A stretch of 64,000 bases of DNA from Owenia fusiformis (Eukaryota; Annelida; Polychaeta; Sabellida; Oweniidae). Shown one piece after another: positions 1 to 64,000 of the stretch. Made by a program: the position numbers and the translations under genes. The notes beneath the pieces were generated by a model. It searched no databases, was not told the DNA's origin, and saw only the letters and a program-made list of their open reading frames with translations. Each line of letters begins with the position of its first letter. Position 1 is the first letter of the stretch. The stretch is from the NCBI GenBank assembly GCA_903813345.2, contig CAIIXF020000010.1, forward strand, positions 12,159,181-12,223,180, given 5' to 3'.

Positions 1-74
1 CAATGATTATTCTAGATCTTGATATAATAAAATAGAGGACGATAATAGAAATGACTACTTGATATTTGTTATAG

Positions 75-3000
75 TTGATGGAGAATGGGGCTGGTGGGGC
101 ACATGGGGTAGCTGCTCAGCCTCCTGCCTAGGGGGCACTCAGATACGCACACGTATGTGTGATAGTCCTGCTACTGCCAACGGAGGAATCCCCTGTGCAG
201 GAGACAGTATTGAGGATCAGAGCTGCAACGACTTCCCTTGCCCAGGTGAACTCTTGTAATAATTCCATCACGTGATTCACTTTAAAGACGCAAAACTATT
301 CTACATACTTTGTATAAATAGTTGTACAAAAAGAATATACATACTCACATAAAAGCACATCACGTAATAATATTTCTTTTAGCAAGCTTTCTTTCCCTCG
401 TTTTGATTTCTCCAAAATAAGATATAACAAAACCAAAGACAACTGCTAAGTCTTCATCATTTTCTTACACCTTTAGCTATTGACGGGGAATGGGGACCAT
501 GGGCTTTTATAAGCAAATGTACTAAGACATGTGACAGTGGATTCCGAAAGAGGGAAAGATTCTGTGACAACCCGCCTCCCCAGAACCACGGTCTCATTTG
601 TCCAGGTGGACTTGAGGAGGACAGGACGAGAGCCGTTGAAGTTGTTGCATGTAATTTTAGACCATGTCCAGGTACAAAGAACAAAAAATCAATCCCGATT
701 ATTAAACGTTTCTTTCAACTCTTGAACTTTAAAGATAAGGATTTTGAATGATGTAATGTACTTAATTTATGGTCGGTTTTCTCGACTATTTCAATCAAAA
801 ATTTGATTAATACTGAAAATGGTATGACTATTTACATATACAATATGCATTTCACAAAATCTTTCATTATTACCTAACTTGTAGTCCATGGTAAATGGTC
901 CAGCTGGACAGCATTTAGTGAATGCTCACTAACTTGTGGGATGGGTCTACGTACCAGAACAAGAGTCTGTGATGAAATAGTGCCGGCTCATGACGGGTAT
1001 GACTGCTTTGGATCAAGTATAGATACTGTGCCATGTGAATTAAATAAATGTGCAGGTAATGTCTATATTTCACTCGAATGAATTTCAAACAGCTATATTT
1101 TTTAATTCAGGTTTAGAGCCTAATCGTTTTCATTAACTCATCTAACATCGTCTTACATCAAGCAATGTGATTAATTTAGAAACATTTTACATAGTTCCAC
1201 ATAGGATTTCAGCAATTTTCACTTTGATAATTTATGAATGTTATTTAAAATAGAACTTTACACTGACAATGGGTGGTTCCTTGATTAGACAATGCGACTT
1301 GTATTTTAGCTAGGATAAAGAGAAAGCATTCATCCTAGATTTCGTTAATGATGATGGTGATGAGACTTTTTCAAAATGGGGGCAAGACTATTTTAGATTA
1401 TTTGATAGCATTGTAAAACGCTTTTTAACCCAAGTATACAAGCCCAGAGATTTATGTCTTTGATTATTTTAGTATATGCAACATTGTTTTAAAGAAATTA
1501 TACATGACTTTGTATTCTATTCATATTGTATAGTTGTATGTAGCCGCACTGGATAATAATCCATGTGCCACTGTTATAAAAGTGTTGGCAAATAAAAAAA
1601 AAATAATAATAATACTCAAAAAGCGATAATATCTATTTTAATACATTCTCAGTATTTTTAAACATGTGATATTTATATTTATATTAACGATACACACTCC
1701 CCTCTGGCAACCGGAAGTTCCACTTTGGATCACGTGTCAAAGCCTATTTATGTTTCGCGAGTTAAAAAAACAATCACATCAATCAAAATTGAGATTCAAG
1801 CATTGCTTTAACATGTCATCCAATAAAGTCTCCCGGTTGCCAAACTTATGGAGGGGAGGTGGGCGTACAATATGTCCGTTCATGAAATAAAATAAATGGA
1901 CACATTTTTTATTTGTAGTGAATGGTGGATGGTCAGAATGGTCAGATTTCAGCGAGTGTTCAGTGACGTGCAATGGCGGTAAAAAGGCTCGGACTCGAAC
2001 ATGTTCCAACCCTGTCCCCCAATACAATGGAACTGAATGCGATGGGGAGAATATGGAAGAAGTGCAATGCAATACAATCAGTTGCCCAGGTGCATGTAAA
2101 ACGCGCTAGAAAACAGTTTACATATTGTCGATCTCCTTTTTGGACATATGTTTACATAGTCGTTAAAGAAACCAAACACAATTTTGAATAATTTGATTTT
2201 AGTCGTGAATGGTAACTGGGGACCATGGCAGGAATGGACCAAGTGCTCCACTACATGTGGAAAAGGCGCTCAGAGTAGAATCAGATCATGCGACAATCCC
2301 TCTCCTGCTAATGGAGGTTCATTCTGTCCTAAGTTGAACACTCAATCAAGGCCCTGCACGCTGGAAGATTGTGTAGTTGGTGAGTTTTCCTTAATGATAG
2401 TCTGGCTACAAGCCTCTGTGACTCCCCCCTCTACTTGACTAAACACCTTCTCACACAGAGGGCTTGGAGTTAGACTAAAAACCAGGAATAGTGCATGGCC
2501 GACATCCTCGTTAACACGAGTTACTTACGTTACATTCGTTACTTACGAATTCAAATAAATTTTTGTTTTGTCATATTTTCGGATATTGTCATGGCCTTCA
2601 GGATTTTTGTGACGGTGTATGGAGGTTGTCGTTCGGAGTTAGGCGTCTGTAACAAATGGCAGCATTTTGCATGTTAATGCCTCTCGTTCATTCTGCTTTG
2701 CATTCTTAGATGAACCAGATGTGGATGGAGGCTGGACTGAATGGCCAAAGTTCACAGATTGTTCTCAGACCTGTGGTCCAGGCCAGAAAATTCGAGTGCG
2801 CATGTGTAGCAATCCACCTACTTCCGGCAATGGGAAACCATGTGACAAATTCTCAAATTCACAATCTCAAGTCATGCTCTGCAATGAAGGAGGTTGTCCA
2901 GGTAAAGATTCGTATCAAAATTGCGAGTGAATAGCATTAACATTTGTTAGGCAAACAGAATACAAAGTATACATGATAATAAACAATTAAAAACTGATAA

Positions 3001-3530
3001 AGGTCATTCAGCACTGAATAAACATAAGAAATACACTTCTATTTTTACCCCAACACATTGGTAAATCACTATCCAGAAATCCTTGTTATAATGCGCATAA
3101 AAATGTACCCTTGTTCTGGTAGTTTCCTTTTGGAATTTTCTTATAGTTGATGGCCAATGGTCCGAATGGTCTACAGGCGAGTGCAGCGTGAGCTGTGGGT
3201 TAGGGGAACAATCTCGGGTGCGTAGGTGTGACAATCCACCTCCGGAGTTTAACGGAGCGAAGTGTCTTGGCGCAAGTGCAATTTCAAACATTGAAACTGA
3301 AAAGATTAAGTGTTACAAAGGGACTTGCCCGGACGGATCTGGTGCAATATATGTAAACGACTATCCTGATTTGGTCGACACTTCTACCGAACTGTTCACT
3401 ACAACTACAGATATTATTGCAATTGGCTCCACACTTGCAATGGTGAATAAGACTACAACAACTGGACCTATAGGTGGCAATATGGCAATTAATGGCAGCG
3501 GAGAATGGGATGGAGGCACTATGCCCAATG
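75..3530 (+). CDS. TSP1-repeat array of the adhesion GPCR: seven consecutive exons
   Basis: Seven exons each encode one complete thrombospondin type-1 repeat. They show the W-x-x-W-x-x-C-S-x-T/S-C-G core, an R-x-R-x-C strand and terminal cysteines, for example 'NGGWSEWSDFSECSVTCNGG' in exon 1919-2089. Every exon starts and ends in phase 1 (lengths 171, 195, 171, 171, 177, 192, 384 nt), the classic pattern for exon shuffling or tandem exon duplication. The seventh exon (3147-3530) is longer: its repeat is followed by about 70 residues rich in Thr, Ser and Gly, probably a glycosylated stalk. TSP1 domains bind matrix glycoproteins, glycosaminoglycans or phospholipids and are often C-mannosylated on the Trp ladder. 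More repeats may lie upstream, because the first exon also begins in phase 1 after an intron. Confidence 0.93.
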
Positions 3531-6500
3531 GTAAGCTTATCATACATGAGGTCATTATTCACACAATACAAAACAGATTTTTATGATGATTTTGATTTTT
3601 TATACATTTTTATACAATTACGTACAACATGATAAAGATAATCGTGAAAAGTATCGTTTAAAAATCTATCAAATAATAGATATAGGGCTACATTCAAGGT
3701 GATTACAACGTAATGTGTAGAGTACATCAATTTTGTAAACATTCATCTATTTTGTACTAATATTTATCAATTGAATCATAAGTTTTTCTTTCAGTCATTG
3801 AAAAGTGTCCTCTATTTGTGACTAACAGAACTATATGGTTGCCAACAGAGATATGGGAAGAGTCGGAACAGAATTGCTTGGAGGGTTTTATTGGTAAGAC
3901 ATTTGAGAGTTTAAGCTAGAGATATTTTCACAGCGCAACCGTGAACGCAAAGCCAATGAATTAATACAGCAATGTATAAAGCGCGCATACAAAAGAAGCG
4001 CCTACTTAGGCTAGTCTACTTCAGATACCCGATCAGCTTCAGAGTTGTGTTTAGAACGGGAGATTTTCAATTTCACGTTGGTTGCAACGGGAAACATTAT
4101 ACTCATGTCATTTGAGTACAATGCTGGCAATTTTGATTTCGATGCATAGTATAATGCTTTCTGAAGAAAATGATGTATGTCTAAATATCTTACGAAACGA
4201 GCATGTTTAAAATATGTATCATAGAAAACCAGCTGTATAACTATCAATGGCATAGTACACGATGATGTGTAGTCTAAGTAACGGACTAAGCAAACACTGT
4301 GACCGAACGATTGTTTTATGTGAGAAAACTACATGCATTTGTATAGGGCGATTTATACGTACAGGTACTCAGTCTTACACCACGCGTCTTATAAACTACA
4401 CTTGCAGATTGTAGAAGTTCAGGTGCTTGTTTTTAGCATTAGATTCCACCTCAAATCGATGATGATCATCAGAAGTGGTCATATCAATACCATACCTGTC
4501 AAGTAAAAAATAAATAAAAATCGGGGTGAAAATCGGAATTTTTCCTGAAAAAACGGGATTTCTAGAAAGAAATCTGGAGAAAAATCGGGGTTACAATAAC
4601 TATATCAATTCCAAAAATCGGGAGAAAATCGGGATATTAAAATAACGTTTTTAAAAAAATTGGAATGAAAATCTGAATTTTTCTGAAAAATCGGGATTTC
4701 TAGAAAGAAATCTGGAGAAAAATCGGGGGTACAAAAACTATATCAACAATTCCAAAAAATCTGGAGAAAATCGGGATTACTAAAAATAAATCAGAAGAAA
4801 ATCGGGATTACTAAAAAAATCACGAAAATCGGGGTTTACATAGGTAATTTGATAAATACGTTTTCGAGTCGCTTTTTTTACTATGTTTGTTTATTAATAT
4901 ACATGTTTACATGAGATATCATCAACATTAAATCACATCATAATTAATAAATGTGAACACACCCTCACAACTTGAAGTTATGCAATAGAGTAGTTTCTAA
5001 AAAGCTTTAAAATCTCCCTAAATCTAGTTTTTTCGTGAGATTTTTAGAGATTTACACTTATTACCTCTAATGACTTACTTTTCTTTATTTTTGATAGCAT
5101 ATTTGAATTTAGTGACAAGTTTTCTCCCAAAATAAGTTTGATGTACACAGTTATGTCATTTAAATCATTTTCCATGACATTTAAAAAGAACTTGGGCCAA
5201 ATCTCCATTGGTGCAATGCTAAGATTCATTAAAACCTTGGCTTATTCGTATGACAACCAACATTTTTATGTTTAATCACAATATGTTCATTAACAGTATC
5301 ATCCGACAGTATGCCATTCGAGTTTCAGACAGATTCAACCAACACTTTTTGACAAATCATGAAATTAAGTGACTATTGTAAGTTTCTAGCATCGAACTGA
5401 ATGGAGGCGTGTCCCAAGAAAATCAAAGACAAACAAGGGTGACATATTATATTCAGCTATTTAGAAACTATACAATTTAAACTAGCTTTAATCATGGCCA
5501 TGGTTTTCCGTTTCACTTGGACCTCACAGCACATTACTTGCAATAGTTAAATATCAGAAATAATTATGTAATCCACATCTAGTCCTCACATAATCGATTA
5601 TCTTTCTGTTTTTGGTGTTGCTCACCGTTTAGTATAAAAGGCACGATCCCAGAATAATACTCAATGGTGTATAGGTTGAGGTCAGTGTGTAATGAAGGGA
5701 TTTGAATAAACTGGAATATACCGAACTCCCATAAATATACTGATCTAGTGGACTCGTCTGGAGTCGCCATTTTGTATTTATACGGTAAGGTATACAAGAG
5801 GAGGGAACGCCGGCGATTTGAATAAACTGGAATATACCGAACTCCCATAAATATACTGATCTAGTGGACTCGTCTGGAGTCGCCATTTTGTATTTATACG
5901 GGAAGGTATGCAAGAGGAGTGAACGCCCCACCCCAGAGCTTGGAGATAACAGACATCATTTCTTCTCTTGCTTACCACCTTCGTTTGTTCGAATTTTCAC
6001 CGGCTAGTTTCCAAATATTACGCTTCGATGAGATGTTTTAATTGATGTAGGCATATTCCGTACAACTTTCTTTATCTTGATATGAAATGATAAGCTATGA
6101 TATTGGTTAATACGCCAGAAATGAAAATAATATTATTCGAAGCGTATTTCGAACATTTTGAGGCCGCCATATTTGTTTGTCGATTTTGACCAATCAGAGA
6201 CGTAGGTCATCTCAGTGCAGGTTTACATTATAAGCATACGTCATCTTTGAACTCTGTGTTTAATCCCCCTGGAGGTATACGCAGCTCTTTAAAAGAATAG
6301 GCTACATATACTTCTTTGAGAATAAAATATTTTCACGTTGGTGTTTCTTGGTATGTCCGTCCATTGACTAATTTGTTGCAATTAAGGCAAATCATACAAC
6401 TTATAAACATCTTGTCTGTAGCGGCCACCACAGTTGATCGATGGGTCCCCAGTGCAAGGCATCGAACAGCTAGACTGATCAGATGCCAATCCATGTCTCC

Positions 6501-9500
6501 CATAGGTCGATCCACAGAAGCACTGACTTCCGTATTGAACACCAAAATACATGTAACCTAAACAATAAAGATATTACCGAATTTCAAATACAACTCAGAG
6601 CAATTAGCTTTCAGAAAAAAATTATATAACGTCGTCTAATTTTTTTTACAGATGGTTTGATTTTGTTTTATGTTTAGTCATGTTCACCATGCGAATATGA
6701 CTCAAATGAAAGGTTGGCTTAGTTTTTTATGGCATACTGTTGCTTATTTCATTCAATCATTTTAAATGCTTTACTTCACATCTCCTTTTCAATGTAAGGA
6801 TGCCTCAGCATCTACGTAAGGTGACAACAGATCAACTTCGTAATTAAACTCAAACTTACTACCGCTGGCTGCTCGGCATGTAGCTGCGCAGTTGTCAGGG
6901 TGATTATTTGATGTGGATACATTTCCTTCAAATGGAAGATCTCGATCTCTCCGTACATCCACATAACAACCTATGCGCGTTTGGCTACCACAACCAGATG
7001 CTGAAATAGAAATGTAGTGTACATTACCAGATAATATATCATGGTCAACTTAACAGGACTGACAAGGAGAAGCATCTATATGTTTGATCGAAGCGATCCT
7101 GATGTACCTGAGATCAAACAAAAACTCCACATTACGACATACAGAATTTCTACTTTATTGAATGTATACTAAAAGTTTAATATTCCACCTTGTGGTATCT
7201 TTTTCCAATTACTATATTCAGTTTTGCAAAAGTTGCTATATGCAGTATTCTCAGTAAATCAATAAAATTATCATAGATTTTGTGGTCTATAGTTCTGTAA
7301 TGTTTAATTTTGACCATTGCACTACAAATGGTACATTTCTGCTTCTAGCGGGTAAGATGTAAAATGCAAAACGATATTTGATTTGAAAAACTTAATTAAA
7401 TTGAACTAATGATAAGTAAGGTGTAACAAAACCAAAAAAAAGATTTTTACCTGTCATCGAATGTGCAACTCTCCATGTCCCATTACCTCGAGTTACGTTA
7501 CAGTCAACTGAATCAAGTACTTCGCATATTCTACTTTCCTCGTTAAAGTTGATCACTTTGCAGGTTACATGCAACAAACATTTCATTATACACTGATCGA
7601 TTTGATCAACACCGGAATAAGCATGAAGTGGTTCTCTGTTCATGTAAATGCCCATGGGCCATAACTTGAAAACCACTGATGCTGAGCAGTGTAATGAAAT
7701 AGTATAAAACAGGATACAATACCAATGTGCCCGCATAATAATATTTCAAACTTCTAAAGCATCTAACAATTCATATTCATAAAAATGCTTTCACCCAACG
7801 ATTTGAGTACAAAATACAAAATAAAGAGGATATGACGAACAGTATCTGTTTTTCGATTTTCTCATAACCTGTCCTTTGAAGTCGTCATAACCTATTGATG
7901 AATAAAGAGCTTTTAAATTACCAATATTGGGTTGAAATTGTGTACAACCGGAGATCAGTAAACGTCATAACGATAAAAGCTGTCCTGTTAATGTCCTGGG
8001 TCCCTCTCCCAATAAAATAACAAAACAAGGCGTGTGCGGTTGGTTAGATGGCATAAGCTTGTCTGTTAGACTGGTCATCGCCGGGAGGGGTGTGAATGTA
8101 GACACCGCGATCCCCGGGGTTACGATGGTCAGTCTAAGACGCTGTGTTTTAATAAAACCCATTGACGCAACTCGACAGCCCCCAAAACCGCCAAACGTCC
8201 TGTTTCTATTTAATTGAATGGACCACAAATATCGAATTCTTATTTGAATAAATACAGGAAGTAATATCGAAGGAGTGAAGATGACTCTCGATCAAATATT
8301 TTAACCCATTTTTAAAGTATGCTTCACTTTGCTTTTTGTAATGCAATGTACAGAGATACAATGTACTTTGTACATTGTTGTAGGTACCATTAAAAGGCGT
8401 TGTTTGCCAGGTGGAGTTTGGGGAAACTTGGATATATCTAACTGCAAATCACCCCAAATGGTTCAACTTGAAGCTCAGGTAAATGATACTAAGCTCGCTT
8501 AGACATAGGCTAAAGACGCATTCTTGATTTAAGGGTATTTCATTTTTTTCTAAATTGAGGAATAAATGAAGACCTTTGAATAAAGAATGACAAAAACTCC
8601 ACCCCAAGTAAAACTAAGAATGAGTTGTAGAGGCAGAAATAACAGATTATGTTTGAGTATGTCCTAAGTTGCCCCTAATTAAACTGAAAGATAAACTTGC
8701 CTCAAATGTTGTCTTTTAGATTGCGTTTTTGGGGAGAGATGACCAAATAAGGGCTAGTGTCTTGGATGATTTCAAAACCCTCTGTGACACAAGAAACATT
8801 TTCAGTATAGAAGAAGTTCTACAATGCAAGATCATATTTAATATGTTGGTTAACCTAGATTTTCTCGGATTAGAAGAAGTTGCAACTCCGGCGAAAAAAG
8901 AATTTGTACTAGTAAGGATTACTGCATCATTCACTTACAATGTGAACAACCCTATTTTAGTTTAGATTCTCATATTTTATTCACGATTAAGACATGGACC
9001 ATTGATCAATAATAAAAAGTTGAGGTTGATGCAATCTTTGATTTAAACAATTCATTTTAGTATAGTTTTACAGGGTGGCAAAAGCGTAAAAATCTAAATT
9101 AAATAAAATTTTCGTGAATTGCTCAACACAGGAGAAAAGTGAATCAAACCACTGAATCTTGGAGGCAGAATTCACACAGGATTCATATGCACATATGAAT
9201 CCTGCGTCCAGGATTGATGCCATCGAAATTTTTATCGAATCATAATTTATGTCTCACTGTATGTACAACTTTCAAATATTTCAGACTTACATTAAGGAAT
9301 CGTCCATTATTTCATTGTAGGATGTCCTGCGAGGCTTGAATTCCATGCTCGACCCGGACCACAAGCAACTGTGGATAGAAATAGTAAAGGTACGTGTAGA
9401 CATAATTACTAGATATACATGTAGTGTTGGTTGTGTAACAAATGGACTAAAATACGAAAACGTGTACAGTATTTCACATTTATGTTATGTCTCTTTGTAA

Positions 9501-12500
9501 ATGTAAATACATTAAAAAGCCCAATGTAAATCTATAGAAATTTTCCGTTTACGAAAATTAACAATAATAAACATTCAAGACTTACTGACTCAAGTGTTGA
9601 AATTAAAATAAGGACAAAAATCAGGAGATGCATTCACACGCGTCCCTTATCAACAGGACTTGAACTCGCGACTTTCTGTGATAATCGGAATGAATTAACA
9701 TAGGCATGTCATAACTCTAATTAACGACAGGAGGAACAGTACGAGAATTCGAACAGTCTAGCAGATATCCTCGAGACCATGGAGAGACTGGGTTCCCAAG
9801 TTGTCTCACTCCTTAAAAAAGATGAAAATGAACTAGAACTTTGTAAAGGTCAACGTTATATTAGTAAGTAAATTTTGATGTTGTTAACCTTTGAAACAAA
9901 CTATAACCTGATCGAGGTGAATATATAATCTCGAACTTCCTAAAAATCAACAAGTCATTATGTTAATAAGTACCTTTTGATCTTGTTAAGTGAAAACAGA
10001 CCATTCAGCAAACCTGTCTCATTTTTCAATCAAGATCAAGATGGACGCAACTCAATTTTATAAGTATTATAAGAGCTCTCTCCATGTTAATTATATGAGC
10101 TATTATAGATTTTTGCGTGCAACTTACACCAAGATGTCCGACAACAAATGTCCAATACCCTAAAGAATCCCAAACTGCGATAGTTTACAACAAGCACCTT
10201 CGAGGGGATTTAGCCTATCAAGATCCCCGTATTTCCCATGGAATAATACCCAAAGAGATACTTCAGCACTACCGATGCCCAAAAAGTAGGTGGACATTAA
10301 CATTGTAAGTTTACAAAAACTTACACATCCATCAACAAAAAGCACTATAATAATTCTCTTAAAATTTATATATTTAGAATATATTCCATTTGAAAAGCGT
10401 CGGCATTTGTTATCAGTCTCACGCAAATCTCGAATAATTAAGATATATATGAAAGTATTTTATTCTGTTCGCAGGTGCAACAGACCTGTATAGAGATATG
10501 AGGGGACTCATCACTATCTCGTACACAAGCCTCGATGAGATCATGCCCAATGAAAATAAAGAAGCCATATCAGATAAACCAATCACAAACAGTGATACAG
10601 GGTATTAGATAAGCATAAATTTTAGATTCATACTTTTGATAGGGCATACAAATTCAGCTCAAAAGAAACAAGAAAAATGAAAATACCGGGTTATATAAAT
10701 TTTCAAACAAACAAACATATGAAAATATAATAATTATACATATTACTTGGTAACATTGGTGTGTAATCTCTTCCAGAGCTGCTCCTAGGGCTGTTAACTC
10801 GGAGGTGTTCACAATAAAGTTGGACCCACCAGCGTCAGTTCCTTTAGAAAAACCAGTGACCATTAAACTTTATCAGTCGAAGGTACTATTTAAGTTTTTT
10901 GTTATTGAGATATATCTTTTAGAGTTCATGATTTTTTATTGGTGATAGTTGTAATTTAACAATGTCCATGGGTATTTCAAAGAATAATACATTAGTAAAA
11001 GTGTTATGTAACATGCGATATACATACACATACCACTTGTTAGTAATGACATGGTGTCACTAGAAATTCCATGATGATAATTTTATTTTATTTTCAGACA
11101 TCAGTGGATCCTAAATGTGTTTACATTGATACGACAAGTAAATCCAAGTGAGTTAATTTTAGTTTATAGTTCAAAACATATGAATTTATATTATTCCAAC
11201 AGGATCAAAATACCAAATATAAAACGCCACTCCTGATACTAAACGGTGGAGTAGCAGGGCGGTGTAATTTTCCACGAAAACGAAACAGAGCTATTCTAGT
11301 AAAGATAAGTTTTATAGAATTTAATATTAAAATTGAATATATTGCAGTGATTTTTGTTTCAGTCTGTATCAAAGTGATGGATGTCGAATTAAAGTTAGCA
11401 CAAATGACTACATTATCTGTGAGTGTAACCACTTGACAAGTTTCACAGTACTCATGGATACAACAAGGGTAATGTATATATTATAATATTGTTATGTTAT
11501 ATATTATAATGTAATATATTATATTAAATTATATCATATCATATTTGTATTAAATTTTATTTTATATTATGTTTTTTATTATATCATATTATATTACTAT
11601 AGTATAGTGTATTATAATATATCACCTGAGATGATCACTATACCTCATATACCATATTTGGTATGACCAATATCCGTTTTATTTTTAGGAGCCATCGGAC
11701 AGAGTACCATATCACAACCCTGCTGCTATTATTGGGGGATTAATTCAACTTGTATCCATAATTATAGCAATTGTTATGTACTGTATTCTAAGGTTAGTCA
11801 TGTGTATTATAAAATATGTTCTTAGTTAATCAAACTGTCGACATACTATTAAATTTTGAATCTAAGAAATGCAACTTGGACTGGATAGGCTTAGGACGGC
11901 AATACTTGTGTCTTTGTACGTTTTTATGTTGCATCTTTGCTCTTTGCTTGTGATGCTGTTCTCTACAATTTTCTTTTCTTATATTCGTGAATGCAAATAA
12001 CAGCTACTGGGTTGATTGTAATTTGAAGGCGAACTCATTTAGATATCAATAGAACCTGCCGTGCATACTGGTAGCTACAAGCTATCACGTCAAACATGAA
12101 CGTTGACCAAAATTGTTACTTTTTGTAACCATGTCCAATAACCTACCATTTTTGGCTGTAGAATGTTCTGGGAAGACAAGTATTTTGCATTGATGAACAT
12201 CTATGGTGCGGCATTTGTTGCTACATTAACATATATGGCAGGATGGACAGCTGTTAGTGATCAGGTACAGTATTTCGTACCATTCCTCTTTCTGTACTCT
12301 CATTGTAAGCAATGACACAACATTCAGATTGAAACCTTTAATTTTCAGTTTTAACCAGACTTGCCTAGTTAGGCACAAAATACTGTTCTTTAGAAATTAT
12401 ATGATACTTGTATATAACGGTCAAGCCAAGTAACTTAGTCAACATTCGATATTCGTATGTCCATCAATCTTAACTAAGAATGGTGCCACAATTGAAGTAA

Positions 12501-15500
12501 ACCTCTGTTTAATAATTTTCAATAAACCTATCAGCAAACGTGTAAATGATAAATTTGACGTTCTGTTACATATTGGTGAAGCAGTCTTTGGGATATGGCC
12601 TAAATTTCTGAATTTCCACTATGTCCCTGTATACCCCTACTTAAAAACATGTATGTTATTTGTCATTTTTCATTATGAATCAAACATAAATGTATTTTTT
12701 CTTGTTTACATGAAGAATGAACTTTTTGTTTTCAAATATTGAAAGATGGTACTGCATTTATTTTTTCATGATATGGAGGAAACAAATGCGTGTCAATTTA
12801 CACTGTAATATCCCACACACTTATATTTCAAGGGTAGTTTTGAAGAATAATCAAGAAAATCCATGTTTTCAAATGAATTCATCCTTGTCAAAGAACGTAA
12901 ATGAGGATATGCGGTTTAAAAAACTAACAACATGTTTTAAGTTCTTACAATTCTTGTTTAAAACAAACATTTCGAAAGTTGTGATTTCGAATGTAATATC
13001 CAACTCAATGAAATTTGTTGATATTTGTGAATTATTTCTTTCGGAATGCACATTGCTGGATCACAGAACCTTGCCTTGTTCGAGATGCACAAAAAGGGTA
13101 TTGCTAATACTTGACGTCGTTCGGATATTCGGATATGATTGACATTTTCGTTAATCTCCAACCACTGTAACTTCCAACTTAATTTTTGAAAGCCAAATAT
13201 GATAGTCATGAATCGATATTTAAGTCACACATGGATGCATACATCATGTGTCTACATTAACTGTCGAATACATGCCGACTTTCATTTATTTGAATATACA
13301 CAGTTAACTCAAATCATCAATTCTCGAAACGGTTTATTATATAACCTGACCTGTGTTTAATGTTTCATTTTAATTTATAATTATGGTATCGGATTTGAGT
13401 ATGATTTTAGTCGAGGCTTAAACAAAGCAATAAAACTGCGTGAAACCTTTTGTGAAAATTCGAACGATTTTTCAAGAATCCTCCTTCAAAGTGTTACCAC
13501 AGTGCTCCCCGGGAGAGGAAATTTCGTCTTATGTAATCAAAATAATAGCGGGTGGTTTGAATTTTTGTTTGAGTTAAGAGCTTAGCATCTATAAATTTGA
13601 AAATGTGTCGCCTCATTGAGAGGTACATGCAGATTTTGGCGATCTATCTTTATAAAAGGCTAAATTCTGTGCAAAAACAGGAGTTGACACGCTTACATTT
13701 GGAATTGAAATTTCCTACATAATTGTCGACTCATGTTTAAAAGTCACGAAAACAAGGTTGAACACAAAATAATAACCTAGTTACTGTCTATTTAGCATGG
13801 GATCACTGAGGGAAATATTCTTAATGACTTAAATCGTTAACAGTTAAGTTGTATTCCAAGAAACTTATCAATTTAGAAATGCAAAATGTTTAATTTTGTT
13901 TTTCAATTGTAAAAATGGCACCTGTAGAGAACAACGTTTTACAAAATTATTTAAAACGGAGATATTAACTGATGTAACATTCTTTGCCATGTGTCAGGGA
14001 GTAAATAAGAAGAATTTGCATTTGATTCTATATCTTGTTCCCAAAGGAGTTTGTTAAGGAGCGGTATATCTTAACGTACTTTTATCATCCCGAACTCAAA
14101 TATTTCGAATCCTTATTTCGACAACGCTTTGTTGAGAATGGATTCAAGATGTACTCAAAATTAATACGTTAAAAGATGTATTATCATCTTAATAACCACC
14201 TCAAAAATTATTTTGGAAATCAAAGATGGACGATTTTTGAGATTTTTATTTTCGAATGTTGACTTAGTTACTTGGCTTGACTGATAAGTGGAGTGAGGTC
14301 TTCATCTTTGATGTGTTTTTTTGTTTCAGATTGGCTGTATATTTGTAGCAGCGTTGATGCAATATTTATTCTTGGTGACAATCGTGTGGACACTTTGTTT
14401 AATTGTTATTTTATACAAACAGGTATTTTCTAAATATTGATACTCTTTTGTGAAACAAAATTCAAGATTAAAATGTACAGTTTATAACCTCATTCTCTCT
14501 CATAACTAAATAGTATCGTATAACCATTTTGTAAAGATTTTGTTAAATGAAGTCAACCTGCATCCAAGAACTATCATCAACCCTTCTATCCAAAACGCTT
14601 GTTTTATAGGCTTTTGAGGAATGCAAACCCATCGGTCGGAGAAAGAGAATCGTTTATGCAATATTTTGTTGGGGTATTCCACTGTTTGTATCAGCAGTCT
14701 CAGTTGGTATAGGGTTCGAGCAGTACATGGACATGCAGAATTTGGTGTGAGTTAACACCATATTTGATACAGTCTACATGGAAATATATTTCATATATCA
14801 TATTATATTATATCCTATTATATTATATTATGTTATATGATATTATATCATGACATTTATATAATATAACATAATATTATATGATATTATATTATAGTAT
14901 CATATTGTATTGTAATTAAGCCACCTAAAATAAGATGCTGATTTCATTTTCATGTTGTATCATCATCATAGTCCTGAGTAATTTTGGATAAGAGATTATC
15001 CAATAAGGATTATCACAGAGGTCTTATCGTATATAATGCCGTATCTTCTAAGGGACAATGCATAATGATGCAATATATGGCAAGGGGTCTAAAATCAGTT
15101 TTATGTAATCTGACCATTACATTGTAGATGCTGGCTGACCCATACCGAAATGGTCAGTCTAGGATGGTTTATTCCACTGGGTGTGTTTACATTGGTAAGT
15201 GTTTCATATTTATAGTTCTATAGTTCTAACAATTAAAATATATATTCTTATAGGTATCACACAATATAATATTTCCACAACTGAACATCAAGTGTGACAT
15301 TAAAACCTCTTTGCTAAAATAGCTGAGTTTTTCACAATTCCAAAAATTGTAGTAGTAATTTTATATCATTCGCTGTCACAAAACAATGCAATGAAATTCA
15401 ATGGCTTGTTTCTTTTGAGTTTATATTTCATATCCGATTTAAAATGGATATTTCCATTTCCAGGTGTGTGTAATAGTTTGGGCAAAGGGCTTTAGTTATA

Positions 15501-17547
15501 TGGGAACCCAGATGGTTGACACAAATGACGCTGATAGAGAAATGGAATTCGAAGCAAAACGGTATTCAATTTAGGTGGAATTAGAGGCAAAATGATATTT
15601 GATTTAAATGAATGCAAAATGGTATTTGATTTAAAAGGATGCAAAATGGTATTTGGTTTACATCTATATTAATAATTTTCAGCAAGTGATTTCATTTAAA
15701 TATAATTCGAGATGCAAAACGTAATTTTAATTTAAATGAAAGTTGAAGCAAACGGTATTTAAATTTCAATGTAGGCAAAGCATGGATATTCTTTGGAAAT
15801 AAATTACAAGTTGGTGGAGATATTTAAACTAATTACACAATCAAATTTTGCATAATAATTATGCTTTTATATCATTCCACTTTGTTACAGGGGGTATATG
15901 AAGCGAGTACTTGCACTTCTGATCGCATTATGTATCGCATGGAATGTGGATGTATACGAATCTGCATATGTCGCATTAGGAGGAAACGTACTTCTCGTAA
16001 GTATTGGTGACTGCTATTGCATGAAAAGATTATTCAACAATGGGTCTAACACTTCTTCAAAATTAGAATGGTTTATGGAAGTCTAGTTATGAAAATATCA
16101 AAGTTATGCTAAAAACAATGGATAGCATGAGTATTCCCTATGGGAAAATAACATGTGATATGTGGTTTTCAACTTTATCGCATGTCAATGCCCACCCCTT
16201 TTCAGAAGTTATTATGATGTAGAAGAAACGTTTGATATATTTAAATTGAGAAAAGCGAGATCATATTCTTGAATCCAAATGAAAAGGACCAAAACTGTAT
16301 TAAAAGAAACCTAGCAACAAAAGCAAACGCTAAGTGTAAACCTGTAATAAGAGAAATAGACTCTAAAAAACATGATCTAATGTGAAGGGAAATAATGTAT
16401 TTCCAATCGAGAGCTAATAGAGCTAGTATCCAGGACCAGAACACCAAGTGACATTTCATTCATACTGCGGTCATTCCAATATATGCTGAGAAATTGATAG
16501 CCAATACTCAGAACATCAAAAATAGTTGTAGGTACTAGTATTCTTAAAAGGTAGAGCATTCAGTCTCAAATGATGTGGGATAGACGACATCCAATCTGGA
16601 AGTCCATATACAATTCAATGGGTCAACATTCATTCGCAGAACCATCGTTATAGTCCATAAAACACAATAATTCACAATGTTCATCAGCAGAAAACTATGG
16701 CTGGTTTCCATCCCTATTTCTCAACCATTTTTAAAACAGTGACAAGTTGGGGTCCCAATGCAAAAAGTTTCAGTGAGTTGGATTGGCATTTTATTATCAC
16801 TTGAAGGAAAACATATTGTTTTAACAAAAACCAATATGTTTATGGATAGAAAGTACATGTTCTCATGGTTAAAGATATGACTGTCCAAAATCACTTGCCA
16901 TACTATATCCGGTCCTTTGTCATAGTGAATCTCACTGCTCCTCATTTTCGTGTTCTCTGTACAGTCCTTTATCATCCTATTCCCGCTGTGTTTCCTTGAC
17001 GAGGACATCATTGCTGAACGCAGACGTAGGAAGGCCGAGGCGGAGGACGAAGAAAAGAGACGCAACACCAAGAATCCTGACTGGACGCTACAAACCCTAA
17101 ATATACACGATAGAGAGTTTACACCTGAACCACAAGAGGTAATTCAATTCCATAACACACTTTGGGCTTATTGTGGGTATACCAGTCTAACCTCCTATTA
17201 TCAAATAACATGAGTGGAACACAGACGTGATGTAATCCTGTTAATTCAAAAAAAAGAAAATTGGAGAATCATTTACCAAATCATACCACCATATTGAACT
17301 TTGTCAACTTCTTATAAGACATGTACTTTGTCAGGTAAACGTATTCTCAAACTTTAAGACAATGTATCTTTTACCATTCAAGAAGTCATTGTTGTCTGCT
17401 GAATATGTTAATTACTAAAATACACTTCAACTTTTCAAATTCTACATTTTAATACGCATAATGTACTTTCAGACAAACGAAACGTGGATGGGATCAGAGA
17501 CTAAAGGAAAGATGCCTGCATACGTCCCATTTGATGATGCCTCTTGA
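75..17547 (+). CDS. Adhesion GPCR with TSP1 repeats (BAI/ADGRB-like architecture), 5'-partial, 26 exons
   Basis: Spliced model, exons: 75-245, 477-671, 885-1055, 1919-2089, 2203-2379, 2710-2901, 3147-3530, 3795-3893, 8384-8478, 8720-8911, 9321-9389, 9731-9863, 10109-10285, 10475-10601, 10777-10882, 11098-11147, 11363-11468, 11689-11792, 12162-12264, 14330-14422, 14610-14746, 15128-15194, 15464-15561, 15891-15996, 16965-17138, 17473-17547 (TGA). The exons sum to 3,572 nt and stay in one frame from the first partial codon to the stop. All introns used are GT-AG. Order: seven TSP1 repeats, Thr-rich linker, HormR, GAIN, GPS, seven helices, tail of about 70 residues. Family knowledge: such receptors self-cleave at the GPS and signal through a tethered agonist after extracellular binding or force. 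TSP1+HormR+GAIN+7TM is the layout of vertebrate BAI receptors, but the tail here is much shorter and lacks their PDZ-binding end, so orthology is not claimed. The start and upstream exons are missing. A secreted-protein gene lies antisense in intron 3894-8383. Confidence 0.93.
1056..1918 (+). other. Receptor intron between TSP1 exons 3 and 4
   Basis: AT-rich intron of 863 bp with an A-rich, AAT-type simple-sequence stretch near 1590-1612. I see no coding potential and no structured repeat in it. Confidence 0.6.
3795..8478 (+). CDS. HormR domain of the adhesion GPCR (two exons around a 4.5-kb intron)
   Basis: Exons 3795-3893 and 8384-8478 join in phase 1 to give a C-P-x(n)-W-L-P ... C-L-E-G-F-I-G then R-R-C-L-P-G-G-V-W-G-N segment. 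This is the cysteine/tryptophan pattern of the hormone-receptor (HormR) motif found just before GAIN domains in many adhesion GPCRs. The match across a 4.5-kb intron supports the join, because neither half makes a domain alone. The second exon ends in phase 0 at a standard GTAAAT donor. Confidence 0.85.
4512..4845. repeat. Degenerate tandem repeat, period about 138-140 bp, in a receptor intron
   Basis: Two-plus copies of a unit built from AAAATCGGG(A/G) phrases. The block containing TTTCTAGAAAGAAATCTGG occurs at about 4558 and again at about 4696. Within each unit the shorter phrase 'GGAGAAAATCGGGAT' recurs, so the array has two levels of periodicity. Confidence 0.75.
5699..5930. repeat. 116-bp tandem duplication, two near-identical copies
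   Basis: Copy 1 is 5699-5814 and copy 2 is 5815-5930. Both begin GATTTGAATAAACTGGAATA and contain GTGGACTCGTCTGGAGTCGC. They differ at only a few positions near their 3' ends, which indicates a recent duplication. The overlapping antisense reading frames here are a by-product of the repeat. Confidence 0.85.
6259..6264 (-). promoter_or_regulatory. Candidate poly(A) signal (ATTAAA) of the nested PAN-WSC gene
   Basis: TTTAAT on the + strand reads ATTAAA on the - strand, about 118 nt downstream of the nested gene's stop codon. This is the second most common animal poly(A) signal and lies at a plausible distance. In AT-rich DNA such hexamers also occur by chance. Confidence 0.3.
6382..7736 (-). 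CDS. Nested gene: secreted PAN/apple-WSC domain protein, 199 aa, 3 exons
   Basis: Complete gene inside the receptor's intron 3894-8383, on the opposite strand. Coding exons: 7451-7736 (ATG at 7736), 6863-7000, 6382-6557 (TAA). Both introns are GT-AG and phase 1. The N-terminus 'MRAHWYCILFYTISLHCSAS' looks like a signal peptide. Residues about 30-90 have the C-x3-C-x5-C-x(n)-C spacing of a PAN/apple fold (C-I-M-K-C-L-L-H-V-T-C). The other two exons encode a clear WSC domain: I-G-C-Y-V-D, R-D-L-P, N-C-A-A-T-C-R, Y-F-G-V-Q-Y-G-S-Q-C-F-C-G, and a final N-C-G-G-R-Y-R-Q-D-V-Y. WSC domains are eight-cysteine modules thought to bind carbohydrate. PAN domains bind protein or carbohydrate. No transmembrane segment follows, so a secreted protein is expected. 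The ATG is preceded by AT-rich non-coding DNA; an upstream non-coding exon cannot be excluded. Confidence 0.85.
8060..8141. repeat. Imperfect inverted repeat in a receptor intron
   Basis: Left arm near 8060-8085 (TGTTAGACTGGTCATCGCC) and right arm near 8113-8141 (CGATGGTCAGTCTAAGACG) are imperfect complements around a GC-rich centre. Probably a short foldback element; origin unknown. Confidence 0.45.
8720..11468 (+). CDS. GAIN domain and GPS autoproteolysis site of the adhesion GPCR (eight exons)
   Basis: Eight exons (8720-8911 to 11363-11468) encode about 290 residues with the weak helix-then-strand character of a GAIN domain. Segments such as F-T-I-K-L-D-P-P are typical of GAIN subdomain B. 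The last exon ends with C-E-C-N-H-L-T-S-F-T-V-L-M. The H-L-T triad predicts cleavage between Leu and Thr. The new N-terminus, T-S-F-T-V-L-M, fits the tethered-agonist consensus with hydrophobic residues at the usual positions. The upstream cysteine pair (K-C-V-Y-I-D, then D-G-C-R) is present, although the tryptophan often seen beside it is replaced by tyrosine. From sequence alone the receptor should be cleavage-competent. Confidence 0.88.
9177..9204. repeat. Near-perfect palindrome, 13-bp arms
   Basis: CAGGATTCATATG, a two-base spacer, then CATATGAATCCTG. It lies in the receptor intron 8912-9320. It could form a strong hairpin. It may be the fused ends of a small inverted-repeat element. Confidence 0.7.
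11471..11620. repeat. ATATT-type low-complexity tract
   Basis: Long run of alternating TATATTATA and TATCATAT words inside the intron after the GPS exon. A similar tract occurs at 14780-14910. Simple-sequence expansion; no coding potential. Confidence 0.75.
11689..17547 (+). CDS. Seven-transmembrane (class B2) region and cytoplasmic tail of the adhesion GPCR
   Basis: Nine exons encode seven hydrophobic segments. TM1 follows 'NPAAIIGGLIQLVSIII'. TM3 begins at G-C-I-F-V-A-A-L-M-Q-Y and contains the conserved V-W-T-L. TM4 lies in exon 14610-14746, TM5 spans exons 15128-15194 and 15464-15561, TM6 is in 15891-15996, and TM7 crosses into 16965-17138. The TM3 cysteine and the C-W-L of extracellular loop 2 would form the conserved disulfide. 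I placed the donor of exon 14610-14746 at 14747 (GTGAGT) rather than 14745, because only that choice keeps C-W-L in frame. The tail has a charged, predicted helical stretch (E-R-R-R-R-K-A-E-A-E-D-E-E-K-R-R) and ends F-D-D-A-S, which is not a PDZ-binding motif. Confidence 0.9.
12420..14281. mobile_element. 1.86-kb TIR DNA element filling a receptor intron
   Basis: Terminal inverted repeats of about 30 bp: GTCAAGCCAAGTAACTTAGT at 12420 and its complement ending at 14281 (TTACTTGGCTTGAC). The match extends through CAACATTCGA with one mismatch. The element occupies all but about 200 bp of the intron 12265-14329. The 141-codon open frame inside (12717-13142, + strand) has no transposase motif I can recognise, so this is probably a non-autonomous or degraded element. 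No clear target-site duplication was found. Confidence 0.7.
14780..14910. repeat. ATATT-type low-complexity tract
   Basis: Runs of TATATTATATCATATTAT-like sequence in the intron after the TM4 exon, similar to the tract at 11471-11620. Confidence 0.7.
15997..16964 (+). other. Receptor intron between the TM6 and TM7 exons
   Basis: 968-bp intron. Apart from short antisense open frames with no recognisable motif, I see nothing structured in it. Confidence 0.5.
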
Positions 17548-17573
17548 TTTATTGTTGAACAACACTTGTTGGG

Positions 17574-18245
17574 TTTACACTAGAGCCCTAAGACGTCTTG
17601 GGTAAAACGTTTTAGCGTTAAACGTTTTACAAATGTAATGTAAATCCAGATTTTCTCAAGAGCTCTCGGCTAAAAGCGCTTAGCTATAACGTTTTAGGAC
17701 CCTAGTCATAGCCAAGACGTCTTAGCGTTAAAACGTTTTACAAAGTGAGTGTATATCCATCGGTTTTAGCTAAGAGCTCTTAGTCCGATTTTGTGCGTTG
17801 CACTTTCTGTTTAAATGTGTCCCATGGTCCTTTCTTTTGTCCAAGCCATTGTTCCCGATATTGTACATCGAGAAGAACCATCTTCATCTTTGCTTGGCGT
17901 TCTTCCATATTCCTTATATATGCATCAACTCGTGCTGCTTTCTTTCGTGCTTTTAACAACGCCCTCTTCAGGACATATATATATTTGCGAACCCGATGCA
18001 TCCTTTAGCAAAAACCTAAGTAGAAACGGAATAGCCAGATTGACTGAACCGTCCTTCAACCAGTACTGAACTGAACTGGTATTTCATATAACATGTATAA
18101 CTTAATATCTCCAAGACATCCTAGGAAAACTGGTGTAAACTCTATCATATTTCGTAAGACGTCTTGAAAATGCTGATGTAAACTCAACATAATTTTTCTA
18201 AAACGTTTTAGCCAAGACGTCTTAGAATACCGCGTGTAGTGTAAA
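17574..18245. mobile_element. 672-bp TIR element with ACGT-type palindromes, in the receptor 3' flank
   Basis: Ends TTTACACTA... and ...TAGTGTAAA. Inside each end lie the palindromes AAGACGTCTT and TAAAACGTTTTA in matching inverted order (17590-17615 and 18199-18223). Further copies of these palindromes, plus AAGAGCTCTTA, recur inside near 17655-17780. The element starts 27 bp after the receptor stop codon, so it lies in the 3'UTR or immediately next to it. A 73-codon basic open frame on the - strand (17780-18001) is its only coding potential; I cannot assign it. Confidence 0.7.
17780..18001 (-). pseudogene. Possible coding remnant inside the TIR element (73 codons)
   Basis: Lys/Arg-rich frame starting M-H-R-V-R-K-Y-I-Y-V-L-K-R, followed by a predicted helix with R-N-M-E-E-R-Q-A-K-M-K-M. 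The position between the inverted repeats suggests a leftover of the element's own protein. No catalytic motif is visible, and it could equally be a chance frame. Confidence 0.25.
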
Positions 18246-19847
18246 TTGGACTACTTATGTAACACATTTATCGTGTGACTGTAGATATACTTTAATCGGG
18301 GAAAAATATATCAAGGCGTGGACATAAGGCATGGATAAGAATATTTCATAGGAAACTGGACTCATCTGATTTATTTAGTTTATTCCAGTCATCATTTTGT
18401 CTAACCATCTTAAGAATAGTACCCTGTGAAAGCTTATTAGGCGTGTTGCTAGAGTTCCTCTTTACTATGTTCATTTAAAATACAAATCAATTTAAAAAAA
18501 GCATTTTGGCCAACAAAATGAAGTTACACCATTAAAATATGTCAGTTTTTACCATTAGATGGTAACCATACTTACATTGTAAAAGGTAACTTTTTATCTT
18601 TAATTTCCTTAGCTTTTACAGTACATGCATTATTTGTAAGATTATCCTTATGGAGAGAGACCATTGAGTTAATGGGAGATTCTACATCCATTTCTAAAAG
18701 CCATGTACACATAGTTTATTTAATATAATGTTATGAAAATATTATTTCTCTGTTTTTTGTAGAAATTTGAAAACTTTTTAATCTGAGAAAATTTAAATTA
18801 TATATTCATGTGTAAATAATGATGTTTTGGTTAAACTATTTACGCTTTTAAGAGTGGCTATAGAAGGAAATAATTGTAAATATATTATTCTATAAAAACA
18901 TGTTACTGTTTTATGAAATGAGTTTTAAAGTGATGATCCAGTTCTTGACTATGTTTAGTTTCAACTAACTCTGATTTTTTTATCATTTGGAATATTTTTA
19001 ATTTCAAGATGTGTGAATTCATCGATTATCAAACTTAGTTGTTTTTGACTGTTTAGACTATTAAAATGTAACATGGTACAAACTCGATTATGTTGAGTAG
19101 CAACCTTTATATCATTAGGAATGATAGTAAATTGATTTATTGATTTTATCAAAAGTATTTTTGATTACGCTTTACAAAATTAAGATCTCGAATAAATCAA
19201 TGAACCTGGCTTTCTCAGGCACGTTCACTTAAACTTTTGCCCTGTCCTAATAAAACCATGTGGCCATCCCTCTGTAACATGCACGAATAATTACTTATGC
19301 ACTACAATGCCAGCACATTGATGCAGATAAAGCACGTTTAACCCCATACACTAATCTGACTTTCAGTCATTAATCCTATAAAACCTCTGTCTCTAACAAC
19401 ACCAGACTGGTCAAGATGTTCGTCCCCAAAGCTTATCAGTTCAAACTTGAATTATTGAATGAAATATGTCTATGATTTATTTTCTGTGAAATCAGATGAA
19501 TAAACATAGACCTATATTCCATTCAATAAACTATTTCAATTGTTTATGTGAGGTATTTGTAGTTCGTAGAAGTATCACATTGGAGTGTTTGTGCTCCTTC
19601 AAATCACCTGATTTGATAAGAAATCACCTTTAATTTACGTGGCCTATGGTCATAGAGACACCTTAATAAGCGTTTATCACCATCGAAGTAAACATAACAC
19701 ACTGCTATCAAAAATGTTAATATATATTTGGCAATGTGCTGGCGACATCCTTGACAAAACTGCACACACAATAATTTAGATAATTTACATTAATTCTTTT
19801 TAGATATTGAGAATAAAACATTGAGAAGTCATATTTTGCAGCATTCT
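18246..19847. other. Intergenic region between the convergent receptor and MCT-A genes
   Basis: About 1.6 kb of AT-rich DNA that must contain both 3' ends. On the + strand AATAAA occurs at 19191 and 19249, and ATTAAA near 18531; I cannot say which is used. No coding frame or repeat was recognised. Confidence 0.5.
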
Positions 19848-22800
19848 TCAAGGCGCTTGGGCGTGTCCATTTTGTTCAGACCCTAAAGGGGGTAATGGTA
19901 AATCCTCAGTGCTAGATACAGGTACATATTGAGTCTGTCCACTTTCGAATAAGTGTGGCCGATGTTTCTTTTCCCATTTATTAAGAGTTCTTACAGTGAA
20001 GCCTACTACTCCTGCGACTGATATCAGAATGCCAGATGAGTAAAATGAGATGGCATAACTTTGGTTCTCTTCGTCGTACAAAACCCCTGAAAGAAAGAAA
20101 AGATGGATGTACGGACCTTGTGACAATTTTTTACATGTTCAACGGAGTTTTCTTAATAAAACTGCTTTCCATATGCATTCCAGATGTAGTTATTCAGTCA
20201 ATTCCAACAAATATACAATGGAACGACTTGTTTTTCTGTAGAGAATCTACTAGTTAACCACTCCTTCCAAATATGGAATCAACTTCCTTCTATCCTTTAA
20301 CAACACAGAATGGGATATCGTATGACTATCCTCATCCATAGGTATTTGCGGTATGCAATGTGTCATTGCTTGAGAAGAACAGACGACAGATCAGATGTTC
20401 TGAACTTTTGGCCAATCAAATTGCAATATAACAAAGTGCTATCTGCTTGCATTCGAGAATGTAACCGCCGGTTGACGATTTAACCTGCAATCTAATGGCC
20501 AATATATTTAGATATGAATGGAATAGTGGCAGGTACTATTCATATTTAAATTTATTGGCCATAAGATAGTAGGTTAAACCGCCAGGCGTCAGTTGAATTC
20601 GCGGCTGCTACCCTAAGCCTATGGATGAGTCCAATGCACGATTTTGACCATTGATTTCTACATATTTTAGCGGTTGCACTGACTCCTAATATTTGTATTT
20701 TCTCGTGAATGGTATCACTAATGATTCAGTCTTTATCATATTTAAATTCTTATATGTACCTGCTAATGGTGTTCCGACGACTGAGGCTATTCCTTGGAAT
20801 AACAGCAGTATACCAAAAGATTTTGTCAACATAGCTAGCCCCAACAGATCCGTTAATATTATGGTTCTAAGAGATATGAAACATGCTGAAAACAGAAAAA
20901 CAACAATTCTTGATGGAGCTGTCAGACTTAGACCATGTGATCCCACCGTTTGCCACCGTGTGGATACTTTGGAGCAGACGGCGGGACACTGTACGGAAAC
21001 ACAGTGGGCAAAACAAATAGTCTTACAACAAGACATCCCCCATCACACCGAATACAAAAATTGATGTCAAAAGTAATGCACAAAATTAGCCACACTGTGG
21101 CGAATTGTGAACCGACGTGGCTAATGTGACAACTACTTTAATTAAACTCATGGATATTGTGATACATCGCGGTGTACAATTTGAACAGTTTTCTATATGA
21201 TCCACTCGTTGGCTGTCGGTAGTCGACAGGGTGAATAAATTGGCCAGTCTACCTATGGACCTTTAACATGCATGGATATTGGTGTCTCACTAGTGTCACC
21301 CATATCATGTCGTAATGCGTCTTTCTTTGTCCGCGTTAAGTAACCCTTTAACTTACCAATGCAAAGTCCATAGATGACACACACCAACACGAACATCCAA
21401 TACTGGGTACAATGTGGGATGGCTATACACACTGCCCCGGCGACCACCAGTGCGAAGTTGTTGATGACTAAACAATCCGCCCAGGTTCGATCAGAGAGCC
21501 AACCAGCTACAACCCTTCCCGCTGTATTGGATATACCTAAGATAAAAAATATGCGGTTATTCGGTGGTTGGTTTAGGATTGTTTTAATCTCCGTAGCATT
21601 GATTTGATGCCCCACATATCAGCCTATATTCCCAGTACTGTAGGCTGTTAGTTGGTTGTTTTTGCCATTTATCCAATGGCATGGTTTAGAGAATGAAAGT
21701 AAGTTAACTGGTAAATATCAACATTTCATTCATAGAAACTATATTATTCTTTCTTGGTAAATAATTAATGAGAAGTTCCCCATTGGTAAAAGCAACCATA
21801 AAACACCAAGACCACACGAGAATAAAACCCCCAATATAGAAAGAATATGGATCCATTTATCTATCTGAATCTTAAATGTTTTGGCCACTGCCACTTGCTA
21901 AAAACAAAACTGGATGTGATTCCACGAGGATTGAATCAAAATCTACTCCACTACAAATACTGCATTTTGAAATAACAAGCAAGATATCAGAACAGAAAAA
22001 CATTTACAAATCACGTATCAAGAGGATTTTCAAAATAATTGTTTAATATAATTTTTATACAACCCATGTTTTTATTGTTTACTAACAAAACAGTCCAAAT
22101 GAAAGATATCCATATTGCAGTTAAAGATTCTACTAGGTACGTGTAATCCTTCGTGCAGCTATATATCTCAAAGAGAAAGAATGATTTCTAGATTGGTAAG
22201 CCCAGTAAGCACTGGCGGATGGCGGGGGGGGGGGGATTTCAAAGTTTGGGCTCACTTTTGGGTTTTAGGGGCCCAAACTTTTTTTTAACTCTGACCTGAA
22301 ATTTGCCCCCCCCCCCCCTCCTTGTTGGTTCCCATATCCGCCCCTGGTAAGTACCAAGTTGATAGAACAACCAGAAAACATGAAAATTCAACATGACAAG
22401 GATACCATATTAAAAACCTAACAAACCAGTAGAATCCTTGGAATCTATCCTATACTTTTAAAAAGCCGCTCATGTAATTGTAAAACATCCAAAATTGTTA
22501 TTGGCACATATGGGGAACGATTATTGAGGACATACGCTAAATTAGACTGACTCCCTCACACAAAATGAAACTGCTGCCCGTTAATTTAGTTTTTTTAACC
22601 CTAGAAGCCCTGTTAAGTTTTTTCCCATAACTCCTTATTGGCACCTGGTATGGTCTTCAGTAGCTGAAGCTACATATATATCAATGATGTTTCTGAAAAA
22701 ATCAGCAATATTGTACATAGGGTAATTGATTTAATATGATGTAATCATCAGCTCCAATAGACAAAATATTACACCAAATTGTAGATAATTGAATCAAGTT

Positions 22801-25800
22801 TTTGTGGGAAAAGTTTGAACATCCTAGCTCTACTCATAAAATTTTTACAAGGAGGTGCCCTCTTGACCCCCCCCCCTAGGTGTTCGAGTGACTTTTTTAC
22901 TTTAGGGTTTATTGGGTTAAATAAATCAATTAAGCATTTTCTAAAAGTGATTTACCATCTACAAGTGTTAGCACACATTATCTATTGTCATTTTCATAAT
23001 GCCATGAAACTTACCTATTATTGAAAGTAGGAATGCAGCCTCGTTTGGATCCACAAACTGTATAGCTTGCATATATAGGTACACAAAGGGGGTAAAAAAT
23101 CCTACAAAAACAAGATAAATAGTTTTGATTGTTCATACAAAAAATGGGAGATCAGCTGTAGAAACTAAAGGGAACTGAATATATGAGCTGATACTTATAA
23201 TGTTGTAGTTTATCATTTGATGATTCAAGAGTCTTGTTTTTAAGTAAATGTCCCTCATACAACATGGTCAACTTGAAACCTTAAGAAGGACAACTATCTC
23301 AAGAAGGACAGCTATCTTGAGAGGGGCAACTATCTAGCGATAATAGGGAGGTTAACCTATACGTTTTAAGAAATTGTGCATGAACGTTTAATATTATGAC
23401 CCCCCCCACCACAGGGGTAACTATCCCACTCTCAATTTGATTTTCCTGGGATCTGATCCAAGCATATTTCTTGTACTTGTATACTCGATCGGGCAAGTGA
23501 ATACTAAAATGGGGAGAATTGACCCGAATGAGGAGCATAATTCTAGACGTTCACGTATTCGTTCTCTTTAAAACGCGTTGATTAACCTCCCTAATGTCGA
23601 GAGCATCATATTTATAAAATAGAAAAACAAACCTAGCATAGCAGCAACACTCATGAAGCATATGACATCGAAAGTCAGACACTTCAAGATGGAGAAATCA
23701 AACATATCTTTCAATACATTCAGGATTGGACCAAGTCTGCCTTCTTCTTTCTGTACATTGACACTCGTTGTGCTTTTAATATATGATCTTATATCCGGCT
23801 GAGACTGGAACTCTGGAATGGATCTCATACTGCCTGTATAGAATATGTCCTGCCGATACATTGGCCTCGATACTTCCTTCTTCTTTCTTTCGTACTCCTC
23901 TTCTTCTGGTGTCTGTATTGGCTTTTTTAAAACTCGTTTTCTCAAGTCCTCAGCTGAGAAACTGACCTTGGTTGCCCCTTTCAAGGCCCTTACTCTATCC
24001 AAGGCTTTATTGTGGATATTTAGTAAATTAGGAGTAGAATTAATAATAGTTGTTTCCTTCTGTGTTTCTGATTTGTCATTATGTTCATGGATTGCATTGT
24101 TATTTTCTAAACGCACAGTTGTTTTAGGTTTAAGTTTTTCTTCTTCAATGTCCATCAGTTTATTATCTGGAAAAAGTTTCGCTTTTTTAGCGTCTACAAC
24201 TTTATTGTCTTTGGTAATAACTACATTATCCATTGATCCACTTGAAATGGTTCTTTGGCGTTTTTTATCTTCAATAATTTTGTACATGATTGAACCCTTT
24301 CTGGGCTTGAGGGGCCCGATTTCGATGTCCTCACTCTCTTTACGTTTTGGTGCCTTGCTGAGGGATTCCAACGGTCTGAATACAGCTCCACAGACAATGC
24401 AATTCAAGATCAACCCTGCGAGAATCCATGTTGCACCTTTCCAACCGAATGCTGCAATCAGACGCGGTGCGAATGCTCCAAACACAAATGTGCCTATTCC
24501 CGATCCACAGACGGCAATACCTGTTGCAAATGCTCGCTTTCCCTCGAACCAGAAGTTCACGATTACGATCGAGGGAAGATAAATTAAACCAAATCCGATA
24601 CCTGAAAATATAACGAAAGTTTAAACACAGTGAATGGGACACAATTTACATTTTATCTAATTCAACTATTATAGAGTGACCCCAAAATAGGACTAAATAA
24701 CGATTTTGTGTATTTTCATTTTCTTTCACTCAATTTTGCTCATTTCAGCCATCTCATTGTTTTATCCTATTTACATACATTTTCGAATGACTCTGTCAAA
24801 AAGATGGGCAATTTGGCCTCAGAGCATTCCTTGATGGAACAGATTTAAGTCATGATAGAGTACGGGCTTCTTTTTTAATTGTCTCTCGTCATGTATTACA
24901 ATGCCCTGAGTATGTGAATTAGATATCATTGTACTTTTGAATTGTGATAAGTGTTTTTAAATCGTGGAGACATAAGATAACATTTGTAAGTATTGTACGT
25001 AAGTAATTATAAATTGTTTGTGATACCAAAGATTTGTTACAAAAACGATTACAGTCATAAACATTTTTGTCTGAATCTTTACCTCCACGAGTACAATTTT
25101 TGTTATAGTGCTAAAATTTTTTGATTTACCTCCCATTATGCCATACGTGATAATTAGAACATCCAAACTTGGTGAGAACGTGGATAGGATGAATGAAAGA
25201 CATGCAATGACGGCGCCAACAATCGTTACGGCTCGACATCCCACTTTGTTGGCCAGGGCACTGACGAACGGTCCTGCAAAAAGATTCAATAACATTCATG
25301 TCTTTTTGTAGTTGGTATCAGACCAATCACAACTCTCAGTGTAAATACTTGTAAATTATTGTTTCCCGGGAATAATACCTTATTCCAGATGGTCCTCATT
25401 TTCCGTCTTATCCGTTTACACAATTTAACATATATAAGGGTTATGTACTGGGAGGTTTTGGATATGGGGTTCATCCAGAGGGAGATATGCATATCTACCT
25501 GAGGGACCGTAGGGACCGAAGGTAGATGTGCATATCTCACGAGGGATGAACCCAATATCCAAACCGACCGTATATAACTGCTTTATCCTATACCAAGTAG
25601 AGTTTTCAGGGGCATATGGCCATTTCAATAGTTTAAGGTGTTAAAATAAACAAATCATTCATGTGCAAAGTCATTTTATTGCATTTCCACTACTTACCAG
25701 AAGCGGGAAGATATGTACCGAAGCGAGAAGATCTGCACCGAAGCAGGAGATATGGAGGTTCTGGATAGGGAAACCTTAAAATCAGGATACGGGATATATC

Positions 25801-27079
25801 TTACCAACTTATCTCCCTAAAACTCTACTTGGCATAGGATAAATTTCTGTACATACTGATCTGAATGAAATTTTGTTAATAATAGAACTAAAAAATCATT
25901 ATGTTACATCTATTGGATCGCAGCAAATTCAAAGGCGTATATTGTTGATACCTGCAGACATGCACTTGTTTGTATGAGTACGACCATGAACCAATGCCGT
26001 GCAAAAGTCAAAATAAAAATCAAAGACAATGCTTAGTGTCAGTCTAAGCTGGTAAACATGATATACTGTAGACAGTTTACATTGGGTTAATTTGGCACTA
26101 GTCATTTAGCGTTTTCAAAATTCACTGAATATTGGCAAAGGTTGGTATGGCCGATTTTTGTGAAAATGCCCGAAAGCGCTTTACTAGCACACGTAAACTG
26201 GTTATCGACAGAGGTTTAAATTGGCTATTTTGTGATGACTTCCAAAACCACCAAAAAGAAACAGTACCGCTTTATATTAGTTTACAGTACATGTTTCTAT
26301 TATGATCAGTTTGACTTAATATTTGTTCTTTGTAAAAGGTACAAGATAACAACTACATAAACCACAATGGCTCTTCAGCTTGTTCATGTGGTCAATCAGC
26401 TGTTCAAAGAGCAAGTGAACTTGCATGTACACCTGAGATTATCGGTTCACAAACAAATGTACGATAACCAAAGGAAACGATTGGATGACATAACCTTTTT
26501 ACTCCGCGCTGGAATGTTTTTCTCTCAAATCACAACCCAGCGAATTTTTCAAAATCGACTAAGGTCAATACACCAAAAACTACTAGATACACCTTTATTA
26601 ATCTCAAACTCATTCTTTACTTAAAATTTAGACTCATTTCAGGCGAGTTAGATCGTGGTTTGAAATATTAAGTGGTTAATTTTTCTTCTGATAGGTTGTG
26701 CTCGTTTACAAGTGGTTTCTTGACATGTCATTTTCTTTACTTTCTTGACATCACAATTGTTTTTCCTTCAAAATTCAAGCAAATAATATTTTTCTTATAT
26801 TTAAAAATACAATCCCATAATCCTCTTTATGTAGTGTCACTCACCTGACATCAAATACATCCCAGGCACCAAGGAACCAACAAATGCCGTCTTAGATACG
26901 GATTCACCGAACTCCTTTAAGAATTCGACAAAAAAGACCGAATAGCAGAAGCAGAAACCATCCACCAGCATGTTGCATATAAATGATCCAAAGACAATGA
27001 CCCATCCCCAACCGCCATCCGGAGGCAGAGGGGGTGAAGGCTCATCTTCTTCATCATCCACTCGCCGCTGACTTCCCAT
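19848..27079 (-). CDS. MCT-A: monocarboxylate-transporter-like (SLC16) protein, 659 aa, 7 coding exons
   Basis: Coding exons on the - strand: 26845-27079 (ATG at 27079), 25130-25273, 23633-24601, 23015-23101, 21357-21536, 20760-20885, 19848-20086 (TGA). They total 1,980 nt and every junction is phase 1. The product has the MCT signature P-P-D-G-G-W-G-W (about residues 19-26) at TM1 and the TM5 signature F-W-F-E-G-K-R-A-F-A-T-G. It has twelve predicted helices and a hydrophilic loop of about 225 residues, rich in Lys and Glu, between TM6 and TM7. Family role: transport of monocarboxylates or related substrates across the plasma membrane. The lysine of the MCT1 'F-F-K-E' motif is Val here (F-F-V-E). 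In TM8, N-T-A-G-R replaces the D-x3-R pair, so classical proton-lactate coupling is doubtful. The coding exon extends upstream to an acceptor at 27128, so a 5'UTR exon lies further upstream. The frame is open above the ATG, leaving the start slightly uncertain. Confidence 0.92.
20331..20629. mobile_element. MITE-like element in the last MCT-A intron
   Basis: Terminal inverted repeats CTCATCCATAGG (20331-20342) and CCTATGGATGAG (20618-20629). Internal sequence also folds back: 'AACCTGCAATCTAATGGCCA' pairs imperfectly with the stretch ending in GTAGGTT, and a G-C-rich pair lies around ACCGCCGG and CCGCCAGG. About 300 bp with no coding potential. Confidence 0.7.
22210..22346. mobile_element. hAT-like MITE with poly-G/poly-C core, in an MCT-A intron
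   Basis: Ends CACTGGCGGAT and ATCCGCCCCTG form an inverted repeat around a poly-G tract (from 22224) and a poly-C tract (from 22306). CAGGGGCGGAT-type ends are common in hAT non-autonomous elements. GTAAG flanks both sides, shorter than the usual 8-bp duplication. Confidence 0.5.
23344..23593. mobile_element. MITE with TAGGGAGGTTAA ends, copy 1 (MCT-A intron)
   Basis: Ends TAGGGAGGTTAA and TTAACCTCCCTA; 250 bp. It sits 39 bp downstream of the donor site of the long MCT-A exon. A diverged relative with the same ends is at 41287-41554. Confidence 0.7.
25430..25850. repeat. Two adjoining foldback elements in an MCT-A intron
   Basis: Inner foldback: GGTTTTGGATATGGGGTTCA (from 25454) is complemented by TGAACCCAATATCCAAACC (ending near 25564). 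Outer or second foldback: TTATCCTATACCAAGTAGAG (about 25582) is complemented by CTCTACTTGGCATAGGATAA (about 25823). Between them is a short tandem phrase, ACCGAAGC plus GAAGAT. Non-coding. Confidence 0.7.
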
Positions 27080-27127
27080 TGTTCTTGTATTCGACTCCTG
27101 ATTCTCTTCCAGTAGCTCTATTGTCGC

Positions 27128-28789
27128 CTAAAATGTAAAACCACATTCAAAGTATGTTTTCTTATTTCAATAACTTTTAAATTCCTTAAAATCAAATCCC
27201 AAGACCTTTTTCTAAGTGTAAATGTTATCTAACATTTTTTCTGAGTCGATTTAGCACCGAAGCCCATTCTTTTTTACCAGAAAACCTTTCAATTTCATGA
27301 TTTCTCGATTAAAGAGCCTTGGATGTGTTTCCGCGTATCAAATATTTTAGTATTACACAAAAAAATATTTTACCGTGAAAGACTTGAATTTACATTCAAA
27401 ATAATTACCATTTAATCTTTTTAAACATTTTCTCCACAAACTTACTAGTAGTGCCAATCAGCTGACGGAGCAGGCGTGAGCGATTTAGTGATATTCCTAT
27501 TTGATAAGTAATCATGAATAATTTTGTACTTTACACTTACTTAGGTTAAATGTCGATTAAATTCATATTTACCGTCATCATTATAATCAAGGTACAGATG
27601 CACCGACAGATAAATCGGATTGTGCAACAACGAAATACCGTATTAGTTGAAACATGGCAGCATTTGAAGTTAATTGATTGCCGGTAAGGACAAAACCATT
27701 AAGATCAATTTTAAGAAAATTAAGCAACCACAAACTTACCACCACAAACAATCAAAAACCGCATTTACATTGAAAATTGATTGTAACATATTACATATCT
27801 GACTTACCATTAAGATACAATTTGTATTAACCAATTGCTAACCTTGGCCCCTTTTGCTACTTGACATAGAGGTTCGCAAGAGAAGAATACATCAGGCCAT
27901 TATTATACCAAGTGGACTTTAGAACAGGGGGTGTGTTGCAAATGATAGACAATCATTGGACAAAATAGCACTAATTTATCTCTTTCAGATCATATTCTTT
28001 GATTTGATCGGTGATCAAATGACCAGAGCACACGTGACTCCCAGTATTCTTGATAGGATAACCAATTAAACTATTTATGGAGTTTAAACATTGAGCCTAT
28101 ATCTACTGCTTCCTTTTTTCTTTTAAGTAAGTTCCTTATCAGTTCTACGATAAAACGATTCCACTTTCAAGGTCTGAAGTAGAAGTACAATTGTATCAAA
28201 CAATATTCACCAACACAGTCCACGGTGATGACAATTAAAGATCAAAAATTAATATCTCAAAGACTTTAATCCTATTATTCTTTATCTCCATATGTTACAA
28301 AATCACATAATTCATGAATATAATCCAAGGCTATGACTATAAGAGATCAAAATTAATATCCCTATAATATATTTTAATCCTCCTCTTCTCTACTCCATAT
28401 TTCACGTACCATGCCCTCATATGGCTCCAATTCAAATCGTAACATTAAAATAAGTGTTTTGATAATATTTGGCACGAATAGACAATTATCTACCTTAGAT
28501 TATATACTACATATATAGAGGATGTCATTTGATAAACTAAGAACTAAGTTATGCCCAAGAATGTTCCATATATAGACAAAGCACATGTTCTGCCTCGATT
28601 TATTCATGAAAGGTGACATGACATCCATAGTTTTTAAAAACAAGGACATGTTCATCAGTTGACAACAGTTATTATTGCCTTTTATCAGACCACTGAGGTG
28701 AAATTTGATGTTTATATCAGCGATAGTTAAACGGGGACCTTTTTTTAATCCTAGTCAATGTCTTTGTATTCCAGGCATACATACTTGTA
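27128..28789. other. Upstream region of MCT-A, no gene recognised
   Basis: Because the first coding exon of MCT-A opens at a splice acceptor (27128-27129), its promoter and at least one non-coding exon should lie here or further upstream. I could not locate them. No repeat with clear ends was seen. Confidence 0.45.
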
Positions 28790-28915
28790 GTCCACAGAGC
28801 AGAATATTTATATAGATAGGGACCCAAAACCGACCCTTGTGTTACACCACATGAATAGCTTTTCTTTACTTCAAATTTATAATTGTAACGGAAGCCACAA
28901 GAATCCTTCTTAAAA
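28790..28915 (-). pseudogene. Non-LTR reverse transcriptase fragment
   Basis: On the - strand a frame of about 40 codons reads ...S-Y-S-C-G-V-T-Q-G-S-V-L-G-P-Y-L-Y..., the conserved 'G-V-P-Q-G-S-V-L-G-P' block that precedes the catalytic Y-A-D-D motif in jockey/CR1-type retrotransposons. The Y-A-D-D block and the rest of the polymerase are not recognisable nearby, so this is a decayed fragment. Confidence 0.6.
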
Positions 28916-29299
28916 ACAGTAAAACTTCACTAAGCAAATACTTTCAACTGATAAAATCAATATTCAAAATACAAATGTAATCCGGCCGAAATCAAGAGTA
29001 GAAAGACTTTTAGGCTGTTACTAAATGATCGAAGACGAGCTATTGAATTTCTTGGAAAGTAAGGTCTTTAAAGGCATCGGTTTTACAATCTAAGTTAATC
29101 AAAATTATTTTACGTTACTCCTAAAGATAAACTGCAGTCATCTTTAGTAGTCAAAAAACTGGGAAATACTTTTTCATCAGATTCGAGATTATACTCATCT
29201 TTTACACTTTCAAAAATGAAACAAATCTGTCAGACAGACTACAATAAATATAAAGTAACCAACATACGTACATTTAAGGATGACATACATTTTCTTCAA

Positions 29300-29455
29300 T
29301 TTACACTGCGTCAAATGTGAAATTCCAAGCAATTTCTAGACGTGCAAAGATAATCTAGGAACTCCGCGTATCTAGAGATTCCAAGACGTGTCAAGAGGTG
29401 CAAAGACCTCGCGTGTAAAGAGCGTGTCAAGAGTTTTGATATCTCTTTGCACAGC
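29300..29455. repeat. Dispersed repeat with CGTGTCAAGAGG phrases, copy 1
   Basis: Contains TTTCTAGACGTGCAAAG, GACGTGTCAAGAGGTGCAAA and GCGTGTAAAGAGCGTGTCAA. Related to 34008-34155 (inverted) and to a short fragment at 31008-31065. No open frame. Confidence 0.65.
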
Positions 29456-29904
29456 CTTATCAAAACAAACAGTATAATTAGACTGGCCACATGTTGTTAT
29501 GCCCTATAGTCGCGCTTAATTATACTTTACTAGGATTGGAATATAACAATCATTTTAATTTCGTGTTTATAATAATTTGTGTTTTTTAAATCATTATCAA
29601 AATAAAATTAATTTAAAAGTATGCGTGTGCGTGTAAGTATAGGCAATAGCTTAGTCGGAATGAGTAGATGTGTGCAGATGGAGATCGCCTATGTATTTTG
29701 CTAAATCTGACATTTTTACAGGATCATGTTAAAGATCAAATGAAAACACGAAATGTGTTTTTCTTAGGTTTATCTACCCTGATTTCGAGTGATTTTAACT
29801 TGGACGCATATTCCTAGATATTAAAACAGTTTGAATAATTAACAAAGTCCACTTTGAACCGTGTCAATCAAATTATCAATTGTCAAATATGTAGATAGCA
29901 CATA

Positions 29905-30101
29905 CAGGCCCGAATACAGGGGGGATAGATTGGTTCTAGCGACCCCCCCCCCTCCGTGACCAAAATTGCATTTTTTACCCCATACTGAGCACCTTTTAAA
30001 TTATTTTGCTCATTTTTGAACTAACATTGCCAAAAGTAAACTCCCCCTGGAATTTCTTAAAAACGTAACCCACCCCTTGGCAAATCCTGGCTATGGGTCT
30101 G
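29905..30101. mobile_element. Short hAT-like/CAGGCCC-ended element with poly-C tract
   Basis: Begins CAGGCCCGAATACAGGGGGG and ends GGCAAATCCTGGCTATGGGTCTG-like, an imperfect inverted repeat of the widespread CAGGGCCGTAGCCAGG type. A similar end (GCTGGCTACGGCCCTG) occurs at 31517-31532. Confidence 0.4.
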
Positions 30102-31007
30102 AAACGCCTGAAACATGCTCTGATATAATGAGGCATATTCTGTGATCTGAGCATATCAGATGGGAAGAGTTATGAATGTCAATAAGTGTGATTGTTATCA
30201 TGTAATCATCTACCTTAATGTCAATACATTACATAATGTAGTAAGGCATTGTACATGTATTTAACAACAGGCACATCCTTCTTCAAAGGACTTCATTTAT
30301 ACTTGTAAAATACCCTTCCAGCGAGGATGCAACAGGCACAGTTACACAAGTTTTATGACCCCAATTAGATGAAATATGAGCTGGGATGAAAGATCTCAAA
30401 AATCAAGGGCTGGGAAGATTTGAGATGTCATGGTTTACTATCATGACGCTGAAACATGTGTCGCTTATTGTCACCTGTATTGATCATGATGGGGCGACGG
30501 CAGTGCCCCGAGTCTTTTTGATCTGTTTAATCTTATTAGTTACTATTTAAAATTGAATAATTTAGGACCCCGGAAGCAAAACAACTCTTTGTTATGAAAG
30601 GAATACACCACCCACATGGACAGAACCCCTCATGTAAACCATCTATAAATACCTTTGAAATCAATTTGATTTTCGATCTACATCTGAATCTCAGATGGAG
30701 AGTACTCTTTGACAAGATCAACATTTAAAAGTGTAGGAAAGTTTTGATAAAGATGTTTGATAGCATTATTCAGACATATTGTTCTTTCATGTTGACGATC
30801 ATCGAACATAATTGCAATCAACTTCCATGATATTTGCAATTTTGAATTTTGAATTATTTTGAATGCAAATGTACTCAAGTACTATATCCTGAGTTCTGCC
30901 CGGATCCCCGAAAACGTTTAAAATCAAACTCGATTATTTAGCTAGACTTCAAAATAAGGCATTCAATAGAAACATGAAATCCATATCACTGTATAAATTG
31001 TGGAATT
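30102..31007. other. Intergenic, nothing recognised
   Basis: About 900 bp. Short open frames only, none with a motif or splice context. Confidence 0.5.
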
Positions 31008-31065
31008 TCTAGTAATTTTTAGACGTGCTTAGCCGGTCTAGAAACTCTGCGTATCTAGAGATATT
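31008..31065. repeat. Fragment of the CGTGTCAAGAGG/TCTAGA repeat family
   Basis: Contains TTTTTAGACGTGCTTAGCC and CTAGAAACTCTGCGTATCTA, matching part of the copy at 29300-29455. Confidence 0.5.
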
Positions 31066-31429
31066 GACCAGGGCCTACACCAATATTCTTAACACCACTT
31101 ATTAAAGGATGCATGCATCAAGGGGTAGACATCATTCAAAAGACATAAACATGACCGGGTCGGTCAGGGGAAGGTTTGCATACGATGCAATTTGTACATG
31201 CAAGCTCATTTTTCACATATAAATTAATAAAGTCGATTCCTTGGGAATACGTTATTGGGTTTATAAGCGTAACGAGGAGAAGCGATGGGTTCGCACCCCC
31301 TCCTACAAGCAATAAAAGGTACCATAAGGTAGAGGAAGAAAAGAGCATTAAATTGATTTTTTGTTTGAAGCTTCTAGCTCAGGTTTGAAGGAAGTTGCAT
31401 CATTTTCGTAAAAATTCAAAACAAATATT

Positions 31430-31532
31430 TTTTGCCTCATTTATGTCACGATCGCACCCCCCGACTGAAAACCTAAAATATTTTGGTGATTGCATCACCC
31501 CTCCCCCCGACTGAAAGCTGGCTACGGCCCTG
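31430..31532. repeat. C-rich repeat ending GCTGGCTACGGCCCTG
   Basis: Two copies of CCCCGACTGAAA (about 31459 and 31505) and poly-C tracts, ending with the CAGGGCCGTAGCCAGC-type terminus. The left end was not found. Confidence 0.45.
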
Positions 31533-31914
31533 GGGTTTTATCGAAAACTATATCGTCAACATTTTATCATTATGCGGAAAGTCCGGGGTCCGTCTTTGAA
31601 TAATTCCAAGGGGTTCATATATTATCACAATTTTGCTACAAAATCACTTGGAAAGTGCATGATTTGAAAGATTATTTGGCCAAGGCGTCCGCTATTAACA
31701 TGAGTATGAATTTTATAAAAAAAATTACTTGAATCAAAATCGAAGAATTCCTTGCCCCGTGTGTTCACCATTCACCCCGGGGGTTCACACTCGGCTCAGG
31801 TGGGGTACCTTTTTTACATTTGGTATGTCAAGCCAATGGACCCACATTTTAAGACAGATTTTTCCATTTTCTGGTATAAGAGTCGGTGTGGAAAATATGT
31901 TACCCCTCAATTGT

Positions 31915-32150
31915 GGTACGGCATTGGTCCCGGGGCATTGGTCTAGTTGTTACACATATCCTTCATTTGAGGTTGTTTATGATCATTTTACTCAAAGATC
32001 TGCCTTCTTCTCGGGGCATTCGATATTTCGAATGGCCTTGGTCTTATATTCTGGATATTTGGTACCCGGGGGTATGGCATTGGTTCTATATTTGGATGTT
32101 TGACATGGCATTGGTCTTGTGTTTGGACATTTGATATGGCTTTTTGGGGT
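31915..32150. repeat. Degenerate tandem repeat with GGCATTGGT phrases
   Basis: ATGGCATTGGT(C/T) plus TTGGATATTTG recur at about 31918, 32030, 32074 and 32104 with irregular spacing of 30-45 bp. The overlapping + strand open frames (up to 124 codons) translate this repeat and are not genes. Confidence 0.55.
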
Positions 32151-32344
32151 TTATTTTAGTTTGTATGAGAACACATTTAATGCCACCCCCCAAATTACAA
32201 ATCTACATCTTTTCTCTCTATCCCAAAGGTGGATCGGAAGCATGAAAAACAGATGCAGACTCGGGACAGTTGCGAGGGGGGCTATAATGGAGAAATTCGT
32301 TTTAATTTTGAGTCTAACTGAAATATTTTGTCACAAATATTAAT

Positions 32345-34007
32345 TTAATACGCAAATAGCCTGTTTTATTAAATGAGACTAGGGCAAAAAATCTATTCAT
32401 TAAATCTAAAGCCTAGACGATATCTTCTGTAATCAAGGTGGTTTTGGTACACTTCCGCAATTATAAAAACAAAAACATAGACTAAGTTATTAATCTTTTG
32501 TTATCATATCAGATTAAGTCAGTTTTGTCTCCGATTGTTATGCAGGTGTGTGTATCGACTCCAGTGAACAACATTAAGTGAATCAATCCTTGAAATTCCC
32601 AAATTCATTCCAAATTCTGGCCGTTAACCCCCCCCCCCTCCCCCATGTCTCTTAATTACATTTATTTTGCAAATTATATATAAATTATAGATTAAAATAT
32701 TTCATTTTCGAATTGCACAAAGGGCAACATGTGAAGATAAAACCGCGATCCTAAAGCTACTTGCGAAACAAAGTGGTTTATGGTCCCCAATATCATTATT
32801 ATATTAATACCAATACAATGTACCTCTATGAATATCATAAATTCACTCCTTTTTAATATCAATAGTCAAACAAATTAAGCAGTATGCTACAGTTGGTTAT
32901 CAATCGGAGTTCACGACCTATTGATTACTCTTTAATACAAAATTTAACCATTTTAGAATGGGTAACTTACACCCCCCCCCCGTCCATGTCCATGAAGTGC
33001 GTAGACTGACATAATAGTGCCATTTATTAATTAAACATCACTGATTTATGTTGAGACATTCAGTGCGATTATTTCATTTCTTTGTTCAAAAAGTTAAAGC
33101 ACCAATTAAATACATATTTTTATCACACAAAAGGGGCAGAATACTTGACCTTGTATCAATTCATATCCCGATAATTTTTTACAAGGGAATGTTTCTTATT
33201 AAAACATAAGCAGCGCCTAGGCGTCGATTGGGGGGGGGGTCAATCCGGTGTTCTCAGGCTATGTACAGCCAAGTATCCTGTTTATGTAAAAACCCTACGT
33301 TCCCGAATCACAATCAGACAATTAATTAGTATATTTGCTGTGTCTAGCAATTGATCATAGAATTAGATGTTGCGAAAACTATGGGAACTTTGTACCTGTC
33401 TGTTTATGGATAGGCTGGGAAAGAACAGCAGAGAGAATGGTACATTCGATTGAATATGCTTGTTTTGCCCAATTGTGTATTAAAATGCCCCTCATTTATC
33501 ATATGTATGGTCACAAGTTAAGTCGGCGATAATTTGTATTGACTTAACTTGAAACAAATTACTCCGAAATCCAAATACTCATCGAAAAGTAAGTTTATCT
33601 TTATATTAAGCTAATACAAAATAAATATATAAATAGGCCTGATGTATCAGTGTTTTCAAAGTTTATTGCACGTTTTATCCTTGAAACGCCTTTCTTTTTC
33701 TTATCATGATATGTATTTCCTTCACTTAGGATCAATGCGTCGATTAGCATTGCCTGTAACTGATTTATATTTTCAAAAGGCGGCATGAAATTGCCAAAAT
33801 GTTTAAATAAGTCAATGTGTCAGCGTACATACAAAATAGTCTGTTTAATATTTGCTACATGTACTTGTTCCAAACAGTCTGCGAAAGAATGATTAAAAAA
33901 TATATCAATTAAAAGTATCAGAGAAAATACTTGCAATCGTTAAAATACTGTATGTATTGCTATTGGTAATTAGGTTAGTTGTTTACACATAATTATGTTG
34001 TTCAGTG
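32345..34007. other. Intergenic, with poly-C/poly-G tracts
   Basis: AT-rich DNA with C tracts near 32629 and 32971 and a G tract near 33231. These are often relics of hAT-type or other short elements, but no paired ends were identified. No gene. Confidence 0.5.
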
Positions 34008-34155
34008 TGCCAAGAGCGTGTCAAGAGGTGTAAAGAGTTGAATTCATCGCGTGTCAAGAGGTGTAAATAATTGGCACGTCTAGAAACCCGGCGTGTAAAG
34101 ACCAGTTTCTAGACGTGTCAAGAGTTGGAATCCCATATTTCACGCAGTGTTAAGA
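34008..34155. repeat. Dispersed repeat with CGTGTCAAGAGG phrases, copy 2
   Basis: Contains GAGCGTGTCAAGAGGTGTAA twice, plus CACGTCTAGAAACC and its complement GGTTTCTAGACGTG-like arm. It closes with TTGGAATCCCATATTTCACG, the complement of the start of copy 1. Confidence 0.65.
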
Positions 34156-34570
34156 GTTATTTAAAATTCCATTTTAAAGATACTTTCAGGTGACGCGAAC
34201 GAAAAATTTAACGTGATGTAATGAAAGATTAAATTACAATATCATGTTATAAATTATGTTGGGGTTAATAATTTAGGATCAGAATATTATAAGTTATTAT
34301 TTCTCTGTAGTGATAATCAGCATGTGATTGGTCAGTCATGTACCATGTGACTAAAAATACCTTATTAAGGTATTCAATTCATGTGTAAGTCATCGATATG
34401 AAAGATGTATTTTTAGAAAAATAAATACAGGAATTCAACGAATGTGACATCACATGTATAGACTACTGTGAATATGTGGCATTGTTTATCCAATTTTAGA
34501 TTTTTGAGACAATTTACAGGCAATAAATCAATATTGTTAAACTGTTAATATGTATGAAATAATAAAACAA

Positions 34571-34697
34571 ATATTGAATTCTGTTTTCGTGCGATACCTG
34601 TATATGATTCCTGGGGATGAATTCCACGTACCCTTCGGGCTGCGTGGAATACACCCTCAGAAATATATACATGTATTGCATTCAACATCATTCAATA
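34571..34697. repeat. Foldback element with ATATTGAAT ends
   Basis: Left arm ATATTGAATTCTG...GATACCTGTATATGAT and right arm ending GCATTCAACATCATTCAATAT are imperfect complements. The centre is a tight hairpin, TTCCACG...CGTGGAA. Same family as 35328-35450 and 49290-49421. Confidence 0.65.
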
Positions 34698-34705
34698 TTT
34701 GTATA

Positions 34706-35325
34706 CAGGGTGGGCCAAAAAACGCCACTTTTTATTCAAGCCACTTTTATTTTCCAACCTACATACCCCAAATTTTGCAGTTATAAAGTGTCAAGGGTTC
34801 TTAGTAATAATGTAATGTAACAAGTCCTTCAACTGGGATTATATTTGATCTAAAAGAGGAGTTCAATTGGTCCACCACCCCATTTGATGATAGATTTTAG
34901 TTTTAGTCGCCTTGATGATATAGCTGTCTATATGCTGATCAATGAAATGTAAGCTATATTTTTTTCAACGTGTCTTCATTGCCAGCTTTAGTTAAGCAAT
35001 TTTTTAGATTGGGTGCCTTCATACCATCTCCTGGAGACCTCCCCATACCCTATACTCACTTGGGTTTGAATTAGGGCTATTAGCTTGCGGTCATCAGGGC
35101 GTATCAGTTTAGGAACATCATGCAAATTATGCTTATTTCTCATGGCACACCACATGGTTAAGTGAGACGCTGGTGACATATTTTGTTCTAGTAAAAATGT
35201 ATAATTCAAGATCAATGGCTAGACAACAACCTCAAGTTTTATTTGGTATGTAAATTATGATTTTGTATCAAAAGTTAAAAAAGTTATTGCATTTTGAAAA
35301 TAGTGGCGTTTTTTGCCCCACCCTG
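34706..35325. mobile_element. 620-bp Tc1/mariner-type TIR element
   Basis: Ends CAGGGTGGGCCAAAAAACGC and the complement of CAGGGTGGGGCAAAAAACGC, followed by CACT, flanked by TA on both sides as expected for Tc1/mariner insertions. The element is too short for a transposase. A 76-codon frame on the - strand (34988-35215) may be a remnant, but no DDE/D motif is visible. It sits between two foldback elements of the ATTGAATGAT family. Confidence 0.8.
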
Positions 35326-35327
35326 TA

Positions 35328-35450
35328 TTATTGAATGATCAGAAGTGCAATACAGGATACATTCTGCTCGAGAAATTCCATATTGGAACGAAACGAAGTC
35401 GAGTGCCAATACAGAATATCGAGACGTTTGTGGTACCAGATATATTTTAG
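35328..35450. repeat. Partial foldback element with TTATTGAATGAT end
   Basis: Starts TTATTGAATGATCAGAAGTG and contains GTCGAGTGCCAATACAGAAT, both shared with the intact palindrome at 49290-49421. The right arm is degraded. Confidence 0.6.
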
Positions 35451-38377
35451 GACTATATCAATAGTATCGGTACAACGATATAGTTCCACAGGTAATTCAA
35501 ATGTCAAGACTATCTTAGAAAAGGTGTCGTATTCAAGTGGGATACAAAGTCTGAACTCCTGAACGAACTAGTTCGTAAACGGGTTTTACCGAAATTTTCA
35601 GGAACAAATTTTCTTAGAACAGTCCTAGTGTGTGCAAAGTTTCATTGATGTCACTTGTTTATATAATGTTTATGTCAATGGTCTACCTTTTCCGGTCACC
35701 TTGTATCGTTAATGTTTGAATTTGCAAATCACAATACTATCATCCGGGTTCAGAAAACATCATCCAGTCGTTGACATGAGTGACAACTATGATCGGCTAA
35801 ACCTTACAGAATGTGTGCCATCTATTTTTGTTGATTGTAATTCCTTAAAATGCAAAGAATGTAGAAATATCGGTCATTGAAAAAATCTGAAAAACACTAT
35901 AATAATTTTAATTCATCCTCTTTTATATTAGATGACTGGTCTCTCATATTTCAATCTAATTTCGCTCAAACATTTGGAATATCAAGATGTTCTCTTTCTC
36001 CTCGTCCGGTCAGCATTTTACCTGGTAAAAGGGAAATTGTCTGAAACACTATACACTCCAAATCCGTACGGTACATTAAAGAGTCTGGCACCACACGTTA
36101 CTGTTTGAGTATGATGCCGAACAGTGTTGACGAAATCTTCATTTATGGAGGAAATAAAGGTAATACATGCATACTGTTGAGATTGGCGTTGTAGTTGCTT
36201 ATTTCAAATGAAACGGATGGGTTACGATTTCCTGGAATTTTAATGACAAGATTTATTGAAAATTTCAAATAGTCACCATGTAAATAACCAGCGTTCTCAT
36301 AAAACAAAATCGGCTTCTGTCAAAATTTAAAGTTAATGGAATTCGTGTTTTTACTGTATTTCTGATGAAAAATTTATCGAAAAAATCAGAATGACCAACA
36401 TAAATTCACTTGTGTCATAATTATATTTATGATAGTTACTTTTAGTAATATGATACCACGCCGTAGGCCTATCTGTATAATAGGTAATTTTATTAATGGT
36501 CGACGTAGCGTGCGGTATCTAAGATATACTTTTTGTTTATTGTTTACATTGGGTAATTCCAACTTTATAATTACCTATTTCATATGGTAATTTTTCATGA
36601 CACCGGTCATGAGTCACATCATTCAAATTATGATCTCATGCTTGAAATCTTTGGAGAACCCGATGCATCCACGGAATTATTCGCCTCGCCTGTAATATCT
36701 TCTAGAGAAACGCATTCCCAACATAAATACGCACGATCATGTGGAACTTGATGACAACAATTCAAAATCTGGGACAGATCTGGGACCTCAGCAATCAGGA
36801 CTCGTTCCAGCCTAATACAACATATGAGTCAAACTGTTCGGTTCTATTTTCTTATCTTTTCAATAAGTAAACACTTACTTCTGATCCTCCTGTTGTCATT
36901 TATCATGGACAATTTTGCCAAACGAATTGAGATGAAGTAGATGTAAAGTACCCTGCTCGTGTAAAACAGAACGTTAACATTGATATTCATAATGACCCGG
37001 CATATACTAGCATAAATCATGATAAGATACCCATTCAATTCACCTTATAAAATTACCAGGGAGAAGGAATTAATACACTTTTACAAAAAAATGAATCAAT
37101 TTTATTATGAAACATTTTTTTACATTTATCTATGTTTTGTTTTAATTACATAACAGTGTTAATTACATTACAGTGCTGTTTATAAGAAATCGCGAATGAT
37201 GCGATAATTGATCTATTTTTATAGCATGACCTTCGTGACCTACATATCGATCTAAAACAACAAGGTAATCTCTGTTTGTTTAAAAGAAATACGACCCTAT
37301 TTTGCCTGTGTGATCGATATGGCGAAAATATTTATGAACATAATTTGAGAAGGAACTTAAATATTGTTTGCCGTTCTACAATTCAGTAAAAGTATAAAGT
37401 TCAATGCTAAAGTCCACGTACTATAATAACATGGCACCAACCCAAGGCCTGGCAATTAGGAGTCCAATCAGCTGATCTGAAGTGCCTTTCATCATACTCC
37501 TTTTGACGGTTTAAATTTCCGAATCAGCTGATTTTTTAAAAGTGAGAATGATCTATCAAAGTGTAATATATCATGTTTTTAGAACTAAGCTATTTTTCTT
37601 TATATTAACGTATATATTACATCATCACACGATATCCCATGACTTCATAAACATAGGAAATTAAAATAAAGACTTTGTGAATAAGTTCATTAGGCAACAA
37701 TAATACTTTTTGATTCATTGTTTTTGTACGTATTGCAGAAAGTGTCAAAAACAATGAATTAAAGTATAAAATAAAAACAGCAATAAAAATATCTTATATA
37801 CTAATCATTATCAAACCATATAAACACTTCATGAAGGTCAAAGGCCAACCATAGAAAACAGCTGTATAATCCACATAAAAATGTTATATTGAACAGCACT
37901 GGCCCTCGCGTTTTTCATTTTTCTTAAATGCATACGAATGAAAACAATGGAAAAACACAAATGCATGTGAATTCATTCAACACTGCCTTTCTGTATACTA
38001 TGAACATTCAAGTATTTCAGACATCATTATCTAAAGAAATATTTAAAGTAAAAAGGTAATGATAATTTTTCATGGCAGTATTGACAACGATGGGTTACGT
38101 ATGGAACAAATATTTGGTGAAAGTACGAGCGATGTTCAATAAATAACGGCAGAGATTATTCTGGCTATGCAACTGAAAATAAATTCTTGGTTGTATGATA
38201 CCGCTGTTCTGTGTCTTTAGATGTTTCATAACTAGGAATACAGCACTGTGTTCACTACAATATCACCCCCTCCCTCCCAACCTCTCACATTACCAATAAA
38301 CCATCTATGATTACTGTAATTAATCCTCTATTGTAATTTAAACTACCTAGAATGCCTATGGCGATTGGTAGTAGATA
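35451..38377. other. Intergenic, nothing recognised
   Basis: About 2.9 kb of AT-rich DNA. No exon with homology I recognise, no paired repeat ends found by eye. Confidence 0.45.
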
Positions 38378-38590
38378 TTTTGTGTATTTTTTTATTATGA
38401 AGGAAATAAATAATATGTTAAAAAAAACTACAATATCATGAGCATTTTTATTTGTAACAAACTCTCCATTAATTAGAGGTGCATAAATAATTAAAAAATA
38501 GTTGTATATAAAATTGGATCATGTATTGCCAAGGTATTGTGTGTATTTTTTGATTATGAAGGAAATAAATAATATGTTAAAAAAATAAAA
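38378..38590. repeat. Duplicated block, period 159 bp
   Basis: TATGAAGGAAATAAATAATA followed by TGTTAAAAAA occurs at about 38396 and again at about 38555, each preceded by TTGTGTATTTTTT. A local duplication. Confidence 0.7.
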
Positions 38591-39964
38591 ATTGCCAAGG
38601 CAGAATGACGTACACGTGTTGTTGTAGGTTAATTCATATCATAAGGACAACCCTATGTCAAATATAATAGTTATTGCGATATTACAGCATATAGCAAAGC
38701 AGGGGTCATATCATATATGAGATCGTTGATCAAAATAAATTTCAGTTAAATAAGTCTTATATAATATTAAACAATGCTAGAAATATGATGTTGTAAAAAA
38801 CTGCTTCACTTACCCAAAGTATGTCTTGTTTGCCAAAAGCGATTTTCAAAAATAACCTGCTGCGCTAATATTTTAGTTTTAGTCGATATTCGATAATAAT
38901 CTCATTTTGCAACGAAACTGGAGTATTTTGCATATAAATCAAAAACCTGGCCCCTGGATTTGAGCTGCGATAAAGCACACTGTTCGAGATGTCCTCTTGT
39001 TTTTGAATCACTTAAATATTATTAAATATCAGTTCAAAGTGTAAAATCTGAACAGAAACCCAATCTACCATTGGTTAACAGAGATAGTTGGGTACAAATT
39101 GTTATAGCATGATTAGCATACAATGTTAACTATAGCAGGTTTCGAGCTATCAAATTCCAGTACAAGATACACTTGTTATGTTAAGTTATCTCATTTAATA
39201 TTTCAACTTGTTTATGGCAATTCATTTGATAATTAATCCCCCTGAATATATGATATAAGACATTTAAGTTTGATGCCACTTATAATTTGGATTACATACA
39301 TGTATAGAAATATTACGAAAATATGTTTCTGCGTTTGATAGAAGAAGAAGCGCTACGGGGAGAACAAAATGAAACACAATTTAATAAATCCATTGCAAAT
39401 AGAGACAACAATTTGTAAAACATGCAGAGTATTTATATCATATATGTCACTGATATTGTGTAAATAGTACAATTTATTTAATGCTAATGACATTTTCTTC
39501 TTTAAACAGATAATATGATCTACCTGAATCACACGCAAGGTTCTATAGTTCACCCTGGTGGTTGTATCTCGGGATTAAATTCAATGTCGGTAAACTTTGG
39601 CTGTCATTGACCATGAGTTTAAAGCCCGGATCGTATCTCTAAATACGATTATAAATAGACAAGTATTAAATAAATAATGAACGAACAACCAACTTGCATA
39701 CTTTCAGTAAATCATTCACCCAAGCGCGATTGTGTAATAGTATGTGGACTCACATTTTATCTGGGTATACGATGGATGCGATTTCCTGTTGTTTCTTAAT
39801 TGTATTACAATCACTATTAAGGTGAAGATGAACTTAATGACTTATTCCATAAAACTACTGTTTTCCCAGGGAAATATGAAGGAATTAAAATCGTATTGAA
39901 TCGTATTACATGAAAAAATCCCGGTTATTTTCATTATCCAAATGTAACATTTCAAAGGGATGTA
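38591..39964. other. Intergenic, nothing recognised
   Basis: About 1.4 kb, AT-rich, no motif-bearing frame. Confidence 0.45.
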
Positions 39965-40180
39965 TTATGGAATAAATAGGTTATTTCTGGTCGGGACTGA
40001 ATATGGGTTTTATTCCTCGGAAAATATGATATTGACCTTGGGCAATATCATATTGACACTCGGTCGCTGCGCTCCCTCGGTCAATATCATATAACCCTTC
40101 GGTCAATATCATAGTGTCCCTCGGAATAAAACCCATATTCAATCCTTCCCAGTAAATAACCTATATTATATTCCGCAAGG
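39965..40180. mobile_element. Foldback element with TCGCTGCGCTC loop
   Basis: Arms: GGTTATTTCTGGTCGGGACT plus GAATATGGGTTTTATTCC (from 39979), complemented by GGAATAAAACCCATATTCAA ... AAATAACC (to 40161). The complementarity continues weakly outward to about 39965 and 40180. The inner part holds CAATATCATAT inverted copies around CGGTCGCTGCGCTCCCTCGG (40061-40080). No coding sequence. Confidence 0.75.
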
Positions 40181-40536
40181 TGAGCACGACGTGATACAGT
40201 CAATGAATTGATTTGATTGGTCGTGAGAATCCACTCCAAATGAGAAACTATCATTGGTCCCCTTTATATTCCTCGATGGTCTTTGAATGTGATATTTGTT
40301 CATAAATGGTGGTGGCATTATATATTGTGTCTTTATGCCATGGTCAGAGCAATATAAGGTATATGATAGCAAATGATATATCACATATTTGGGATAGGGA
40401 TGATTTTGGGATTAGAGGGCTCGATGATATCAGGGATGAGATGGATATCAACCTGGGTATATTCCACAATTTCACATGTTTTTCAATTTTTAAAAAAATT
40501 TCAGTTTTGAAAAATTCTCATATTTTCAACCATTTT

Positions 40537-40668
40537 TATTCACCTGTCGGGATGATATGAGGAATATTCCTCGGATGATAATATTTCCCTCTGCTACTGC
40601 GTTCCATCGGGAAATATTGATATTATCCTTTCAATAATCCCCATATCAAATCCCTCCTGGTGAATAAC
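40537..40668. mobile_element. Foldback element with CTGCGTTCC loop
   Basis: Arms TTATTCACCTGTCGGGATGA and the complement of GGGATTTGATATGGGG with TTATTCACC at its end. Centre CTGCTACTGCGTTCCATCGG (40591-40610) between ATATTTCCC and GGGAAATAT. Confidence 0.7.
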
Positions 40669-41286
40669 TTCTTTTTACACGTTACAGATTATATTCCTGG
40701 ATATTTGGGGTTTGCTTTTTGTGCGTTTAGATATTTCATTTTCATGCACTATTTTGTAACATTCTTTTGCTTTTTTCCTTTGACACCTGTGCCTACATAA
40801 TTTGGGTTATTAAGGAGAAAGGGCTTTAAGCCGTTAAATATATCGACATTATTTAAGCTCATCTACCAGTACTTCGATATAAGCGAAGCATTTGATCGAG
40901 TTGCCAATCTGTTCATTAGTATACGATGGTTCATCATAAATATCTCATTATATCTAATTTCTCGATGTATTCAAATGAAATTTCCACAGATTGTGCAGGA
41001 GTCAGTGACTTGTCTATTCTGCAAAAACTGTTTCATCTTCTCAGGGGATCCATTTTAAGTCCTTGCCTTTCCACACGTAATATCATTCAGGCAATGGATT
41101 AATAAAGATGTCTCTCTGTCTCTTATGATTTTGGAAGGGGATGGCGAAGTATCATGAAGTGACATCTTTTTAAAACAGTATAAATCATTTGTTCAAAACA
41201 TGGATCATTTAGTGTACATGGTGCCAGATATATTGCAACACAGACATAATGGAAAAAATATGATATTATATTCGTGAATGTGTTTG

Positions 41287-41554
41287 TAGGGAGGTTAAGT
41301 TACACGTTTACGTGTACGTGAGCGTGTAATATTTCGACCCATGAGGTTACTGTCCCGTTCATAATGTTTTGTTAAGACCGAGCTCTCAAGTTACCTCCCA
41401 AGAGAACTAATTGCAATTATTATATACTTTTAAACTTAATACTTAATCGGCCAAGTAAACATGTACAGTACAAATTGGAGAACTAATCCATAGATGACCA
41501 TAATGCTGCACCGTCACGTACATGTTTCTAAAAAACGTTAAACTCAACCTCCCC
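41287..41554. mobile_element. MITE with TAGGGAGGTTAA ends, copy 2
   Basis: Begins TAGGGAGGTTAAGTTACACG and ends AACTCAACCTCCCC, 268 bp. It shares its ends and several internal phrases (GAGGTTACTGTCCC, ACCATAATGCTGC-like) with the copy at 23344-23593, but the two have diverged strongly. Confidence 0.6.
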
Positions 41555-42006
41555 ATGATACGCGTTAAATGCAGGAAGCATCTAGGTCATACGCTAAATT
41601 ACTGTTTTACAAACAGCAAGTCACTTTAAACGTATATGAAAGGAAATCATATATGATTCAAATAATGTCGAACACAGAAATCAGAAAATTATATTTTTGA
41701 CGTTTTTGGAAGTAACACTGCACAAGGTTGCATACCTAGACGTAAAACGTTGGTGATATGAATTAAACATTTGTTGAAACTACGTATATGAATTTGCATA
41801 CGTGGTTGTTTCGCGCATTGGACCCTCTGTTGACGTCTGTAGTAATAACATAACATTATAAAACACTTTTAATGGGTAACTATATGTTTTAAATATTCTA
41901 TTCTTGTACTGATTGCTAAATATGATTTCATAAACATAAAATATAAAATATATTGAGCGCATCTATGCTTCTTCTATTTATAAAAATGAATGATAATGAT
42001 ATGCAA

Positions 42007-45000
42007 TTATGGAATGTCTTTTCGTTTTATCCATATTTCAGCTTGTTTCCAAACATCGTCTTGTTTTGAGATCACGTCCTTTTTCGAGATCTCGTCTTGT
42101 TTCAGAATCTCGTTTTGTTCCAAATTCTCGTCGTGTTTCCAAATCTCGTCTTGGTCAACGAGCAATGCTTCTTTTGCGGGAATATCAAACAAAGAAGAGT
42201 TGAGCGACTCAGACGTCCATGAATGGCGAAGTTTATTTCTACGACTAAGTATTGGTTTCAAAAGTACACTCAAAATACCAGCAGATGCAAACATAATTCC
42301 TGAAGCCACCAACGGGGAGGTGTAGGATTGGCCTATGTCGTACATTATACCTGCAATCAAAACAGATTTCATTGTTCTAATTATAAATTTTAATAGGCTA
42401 TTCACACGTCCGTCTATGTTTTGGCTCCTCAGATGGCGATTAATATCATTTACAAAGGGAAATGGGATAAGATAGAATACAGAAAAGATCTCATAACGAC
42501 GAAAGAAGACGACTACAAACCTGCTATGGGTGGGCCTATTGAGAAAGCAATCCCCTGGAACATGGCCAGTAGACCAAAAGCACTTGTTAATTGTTCAATG
42601 CCTAGTAATTCAACCAGTATTATAGGCCTTAAGGACACCCAGGTTGCTAAAACGATAATATCATAGACAATATAAAGACAGCGGCAGGGAGGTTTAAAAA
42701 TTAAATTATTTAACGAAAAATTACTTTGATTAATATCGTTTAATGTGATTTTTAGGAGCACTTTTTTAAATCATGTCCCCTGCAACTTTCGATCTCCAGA
42801 TACCGATAACCATACAAATATATTATTTGATACCTACACATGCATAGGCCAAATATGCTGGCATACGTCAACATGTACCAATAGCTTGGAAGGAACGGCA
42901 GCACCATAGTAGCAGATCCAGCAATTAAAAGAGCCAGTGCGTTGAGAATAATACAGTTTACGTAGTCCCTATCTGCGAACCATCCAATGAATATCCTTCC
43001 AACAGTGTTTGTGATACCGATCACAGATATCAACATGGCTGCCTGGGACTTCGACATACCAGATGACAAGGCATAGTCGGGAATATATGTGATGATTGTT
43101 GAATGACCTAAGAAACAAAATAATAGTCATGTAATTGCATGTGTGTCCTTTATATAAGTATACAAACAGGACATAACTATTTGAAATCAAAGAAACAGTA
43201 TATACATATTTGGAATCATTTAAACAATTTGAATGAGTGGGAGTAGGATAGTTTTCAAACAAATCGTTACTGTCAATATAATGGTGTACTTGGAAAGCGC
43301 CCTCATCAAATAAAATATTCGGTTTTAGTACTGGTTCAACATCGGAAACATGTAAAATACACGATTGATGATATGCAGCGTTGAGCTTACTTGTCCAGAG
43401 TACGCAGGGAAGCATATACATGACAAACAGCGGGTCCCTCAGTAGAGGCTGATGGAAGATTCGTTTCATTTTTCGCCAGAACTTTGATCTGATGCTCTCT
43501 GTACTGTCGCCGCTATCACTGGTCGGTAGACTTAGCATGCTCTTAATATAAGATTTACTGCTTGGACTGTTGACGTACTCCGGAAGGTGGGTAAGACTTC
43601 CGCTGTAAAATACGTCCTTCCTGTACAGGGGATTCTGGAGGATGTCGTCATCTGGTTTGTTTGTTTTAACGTCATGGTGTTCTGAGGCCTTTGGCTGGCG
43701 ATACTGCTTCACGTTGTGGAGGCCGTTTTCTAGTGATCTGTACACGTTTGTTTTATCTTGGCTGCCGAACTGTTGTTTTAAAAGAGTCGATTTTAAGAGA
43801 TTTCCAAAGCCCGTGTGGTTATTCTGTGGTATGGTTGACAATGAATGGACATACAATGGCGACTTTATATCTACGTTGAGGTGAGATTCATGTGTAGTTT
43901 TGTTTTCATTCAATTGTTTTTGTATAGCCGGAAACACAGCCATGTTCAATTGACGTTTTGGTACACTTTGAAGCAAATCTGGAAGTGGTTCAATTGGCTG
44001 TTCATTTTCAATAAGAGAAACCCTCTTCTCATCATCGATCAGATCATCTGTCTTGTCAGCCTTTCTTTTCGACCTAATGGGTTCAATTGGGCGGAATACT
44101 GCCCCACATAGCAGCGTATTCATAACAACAGCGGATAATATCAACATCGTCCCTCTCCACGTATACGAGTTTATTAGCCCTTCTATCAGGGGACTAAAGA
44201 CAAATGTTCCTATTCCAGATCCGCTACTCGCAATACCGTTTGCCAGAGCTCGCTTCTTCTCAAAGTAGAAGCCAACAGCAAGTACGGCTGGAAGGTAGAT
44301 CATACTAATCCCCAGGCCTGGAAAATGAATATTAAATGATTGTATATAAAAAATTTGTTCTGCATTGGTCGATTGTCAATTGTTGTCAAGATAAGACTCT
44401 GTGACACAGTATACAAATAGTGACTGCCATTGAGGGCAATAGTGTAAATTATTTCCCCGAGGGAATATCCGCAGGCTTCGGGAATAGTACATTGTAGAGG
44501 AAATTCCCAAGGGGAAATCATTTACACTATTGCTCGAAATTAGGCAGTCACTATTTGTTTTATTATATACCCTATACTGACTCTTGTCCCGTTTCCTCTG
44601 CGAAGGCCAAAAAGGCTTAAGCCCGGTATACACCACTGGGGCAAGTTGGGACCTCCATAGACTTAACATTGCGTGGGACCTCGTGGGACCTTTTGGGATT
44701 TTGCCCCATGAAGTCCGTGGGACTCCATGGGACTCCGTGGGATTTTGCCCCATCTTGCCCCATCGAGTCCCACGAGGTCCCATGAGGTCCCATGAAGTCC
44801 CACGTGGGACTCGGTGGGACTCGATGGGGCAAGATGGGGCAAAATCCCACGAAGTCCCATGGAGTCCCATCGAGAATGAACATGTTCATTCTTTCCATGG
44901 GGCATCGTGGGATTTTCGATCATATGACGTGTTGTGTGAAGCCCGACATACACCAATGGGGCACGGTGTGATTTGATGGGACTCCATGGGGCTTGATGGG

Positions 45001-48000
45001 ACTCCATGGGGCACGATGGGGCAAAGTCATCAAGGTCCCATGGGACTTCGTGGGATTCGATGGGGCAAATTGGGATTCGATGGGGCAAGATGGGACTCGA
45101 TGGGGCAAGTGGGATTTTGCCCCATTGGTGTATTCCGGGCTTTAGAAAGACCCCTCCCCGGGTCCATTGTTAGCATTATAAGCTGTGACGTCATCAGATG
45201 CTCAACAGAAATTTTTGCCTCTGAGACTCTCACTTGACAAATTCAATCGCGTTTAACACGCGGAATAGATTATCATAACACTTGAAATTACACAGACGTA
45301 TTGAGCTTAGGGAACTTTATACACGTTGCTTATATTGTATCGTTCACGCACGTCTGTCATGGTGAACGGAGTTGATTTGTGTTTGTGCTCATCCTCCATT
45401 TTTCTGTTTTTCGTCTGCGCAGTGATGATGCGCAGACGTTTCCAAGGGTAATAGAAGTTGCAATTGTGACGTCAGCGGGCAATAGTTCAAATGTATATTC
45501 CCGCTGACGTCACATTTGAGGGAATATAACTTTCCGAGGGAAATAGTAAATCTATTTCGGAACACGTGACTAGGTATTGACCAATCAGGATTAGTGTTAC
45601 ATATTGGGTATATAATAAAATGATATATTATAAATGAATACAAAGTGCACCGACATTAGACATTGAATTCTGAAACAGCTCCAATTGATTTTCTTAATTA
45701 TATATGTATGGACACTATTAAATATGTCCTGGACTGACCACCGATTATACAAATGAGCAAAAGTAAGGGATATAGTGAAGCCTTCTGTTTATCTGTCTAT
45801 ACTACATCGATGCAGTTTTATGATTAATTGCAATTGGCTGTCCTTAAATTGCATGAATACAGAAGTATCACACGTCCTTCTTTTTAATAACTTCCTTCAA
45901 AGTATATTGATTAAACGGCAATCAATGTGCACAAAATTACAAGAAAGTTAATTCATGAGAACAAATTTTTTTGCTGTTTAACTTTTCAATTATTTTCAAT
46001 TCCCTCACCTCCAATGACCCCATATGATATTATGAGGAAGTCAACTGAAGGGGCGAATGAACTGCTTAGCAAACTGGCTGACGTCACCAGACCACCTGCT
46101 ATGGTAACACGTCGAATACCATACTTATTTACCAATCCGCTTACCAGAGGACCTAAAATATAAAACATAAATCTAAAATTCTAGAATATGAAAATATGAA
46201 TATATTTACCATAACCGAGAAGGAATTTATAACTATTTTGTGCAAGAACTGTTTAGTGTTAAGAATAGTGAGAAAAGCTCTCAATTAGATATTATTGAAG
46301 CCTTATATTCTTTCTGTTAATGTCATATTAGACTAATTTTCAAGAATTTTTAAAATAATTATTTCTTGGTCAATTTGTTTTAAAAAGAGTGACACCATAC
46401 AAATTAGTAATTAAATCACCGATAATGGTCGTTGGCCAGTCGTATTATGGTTCTGTTCTGTATCTATGTGCAAAATACAAAAACAGCGAATTATTATCAT
46501 GGTAGATTAACAAAATAAAAGTCATTGTATTTGATACACCAAAATCACAGGGGATGTGTGATTTTGTAAACCACGTCATCATTTTATGTGTACACGTAAT
46601 TATGTCAACTGCGGCATTATTAACAAAAAGCAAAGTGTTTCTGGAGCAATGACTGTTATTTTGTTAAGATTGCTGGGGGTACAGAATAAGTCATAGCCCA
46701 TACCCATCAGAATATTGAAGAGTACTAGAGTTCATATATGTAATTGTAGGAAAGCAAGGGAAGTCGTGTAAAGAAGAATTACTTAACTACGCTGGGGGTC
46801 TTAGATATATTAATTTTCGGGGTTTTAATTGTCATTGGGATATTTATAAGATCATTGGAGATCATTGGCTTGATACAGAATGTATGAAGGTTCCTGAAAA
46901 CTAGGGCAAAATTACACAATTCCTTGCTCTTCTCGTTTCATTATCAGAAATGAGTAACATCCAATGTGAACTGACTAAATGCAAAATAGACAGTTATTTT
47001 GATTCACAAAACCTGCATATAACCATCGCATTCCCAAAGTTGCCATAGTTTAAAATGATGGCATTTACAATGGACTTTTTCAAAGTTTTGGCAATAATTT
47101 CTAAACATTAATGTTTGTACAGATCTGTTTAAATTGTTGTATCTTTGACCAGAGAACGATTGTTTTAACATTTTGAGAGTGCGAAGGTCCATTAGTATAG
47201 TAGCCTACATGCATTGAGCCAGTATCTGTTCTGACGTCACTCATACTGTCTCATTCTGACGAATATTTCTAAAATATACAATTCTATATAAAACTAACTT
47301 GGTTCATGAGACATCGGCAAACATTAGAAATTTAAGCGAAATCTAAATATCTTGCTGAAAGTTGTGAAATTTGCCAAAAATCTGCCACCACGTGACTTTG
47401 CCAAAATCTAATTTAGGGGTAATTATACCGATATGTTATACAATCAATTTCTCCAAGCCTACTTAACAAGTATCTTGTTTAATAATTTTAATTCTGGATA
47501 CATCTTGTGAATCCCAGTTAGTTTTATTCATATCCGCATTAGTCTTATTATTTGACAAAATTAACAAAATTCGAGTTGACACACACACATTAATACAATG
47601 ACACAAACGTGTACAAGTTGTCCCAATGTTGTCAAAAATGGCTGCCTTAACATTTACCCAGAATGCCCCAAACTAGAAAGTTCGAGATTTGCATACCCAG
47701 AATGGCCGATAATGAAAAACAGCTGTTATAAGTTTTTCCAGATTTTTTACAAAAACATCTCATATAATTACTGTTAACAGTGACATTGGTTTTACAGGAC
47801 ACCTGGAATTATTTATAAATAGTTTAATTTTGAAAACTTAATATGATAGTATTATCGCTCGCTGACTTTTCTTAAGGCATTCAAAATGGCTGCCATGACC
47901 GAGGCAACATGTCCAAAATTTAATCAGATGTAGAGTGAAGTGAGTTAAAGAAGTGATTGAGTTAAAGTTTTAAAACTAACTATGACGCCGTTTTTCTTAC

Positions 48001-49031
48001 AGTTTCAAGAGAAGTATTTTAGCATTCTAGCCGACAGGAAGTACTTCGACCGTGTTCTACCGCATCTGTATGTACTCAAAAGTTACCGATGTTAATTTGA
48101 AGCTGATATCTGCAGCAGTTTTGGAGAAAACTGTCGGACGTACGGACATATTGACAGAAGCGCATACGACGACAATATGGCCCCACACTTGGTGGAGGGG
48201 ACATAGCAAACAATCACACACATGGTTTTATCCGTCACGAGTTAATCATTGTCACAGATACTCACAATTGAGTTAACCATTGACATAGACGAATACAACA
48301 TTGTCCTGGGGGAATATCTGAAAAAAATAATTAAAATATATTCCACATATTCCAAACTTATTAACAAAAAGGAAACATCGAACGATTCCGACGAATGTGT
48401 TCTCATAAACATTTCCTTAAAATATAAAAAGAATACTCTAAAATAAAAAAACATGTCCCTAAAATATAAAAACAAGTCCCTTGAGAAAACGCACGGTCCC
48501 TGAAATAAGAGAAATATTCCATAAGATCAGTGGTTATATTGAAGTTGTTTTAGCTAATATTTCCAAGATTAGCTGTTAGTGAAAAGTATGAAATAAAAGC
48601 AAGTGTCCCAACCCTATTATTTTATGTTTAACTTAAGACTATTATGAAAAGTGGATGTACACCTTGTGCATGTTAAACTCGTGCAATGATCTACTCGTAC
48701 CTGCTATAAGGTGCATTCCTTGTATCATAGAGCCCACTAGTGCTGTCTTCCCGGTGCCCTCCTTGAAGTACATTAACAGCTCCATGAAGAACACTCCGAA
48801 CGAGAACAGCAAGCCATCGAGAATTAACATGGCCAGGAATGAGCCAAAACAGACCACCCAACCCCATCCGCCATCTGGAGGAATCGGGAGACCACTTCCT
48901 ATACTACTCTTAGAGCTAACACTATCGGTTCTTTCGTAATCTTTCGATGCGTCTTTTAATGAGTTCTGTGATTTGGGCGGCATGGTCTCGTCTTTCGCTG
49001 ATACTGTATGCGGTACATCATCATGCGCCAT
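42007..49031 (-). CDS. MCT-B: monocarboxylate-transporter-like (SLC16) protein, 713 aa, 6 coding exons
   Basis: Coding exons on the - strand: 48701-49031, 46009-46152, 43391-44317, 42838-43107, 42521-42646, 42007-42350 (TAA). They total 2,142 nt with phase-1 junctions. I chose ATG 49031; an in-frame ATG at 49043 lies just before a likely splice acceptor (GCAG/GTTACA) and would add four residues. The N-terminus is a Ser-rich cytosolic tail of about 50 residues before I-P-P-D-G-G-W-G-W. The TM5 signature is F-Y-F-E-K-K-R-A-L-A-N-G. A loop of more than 200 residues separates TM6 and TM7. TM8 carries N-T-V-G-R, and the MCT1 lysine position is Met (F-F-M-E), as in its neighbour's divergence. The gene is paralogous to MCT-A, in the same orientation, with matching exon borders except that MCT-A exons 4 and 5 correspond to the single exon 42838-43107. 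The C-terminus is a hexapeptide repeat. Substrate unknown. Confidence 0.92.
42025..42150 (-). repeat. 18-bp coding minisatellite: seven hexapeptides at the MCT-B C-terminus
   Basis: The last coding exon of MCT-B ends with seven consecutive six-residue units of the type D-E-I-(W/L/S)-K-(Q/H/K), varying to D-V-I-S-K-Q and A-E-I-W-I-K. At DNA level these are degenerate 18-bp tandem repeats that keep the reading frame. The tail follows TM12, so it should be cytosolic, highly charged and probably helical. Confidence 0.8.
44415..44560. mobile_element. Foldback element in an MCT-B intron
   Basis: Arms of about 45 bp: AAATAGTGACTGCC...CAATAGTGTAAATTATTTCC and the complement GGGAAATCATTTACACTATT...GGCAGTCACTATTT. 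The centre contains CCGAGGGAATATCC and GGCTTCGGGAATAG. A TTTATTATATACCC phrase just to its right is complemented at about 45604-45620, suggesting a larger original structure. Confidence 0.75.
44619..45143. mobile_element. TIR element filled by a bidirectional GGGACTC/GGGGCA minisatellite
   Basis: Ends AAGCCCGGTATACACCACTG (44619) and the complement of AAGCCCGGAATACACCAATG (at 45143), each followed by GGGCA. Inside, 10-12-bp units TGGGACTC(C/G)A and TGGGGCAAGA repeat dozens of times, switching orientation several times (forward near 44690, reverse 44760-44810, forward again to 44845, then reverse and forward). A third copy of the end, AAGCCCGACATACACCAATG, lies at 44940, so a second copy may be inserted. 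Open frames in all six frames (P-x-S-H-x-V-P-W patterns) are artefacts of the repeat. Confidence 0.8.
45395..45625. repeat. Foldback with CAGCGGG/TGACGTCA palindromes in an MCT-B intron
   Basis: TGTGACGTCAGCGGGCAATA and TATTCCCGCTGACGTCACAT form a near-perfect inverted repeat (about 45467-45513). Flanks include GGGAATATAACTTTCC and GGGTATATAATAAAA. Confidence 0.65.
46153..48700 (-). other. First coding intron of MCT-B
   Basis: 2.5-kb intron between the TM1 exon and the next exon. Short frames only; no nested gene or paired repeat identified. Confidence 0.5.
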
Positions 49032-49289
49032 TGTAACCTGCATCAAAGGATGAAGGTAACCTTCAGTATAAAATGCAAAAATGTCACTCTTACTTTTTTA
49101 TTTTATGATTATTTAGAGGTCGAGAGTTCATGATGATATCAATTGGCTAACTCAAGGGAACGTAATACAACTCAAAAGAGCATGGGAAAACACTGTTAAT
49201 AAATGTTTTCATCTTGGTTTGCCGCCATATACCGATTAAAATCTTGTCATGTTTTGCCCAGTTGTTTTAGATCCAACTTAGATTTTCAG

Positions 49290-49421
49290 TTATTGAATGA
49301 TTTGAAGTGCAATACATATTCTGCTCAAGACATTCGTATTGGTACGAGACCAAAGTCGAGTGCCAATACAGAATGTAGAGAGCAGAATATGTCCTGTATT
49401 GCATTTCATATCATTCTATAA
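49290..49421. mobile_element. 132-bp intact palindromic element with TTATTGAATGAT ends
   Basis: Left arm TTATTGAATGATTTGAAGTG continuing CAATACATATTCTGCTC; right arm the complement, ending ATCATTCTATAA. The centre, TATTGGTACGAGACC...GTCGAGTGCCAATA, is also palindromic. Almost the whole element is one hairpin. Relatives at 34571-34697 and 35328-35450. Confidence 0.75.
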
Positions 49422-49439
49422 CGTTTTTATCGTGTGATC

Positions 49440-49600
49440 TTAGGCGCAATCCCGAGAACTAGTTTGTATTTTCTTGCTACTGAGATTTTCTTCTCCGTAC
49501 CAATATTTTCTGTATTGCTACGGAGATGTTCAATGGGGACAACCTCAGTAGCAATACAGATTGGTAGAGCACAAGAACTGACCAATCAGAGGGCTTCATT
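49440..49600. repeat. Inverted repeat around GTAGCAATACAG phrases
   Basis: CTTGCTACTGAGATTTTC and GACAACCTCAGTAGCAATAC are imperfect complements. The inner TCTGTATTGCTACGGAGAT pairs with the same phrases. Probably a second hairpin element lying next to the one at 49290. Confidence 0.5.
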
Positions 49601-50209
49601 TTACAGATCATACGATAAAACTATGTATATAGCGTCTTGTTGCACTTACGATATGCAAATAAATTATTAGAGTATAAGATTTTGTTGTTTACTAACTCAT
49701 TCTTCGGCTGATGTTGTGCCCACATTTACCAGAAAGTGTTAACCATTTGTATTTCTCATAAAATATGAATGCCATATAAATTATCATATTTCAAATCAAA
49801 ACCCATAACGGGTACGCATTAAGAGTAGACCGTTCTTTATAGTATGTACGTATTTTCAGGTGTTAGCCATTTCTTTGAATTTGTACAGTGTGATTAGATA
49901 AATCAACAGGCAGTCAACCTTTAAAGAGCATAAATATCTTTACTTTGCTAGGTATCATGAATACATGCATGTAGTGGTTTTCTCTTGTTTAAAGTTCTGA
50001 AAGTTTTTATGACTTATAAACTGAGGTACAACCCAAAACCACCGCCGGCCAACTTTGTTCTCACATCTTAAATTAATTTTTTTTTAAATTCCATCCATTT
50101 ATTTATTTCATTTAGTTATTCTACTGCGACTCTCAAAACACAATAAAACAATTTGCAACACTCAAGGCATAAGCGAAAAATTAGGAAAAATTCGGATAAA
50201 AAAACTCCC

Positions 50210-51470
50210 ATAAAACAAAACATGTTTTTATAAATACCAGCCTTTTGAAAGATATAACTCATTTTTCCATAGGTATCAGCATATAAAATTTGAATCAAAT
50301 CCATCCGCTTGTATTTGAGTTATCAAAGATTATGTTTTAAGGAAATTTGCAGCCATTTTGAAATTTAGTGGCCATCTTAACATTTTTTCTTGAGCAAAGC
50401 TCAATTTGTCCCTATGCATCGGCATATAAGATTTCAATCTGAGTTATCAACGATTACATTTTATGTGAAAAATGGCGGCCATTTCACACTTTGCATTCGT
50501 TCTACTGTGCTTCTTAAAGAGACTAGACTCTGCGCGCAGGTTACGGCCATTTTGAATTGAGAGAGCATATTGAAAATTCCCTTTCAAGTAGAGGGAGAGA
50601 CAAAAATGATGGCTATTTTTAAATCCAGCTGTCAACATTTTATCAAAAACTTTTCCCCAAGCAGCGCTCTTGTGGATCCACGTATATAGATTTTGATTAT
50701 GATCCGTCCACTGGTATTCAAGTTATCAAAGAATACGTTTTTCACCAAAAATGACAGTTATTTGAAATTAAGTGGCCATCTTGATCTTGAAAAAATGTCT
50801 TCTTGGTCAGACTTCTTTTGCTCTAGCCATCTGCATATTAGATTTAAACAAAATCCGTCCACTTGTATTTGAATTATCAAAGATTACATTTTTTATGAAA
50901 ATGGCGGCCATTTTGACATTTTAGCTGCCATCTTGAAAACTCCTTCTCGAGCAGAACTCCTGTGTTCATAGACATCAGCATATAAAATTTGAACCAAATC
51001 CACCCACTGGCATTTGAGTTATCAACGATTACGCTTTTTTACAAAAGTGGCAGCCATCTTGAAAAACATTTTGGGCAAAGCTCCTTTGTCCCTAGGCATG
51101 GGCATATAAAATTTGAATCAAATTCGTCAATGTTTATGTTTTTAGGAAAACAAAGATTCATTGTCCCTAGGCATCGGCATATTCAATTTGAATCAAATCC
51201 GTCAACTATTCTAGTATCTTAGTTATCAAAGATTACATTTTTACGAAAAATGGCGGCCATTTCACCCTTTGCATTCGTTCGACTTTGCTTTTTTTAAAGA
51301 GACGAGATTCTGCGCGCAGGTTACGGCCATTTTGAATTGAGGGAGCATATTGAAAATTCTTTTCAAGGAGAAAGCCTAGATCAATAAGGCACATGCCTTT
51401 AAAATTTGAACCCAATCCACCAACTAGTGTTTTAGTTATTATCCTGACAGACGAACGAACGGACACACGG
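50210..51470. repeat. Degenerate tandem/higher-order array with ATGGCGGCCATTTT core
   Basis: A unit of about 120-200 bp recurs six or more times: CATCGGCATATAAAATTTGA, ATCAAATCCGTCCACT, GTTATCAAAGATTAC(A/G)TTTTT, ATGGCGGCCATTTTGA, then GAGCAAAGCTC. GTTATCAA(A/C)GATTA-type phrases lie near 50320, 50442, 50720, 50874, 51017 and 51221. A 110-bp block containing TCTGCGCGCAGGTTACGGCC is present at about 50470-50580 and again at about 51250-51360, showing a higher-order duplication. The array ends in ACGGACACACGGACGGACGG. No coding role. Confidence 0.8.
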
Positions 51471-51654
51471 ACGGACGGATGTAAAAATGGCTTCTTTATA
51501 TCAGTAAACTAAGAATTTTATATTCGTTCTTACTGATATGTGCCGTCTGTTATAATCGTTTGATCCCAGATGTAAGCTTAAGGGATAACGTTATGTTCGT
51601 ACTAATCAATTTCTAGAACGGATTCTCTGCCCGGTAAGTCTTATAAAGTGTAAG

Positions 51655-51830
51655 CTGGTTTAAGGTGGAGCACCTTTACAACTGGAACACATCTGTTAGT
51701 GAAACACCTTTCAAAGTCCAAATATCAAATAACCTAACGTTAAATGAACCTCTATAAGTGGAACAACTCCTAAATGGAACACTTTTTAGAGGTACCAAAG
51801 GTGTTCCACTTAGACAAGTTTTACTGTATT
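51655..51830. repeat. Short repeat of (G)TGGAACAC phrases
   Basis: ACTGGAACACATC, GTGAAACACC, AAGTGGAACAACTCC, AATGGAACAC and GGTGTTCCACTT recur over 170 bp, the last in inverted orientation. Probably an element fragment. Confidence 0.4.
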
Positions 51831-52808
51831 TTGAATATGGACGTCCCATGGTTTCGATGGAATTGAAAGTAACGTTTCCGTAATATACATTCTTTTTTAA
51901 GTTAAATACATGTTGGTATATGTTGGTCCCTCCAATAACTAACGGTTTGGATCTGATGCAATAAATAATACATGCATTCTAATCATTCACATTGTGATCA
52001 GCTGATACAAAATCAACATTTGACTTCAACATGTTCCTCTGCCCTTTGACGAGCCATTTAGAGATAACATTCTACTTCACCTGGGTCACCGAGGATAAAT
52101 CATTTCTAATCTAGTCTATATTTCAATTTCATTGTAAAGTAAAGCATGTCAACATATTGTTCCAAGGTAATAGGTGTAAAATATGTCCGCACCCCTCAGA
52201 TCAAATATTCCTGCCAACACATCACCGGCGGCATTTCCAACTCTAAATATCGCGGACACTGAATTGAAGAAACATTTTAACATTAAAAAACGCAATTATT
52301 TTTGGTCTATGCGTTAGTTATTTTTGCGACCTGTTTTACTCTTTCGAGTCCCACCCATTTTGAATGATGCTACACGTTTGCAATTCCTCTTGCTATATTT
52401 GTGACAACTACTATATATATTTTAATCATTAATTAATTTTTTAATTAAACATTTATTATTCAAAGAAAGGTTTTCCGCATAACAAAAATATAAATTTGTT
52501 ACACATAGATTATTATAAACACTAGATAACTTTATCATCTAGCTTCAGCCCGCAATGAAACAGAGGAGCGTGAAAAACAATTCATTTGATATAGCCCTCA
52601 TATTAGAAATTATTTTTTCAGCAAACACATTATTTGCTTGAAGTTACACGTGACTTGTGTCACAAACATGTCAGTTGGTTCATACTCACCAAATGCTGAC
52701 GATTTGAAGGTCCCACAATTCTATATTTTTTCTTTTTCTTGTGGTACCATTTTTGATTTGTCTGTTTTTCCTGAAGAATAAATATATTTTTATAAATTAA
52801 TTTAATCG

Positions 52809-52810
<2 letters not shown>
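51831..52810. other. Intergenic, nothing recognised
   Basis: About 1 kb, AT-rich, no motif-bearing frame or paired repeat ends found by eye. Confidence 0.45.

Positions 52811-52812
<2 letters not shown>

Positions 52813-52839
<27 letters not shown>
52813..52839. repeat. (CT)n microsatellite
   Basis: About 13 uninterrupted CT dinucleotides. Confidence 0.95.
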
Positions 52840-52842
<3 letters not shown>

Positions 52843-55800
52843 GTCCAGTCGCCTTTCAGTGCATGCAGTGGCCTTGACAGCTTTTCGCTTCTTGCTTTGG
52901 ACTTTGAGTCTTTGAGCCTATGCAGTGACTACATTGAGACCTATTATATACAATTTGAGTTCAAATTCCCGTATTGTTATCTTGTAAAATACCCGAAGAA
53001 CATTAGAACTGGCTGAGTCAGTGCTGATTGGCAAGTAATGTCTCGTATAGTTATTGTACTTTAGTTTAAGTGGCCATGTAAAAATGTGCCCAATTTAACC
53101 CAGATAATGTTCAACGCACGCCGCTCCATTTCCCACACGATTGATTAACAAAAACTGCTCAAATAATCATTTTTCCCGATTAATGCATGAAAAATCTAAA
53201 AGTAATGATTTCAACTGAGATTGTTGTACCACTTCGCAATTTTATTTTTCCAGTAAGATGATAAGCATAAATTGACACTGAGCATAGTGGCTTGCTTTAT
53301 CAACTGTTTCATATATGTGAACTATACGGGCTCTTAATTTCATCGAATTGATACTATCTAATATAAAATATTTGTATATGTATCTTTTTTTGGACAGACT
53401 TGGAGAGCATGACCCACTGTTCTCAATTTTCATGATGGACTACGGTGAAAAGGGAAGCGAGTCGTGTCCGCTGCCGTGCCTTCGATATCACTGATCACCG
53501 TACTCTCCTCGTCATAAGCCTTTACTTGGTAATCGGCAGAACAAACTTTGATTAATGATCAAAGAGGAAACTTTTAATTATCATATGGAGAAGAGTTTAT
53601 GTACATGTATGTATATATTCACGTAGTTTATCTACAAAAAGTTGATGTTTCACATTCGTTTTGGCTAAACAATTATGCGAAAGGTGCTCAGAGTTATGAA
53701 AAACTGCTTGGTTCTGAAAGAATGTCTGAATGGGGGGGGGGGGGGGGGGGGCGAAAACTCTCCCAGCTCTTCCATTGTCTATGTAAATACATTCGAATGA
53801 TATTTATTGTATTTATAAACAAGTACACATTGTCTTAAATGGTCCTCGTGTAGCTAGCTGATATCGGCAAAAACATTTTGTCTTTAAAAGCCCAATAAAA
53901 ACACTCAAGAGACGTTAGCTTATAGCCCAGAACCCTCTTTAGCGAATACTGCATACACAAATAGAGGAGATGCATTATGATAAATAATGTTGATTTACAA
54001 TGAACGAGAGATGCCCTGTTCGTTTGTTGTTTTGATTTTATGTGATACCAGAAGCCACTGACATCAACCCATCCCAAGTTCTGTTTGTTGTATGATTGAT
54101 TGATCTCCTCCTAGTTATTGAACTTTTCTAATTAAGGTGGGCAGCTCTGATAGATTAACACGATCTAAGGTCAAGGTCAGATCTAAAAGGTCAAGGTCAA
54201 CTAAAAGGTCGAGAATCAATTATCTGAGTGCTTAATGCAAGTTCTAGTTCTCGGATATCATTGGCAGGTCACGCCAAATACCTGAATACGCCATTATTGC
54301 ATTAGTTAAATAAACTTGATAATGTTATATAATTATGCTACCGGTTTCATGCAAGTATTTACATCCAAGTCATTTGGTCCATGAACTATCACATAACGGA
54401 AGATGATCCCGCCTATCAAGAGGCTAATTATTAATACACATCAGAGTTAATATATGATATATGAGGCATGATAAATGGATCTTTCGAGAGGAGTCCTCGG
54501 TATTATACAGTGCTACAATCAGATAATATACCAAGGAGACATTATTGAAATTCTTGCGCTTGTGGAAAAATAAATTTGAGGGGGGGGACTATTTTCTTCT
54601 CAGGAAAACTACCTGTTCCGATGCCTCAGTAATACAGTACCCCATGTAATAAGATCTTGCCGAAATACAGTTTGGCGTTTGATGAATGGGAAATTTGCGA
54701 TAAAAATAACAATGTCGATGCAACACTCTGTGAAACTAAATGAGTGGAGTTTGTACCTTTGAAATAGAAACTATGATCATTCATCACGCACTCCATCTAG
54801 CAGTAAATATAAAAATGGTACACAATTACAAACATGGTAAACGAAGTCCCAGCAAGTCCTTCAAAAACATTCATTTTGACCACACATATCACAATCATTA
54901 AACGCCAAATTTTAATATTATATTTTGATATATCTCATCATATCGATGGGAGGGAGCAATGTCCGAAACTCCCAATCATGCAAAGAAATTGTAAGCCTTG
55001 CACAAAATACGATCCAAGTAGGACTACACAATTGAATTGACGAGAGCAGTCAATATTTGTCCTAGTATTAAGTTCAGTTATTTGCATGCTATAAAGTAAT
55101 ATACATAAAAACCTACACATAGCTTTAGCATTATGCAATCTATTGTACTATCTACTTTTACTATGACAACAAATTATGTTGATAGTCAATATTCATCCTA
55201 GTACTACAGGGGCTCTAATGCGCATGCGTAGACTTGAAAACAGGAAGCCTTGAACAGCTGATATGAACAATTTCAAGATATTGCAAAGGTCATCTTTGTT
55301 TGTTTATTATGATTATGTGCGGTACTCGGTACATAATATTATATCAATTAACCTTGCTTTTATATGCTAAAGTTGACCTGACTTTGGCAAAACACTTTTA
55401 AATAACGTGTTGTCATTATAAAAACATCACCAAATGTCAAAGTGCTCATAATAGCATTCATAACATAGCTAAATAAATTACTAGTTCAATTCTAAATAAA
55501 ACTAAAGATACATTGTAGCAACTAACAAATTTTAACGATGATTAACTTACCGATTTAGTCAATGCTGGAAACAGATTTTATATGCGATTATAATCGGCAT
55601 TCATGATATACCTAGGTGTCGAGATGCAACTTAGAAATAAAAGACGCAGTTGCAAAGATACGCCTCCGTATGTTAAGTGTTCCAAGCTTACACGTATTAT
55701 TGCATCGATCGTAAAGAAATTCACTGTTTGGCGCATATATAATGTTCATCTGTTCACAGAAAAGCCTGGAACGTTTATAAATTAAAAGGCAATATCATTG

Positions 55801-56295
55801 CAAAATCTAGCTGTAAACGTTAACATATTAACACTGACTAGTGACTACGCAATAGTTTACATTCGAACTCTCCTGTTAACGCTTAGTGGTAAGGCGAAGC
55901 AGTTTAAACCAGTTGTGTTCAGATATTAGTAGAAAAGATAATTAAGTTCAGCGTTGGCGTTCAATACGTTCAATAATGCAGATAGCAAGTTAGCAACCGG
56001 TACCATTTACGATCATGGATTCATAACGGTACACAATTAGAATATGCATCGATATTATCATTAATAGTACATGTATATTTTTCTTCAATATTCAATTTGA
56101 TATGGTAATGCGTTTAAGTATGTGTTGACTCTCAAGATAATCAAAAATGACAACATAATTTAATAGTGTTGATAAAATGGTAGCATTTCAGTCCGTGGCA
56201 GTGAAATGGTGAAAATATAGTCATACTTTTAGACGGAAAACTTTTGTTTATTTTACGTTGGTTGTGATTTAGTTAACTAATGCGCAGTCTTTTGT
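52840..56295. other. Intergenic, with a poly-G tract
   Basis: About 3.5 kb without a recognisable exon. Contains a G run of about 18 at 53731-53750, a short GGTCAAGGTCA repeat near 54171-54210, and otherwise AT-rich DNA. Confidence 0.45.
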
Positions 56296-56434
56296 ATCCT
56301 CCGAACACAGGCATCCATAACTCGTACCTCCGAACACAGGCATCCATAACTCGTACCTCGTTCTTCTTTACTTCTTACTCCTTCTTGGAAGAAGGAATTA
56401 TTGAATGATGTCTGGAACCCTGTGTTCGGAGGAT
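56296..56434. mobile_element. Short TIR element with an internal 29-bp tandem duplication
   Basis: Perfect 16-bp ends ATCCTCCGAACACAGG and CCTGTGTTCGGAGGAT. The left end sequence CCTCCGAACACAGGCATCCA is present twice in tandem. The centre has TTCTTCTTTACTTC and GGAAGAAGGAA, and an ATTATTGAATGATG phrase like the termini of the 49290 element. Confidence 0.7.
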
Positions 56435-57603
56435 GCTAATCATCACCAACCCTACATTATTGATTTGAAATATCCAAAGTTTTGTATATAAAATGTGTAC
56501 TTATTTTATCAAACAAAATTGCACTGTGGTCCCTCAATTGGTTATTTTTGGGTTTGAGTTTGAGTAACATTTCCACTGACTCGCATTATTTAATCTATGA
56601 TAGGACTAAGATGCATTTATTTGCTTTTTGTCCCAAGTGACTTGTTCAATTAAATAGAACATGATCAATGTTTGTGTGAGGTTTAAAGTTCGTTTTTGAC
56701 ACTGTAGGGTAGTGTTAGTAGTACACGAGAGTCGTTCAATAATACTTGATAAAAGTGCCAGTAATGCAGATCGTAGATAATATTTACATCGTTTTCACAT
56801 CGACACAATGGTTTATGGGTTAGGTCGCATCTTCATCAAAGTTCCTCAGACATGAAAATAGGGTTTGGCAATATGCAAGATGTCGTAATATTGATCCAGG
56901 GGTTTTGAGATATCATACATTGCTGCTCCCAACTAAGTTTTAGTTATATAAGATAAATAATATTTTAAGATTAAAGATTGCAGCGTATTCAATCAAGGTA
57001 CGTCCTTGAAGGCAGACTGTTCAATATAAAATGAACCTTTAAAAACATTAAATATTAGTACATTCATTAAAGTACAGGTTTATTTCAGATTACAATAGAG
57101 GAAATTATGTTACTAAAGTTGAAATATCGCCAAGTTGGGGACAATGTCTTGGTTTCTTTTTGTGTTCGCACAATTACAGTATTCATAGGTAACGTTTCTT
57201 GCTACAAAACTGATCGAAAGTCGTCATATTTTCGCCAACTCTGACGAGAATTGATATTTCATTTTAACCTTTAACAACTTATATTTGATCAGATTGCTTC
57301 TTAATTGTTTTTCTGAATTCACTTTAGCATTGTAAAGAAAACATTGGCATAATCATTGAAATTATTGATACCAACATTTTACACTCTACATGCTTTTCAC
57401 ACGTCCTGTGAATGGAAAATGTACGGAAGCGGCGGGGGGGGGGGGGGGGGTGGTAGGTCTGCTATAAAATTCAACAAATTTGGGAGCTTCATTTTCTCAA
57501 GAGAAAGTGTACTATTGAATTGCTAAATTAAAGGCGCACGGTGTGGTTAAATATAGGCCTTCTATGATTTTTGAACCGACACACTTCTAACAGCTATAAC
57601 CCC
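56435..57603. other. Intergenic, with a poly-G tract
   Basis: No gene recognised. A G run of about 18 lies at 57433-57450. Confidence 0.45.
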
Positions 57604-58401
57604 CTATCACACCAAACTCGTTCTTACCCGTTCTTGCCAGTCCTACGAAAACGTCGAAAAACGGGCTCAATCTGGCTGTGGTCGGGAAATATGTCTGAAA
57701 TAATTAGCTTCTTCGTTCTTAAACAGTCTTCAATACGTCCATCTCGTTCGCAGTTCGTTCAGGTCGCACCACGTCGGTGTGCAACGCCGTAGAACGCGTC
57801 CCTTAGTCTAGAAGGTCATCATGACCTGATAACAGAACGGTATGGTCGCAATCGAATTTTGAATCGATTCAAAATTCTAAAATCACATTCCCGTCTGAGA
57901 ACGTTCATAAAGTTCGTAAATAGACCTTAGAAAGTTGCAGCTACGTTCATTCCGTTCGCACATAGTTTAGAACCAGTTTTGAAGAACGCAGTGGCAACTT
58001 GTTTGGTGTGATAGCTATATTTTTGCTAACTCGTTCATAAGCAGTGTTAAATACGTTCTTAATCAGTTTAAACCCGTTTGCAATGAGTTCTACCTCGTTC
58101 TCAACACGTCCTCAGACAGTTCAACTCGTTGTTAAAACGTCCCTAGTAGGATTGAAGTACGACGGTTCCGTTCGCAGTACGTCTAGCTCGTCGTTAGTAC
58201 GTTGTCACTCGTTCTAATTGTAGAACGTGACGACCACGAGAACATTTTGAGCATTGTCTAAGTTCTAGAGGACCTACCCGTTCGAGTACGTTCGATGAAG
58301 TTTGTAAATAGATCCCAAACGGTTCTTAGTACGTCCAGCCCGTTCGTACACAGTTGAAGCCCGTTTTCGAGAACGTAGTGAGAACTAGTTTGGTGTGATA
58401 G
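57604..58401. mobile_element. TIR element(s) packed with CGTTC/GAACG words
   Basis: Ends CTATCACACCAAACTCGTTC (57604) and the complement GAACTAGTTTGGTGTGATAG (to 58401). A second internal terminus, AACTTGTTTGGTGTGATAG, ends at 58014, so two related elements of about 400 bp may be fused. The interior contains a very high density of short CGTTC and GAACG words in both orientations. No transposase. Confidence 0.75.
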
Positions 58402-59615
58402 TAGGGTTAGATATGCAAGAGATCTATAAAAAAGGGCGCGACGAGAACGTACAAAAGTCAATGTTTCAAGCAACAATAGAAATAAGTTTCGAAGCTAAAA
58501 AATAATTGAAAATAATTAGGGGAGCTATGGGAGTAATATGTCTTTAAGGTGAAAGAAATTTATTCGATTCGTGTAATTGAAAAATAATACAAAAGTGGAT
58601 GTTGCATCTCCGAAGAGGGAAAAATAGTGACATTTGGGGTTATTAGAACTAAAGTCAAGTAACATCTCTTATCATGTCTTAAAGACACATCACCCCCTCC
58701 CTCCGTTCAGTCCCCCTCCTTTCAATTTCAGTTATTTTCGATTTTTTTATATAACGTATGGAAACGTATTTTTTAAAGCCAGCAATGACGTTAATTTTGT
58801 GATGATAACGTCACTTATGATTATTTATTACAGTCATGTAGACCCCCGTTGGATTCACAGCAAAAACATTGACTTGTGCACGTTGTTGGCGTTGCATGTT
58901 TTAAATAGATCTCACACCTTATAACTGTGTCAGTGAAGAAAACAATCATAAAATACCTAACAGATTTCACCATACCTTGCACATATTCATTTAGCGATTC
59001 ATCCATAAACTTTCTCGTAAAAAATAAATACTGCAGATTTGTTTCAGATTTTCAAGCAGAAATCGGCTACCCTCCGTTCATTTTCCGATCACAGGGCGTG
59101 TTTCACTTTCTTCAACTTTCCCAAACGAGGGGACTCTTTGGTCCAAATAGTTTAGTAGGCCTACCCTAGAACAACACACTAAATATAGATAAATCAAGGT
59201 GACCTTGAACTTGAATTACACCATCGACAGCGAGGTCTGAAACTAGAAAACAACTGGTAATCTTAAAGCTTCAAGGTGACATATGACCCTATCATGGCGT
59301 AGTCATGATCAGGTATGCACGAGGCAGGCGTGGCTGACTGACTGACGTACCAACTTTTTACTGAACTATATTTTCGGACATTCTCTTGACTTGAACTGCA
59401 TAAATAAGTTAATATATCTCTTTTAGCCCTAACTGGACTATTTAATTTTTGCCTCTCCTGATTTCTGGTTTCGCCTCTGAACCGATGTATAAATAGTTGA
59501 GTTCATAAGCATTTGGCACATCGTGTGAGAAACAAATATCTCAAGAAAACAGGAACCCGTTTTACGTTTGCTCAAAATTGATGAACACATGAACACATTG
59601 AGATTAGTCATTATA
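58402..59615. other. Intergenic, nothing recognised
   Basis: About 1.2 kb; short frames only, none with a recognisable motif. Confidence 0.45.
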
Positions 59616-60692
59616 CGAGGGGTGATCAATAAGTAATGGACGCTTTTTTACACAGATACCTTTTATAGACCAATCCCTTTGATTTTCTTACCACTGATAC
59701 ATCATTCAATTATCTATCAATTCTGAGGATTTGAAGACAAAATATAAAATACATGTTGATATATCCTTATTTCCGTGAAGGAGGTACAGGTACCCTGGGA
59801 CCGACATTTACGTCACATATTCAGTTTTCAGCCAGTTTGGCAAATTTCAGTTAGATTTGAACTTTTTATATGCAACAAGTGTTGCGTTGTTTGAAATATT
59901 TTGCTGACTGGTAACACATAAACAGAAAGTATTGTGATGTCAGAGTGTTGTGTGGAAGGGGTTTGCAGGTCAATTTGAGAAAGCATTGTGGAAGAAGGGG
60001 TTGGTGAGAGAAGGGAACACCCTACTCCATATGGACAATGCACCTGCCCACAGATCTCAAAATGTTCAGTAAACAATATCCCTGGGCCTCAAAATTGAGC
60101 CCTTGGCCGATGTACCATATTGACCAGATCTGCTCACATGTGACTTATTTATTTCCATACAACTTATTTCTATAGAGAAAGGACGCAGGTTTATTGACAT
60201 TGATGAAATAAAACAACCCGTGCAACTGCATCTTGCTACCATGTCAGAGAATGGATTCAGCCTTGTCTCACAATCTTGAATTAAGAGGATAAGGAATTGT
60301 GTACATGTAGCACTTGATGGAATCTATGTAGAGGGCGCTGTAGAATGAATGTGGCATGAATACCACATAGTGATGATAAAATATTCAAAATCAACTATGG
60401 CATCACAAAATGGGGTAATTCATGACCATAATGGTTTGTTTTGTTCAGCCTGCATTCAACTGTATTGCATGGTAAACAAAAATTCAGAATGTTTGACGGT
60501 ATGTCGGTCCCGGGGTACCTATACATCCTTCACGGTAATATAGATATATCAAAATATATTACATGTTTTGTTTGCAAATCTTCAGAGTTGATAGATAATT
60601 GAATGATGTATCATTGGTAAGAAAATCGAAGGGATTGGTCTATAAAAAGCATCTGTGTAAAAACGCGTCCATTACTTATTGATCACCCCTCG
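59616..60692. mobile_element. Degraded mariner transposon with long terminal inverted repeats
   Basis: Ends CGAGGGGTGATCAATAAGTA and its complement at 60692, flanked by TA. The inverted repeats extend about 115 bp each with few mismatches. The 1,077-bp length is shorter than an intact mariner (about 1.3 kb). The + strand interior retains the end of a transposase reading frame, broken by stops. Confidence 0.85.
60025..60240 (+). pseudogene. Mariner transposase remnant
   Basis: L-H-M-D-N-A-P-A-H-R-S matches the second catalytic-Asp block of mariner transposases. Downstream, P-Y-(stop)-P-D-L-L-T-C-D-L-F matches the third block (family form: Y-S-P-D-L-A-P-C-D). A stop and at least one further stop after the first block show that it is dead. 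The N-terminal part is missing. Confidence 0.75.
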
Positions 60693-61520
60693 TATAAATA
60701 AAGGCTGGGAATACCAAGTGTGAGCCTGAAAAAGACAACCAGGTCATTGGGAATCCCAGTTCACCAAATGATTGTGACTCACTTTTATTGATATCTTTTC
60801 TCGATAAAGATGATTGTATCGCTCACCAAGGAGGATTGGCTCCCAGAGTGCAACATCGATATTCTGTCCCATATATGGAGATGTCGTGCTACAAAATGTG
60901 AATTCCAACAGCCGCCATTTTATTCACTTCAACATTTGAATCGTGAATTTTGGTCTTATTTCCTAATAACGAAAAATTCCAAAACTCACAAGAAATGATC
61001 GAGATATTGGTTCAAATCTTTTGAACTCTATTTTGAATCTATAATCGGTTATAATTTTAGAAAATATTCAGAAAAAATATTTTTAATACGATTACGTAAG
61101 CTCTTTGTTGATAGATTTCTCCATGCCAACACTGTGTATAAATTCACGTTAGATTTTTTATTAACCTCATACGTTTTCTTTGGATATAATAAAGTATGAT
61201 ATTAAAAATCAGTTCAATTTCAAAACATTGTATTGTAGTGTTTGGCCGTTTTGACTTCAAACAAAAAATAAATATCGATCAATTAATTAATGGATTTACA
61301 CCGGAATACCCTGACAACGGTAAAGAACGATATGGCGGAAGTAACCGTCGCTTCAACTCTTTAATCACTTCGTTATCATTTCATGGGACCTTATCGTCGC
61401 TGATTCTGGGCATGTATTTCGATGGTAGATAGAACATATTTAACTTTATCCTACACTTAGTGCACTTAATGTATAATAACATTAAAAAATAAATTTGATA
61501 TTTATTGGCAAAATGAATAA
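60693..61520. other. Intergenic, nothing recognised
   Basis: About 800 bp, AT-rich, short frames only. Confidence 0.45.
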
Positions 61521-61615
61521 CCGGAGGATATCGTGATGATATACTCCGGGCGGAGGATATCGTGACGATATACTCCGGAAAACCCATGCGGAGGTTATTG
61601 TGACGATATACTCCG
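61521..61615. repeat. Three tandem palindromes CGGAGGATATCGT...ATATACTCCG
   Basis: Units at about 61521-61548, 61551-61578 and 61589-61615. Each reads CGGAGG(A/T)TAT(C/T)GTGA then CGATATACTCCG and is nearly self-complementary. Confidence 0.8.
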
Positions 61616-61691
61616 CTTGTTGATTTCCCGCCAAATTGACTCTATTTGGCATAAAATTCATTTTGCAATGATATTATACATTTAGTACACT

Positions 61692-61882
61692 CCTTGTAAG
61701 TGTAGGATAATAAGAACATCCTATGATTTTTTTCAGAATATCATTTTAATCTACTCGGTGATATTGATATATGCACTCGTTCGCTTTGCTCTCTCGTGCA
61801 GATATCAATATCACCTCGTAGATAAAAAAATGATATTCCTCAAAATCATAGGATATCCTATAATTATCCCAAGCTTACAAGG
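61692..61882. mobile_element. Foldback element with TTCGCTTTGCTC loop
   Basis: Ends CCTTGTAAG and CTTACAAGG. Arms include ATCCTATGATTTTTTTCAGA and its near complement. The inner arm GATATTGATAT surrounds the loop CACTCGTTCGCTTTGCTCTC (from 61774). Confidence 0.75.
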
Positions 61883-63060
61883 ATATAGATCGAATATCAT
61901 GTGAAGATATATTTGGAATGTGGATCAAGATATCATATTTTAGCAAAAAATTCCCAAACCATCGAATATCACTTTCAAACCATCGAATATCAGTTCTTAA
62001 AAAGTGATATTCGATGGTTTCAAATGTGATATGTATAGGATATCCTATGATTTTGAGGGATATCATTTTTATCCACGAATTGATATCAATATATGGACGA
62101 GTGGGCGTAGCGAATGAGTGCAGATATTGATATTAACGAGTGGGTTAAAATGATATGACGAAAAAAGGTCTACAGATTTGACCTCAACTATGGGGTAGTA
62201 TAGGAATATCCTATGGTTTTGAAAAAATATCATTTATATCCATGAGTGGATATTGATATCTTCATGAGTGAGCGCAGCGAATGAGTGAAGATATTTGTAT
62301 CCATGAGTGGATATAATTGATATTTTTGAAAAACCATAGGATTGTCCGTTTATCCCATGGGAAATCATCATCAGCGAAAAAATTTGAAAAAAAATTTGAA
62401 AAAATTATTGAAAAAATTGTGAAAAATTTTTGAATTTTTTTAAAAATATTTTTGAAAATAATTAAAAAGTGTAAAAAGATATTTTTTTGAAAAAAATCGA
62501 AACCATCGAATATCACTTTTCAAACCATGGAATATCACTTTTTAAGACGTGATATTCGATAGTTTAAAAGTGATATTCGATGGTTTGTGAATTTTTTGCT
62601 AAAATATGATATCTTGATCCACATATCAAATATATCTTCATGTGATATTCGATCTATATCCTTGCAACCATGGGATAATCGGTGATATTCGATGGTTTTG
62701 ATTTTTTCAAAATATTTTTTTTCAAAACTTTTTAAATATTTTTTCAAAATTTATTTTTTTCAAAATTTTTTAATTTTTTTTTCAAATCTTCAATTTTTTT
62801 TAAAATTATTAATTTTTTTAGTAACCTTTGTTCAAAATTTAAAAAAATATTAAATCATTTTCAACTTTTTTTCGCTGATGATGATTTCTCATGGGATAAA
62901 CGGACAATCCTTTGGTTTTGAAAAAATATCATTTATGTCCACTCATGGATATCAATATCTCCACTCGTTCGATGCGCTCACTCATGAAGATATCAATATC
63001 CACTCATGGCAATAAATGATATTTTTTTCAAAACCACGGGATATTCCTATGTTTTTGAGC
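61883..63060. repeat. Nested multi-level palindrome of one repeat family
   Basis: Arms at three scales. (1) GAATATCATGTGAAGATATA...TCAAGATATCATATTTTAGC (about 61892-61950) is complemented at 62590-62655. (2) TCCGTTTATCCCATGGGAAA with TCATCATCAGCG (62345-62376) is complemented at 62875-62908. (3) Local hairpins CCATCGAATATCAC / GTGATATTCGATGG recur at 61960-62020, 62500-62585 and 62680-62700. Three foldback units with loops at 62096, 62264 and 62961 are embedded. The centre (62370-62870) is almost pure A/T: AAAAATTT on the left, TTTTTCAAAA on the right. Confidence 0.8.
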
Positions 63061-64000
63061 GTTTAGTGAAAAGACACTGATTGATCGTTCTATTAAATGA
63101 AATTAATCTATGTGCTCTATTAAACATACAGTTAATGTGGCCGCGATTTGTGACAACGGTATCTGACTTTACTGTTGTCAGCTGCAGGGTATTCCGCGTG
63201 GGATTGGCAAATGTATGAAAACTAAACACTTTCATAATGACAAGTATAAGTGCTCTATCTATAAGAAAGAGTCTAGAATGTCACACGATCTTGATATTGT
63301 AAAATCTGATGTTTACCAAAAGGGGAGCCCTGGTTTTGCAAAAAATAGCTATCAACGAATTTTTGATTTGTAGTTGTTAAATGTGAGTTTTGTGAATAGC
63401 GCATTACGGAAGAATGGTTTGAGGGAGCTTTAAATGATCATAAAACAAAATAGTTCTTTTTGAAAATAAATTGTAAAGTAAAACTTTAAATCCGCATGAA
63501 ATGGTTTTGAATATCGTAGTGTGAAAATGTGTATGCTCTTCACAGCCGGATAAAAATTAGAGTCAAACGTCTTTTGTGTGTAGGCAAGAAATTCGCCGAC
63601 AAATTTTACCTATCAGGGGTCGGCCGGTACATGTACACGTATGCTTCATTTTAATAATATTTCAATAATTGTATTTTAAGAAATCAGTGACACCATCTTA
63701 GGAATTTACTTCTTCTAAAAGTGTGACTCTATTTTTCTAGAATGTGAATTTTAAATCGAATTGATTTCTCGAATTCGTGCAATATAATAACGAGAGAAAC
63801 ATAGATTTTCATCTTCAATGAGTTAAGTAATTGACAATAAGAGAAACTTTCTAGATATGCTATGCCACATCATTCTAATCTGAATAAGCCATCTGGTCAT
63901 GAAACAGTTACTTACAATAACTGTTGTTTTCTAATGTACATATTTCCTTCACAGCCTAGCTGCAAATTCCAATGTTCTAAAAAGAATTCTTCGAATATAG
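63061..64000. other. Intergenic, nothing recognised
   Basis: No coding frame or repeat with paired ends was seen in the last 940 bp. Confidence 0.45.

Follow-up and report, generated by a model that had tools for sequence, protein, structure and literature searches.

A small gene for an extracellular protein that lies antisense within an intron of a receptor gene raises the question of whether guest and host are linked, or whether the guest is simply an independent gene in an ordinary place. We addressed this question in a window of 64,000 nucleotides from the annelid Owenia fusiformis (GCA_903813345.2, contig CAIIXF020000010.1, positions 12,159,181 to 12,223,180, forward strand), in which the entire coding sequence of the guest (6382-7736, minus strand) falls inside a single host intron (3894-8383, plus strand). 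The genome agrees with the published account of O. fusiformis, which gives 12 chromosomes, 35 Fox genes on nine of them and tandem foxQ2 on two (PMC9539403): 38 Forkhead matches are spread over nine of the contigs C1-C12 (C1, 3, 4, 5, 6, 8, 9, 10 and 11) and form close groups on C8 and C10. Because these contig numbers are not the chromosome numbers of that study, the agreement falls short of proof. The three-exon structure of the guest, its domains, its membership in a family of at least four genes and its position in the host intron can all be read from the sequence. On these grounds we consider it probable (about 0.82) that the guest arose by duplication, is regulated independently and encodes a small secreted protein, lying antisense in a long adhesion GPCR intron.

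The guest gene and its protein

Three minus-strand exons with GT..AG borders join in phase 1 at both introns into 199 codons and a stop (Table 1), as an earlier note on this DNA had proposed. The note had also held that exons 2 and 3 become visible only after splicing, which was wrong: the open frames 7049-6789 and 6573-6382 show both unspliced, and the third exon by itself scores above the Pfam cut-off for WSC (47.7 bits). Exon 1 carries the start Met, a signal-like N-terminus and the PAN domain, and encodes residues 1-95 and the first base of codon 96. When frames were placed at random on the minus strand of window positions 28000-41000 (20,000 placements), none was open over 285 nt, compared with 4.7% over 138 nt and 1.9% over 174 nt. 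A second donor for intron 2 at 6859 (GTAAGT), a closer match to the textbook donor than 6862, would add one codon for a protein of 200 residues; we rejected it as the main site because it lowers the WSC score (67.3 vs. 69.9 bits with 6862) and because a paralogue on contig C3 fits the 6862 donor, although its minor use is possible.

Profile searches upheld both proposed domains. WSC (PF01822) matched residues 105-186 over profile positions 2-82 of 82 with 69.9 bits (cut-off 27.8, E 2.2e-19), and the weaker PAN_1 match (PF00024; 25.0 bits, cut-off 21.4, E 1.7e-5) covered residues 41-77 and only profile positions 19-55 of 76. The predicted eight-cysteine WSC module is likewise present (Cys 107, 133, 137, 154, 156, 172, 176 and 184), and residues 20-199 hold 14 cysteines altogether. 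No other Pfam domain scored above its cut-off in the guest protein, a Toxin_3 match (14.1 bits vs. a cut-off of 21.5) being taken as chance, and nothing was matched in the defence-system or prokaryote family libraries. By eye, a hydrophobic stretch of ~19 residues follows the first Met of the open frame, and no transmembrane helix was seen past the N-terminus. Modelled by itself from its single sequence, the PAN exon gave a structure of unusable quality (mean pLDDT 52). Two solved chains match the guest WSC at E up to 1, 9n3u (1.8e-6) and 7pz2 (3.8e-5), the latter being the Wsc1 domain; its report describes the WSC domain as having a PAN/apple fold and as binding carbohydrate and protein (PMC9024836). 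The guest protein would be secreted as a tandem of two PAN-fold modules and, going by the domain families only, may have glycans or further extracellular proteins as ligands, for instance in the mucus or tube or in body-fluid defence; its ligand, tissue and function are suggested on the same basis.

Table 1 Features of the host and guest genes in the window
Feature	Positions	Strand	Remarks
Host TSP1 exons 1-3	75-245, 477-671, 885-1055	+	phase 1
Host TSP1 exons 4-5	1919-2089, 2203-2379	+	phase 1
Host TSP1 exons 6-7	2719-2901 (or start 2710), 3147-3530	+	phase 1
Host exon, first half of putative hormone-receptor (HRM) domain	3795-3893	+	no score alone
Host intron holding the guest	3894-8383	+	4490 nt, phase 1, GT..AG
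Two tandem copies of a 116-nt dispersed repeat	5699-5927		host intron, 3' of guest
Guest exon 3	6382-6557	-	176 nt including stop codon; second WSC half
Guest intron 2	6558-6862	-	305 nt, phase 1, GT..AG
Guest exon 2	6863-7000	-	138 nt; linker and first half of WSC domain
Guest intron 1	7001-7450	-	450 nt, phase 1, GT..AG
Guest exon 1	7451-7736	-	286 nt; open frame; PAN_1 25.0 bits
Host exon, second half of putative HRM domain	8384-8478	+	15.4 bits alone
Host GPS (autoproteolysis) motif exon	11363-11468	+	GPS 36.7 bits
Host transmembrane exons, first membrane segments	11689-14750 (approximate)	+	7tm_2

The host gene

The host was confirmed as an adhesion GPCR gene, with the guest antisense within its intron, by TSP1, GPS and 7tm_2 matches; an HRM match lies near its cut-off. 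TSP_1 scored 223.3 bits over seven stretches of the joined host frame, and 7tm_2 scored 33.7 bits (cut-off 20.6) over profile positions 8-146 of 250 in a composite joined by hand with an X spacer, from which the candidate exon 12162-12264 was omitted because its phase did not fit. The host frame is open across the intron that holds the guest, and joining the two HRM halves over it (65 residues) raised the score from the 15.4 bits of the 3' half to 25.5 bits, just below the cut-off of 26.2. The closest PDB match of the HRM query is ADGRL3 (E 0.0047), and when the 548-residue joined host protein was scanned at E up to 0.01, HRM did not appear among the matches. TSP1 repeats together with a hormone-receptor domain form an ADGRB/BAI-like layout, and we apply this label to the host by layout only.

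A family of short PAN-WSC genes

The paralogue on contig C3 has exon borders and phases identical to those of the guest, with identities of 58%, 57% and 64% for exons 1, 2 and 3; a TAA flagged by the genome search in its exon-2 stretch sits in the intron just 5' of the exon. A tandem gene pair on contig C12 shares the guest's layout, so that at least four short PAN-WSC genes make up one family. In an alignment read by eye, the eight WSC cysteine columns hold cysteine in all four members. Five PAN-exon cysteines are common to the family; PAN_1 falls below its cut-off of 21.4 in the relatives (16.2 bits for the C3 copy, 16.6 and 14.7 for the C12 pair).

The family also bears on whether the three exons are part of a larger multi-domain minus-strand gene, which would leave the 199-residue protein incomplete. 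Reading by eye did turn up at least one longer gene in the genome that combines PAN, WSC and lectin-like exons. The guest frame, however, has an in-frame stop 9 nt 5' of its Met and another at its end, the first Met stands at the same place in all four members, each of which starts at the first Met of its frame, and the C3 copy ends where the guest does while the C12 genes end two and fifteen residues later. We therefore regard a larger gene as very unlikely.

The earlier view that PAN and WSC are rarely combined in one short protein did not hold, at least in this genome, where two further loci join the four family members. Thus at least six loci have PAN within 5 kb 5' of WSC (the window, C3, two on C12, C10:12.34 Mb and C4:4.37 Mb), a lower bound because only 150 of the 436 PAN candidates were scored. 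The pairing drew on 65 WSC places (61 genome matches from the profile search and four from the genome search for guest relatives) and 157 PAN places (the 150 scored profile matches and seven from the genome search); genome-search rows that coincided with these places, C10:4,205,816 and several short rows on C11 were kept out of the WSC list. Among the titles and abstracts listed on WSC and PAN proteins, none describes a short secreted protein of the PAN-WSC kind, and we do not claim that such a protein is absent from print.

Origin of the nested position

All four family members retain the two introns at homologous positions, and we therefore reject a retrocopy origin for the guest. Since its introns were kept, the guest would have arrived in the host intron by duplication at the DNA level. 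Nesting of the opposite-strand kind is the usual one in the simple pairs of PMC8467205 (220 of 296 in human, 193 of 248 in mouse), opposite-strand intronic genes are presented as an ordinary class (PMC8467205, PMC3786989), and because such nesting is common in animals, we take the arrangement to be mostly ordinary. Internal genes are also reported to be often born by duplication and to be typically intronless (PMC8467205); unlike the latter, the guest has two introns. Counting its two copies in the host intron, the 116-nt repeat matches the genome at 41 places.

When the genome was searched with a 129-residue host fragment, the three exons of the fragment itself were the only matches at E up to 1, although a search of this kind cannot prove absence, and no host-like gene was seen by eye among open frames of at least 75 aa in the 29.9 kb around each paralogue. 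With no second host copy found, nesting in this host is seemingly not a property of the family, and a joint duplication of host and guest is not supported; the paralogues may be nested in some other gene. The presence of extracellular modules in both host and guest says little for a link between them, because such modules are abundant in the genome and because nothing host-like turned up at the paralogues. Guest transcription would start from its own promoter, most simply within the 647 nt that separate its ATG from the next host exon, and the guest would have no necessary link to the host gene.

Average constraint on the guest and C3 copies

DNA similarity between the guest and the C3 copy is confined to the three exons (window 7691-7497, 7006-6856 and 6562-6376), with none found in intron 1 although the exons match. 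By NG86, dN is 0.287 and dS 1.18, for a dN/dS of 0.24 (0.14-0.39 over 300 bootstraps), and YN00 gives 0.288 for dN and 1.385 for dS; because dS exceeds 1 these ratios are only rough, and they pool both lineages, which are not separable in the pair. The guest is 34.0 and 33.8% identical to the C12 pair, compared with 34.7 and 36.0% for the C3 copy, and since the two are about equally far from that pair, nothing suggests that constraint on the guest has been relaxed. The coding sequences show constraint, on average, since the guest and the C3 copy split.

These values were weighed against the possibility that the guest is a recently dead or dying copy, unexpressed and intact by chance. In favour of such a copy, the first AATAAA on the minus strand lies 1,293 nt past the guest stop and the nearest ATTAAA 118 nt past it. 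However, frame and splice sites are intact despite a dS of ~1.2 to the C3 copy, the upper bootstrap bound of dN/dS stays at 0.39, the distances to the C12 pair resemble those of the C3 copy, and all eight WSC cysteines are kept. Given the dN/dS and the intact structure, we judge a pseudogene unlikely.

Possible effects on the host

The nesting might nevertheless matter if antisense transcription of the guest disturbed splicing or polyadenylation of the host, for example by favouring a truncated host form that stops within the HRM intron and retains nothing but the TSP1 repeats. Nested genes reportedly give rise to intron retention and cryptic polyadenylation in their hosts (PMC3192792), reading on past the host donor at 3893 adds seven codons before a stop, and the intron that holds the guest measures 4490 nt compared with 113-863 nt for the eight other host introns measured. 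Against this, the 19 AATAAA/ATTAAA motifs on the plus strand of the A+T-rich intron are uninformative, the surroundings of the paralogues yielded no host-like sequence, and mammalian nested pairs are reported to show the same expression divergence as unnested genes; for Drosophila nested pairs it is reported to be greater (PMC8467205). Interference of this kind strikes us as distinctly improbable. Taken further, guest transcription could act as a developmental switch that ends the host transcript in the intron, so that a soluble TSP1-only fragment replaces the receptor and the guest serves as a secreted partner for the same matrix, a scheme that we consider extremely improbable.

Significance

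As it stands, an independent guest in this intron is an ordinary genome arrangement, and a nested gene with good support that might escape annotation. It adds a small family of short PAN-WSC proteins, predicted to be secreted, with a common three-exon structure. If the nest proves old and common to related species, it would offer a clean case for testing the effect of opposite-strand nesting on receptor splicing.

Comparison with known systems

Like the Drosophila gene 2mit inside timeless2 (PMC3786989, PMC8467205), the guest is a coding gene wholly within a host intron on the opposite strand; it differs in having retained two introns and in being one member of a multi-copy family. Its eight-cysteine WSC domain is shared with yeast Wsc1, human Kremen1, annelid glycerotoxin and the Serendipita Wsc3 lectin, but the guest differs from these in being only 199 residues long, with one PAN followed by one WSC and, by eye, no transmembrane helix. 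Glycerotoxin, as described, is a protein of ~140 kDa with two WSC domains, an EGF and a CCP domain, and is thus unlike the guest. With PAN/apple-domain proteins the guest has in common its PAN_1 match and the five PAN-exon cysteines found family-wide, whereas the match is partial and three of the four family members fall below the cut-off. Finally, the host resembles ADGRB/BAI-like receptors in its seven TSP1 exons, its HRM match near the cut-off, its GPS motif and its 7tm_2 segments.

A nested gene in an adhesion GPCR intron

The reported nested gene (the guest) holds up as a gene model, and its three-exon, phase-1 structure on the minus strand is as the earlier note described it. Joined at GT..AG borders (see table), the exons give 199 codons and a stop, with two introns, both of phase 1. 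As had also been proposed, the gene (6382-7736) lies wholly inside an intron of an adhesion GPCR gene (the host), on the opposite strand. This intron spans 3894-8383, and the host exons flanking it are 647 nt (3′) and ~2.5 kb (5′) away from the guest.

The suggested profile search of the predicted protein found a nearly complete Pfam WSC domain at residues 105-186 (69.9 bits; cut-off 27.8) and half of a PAN_1 profile at residues 41-77 (25.0 bits; cut-off 21.4), and the N-terminus is, by eye, signal-peptide-like. Of the 14 cysteines in residues 20-199, the WSC part has eight, in agreement with the eight-cysteine domain claimed for it. The view that exons 2 and 3 are visible only after splicing does not stand: both are plain open frames in unspliced DNA, and exon 3 alone scores 47.7 bits for WSC, over the cut-off.

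Exons of the guest gene and of the split hormone-receptor (HRM) domain of the host (window positions)
Feature	Position	Strand	Remarks
Guest exon 1	7736-7451	minus	GT..AG join, phase 1
Guest exon 2	7000-6863	minus	GT..AG joins, phase 1 both sides
Guest exon 3	6557-6382	minus	GT..AG join; ends in stop
Host HRM first half	3795-3893	plus	no score alone
Host HRM second half	8384-8478	plus	15.4 bits alone

The host gene

The host is a plus-strand adhesion GPCR gene with seven TSP1 exons of one repeat each (223.3 bits, seven stretches) and, 3′ of the HRM exons, a GPS exon (36.7 bits) and membrane exons (a composite of them joined by hand scores 33.7 bits for 7tm_2). The joined HRM halves reach 25.5 bits, just short of the 26.2-bit cut-off, with adhesion GPCR L3 as best solved-structure match (E 0.0047); it speaks against the assignment that HRM is absent from the domain list for the whole 548-residue host join at E up to 0.01. 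No stop interrupts the joined frame. The phase-1 intron holding the guest measures 4490 nt, against 113-863 nt in the eight other introns measured.

Nested genes are reported to be able to disturb their hosts (PMC3192792). Read-through beyond the host donor at 3893 would meet a stop after seven more codons, and the plus strand of the A+T-rich intron carries 19 AATAAA/ATTAAA hexamers; both are weak evidence for the hypothetical effect of the guest on the host.

The same intron holds, at 5699-5927, two tandem, 97% identical copies of a 116-nt dispersed repeat with 41 matches, these two included (70-100% identity; contigs C1-C12 and one small contig); because many matches stop near query base 85-98, it is likely a short interspersed element. 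The minus-strand neighbours of the host are apparent MFS transporter genes at 19848-27127 and 42007-49097, monocarboxylate-transporter-like by eye, whose long exons score 54.1 and 44.7 bits for MFS_1, respectively; two further exons tried against profiles had no match. G-rich tandem repeats (10- and 20-nt units) at 44714-45116 fall within the window's G+C maximum (0.426, 44001-46000).

A family probably under constraint

With the guest protein as query, the genome (498,259,871 bases, 525 contigs) gave 71 matches with E of 0.01 or less, its own three exons among them. A copy on contig C3 (25,489,015-25,491,818, plus strand) matches the three exons in guest order at 58, 57 and 64% identity, with identical exon borders and intron phases and a start Met at the equivalent place. 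The single stop flagged in its exon-2 stretch falls within the intron. Contig C12 carries two tandem genes of the same layout, which share 65% identity with one another and 34-36% with the guest and C3 copy. Comparison of window 5900-8383 with 9.9-kb C3 and C12 loci at the DNA level gave three matches, all to C3 (window 7691-7497, 7006-6856 and 6562-6376) and none to C12; guest/C3 similarity is confined to exons, the introns having no match. The guest, the C3 copy and the C12 pair are thus one four-gene family.

Pairwise dN/dS, which does not separate lineages and is rough here because dS is near or above 1, was 0.24 for guest and C3 copy (NG86; 300 bootstraps, 0.14-0.39) and 0.23 between the C12 genes (bootstraps, 0.12-0.36). 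Distances to the C12 pair are much the same for the guest as for the C3 copy, so the guest gives no sign of relaxed constraint. Judged from sequence comparison, the guest gene is evidently more than chance open frames.

Just upstream of the C3 copy, on the same strand (locus L013, 1668-3191), is a gene that, by eye, has one exon resembling a C-type lectin and another, long exon of Thr/Ser-rich repeats that ends in a membrane-like segment.

PAN and WSC elsewhere in the genome

Both domains are abundant, with 61 WSC matches and at least 150 PAN matches (150 of 436 candidates scored). Their combination, thought uncommon in the earlier note, is not rare in the genome at hand: outside the four-gene family, at least two more loci, of other layouts by eye, carry a PAN match no more than 5 kb 5′ of a WSC match. 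One of these, at C10:12,341,500-12,349,000, lies on the window's own contig, ~118 kb beyond the window's end, and seems by eye to contain exons of C-type-lectin and discoidin-like type as well. WSC matches cluster at C2:1,446,599-1,485,743 and C11:542,312-546,365, the latter including six 105-base matches to one and the same part of the query, which suggests that WSC genes, or a WSC repeat, have multiplied locally.

Function, nesting and comparison with known systems

The structure of a yeast WSC domain is reported to show a PAN/apple fold that has two of four disulphides in common with PAN domains, and domains of this kind to bind proteins or carbohydrates (PMC9024836). Given that fold, the guest protein may be viewed as two PAN-fold modules in tandem; it would be secreted and bind glycans or proteins outside the cell, both ligand and tissue being inferred.

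With a 129-residue host query, the genome search at E up to 1 gave nothing beyond the three exons of the host itself; copies of the host therefore do not seem to house the other family members. One source puts nested genes at ~6% of Drosophila melanogaster genes and ~0.5% in human (PMC3786989), whereas another arrives at 4.4% for human and 4.3% for mouse and places 220 of 296 human and 193 of 248 mouse simple nested pairs on opposite strands (PMC8467205). Intronic genes on the strand opposite their host are nothing out of the ordinary. The guest belongs to known classes, as a WSC/PAN secreted protein and as an opposite-strand nested gene, and each part of the arrangement is ordinary.

WSC domains also occur in annelid glycerotoxin, where a role in carbohydrate binding is described as putative (PMC5336659); apart from this, nothing ties the guest to that toxin. 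Internal nested genes are described as often duplication-born and typically short and intronless (PMC8467205), a description to which the guest conforms save for its two retained introns, which point to a DNA-level duplication.
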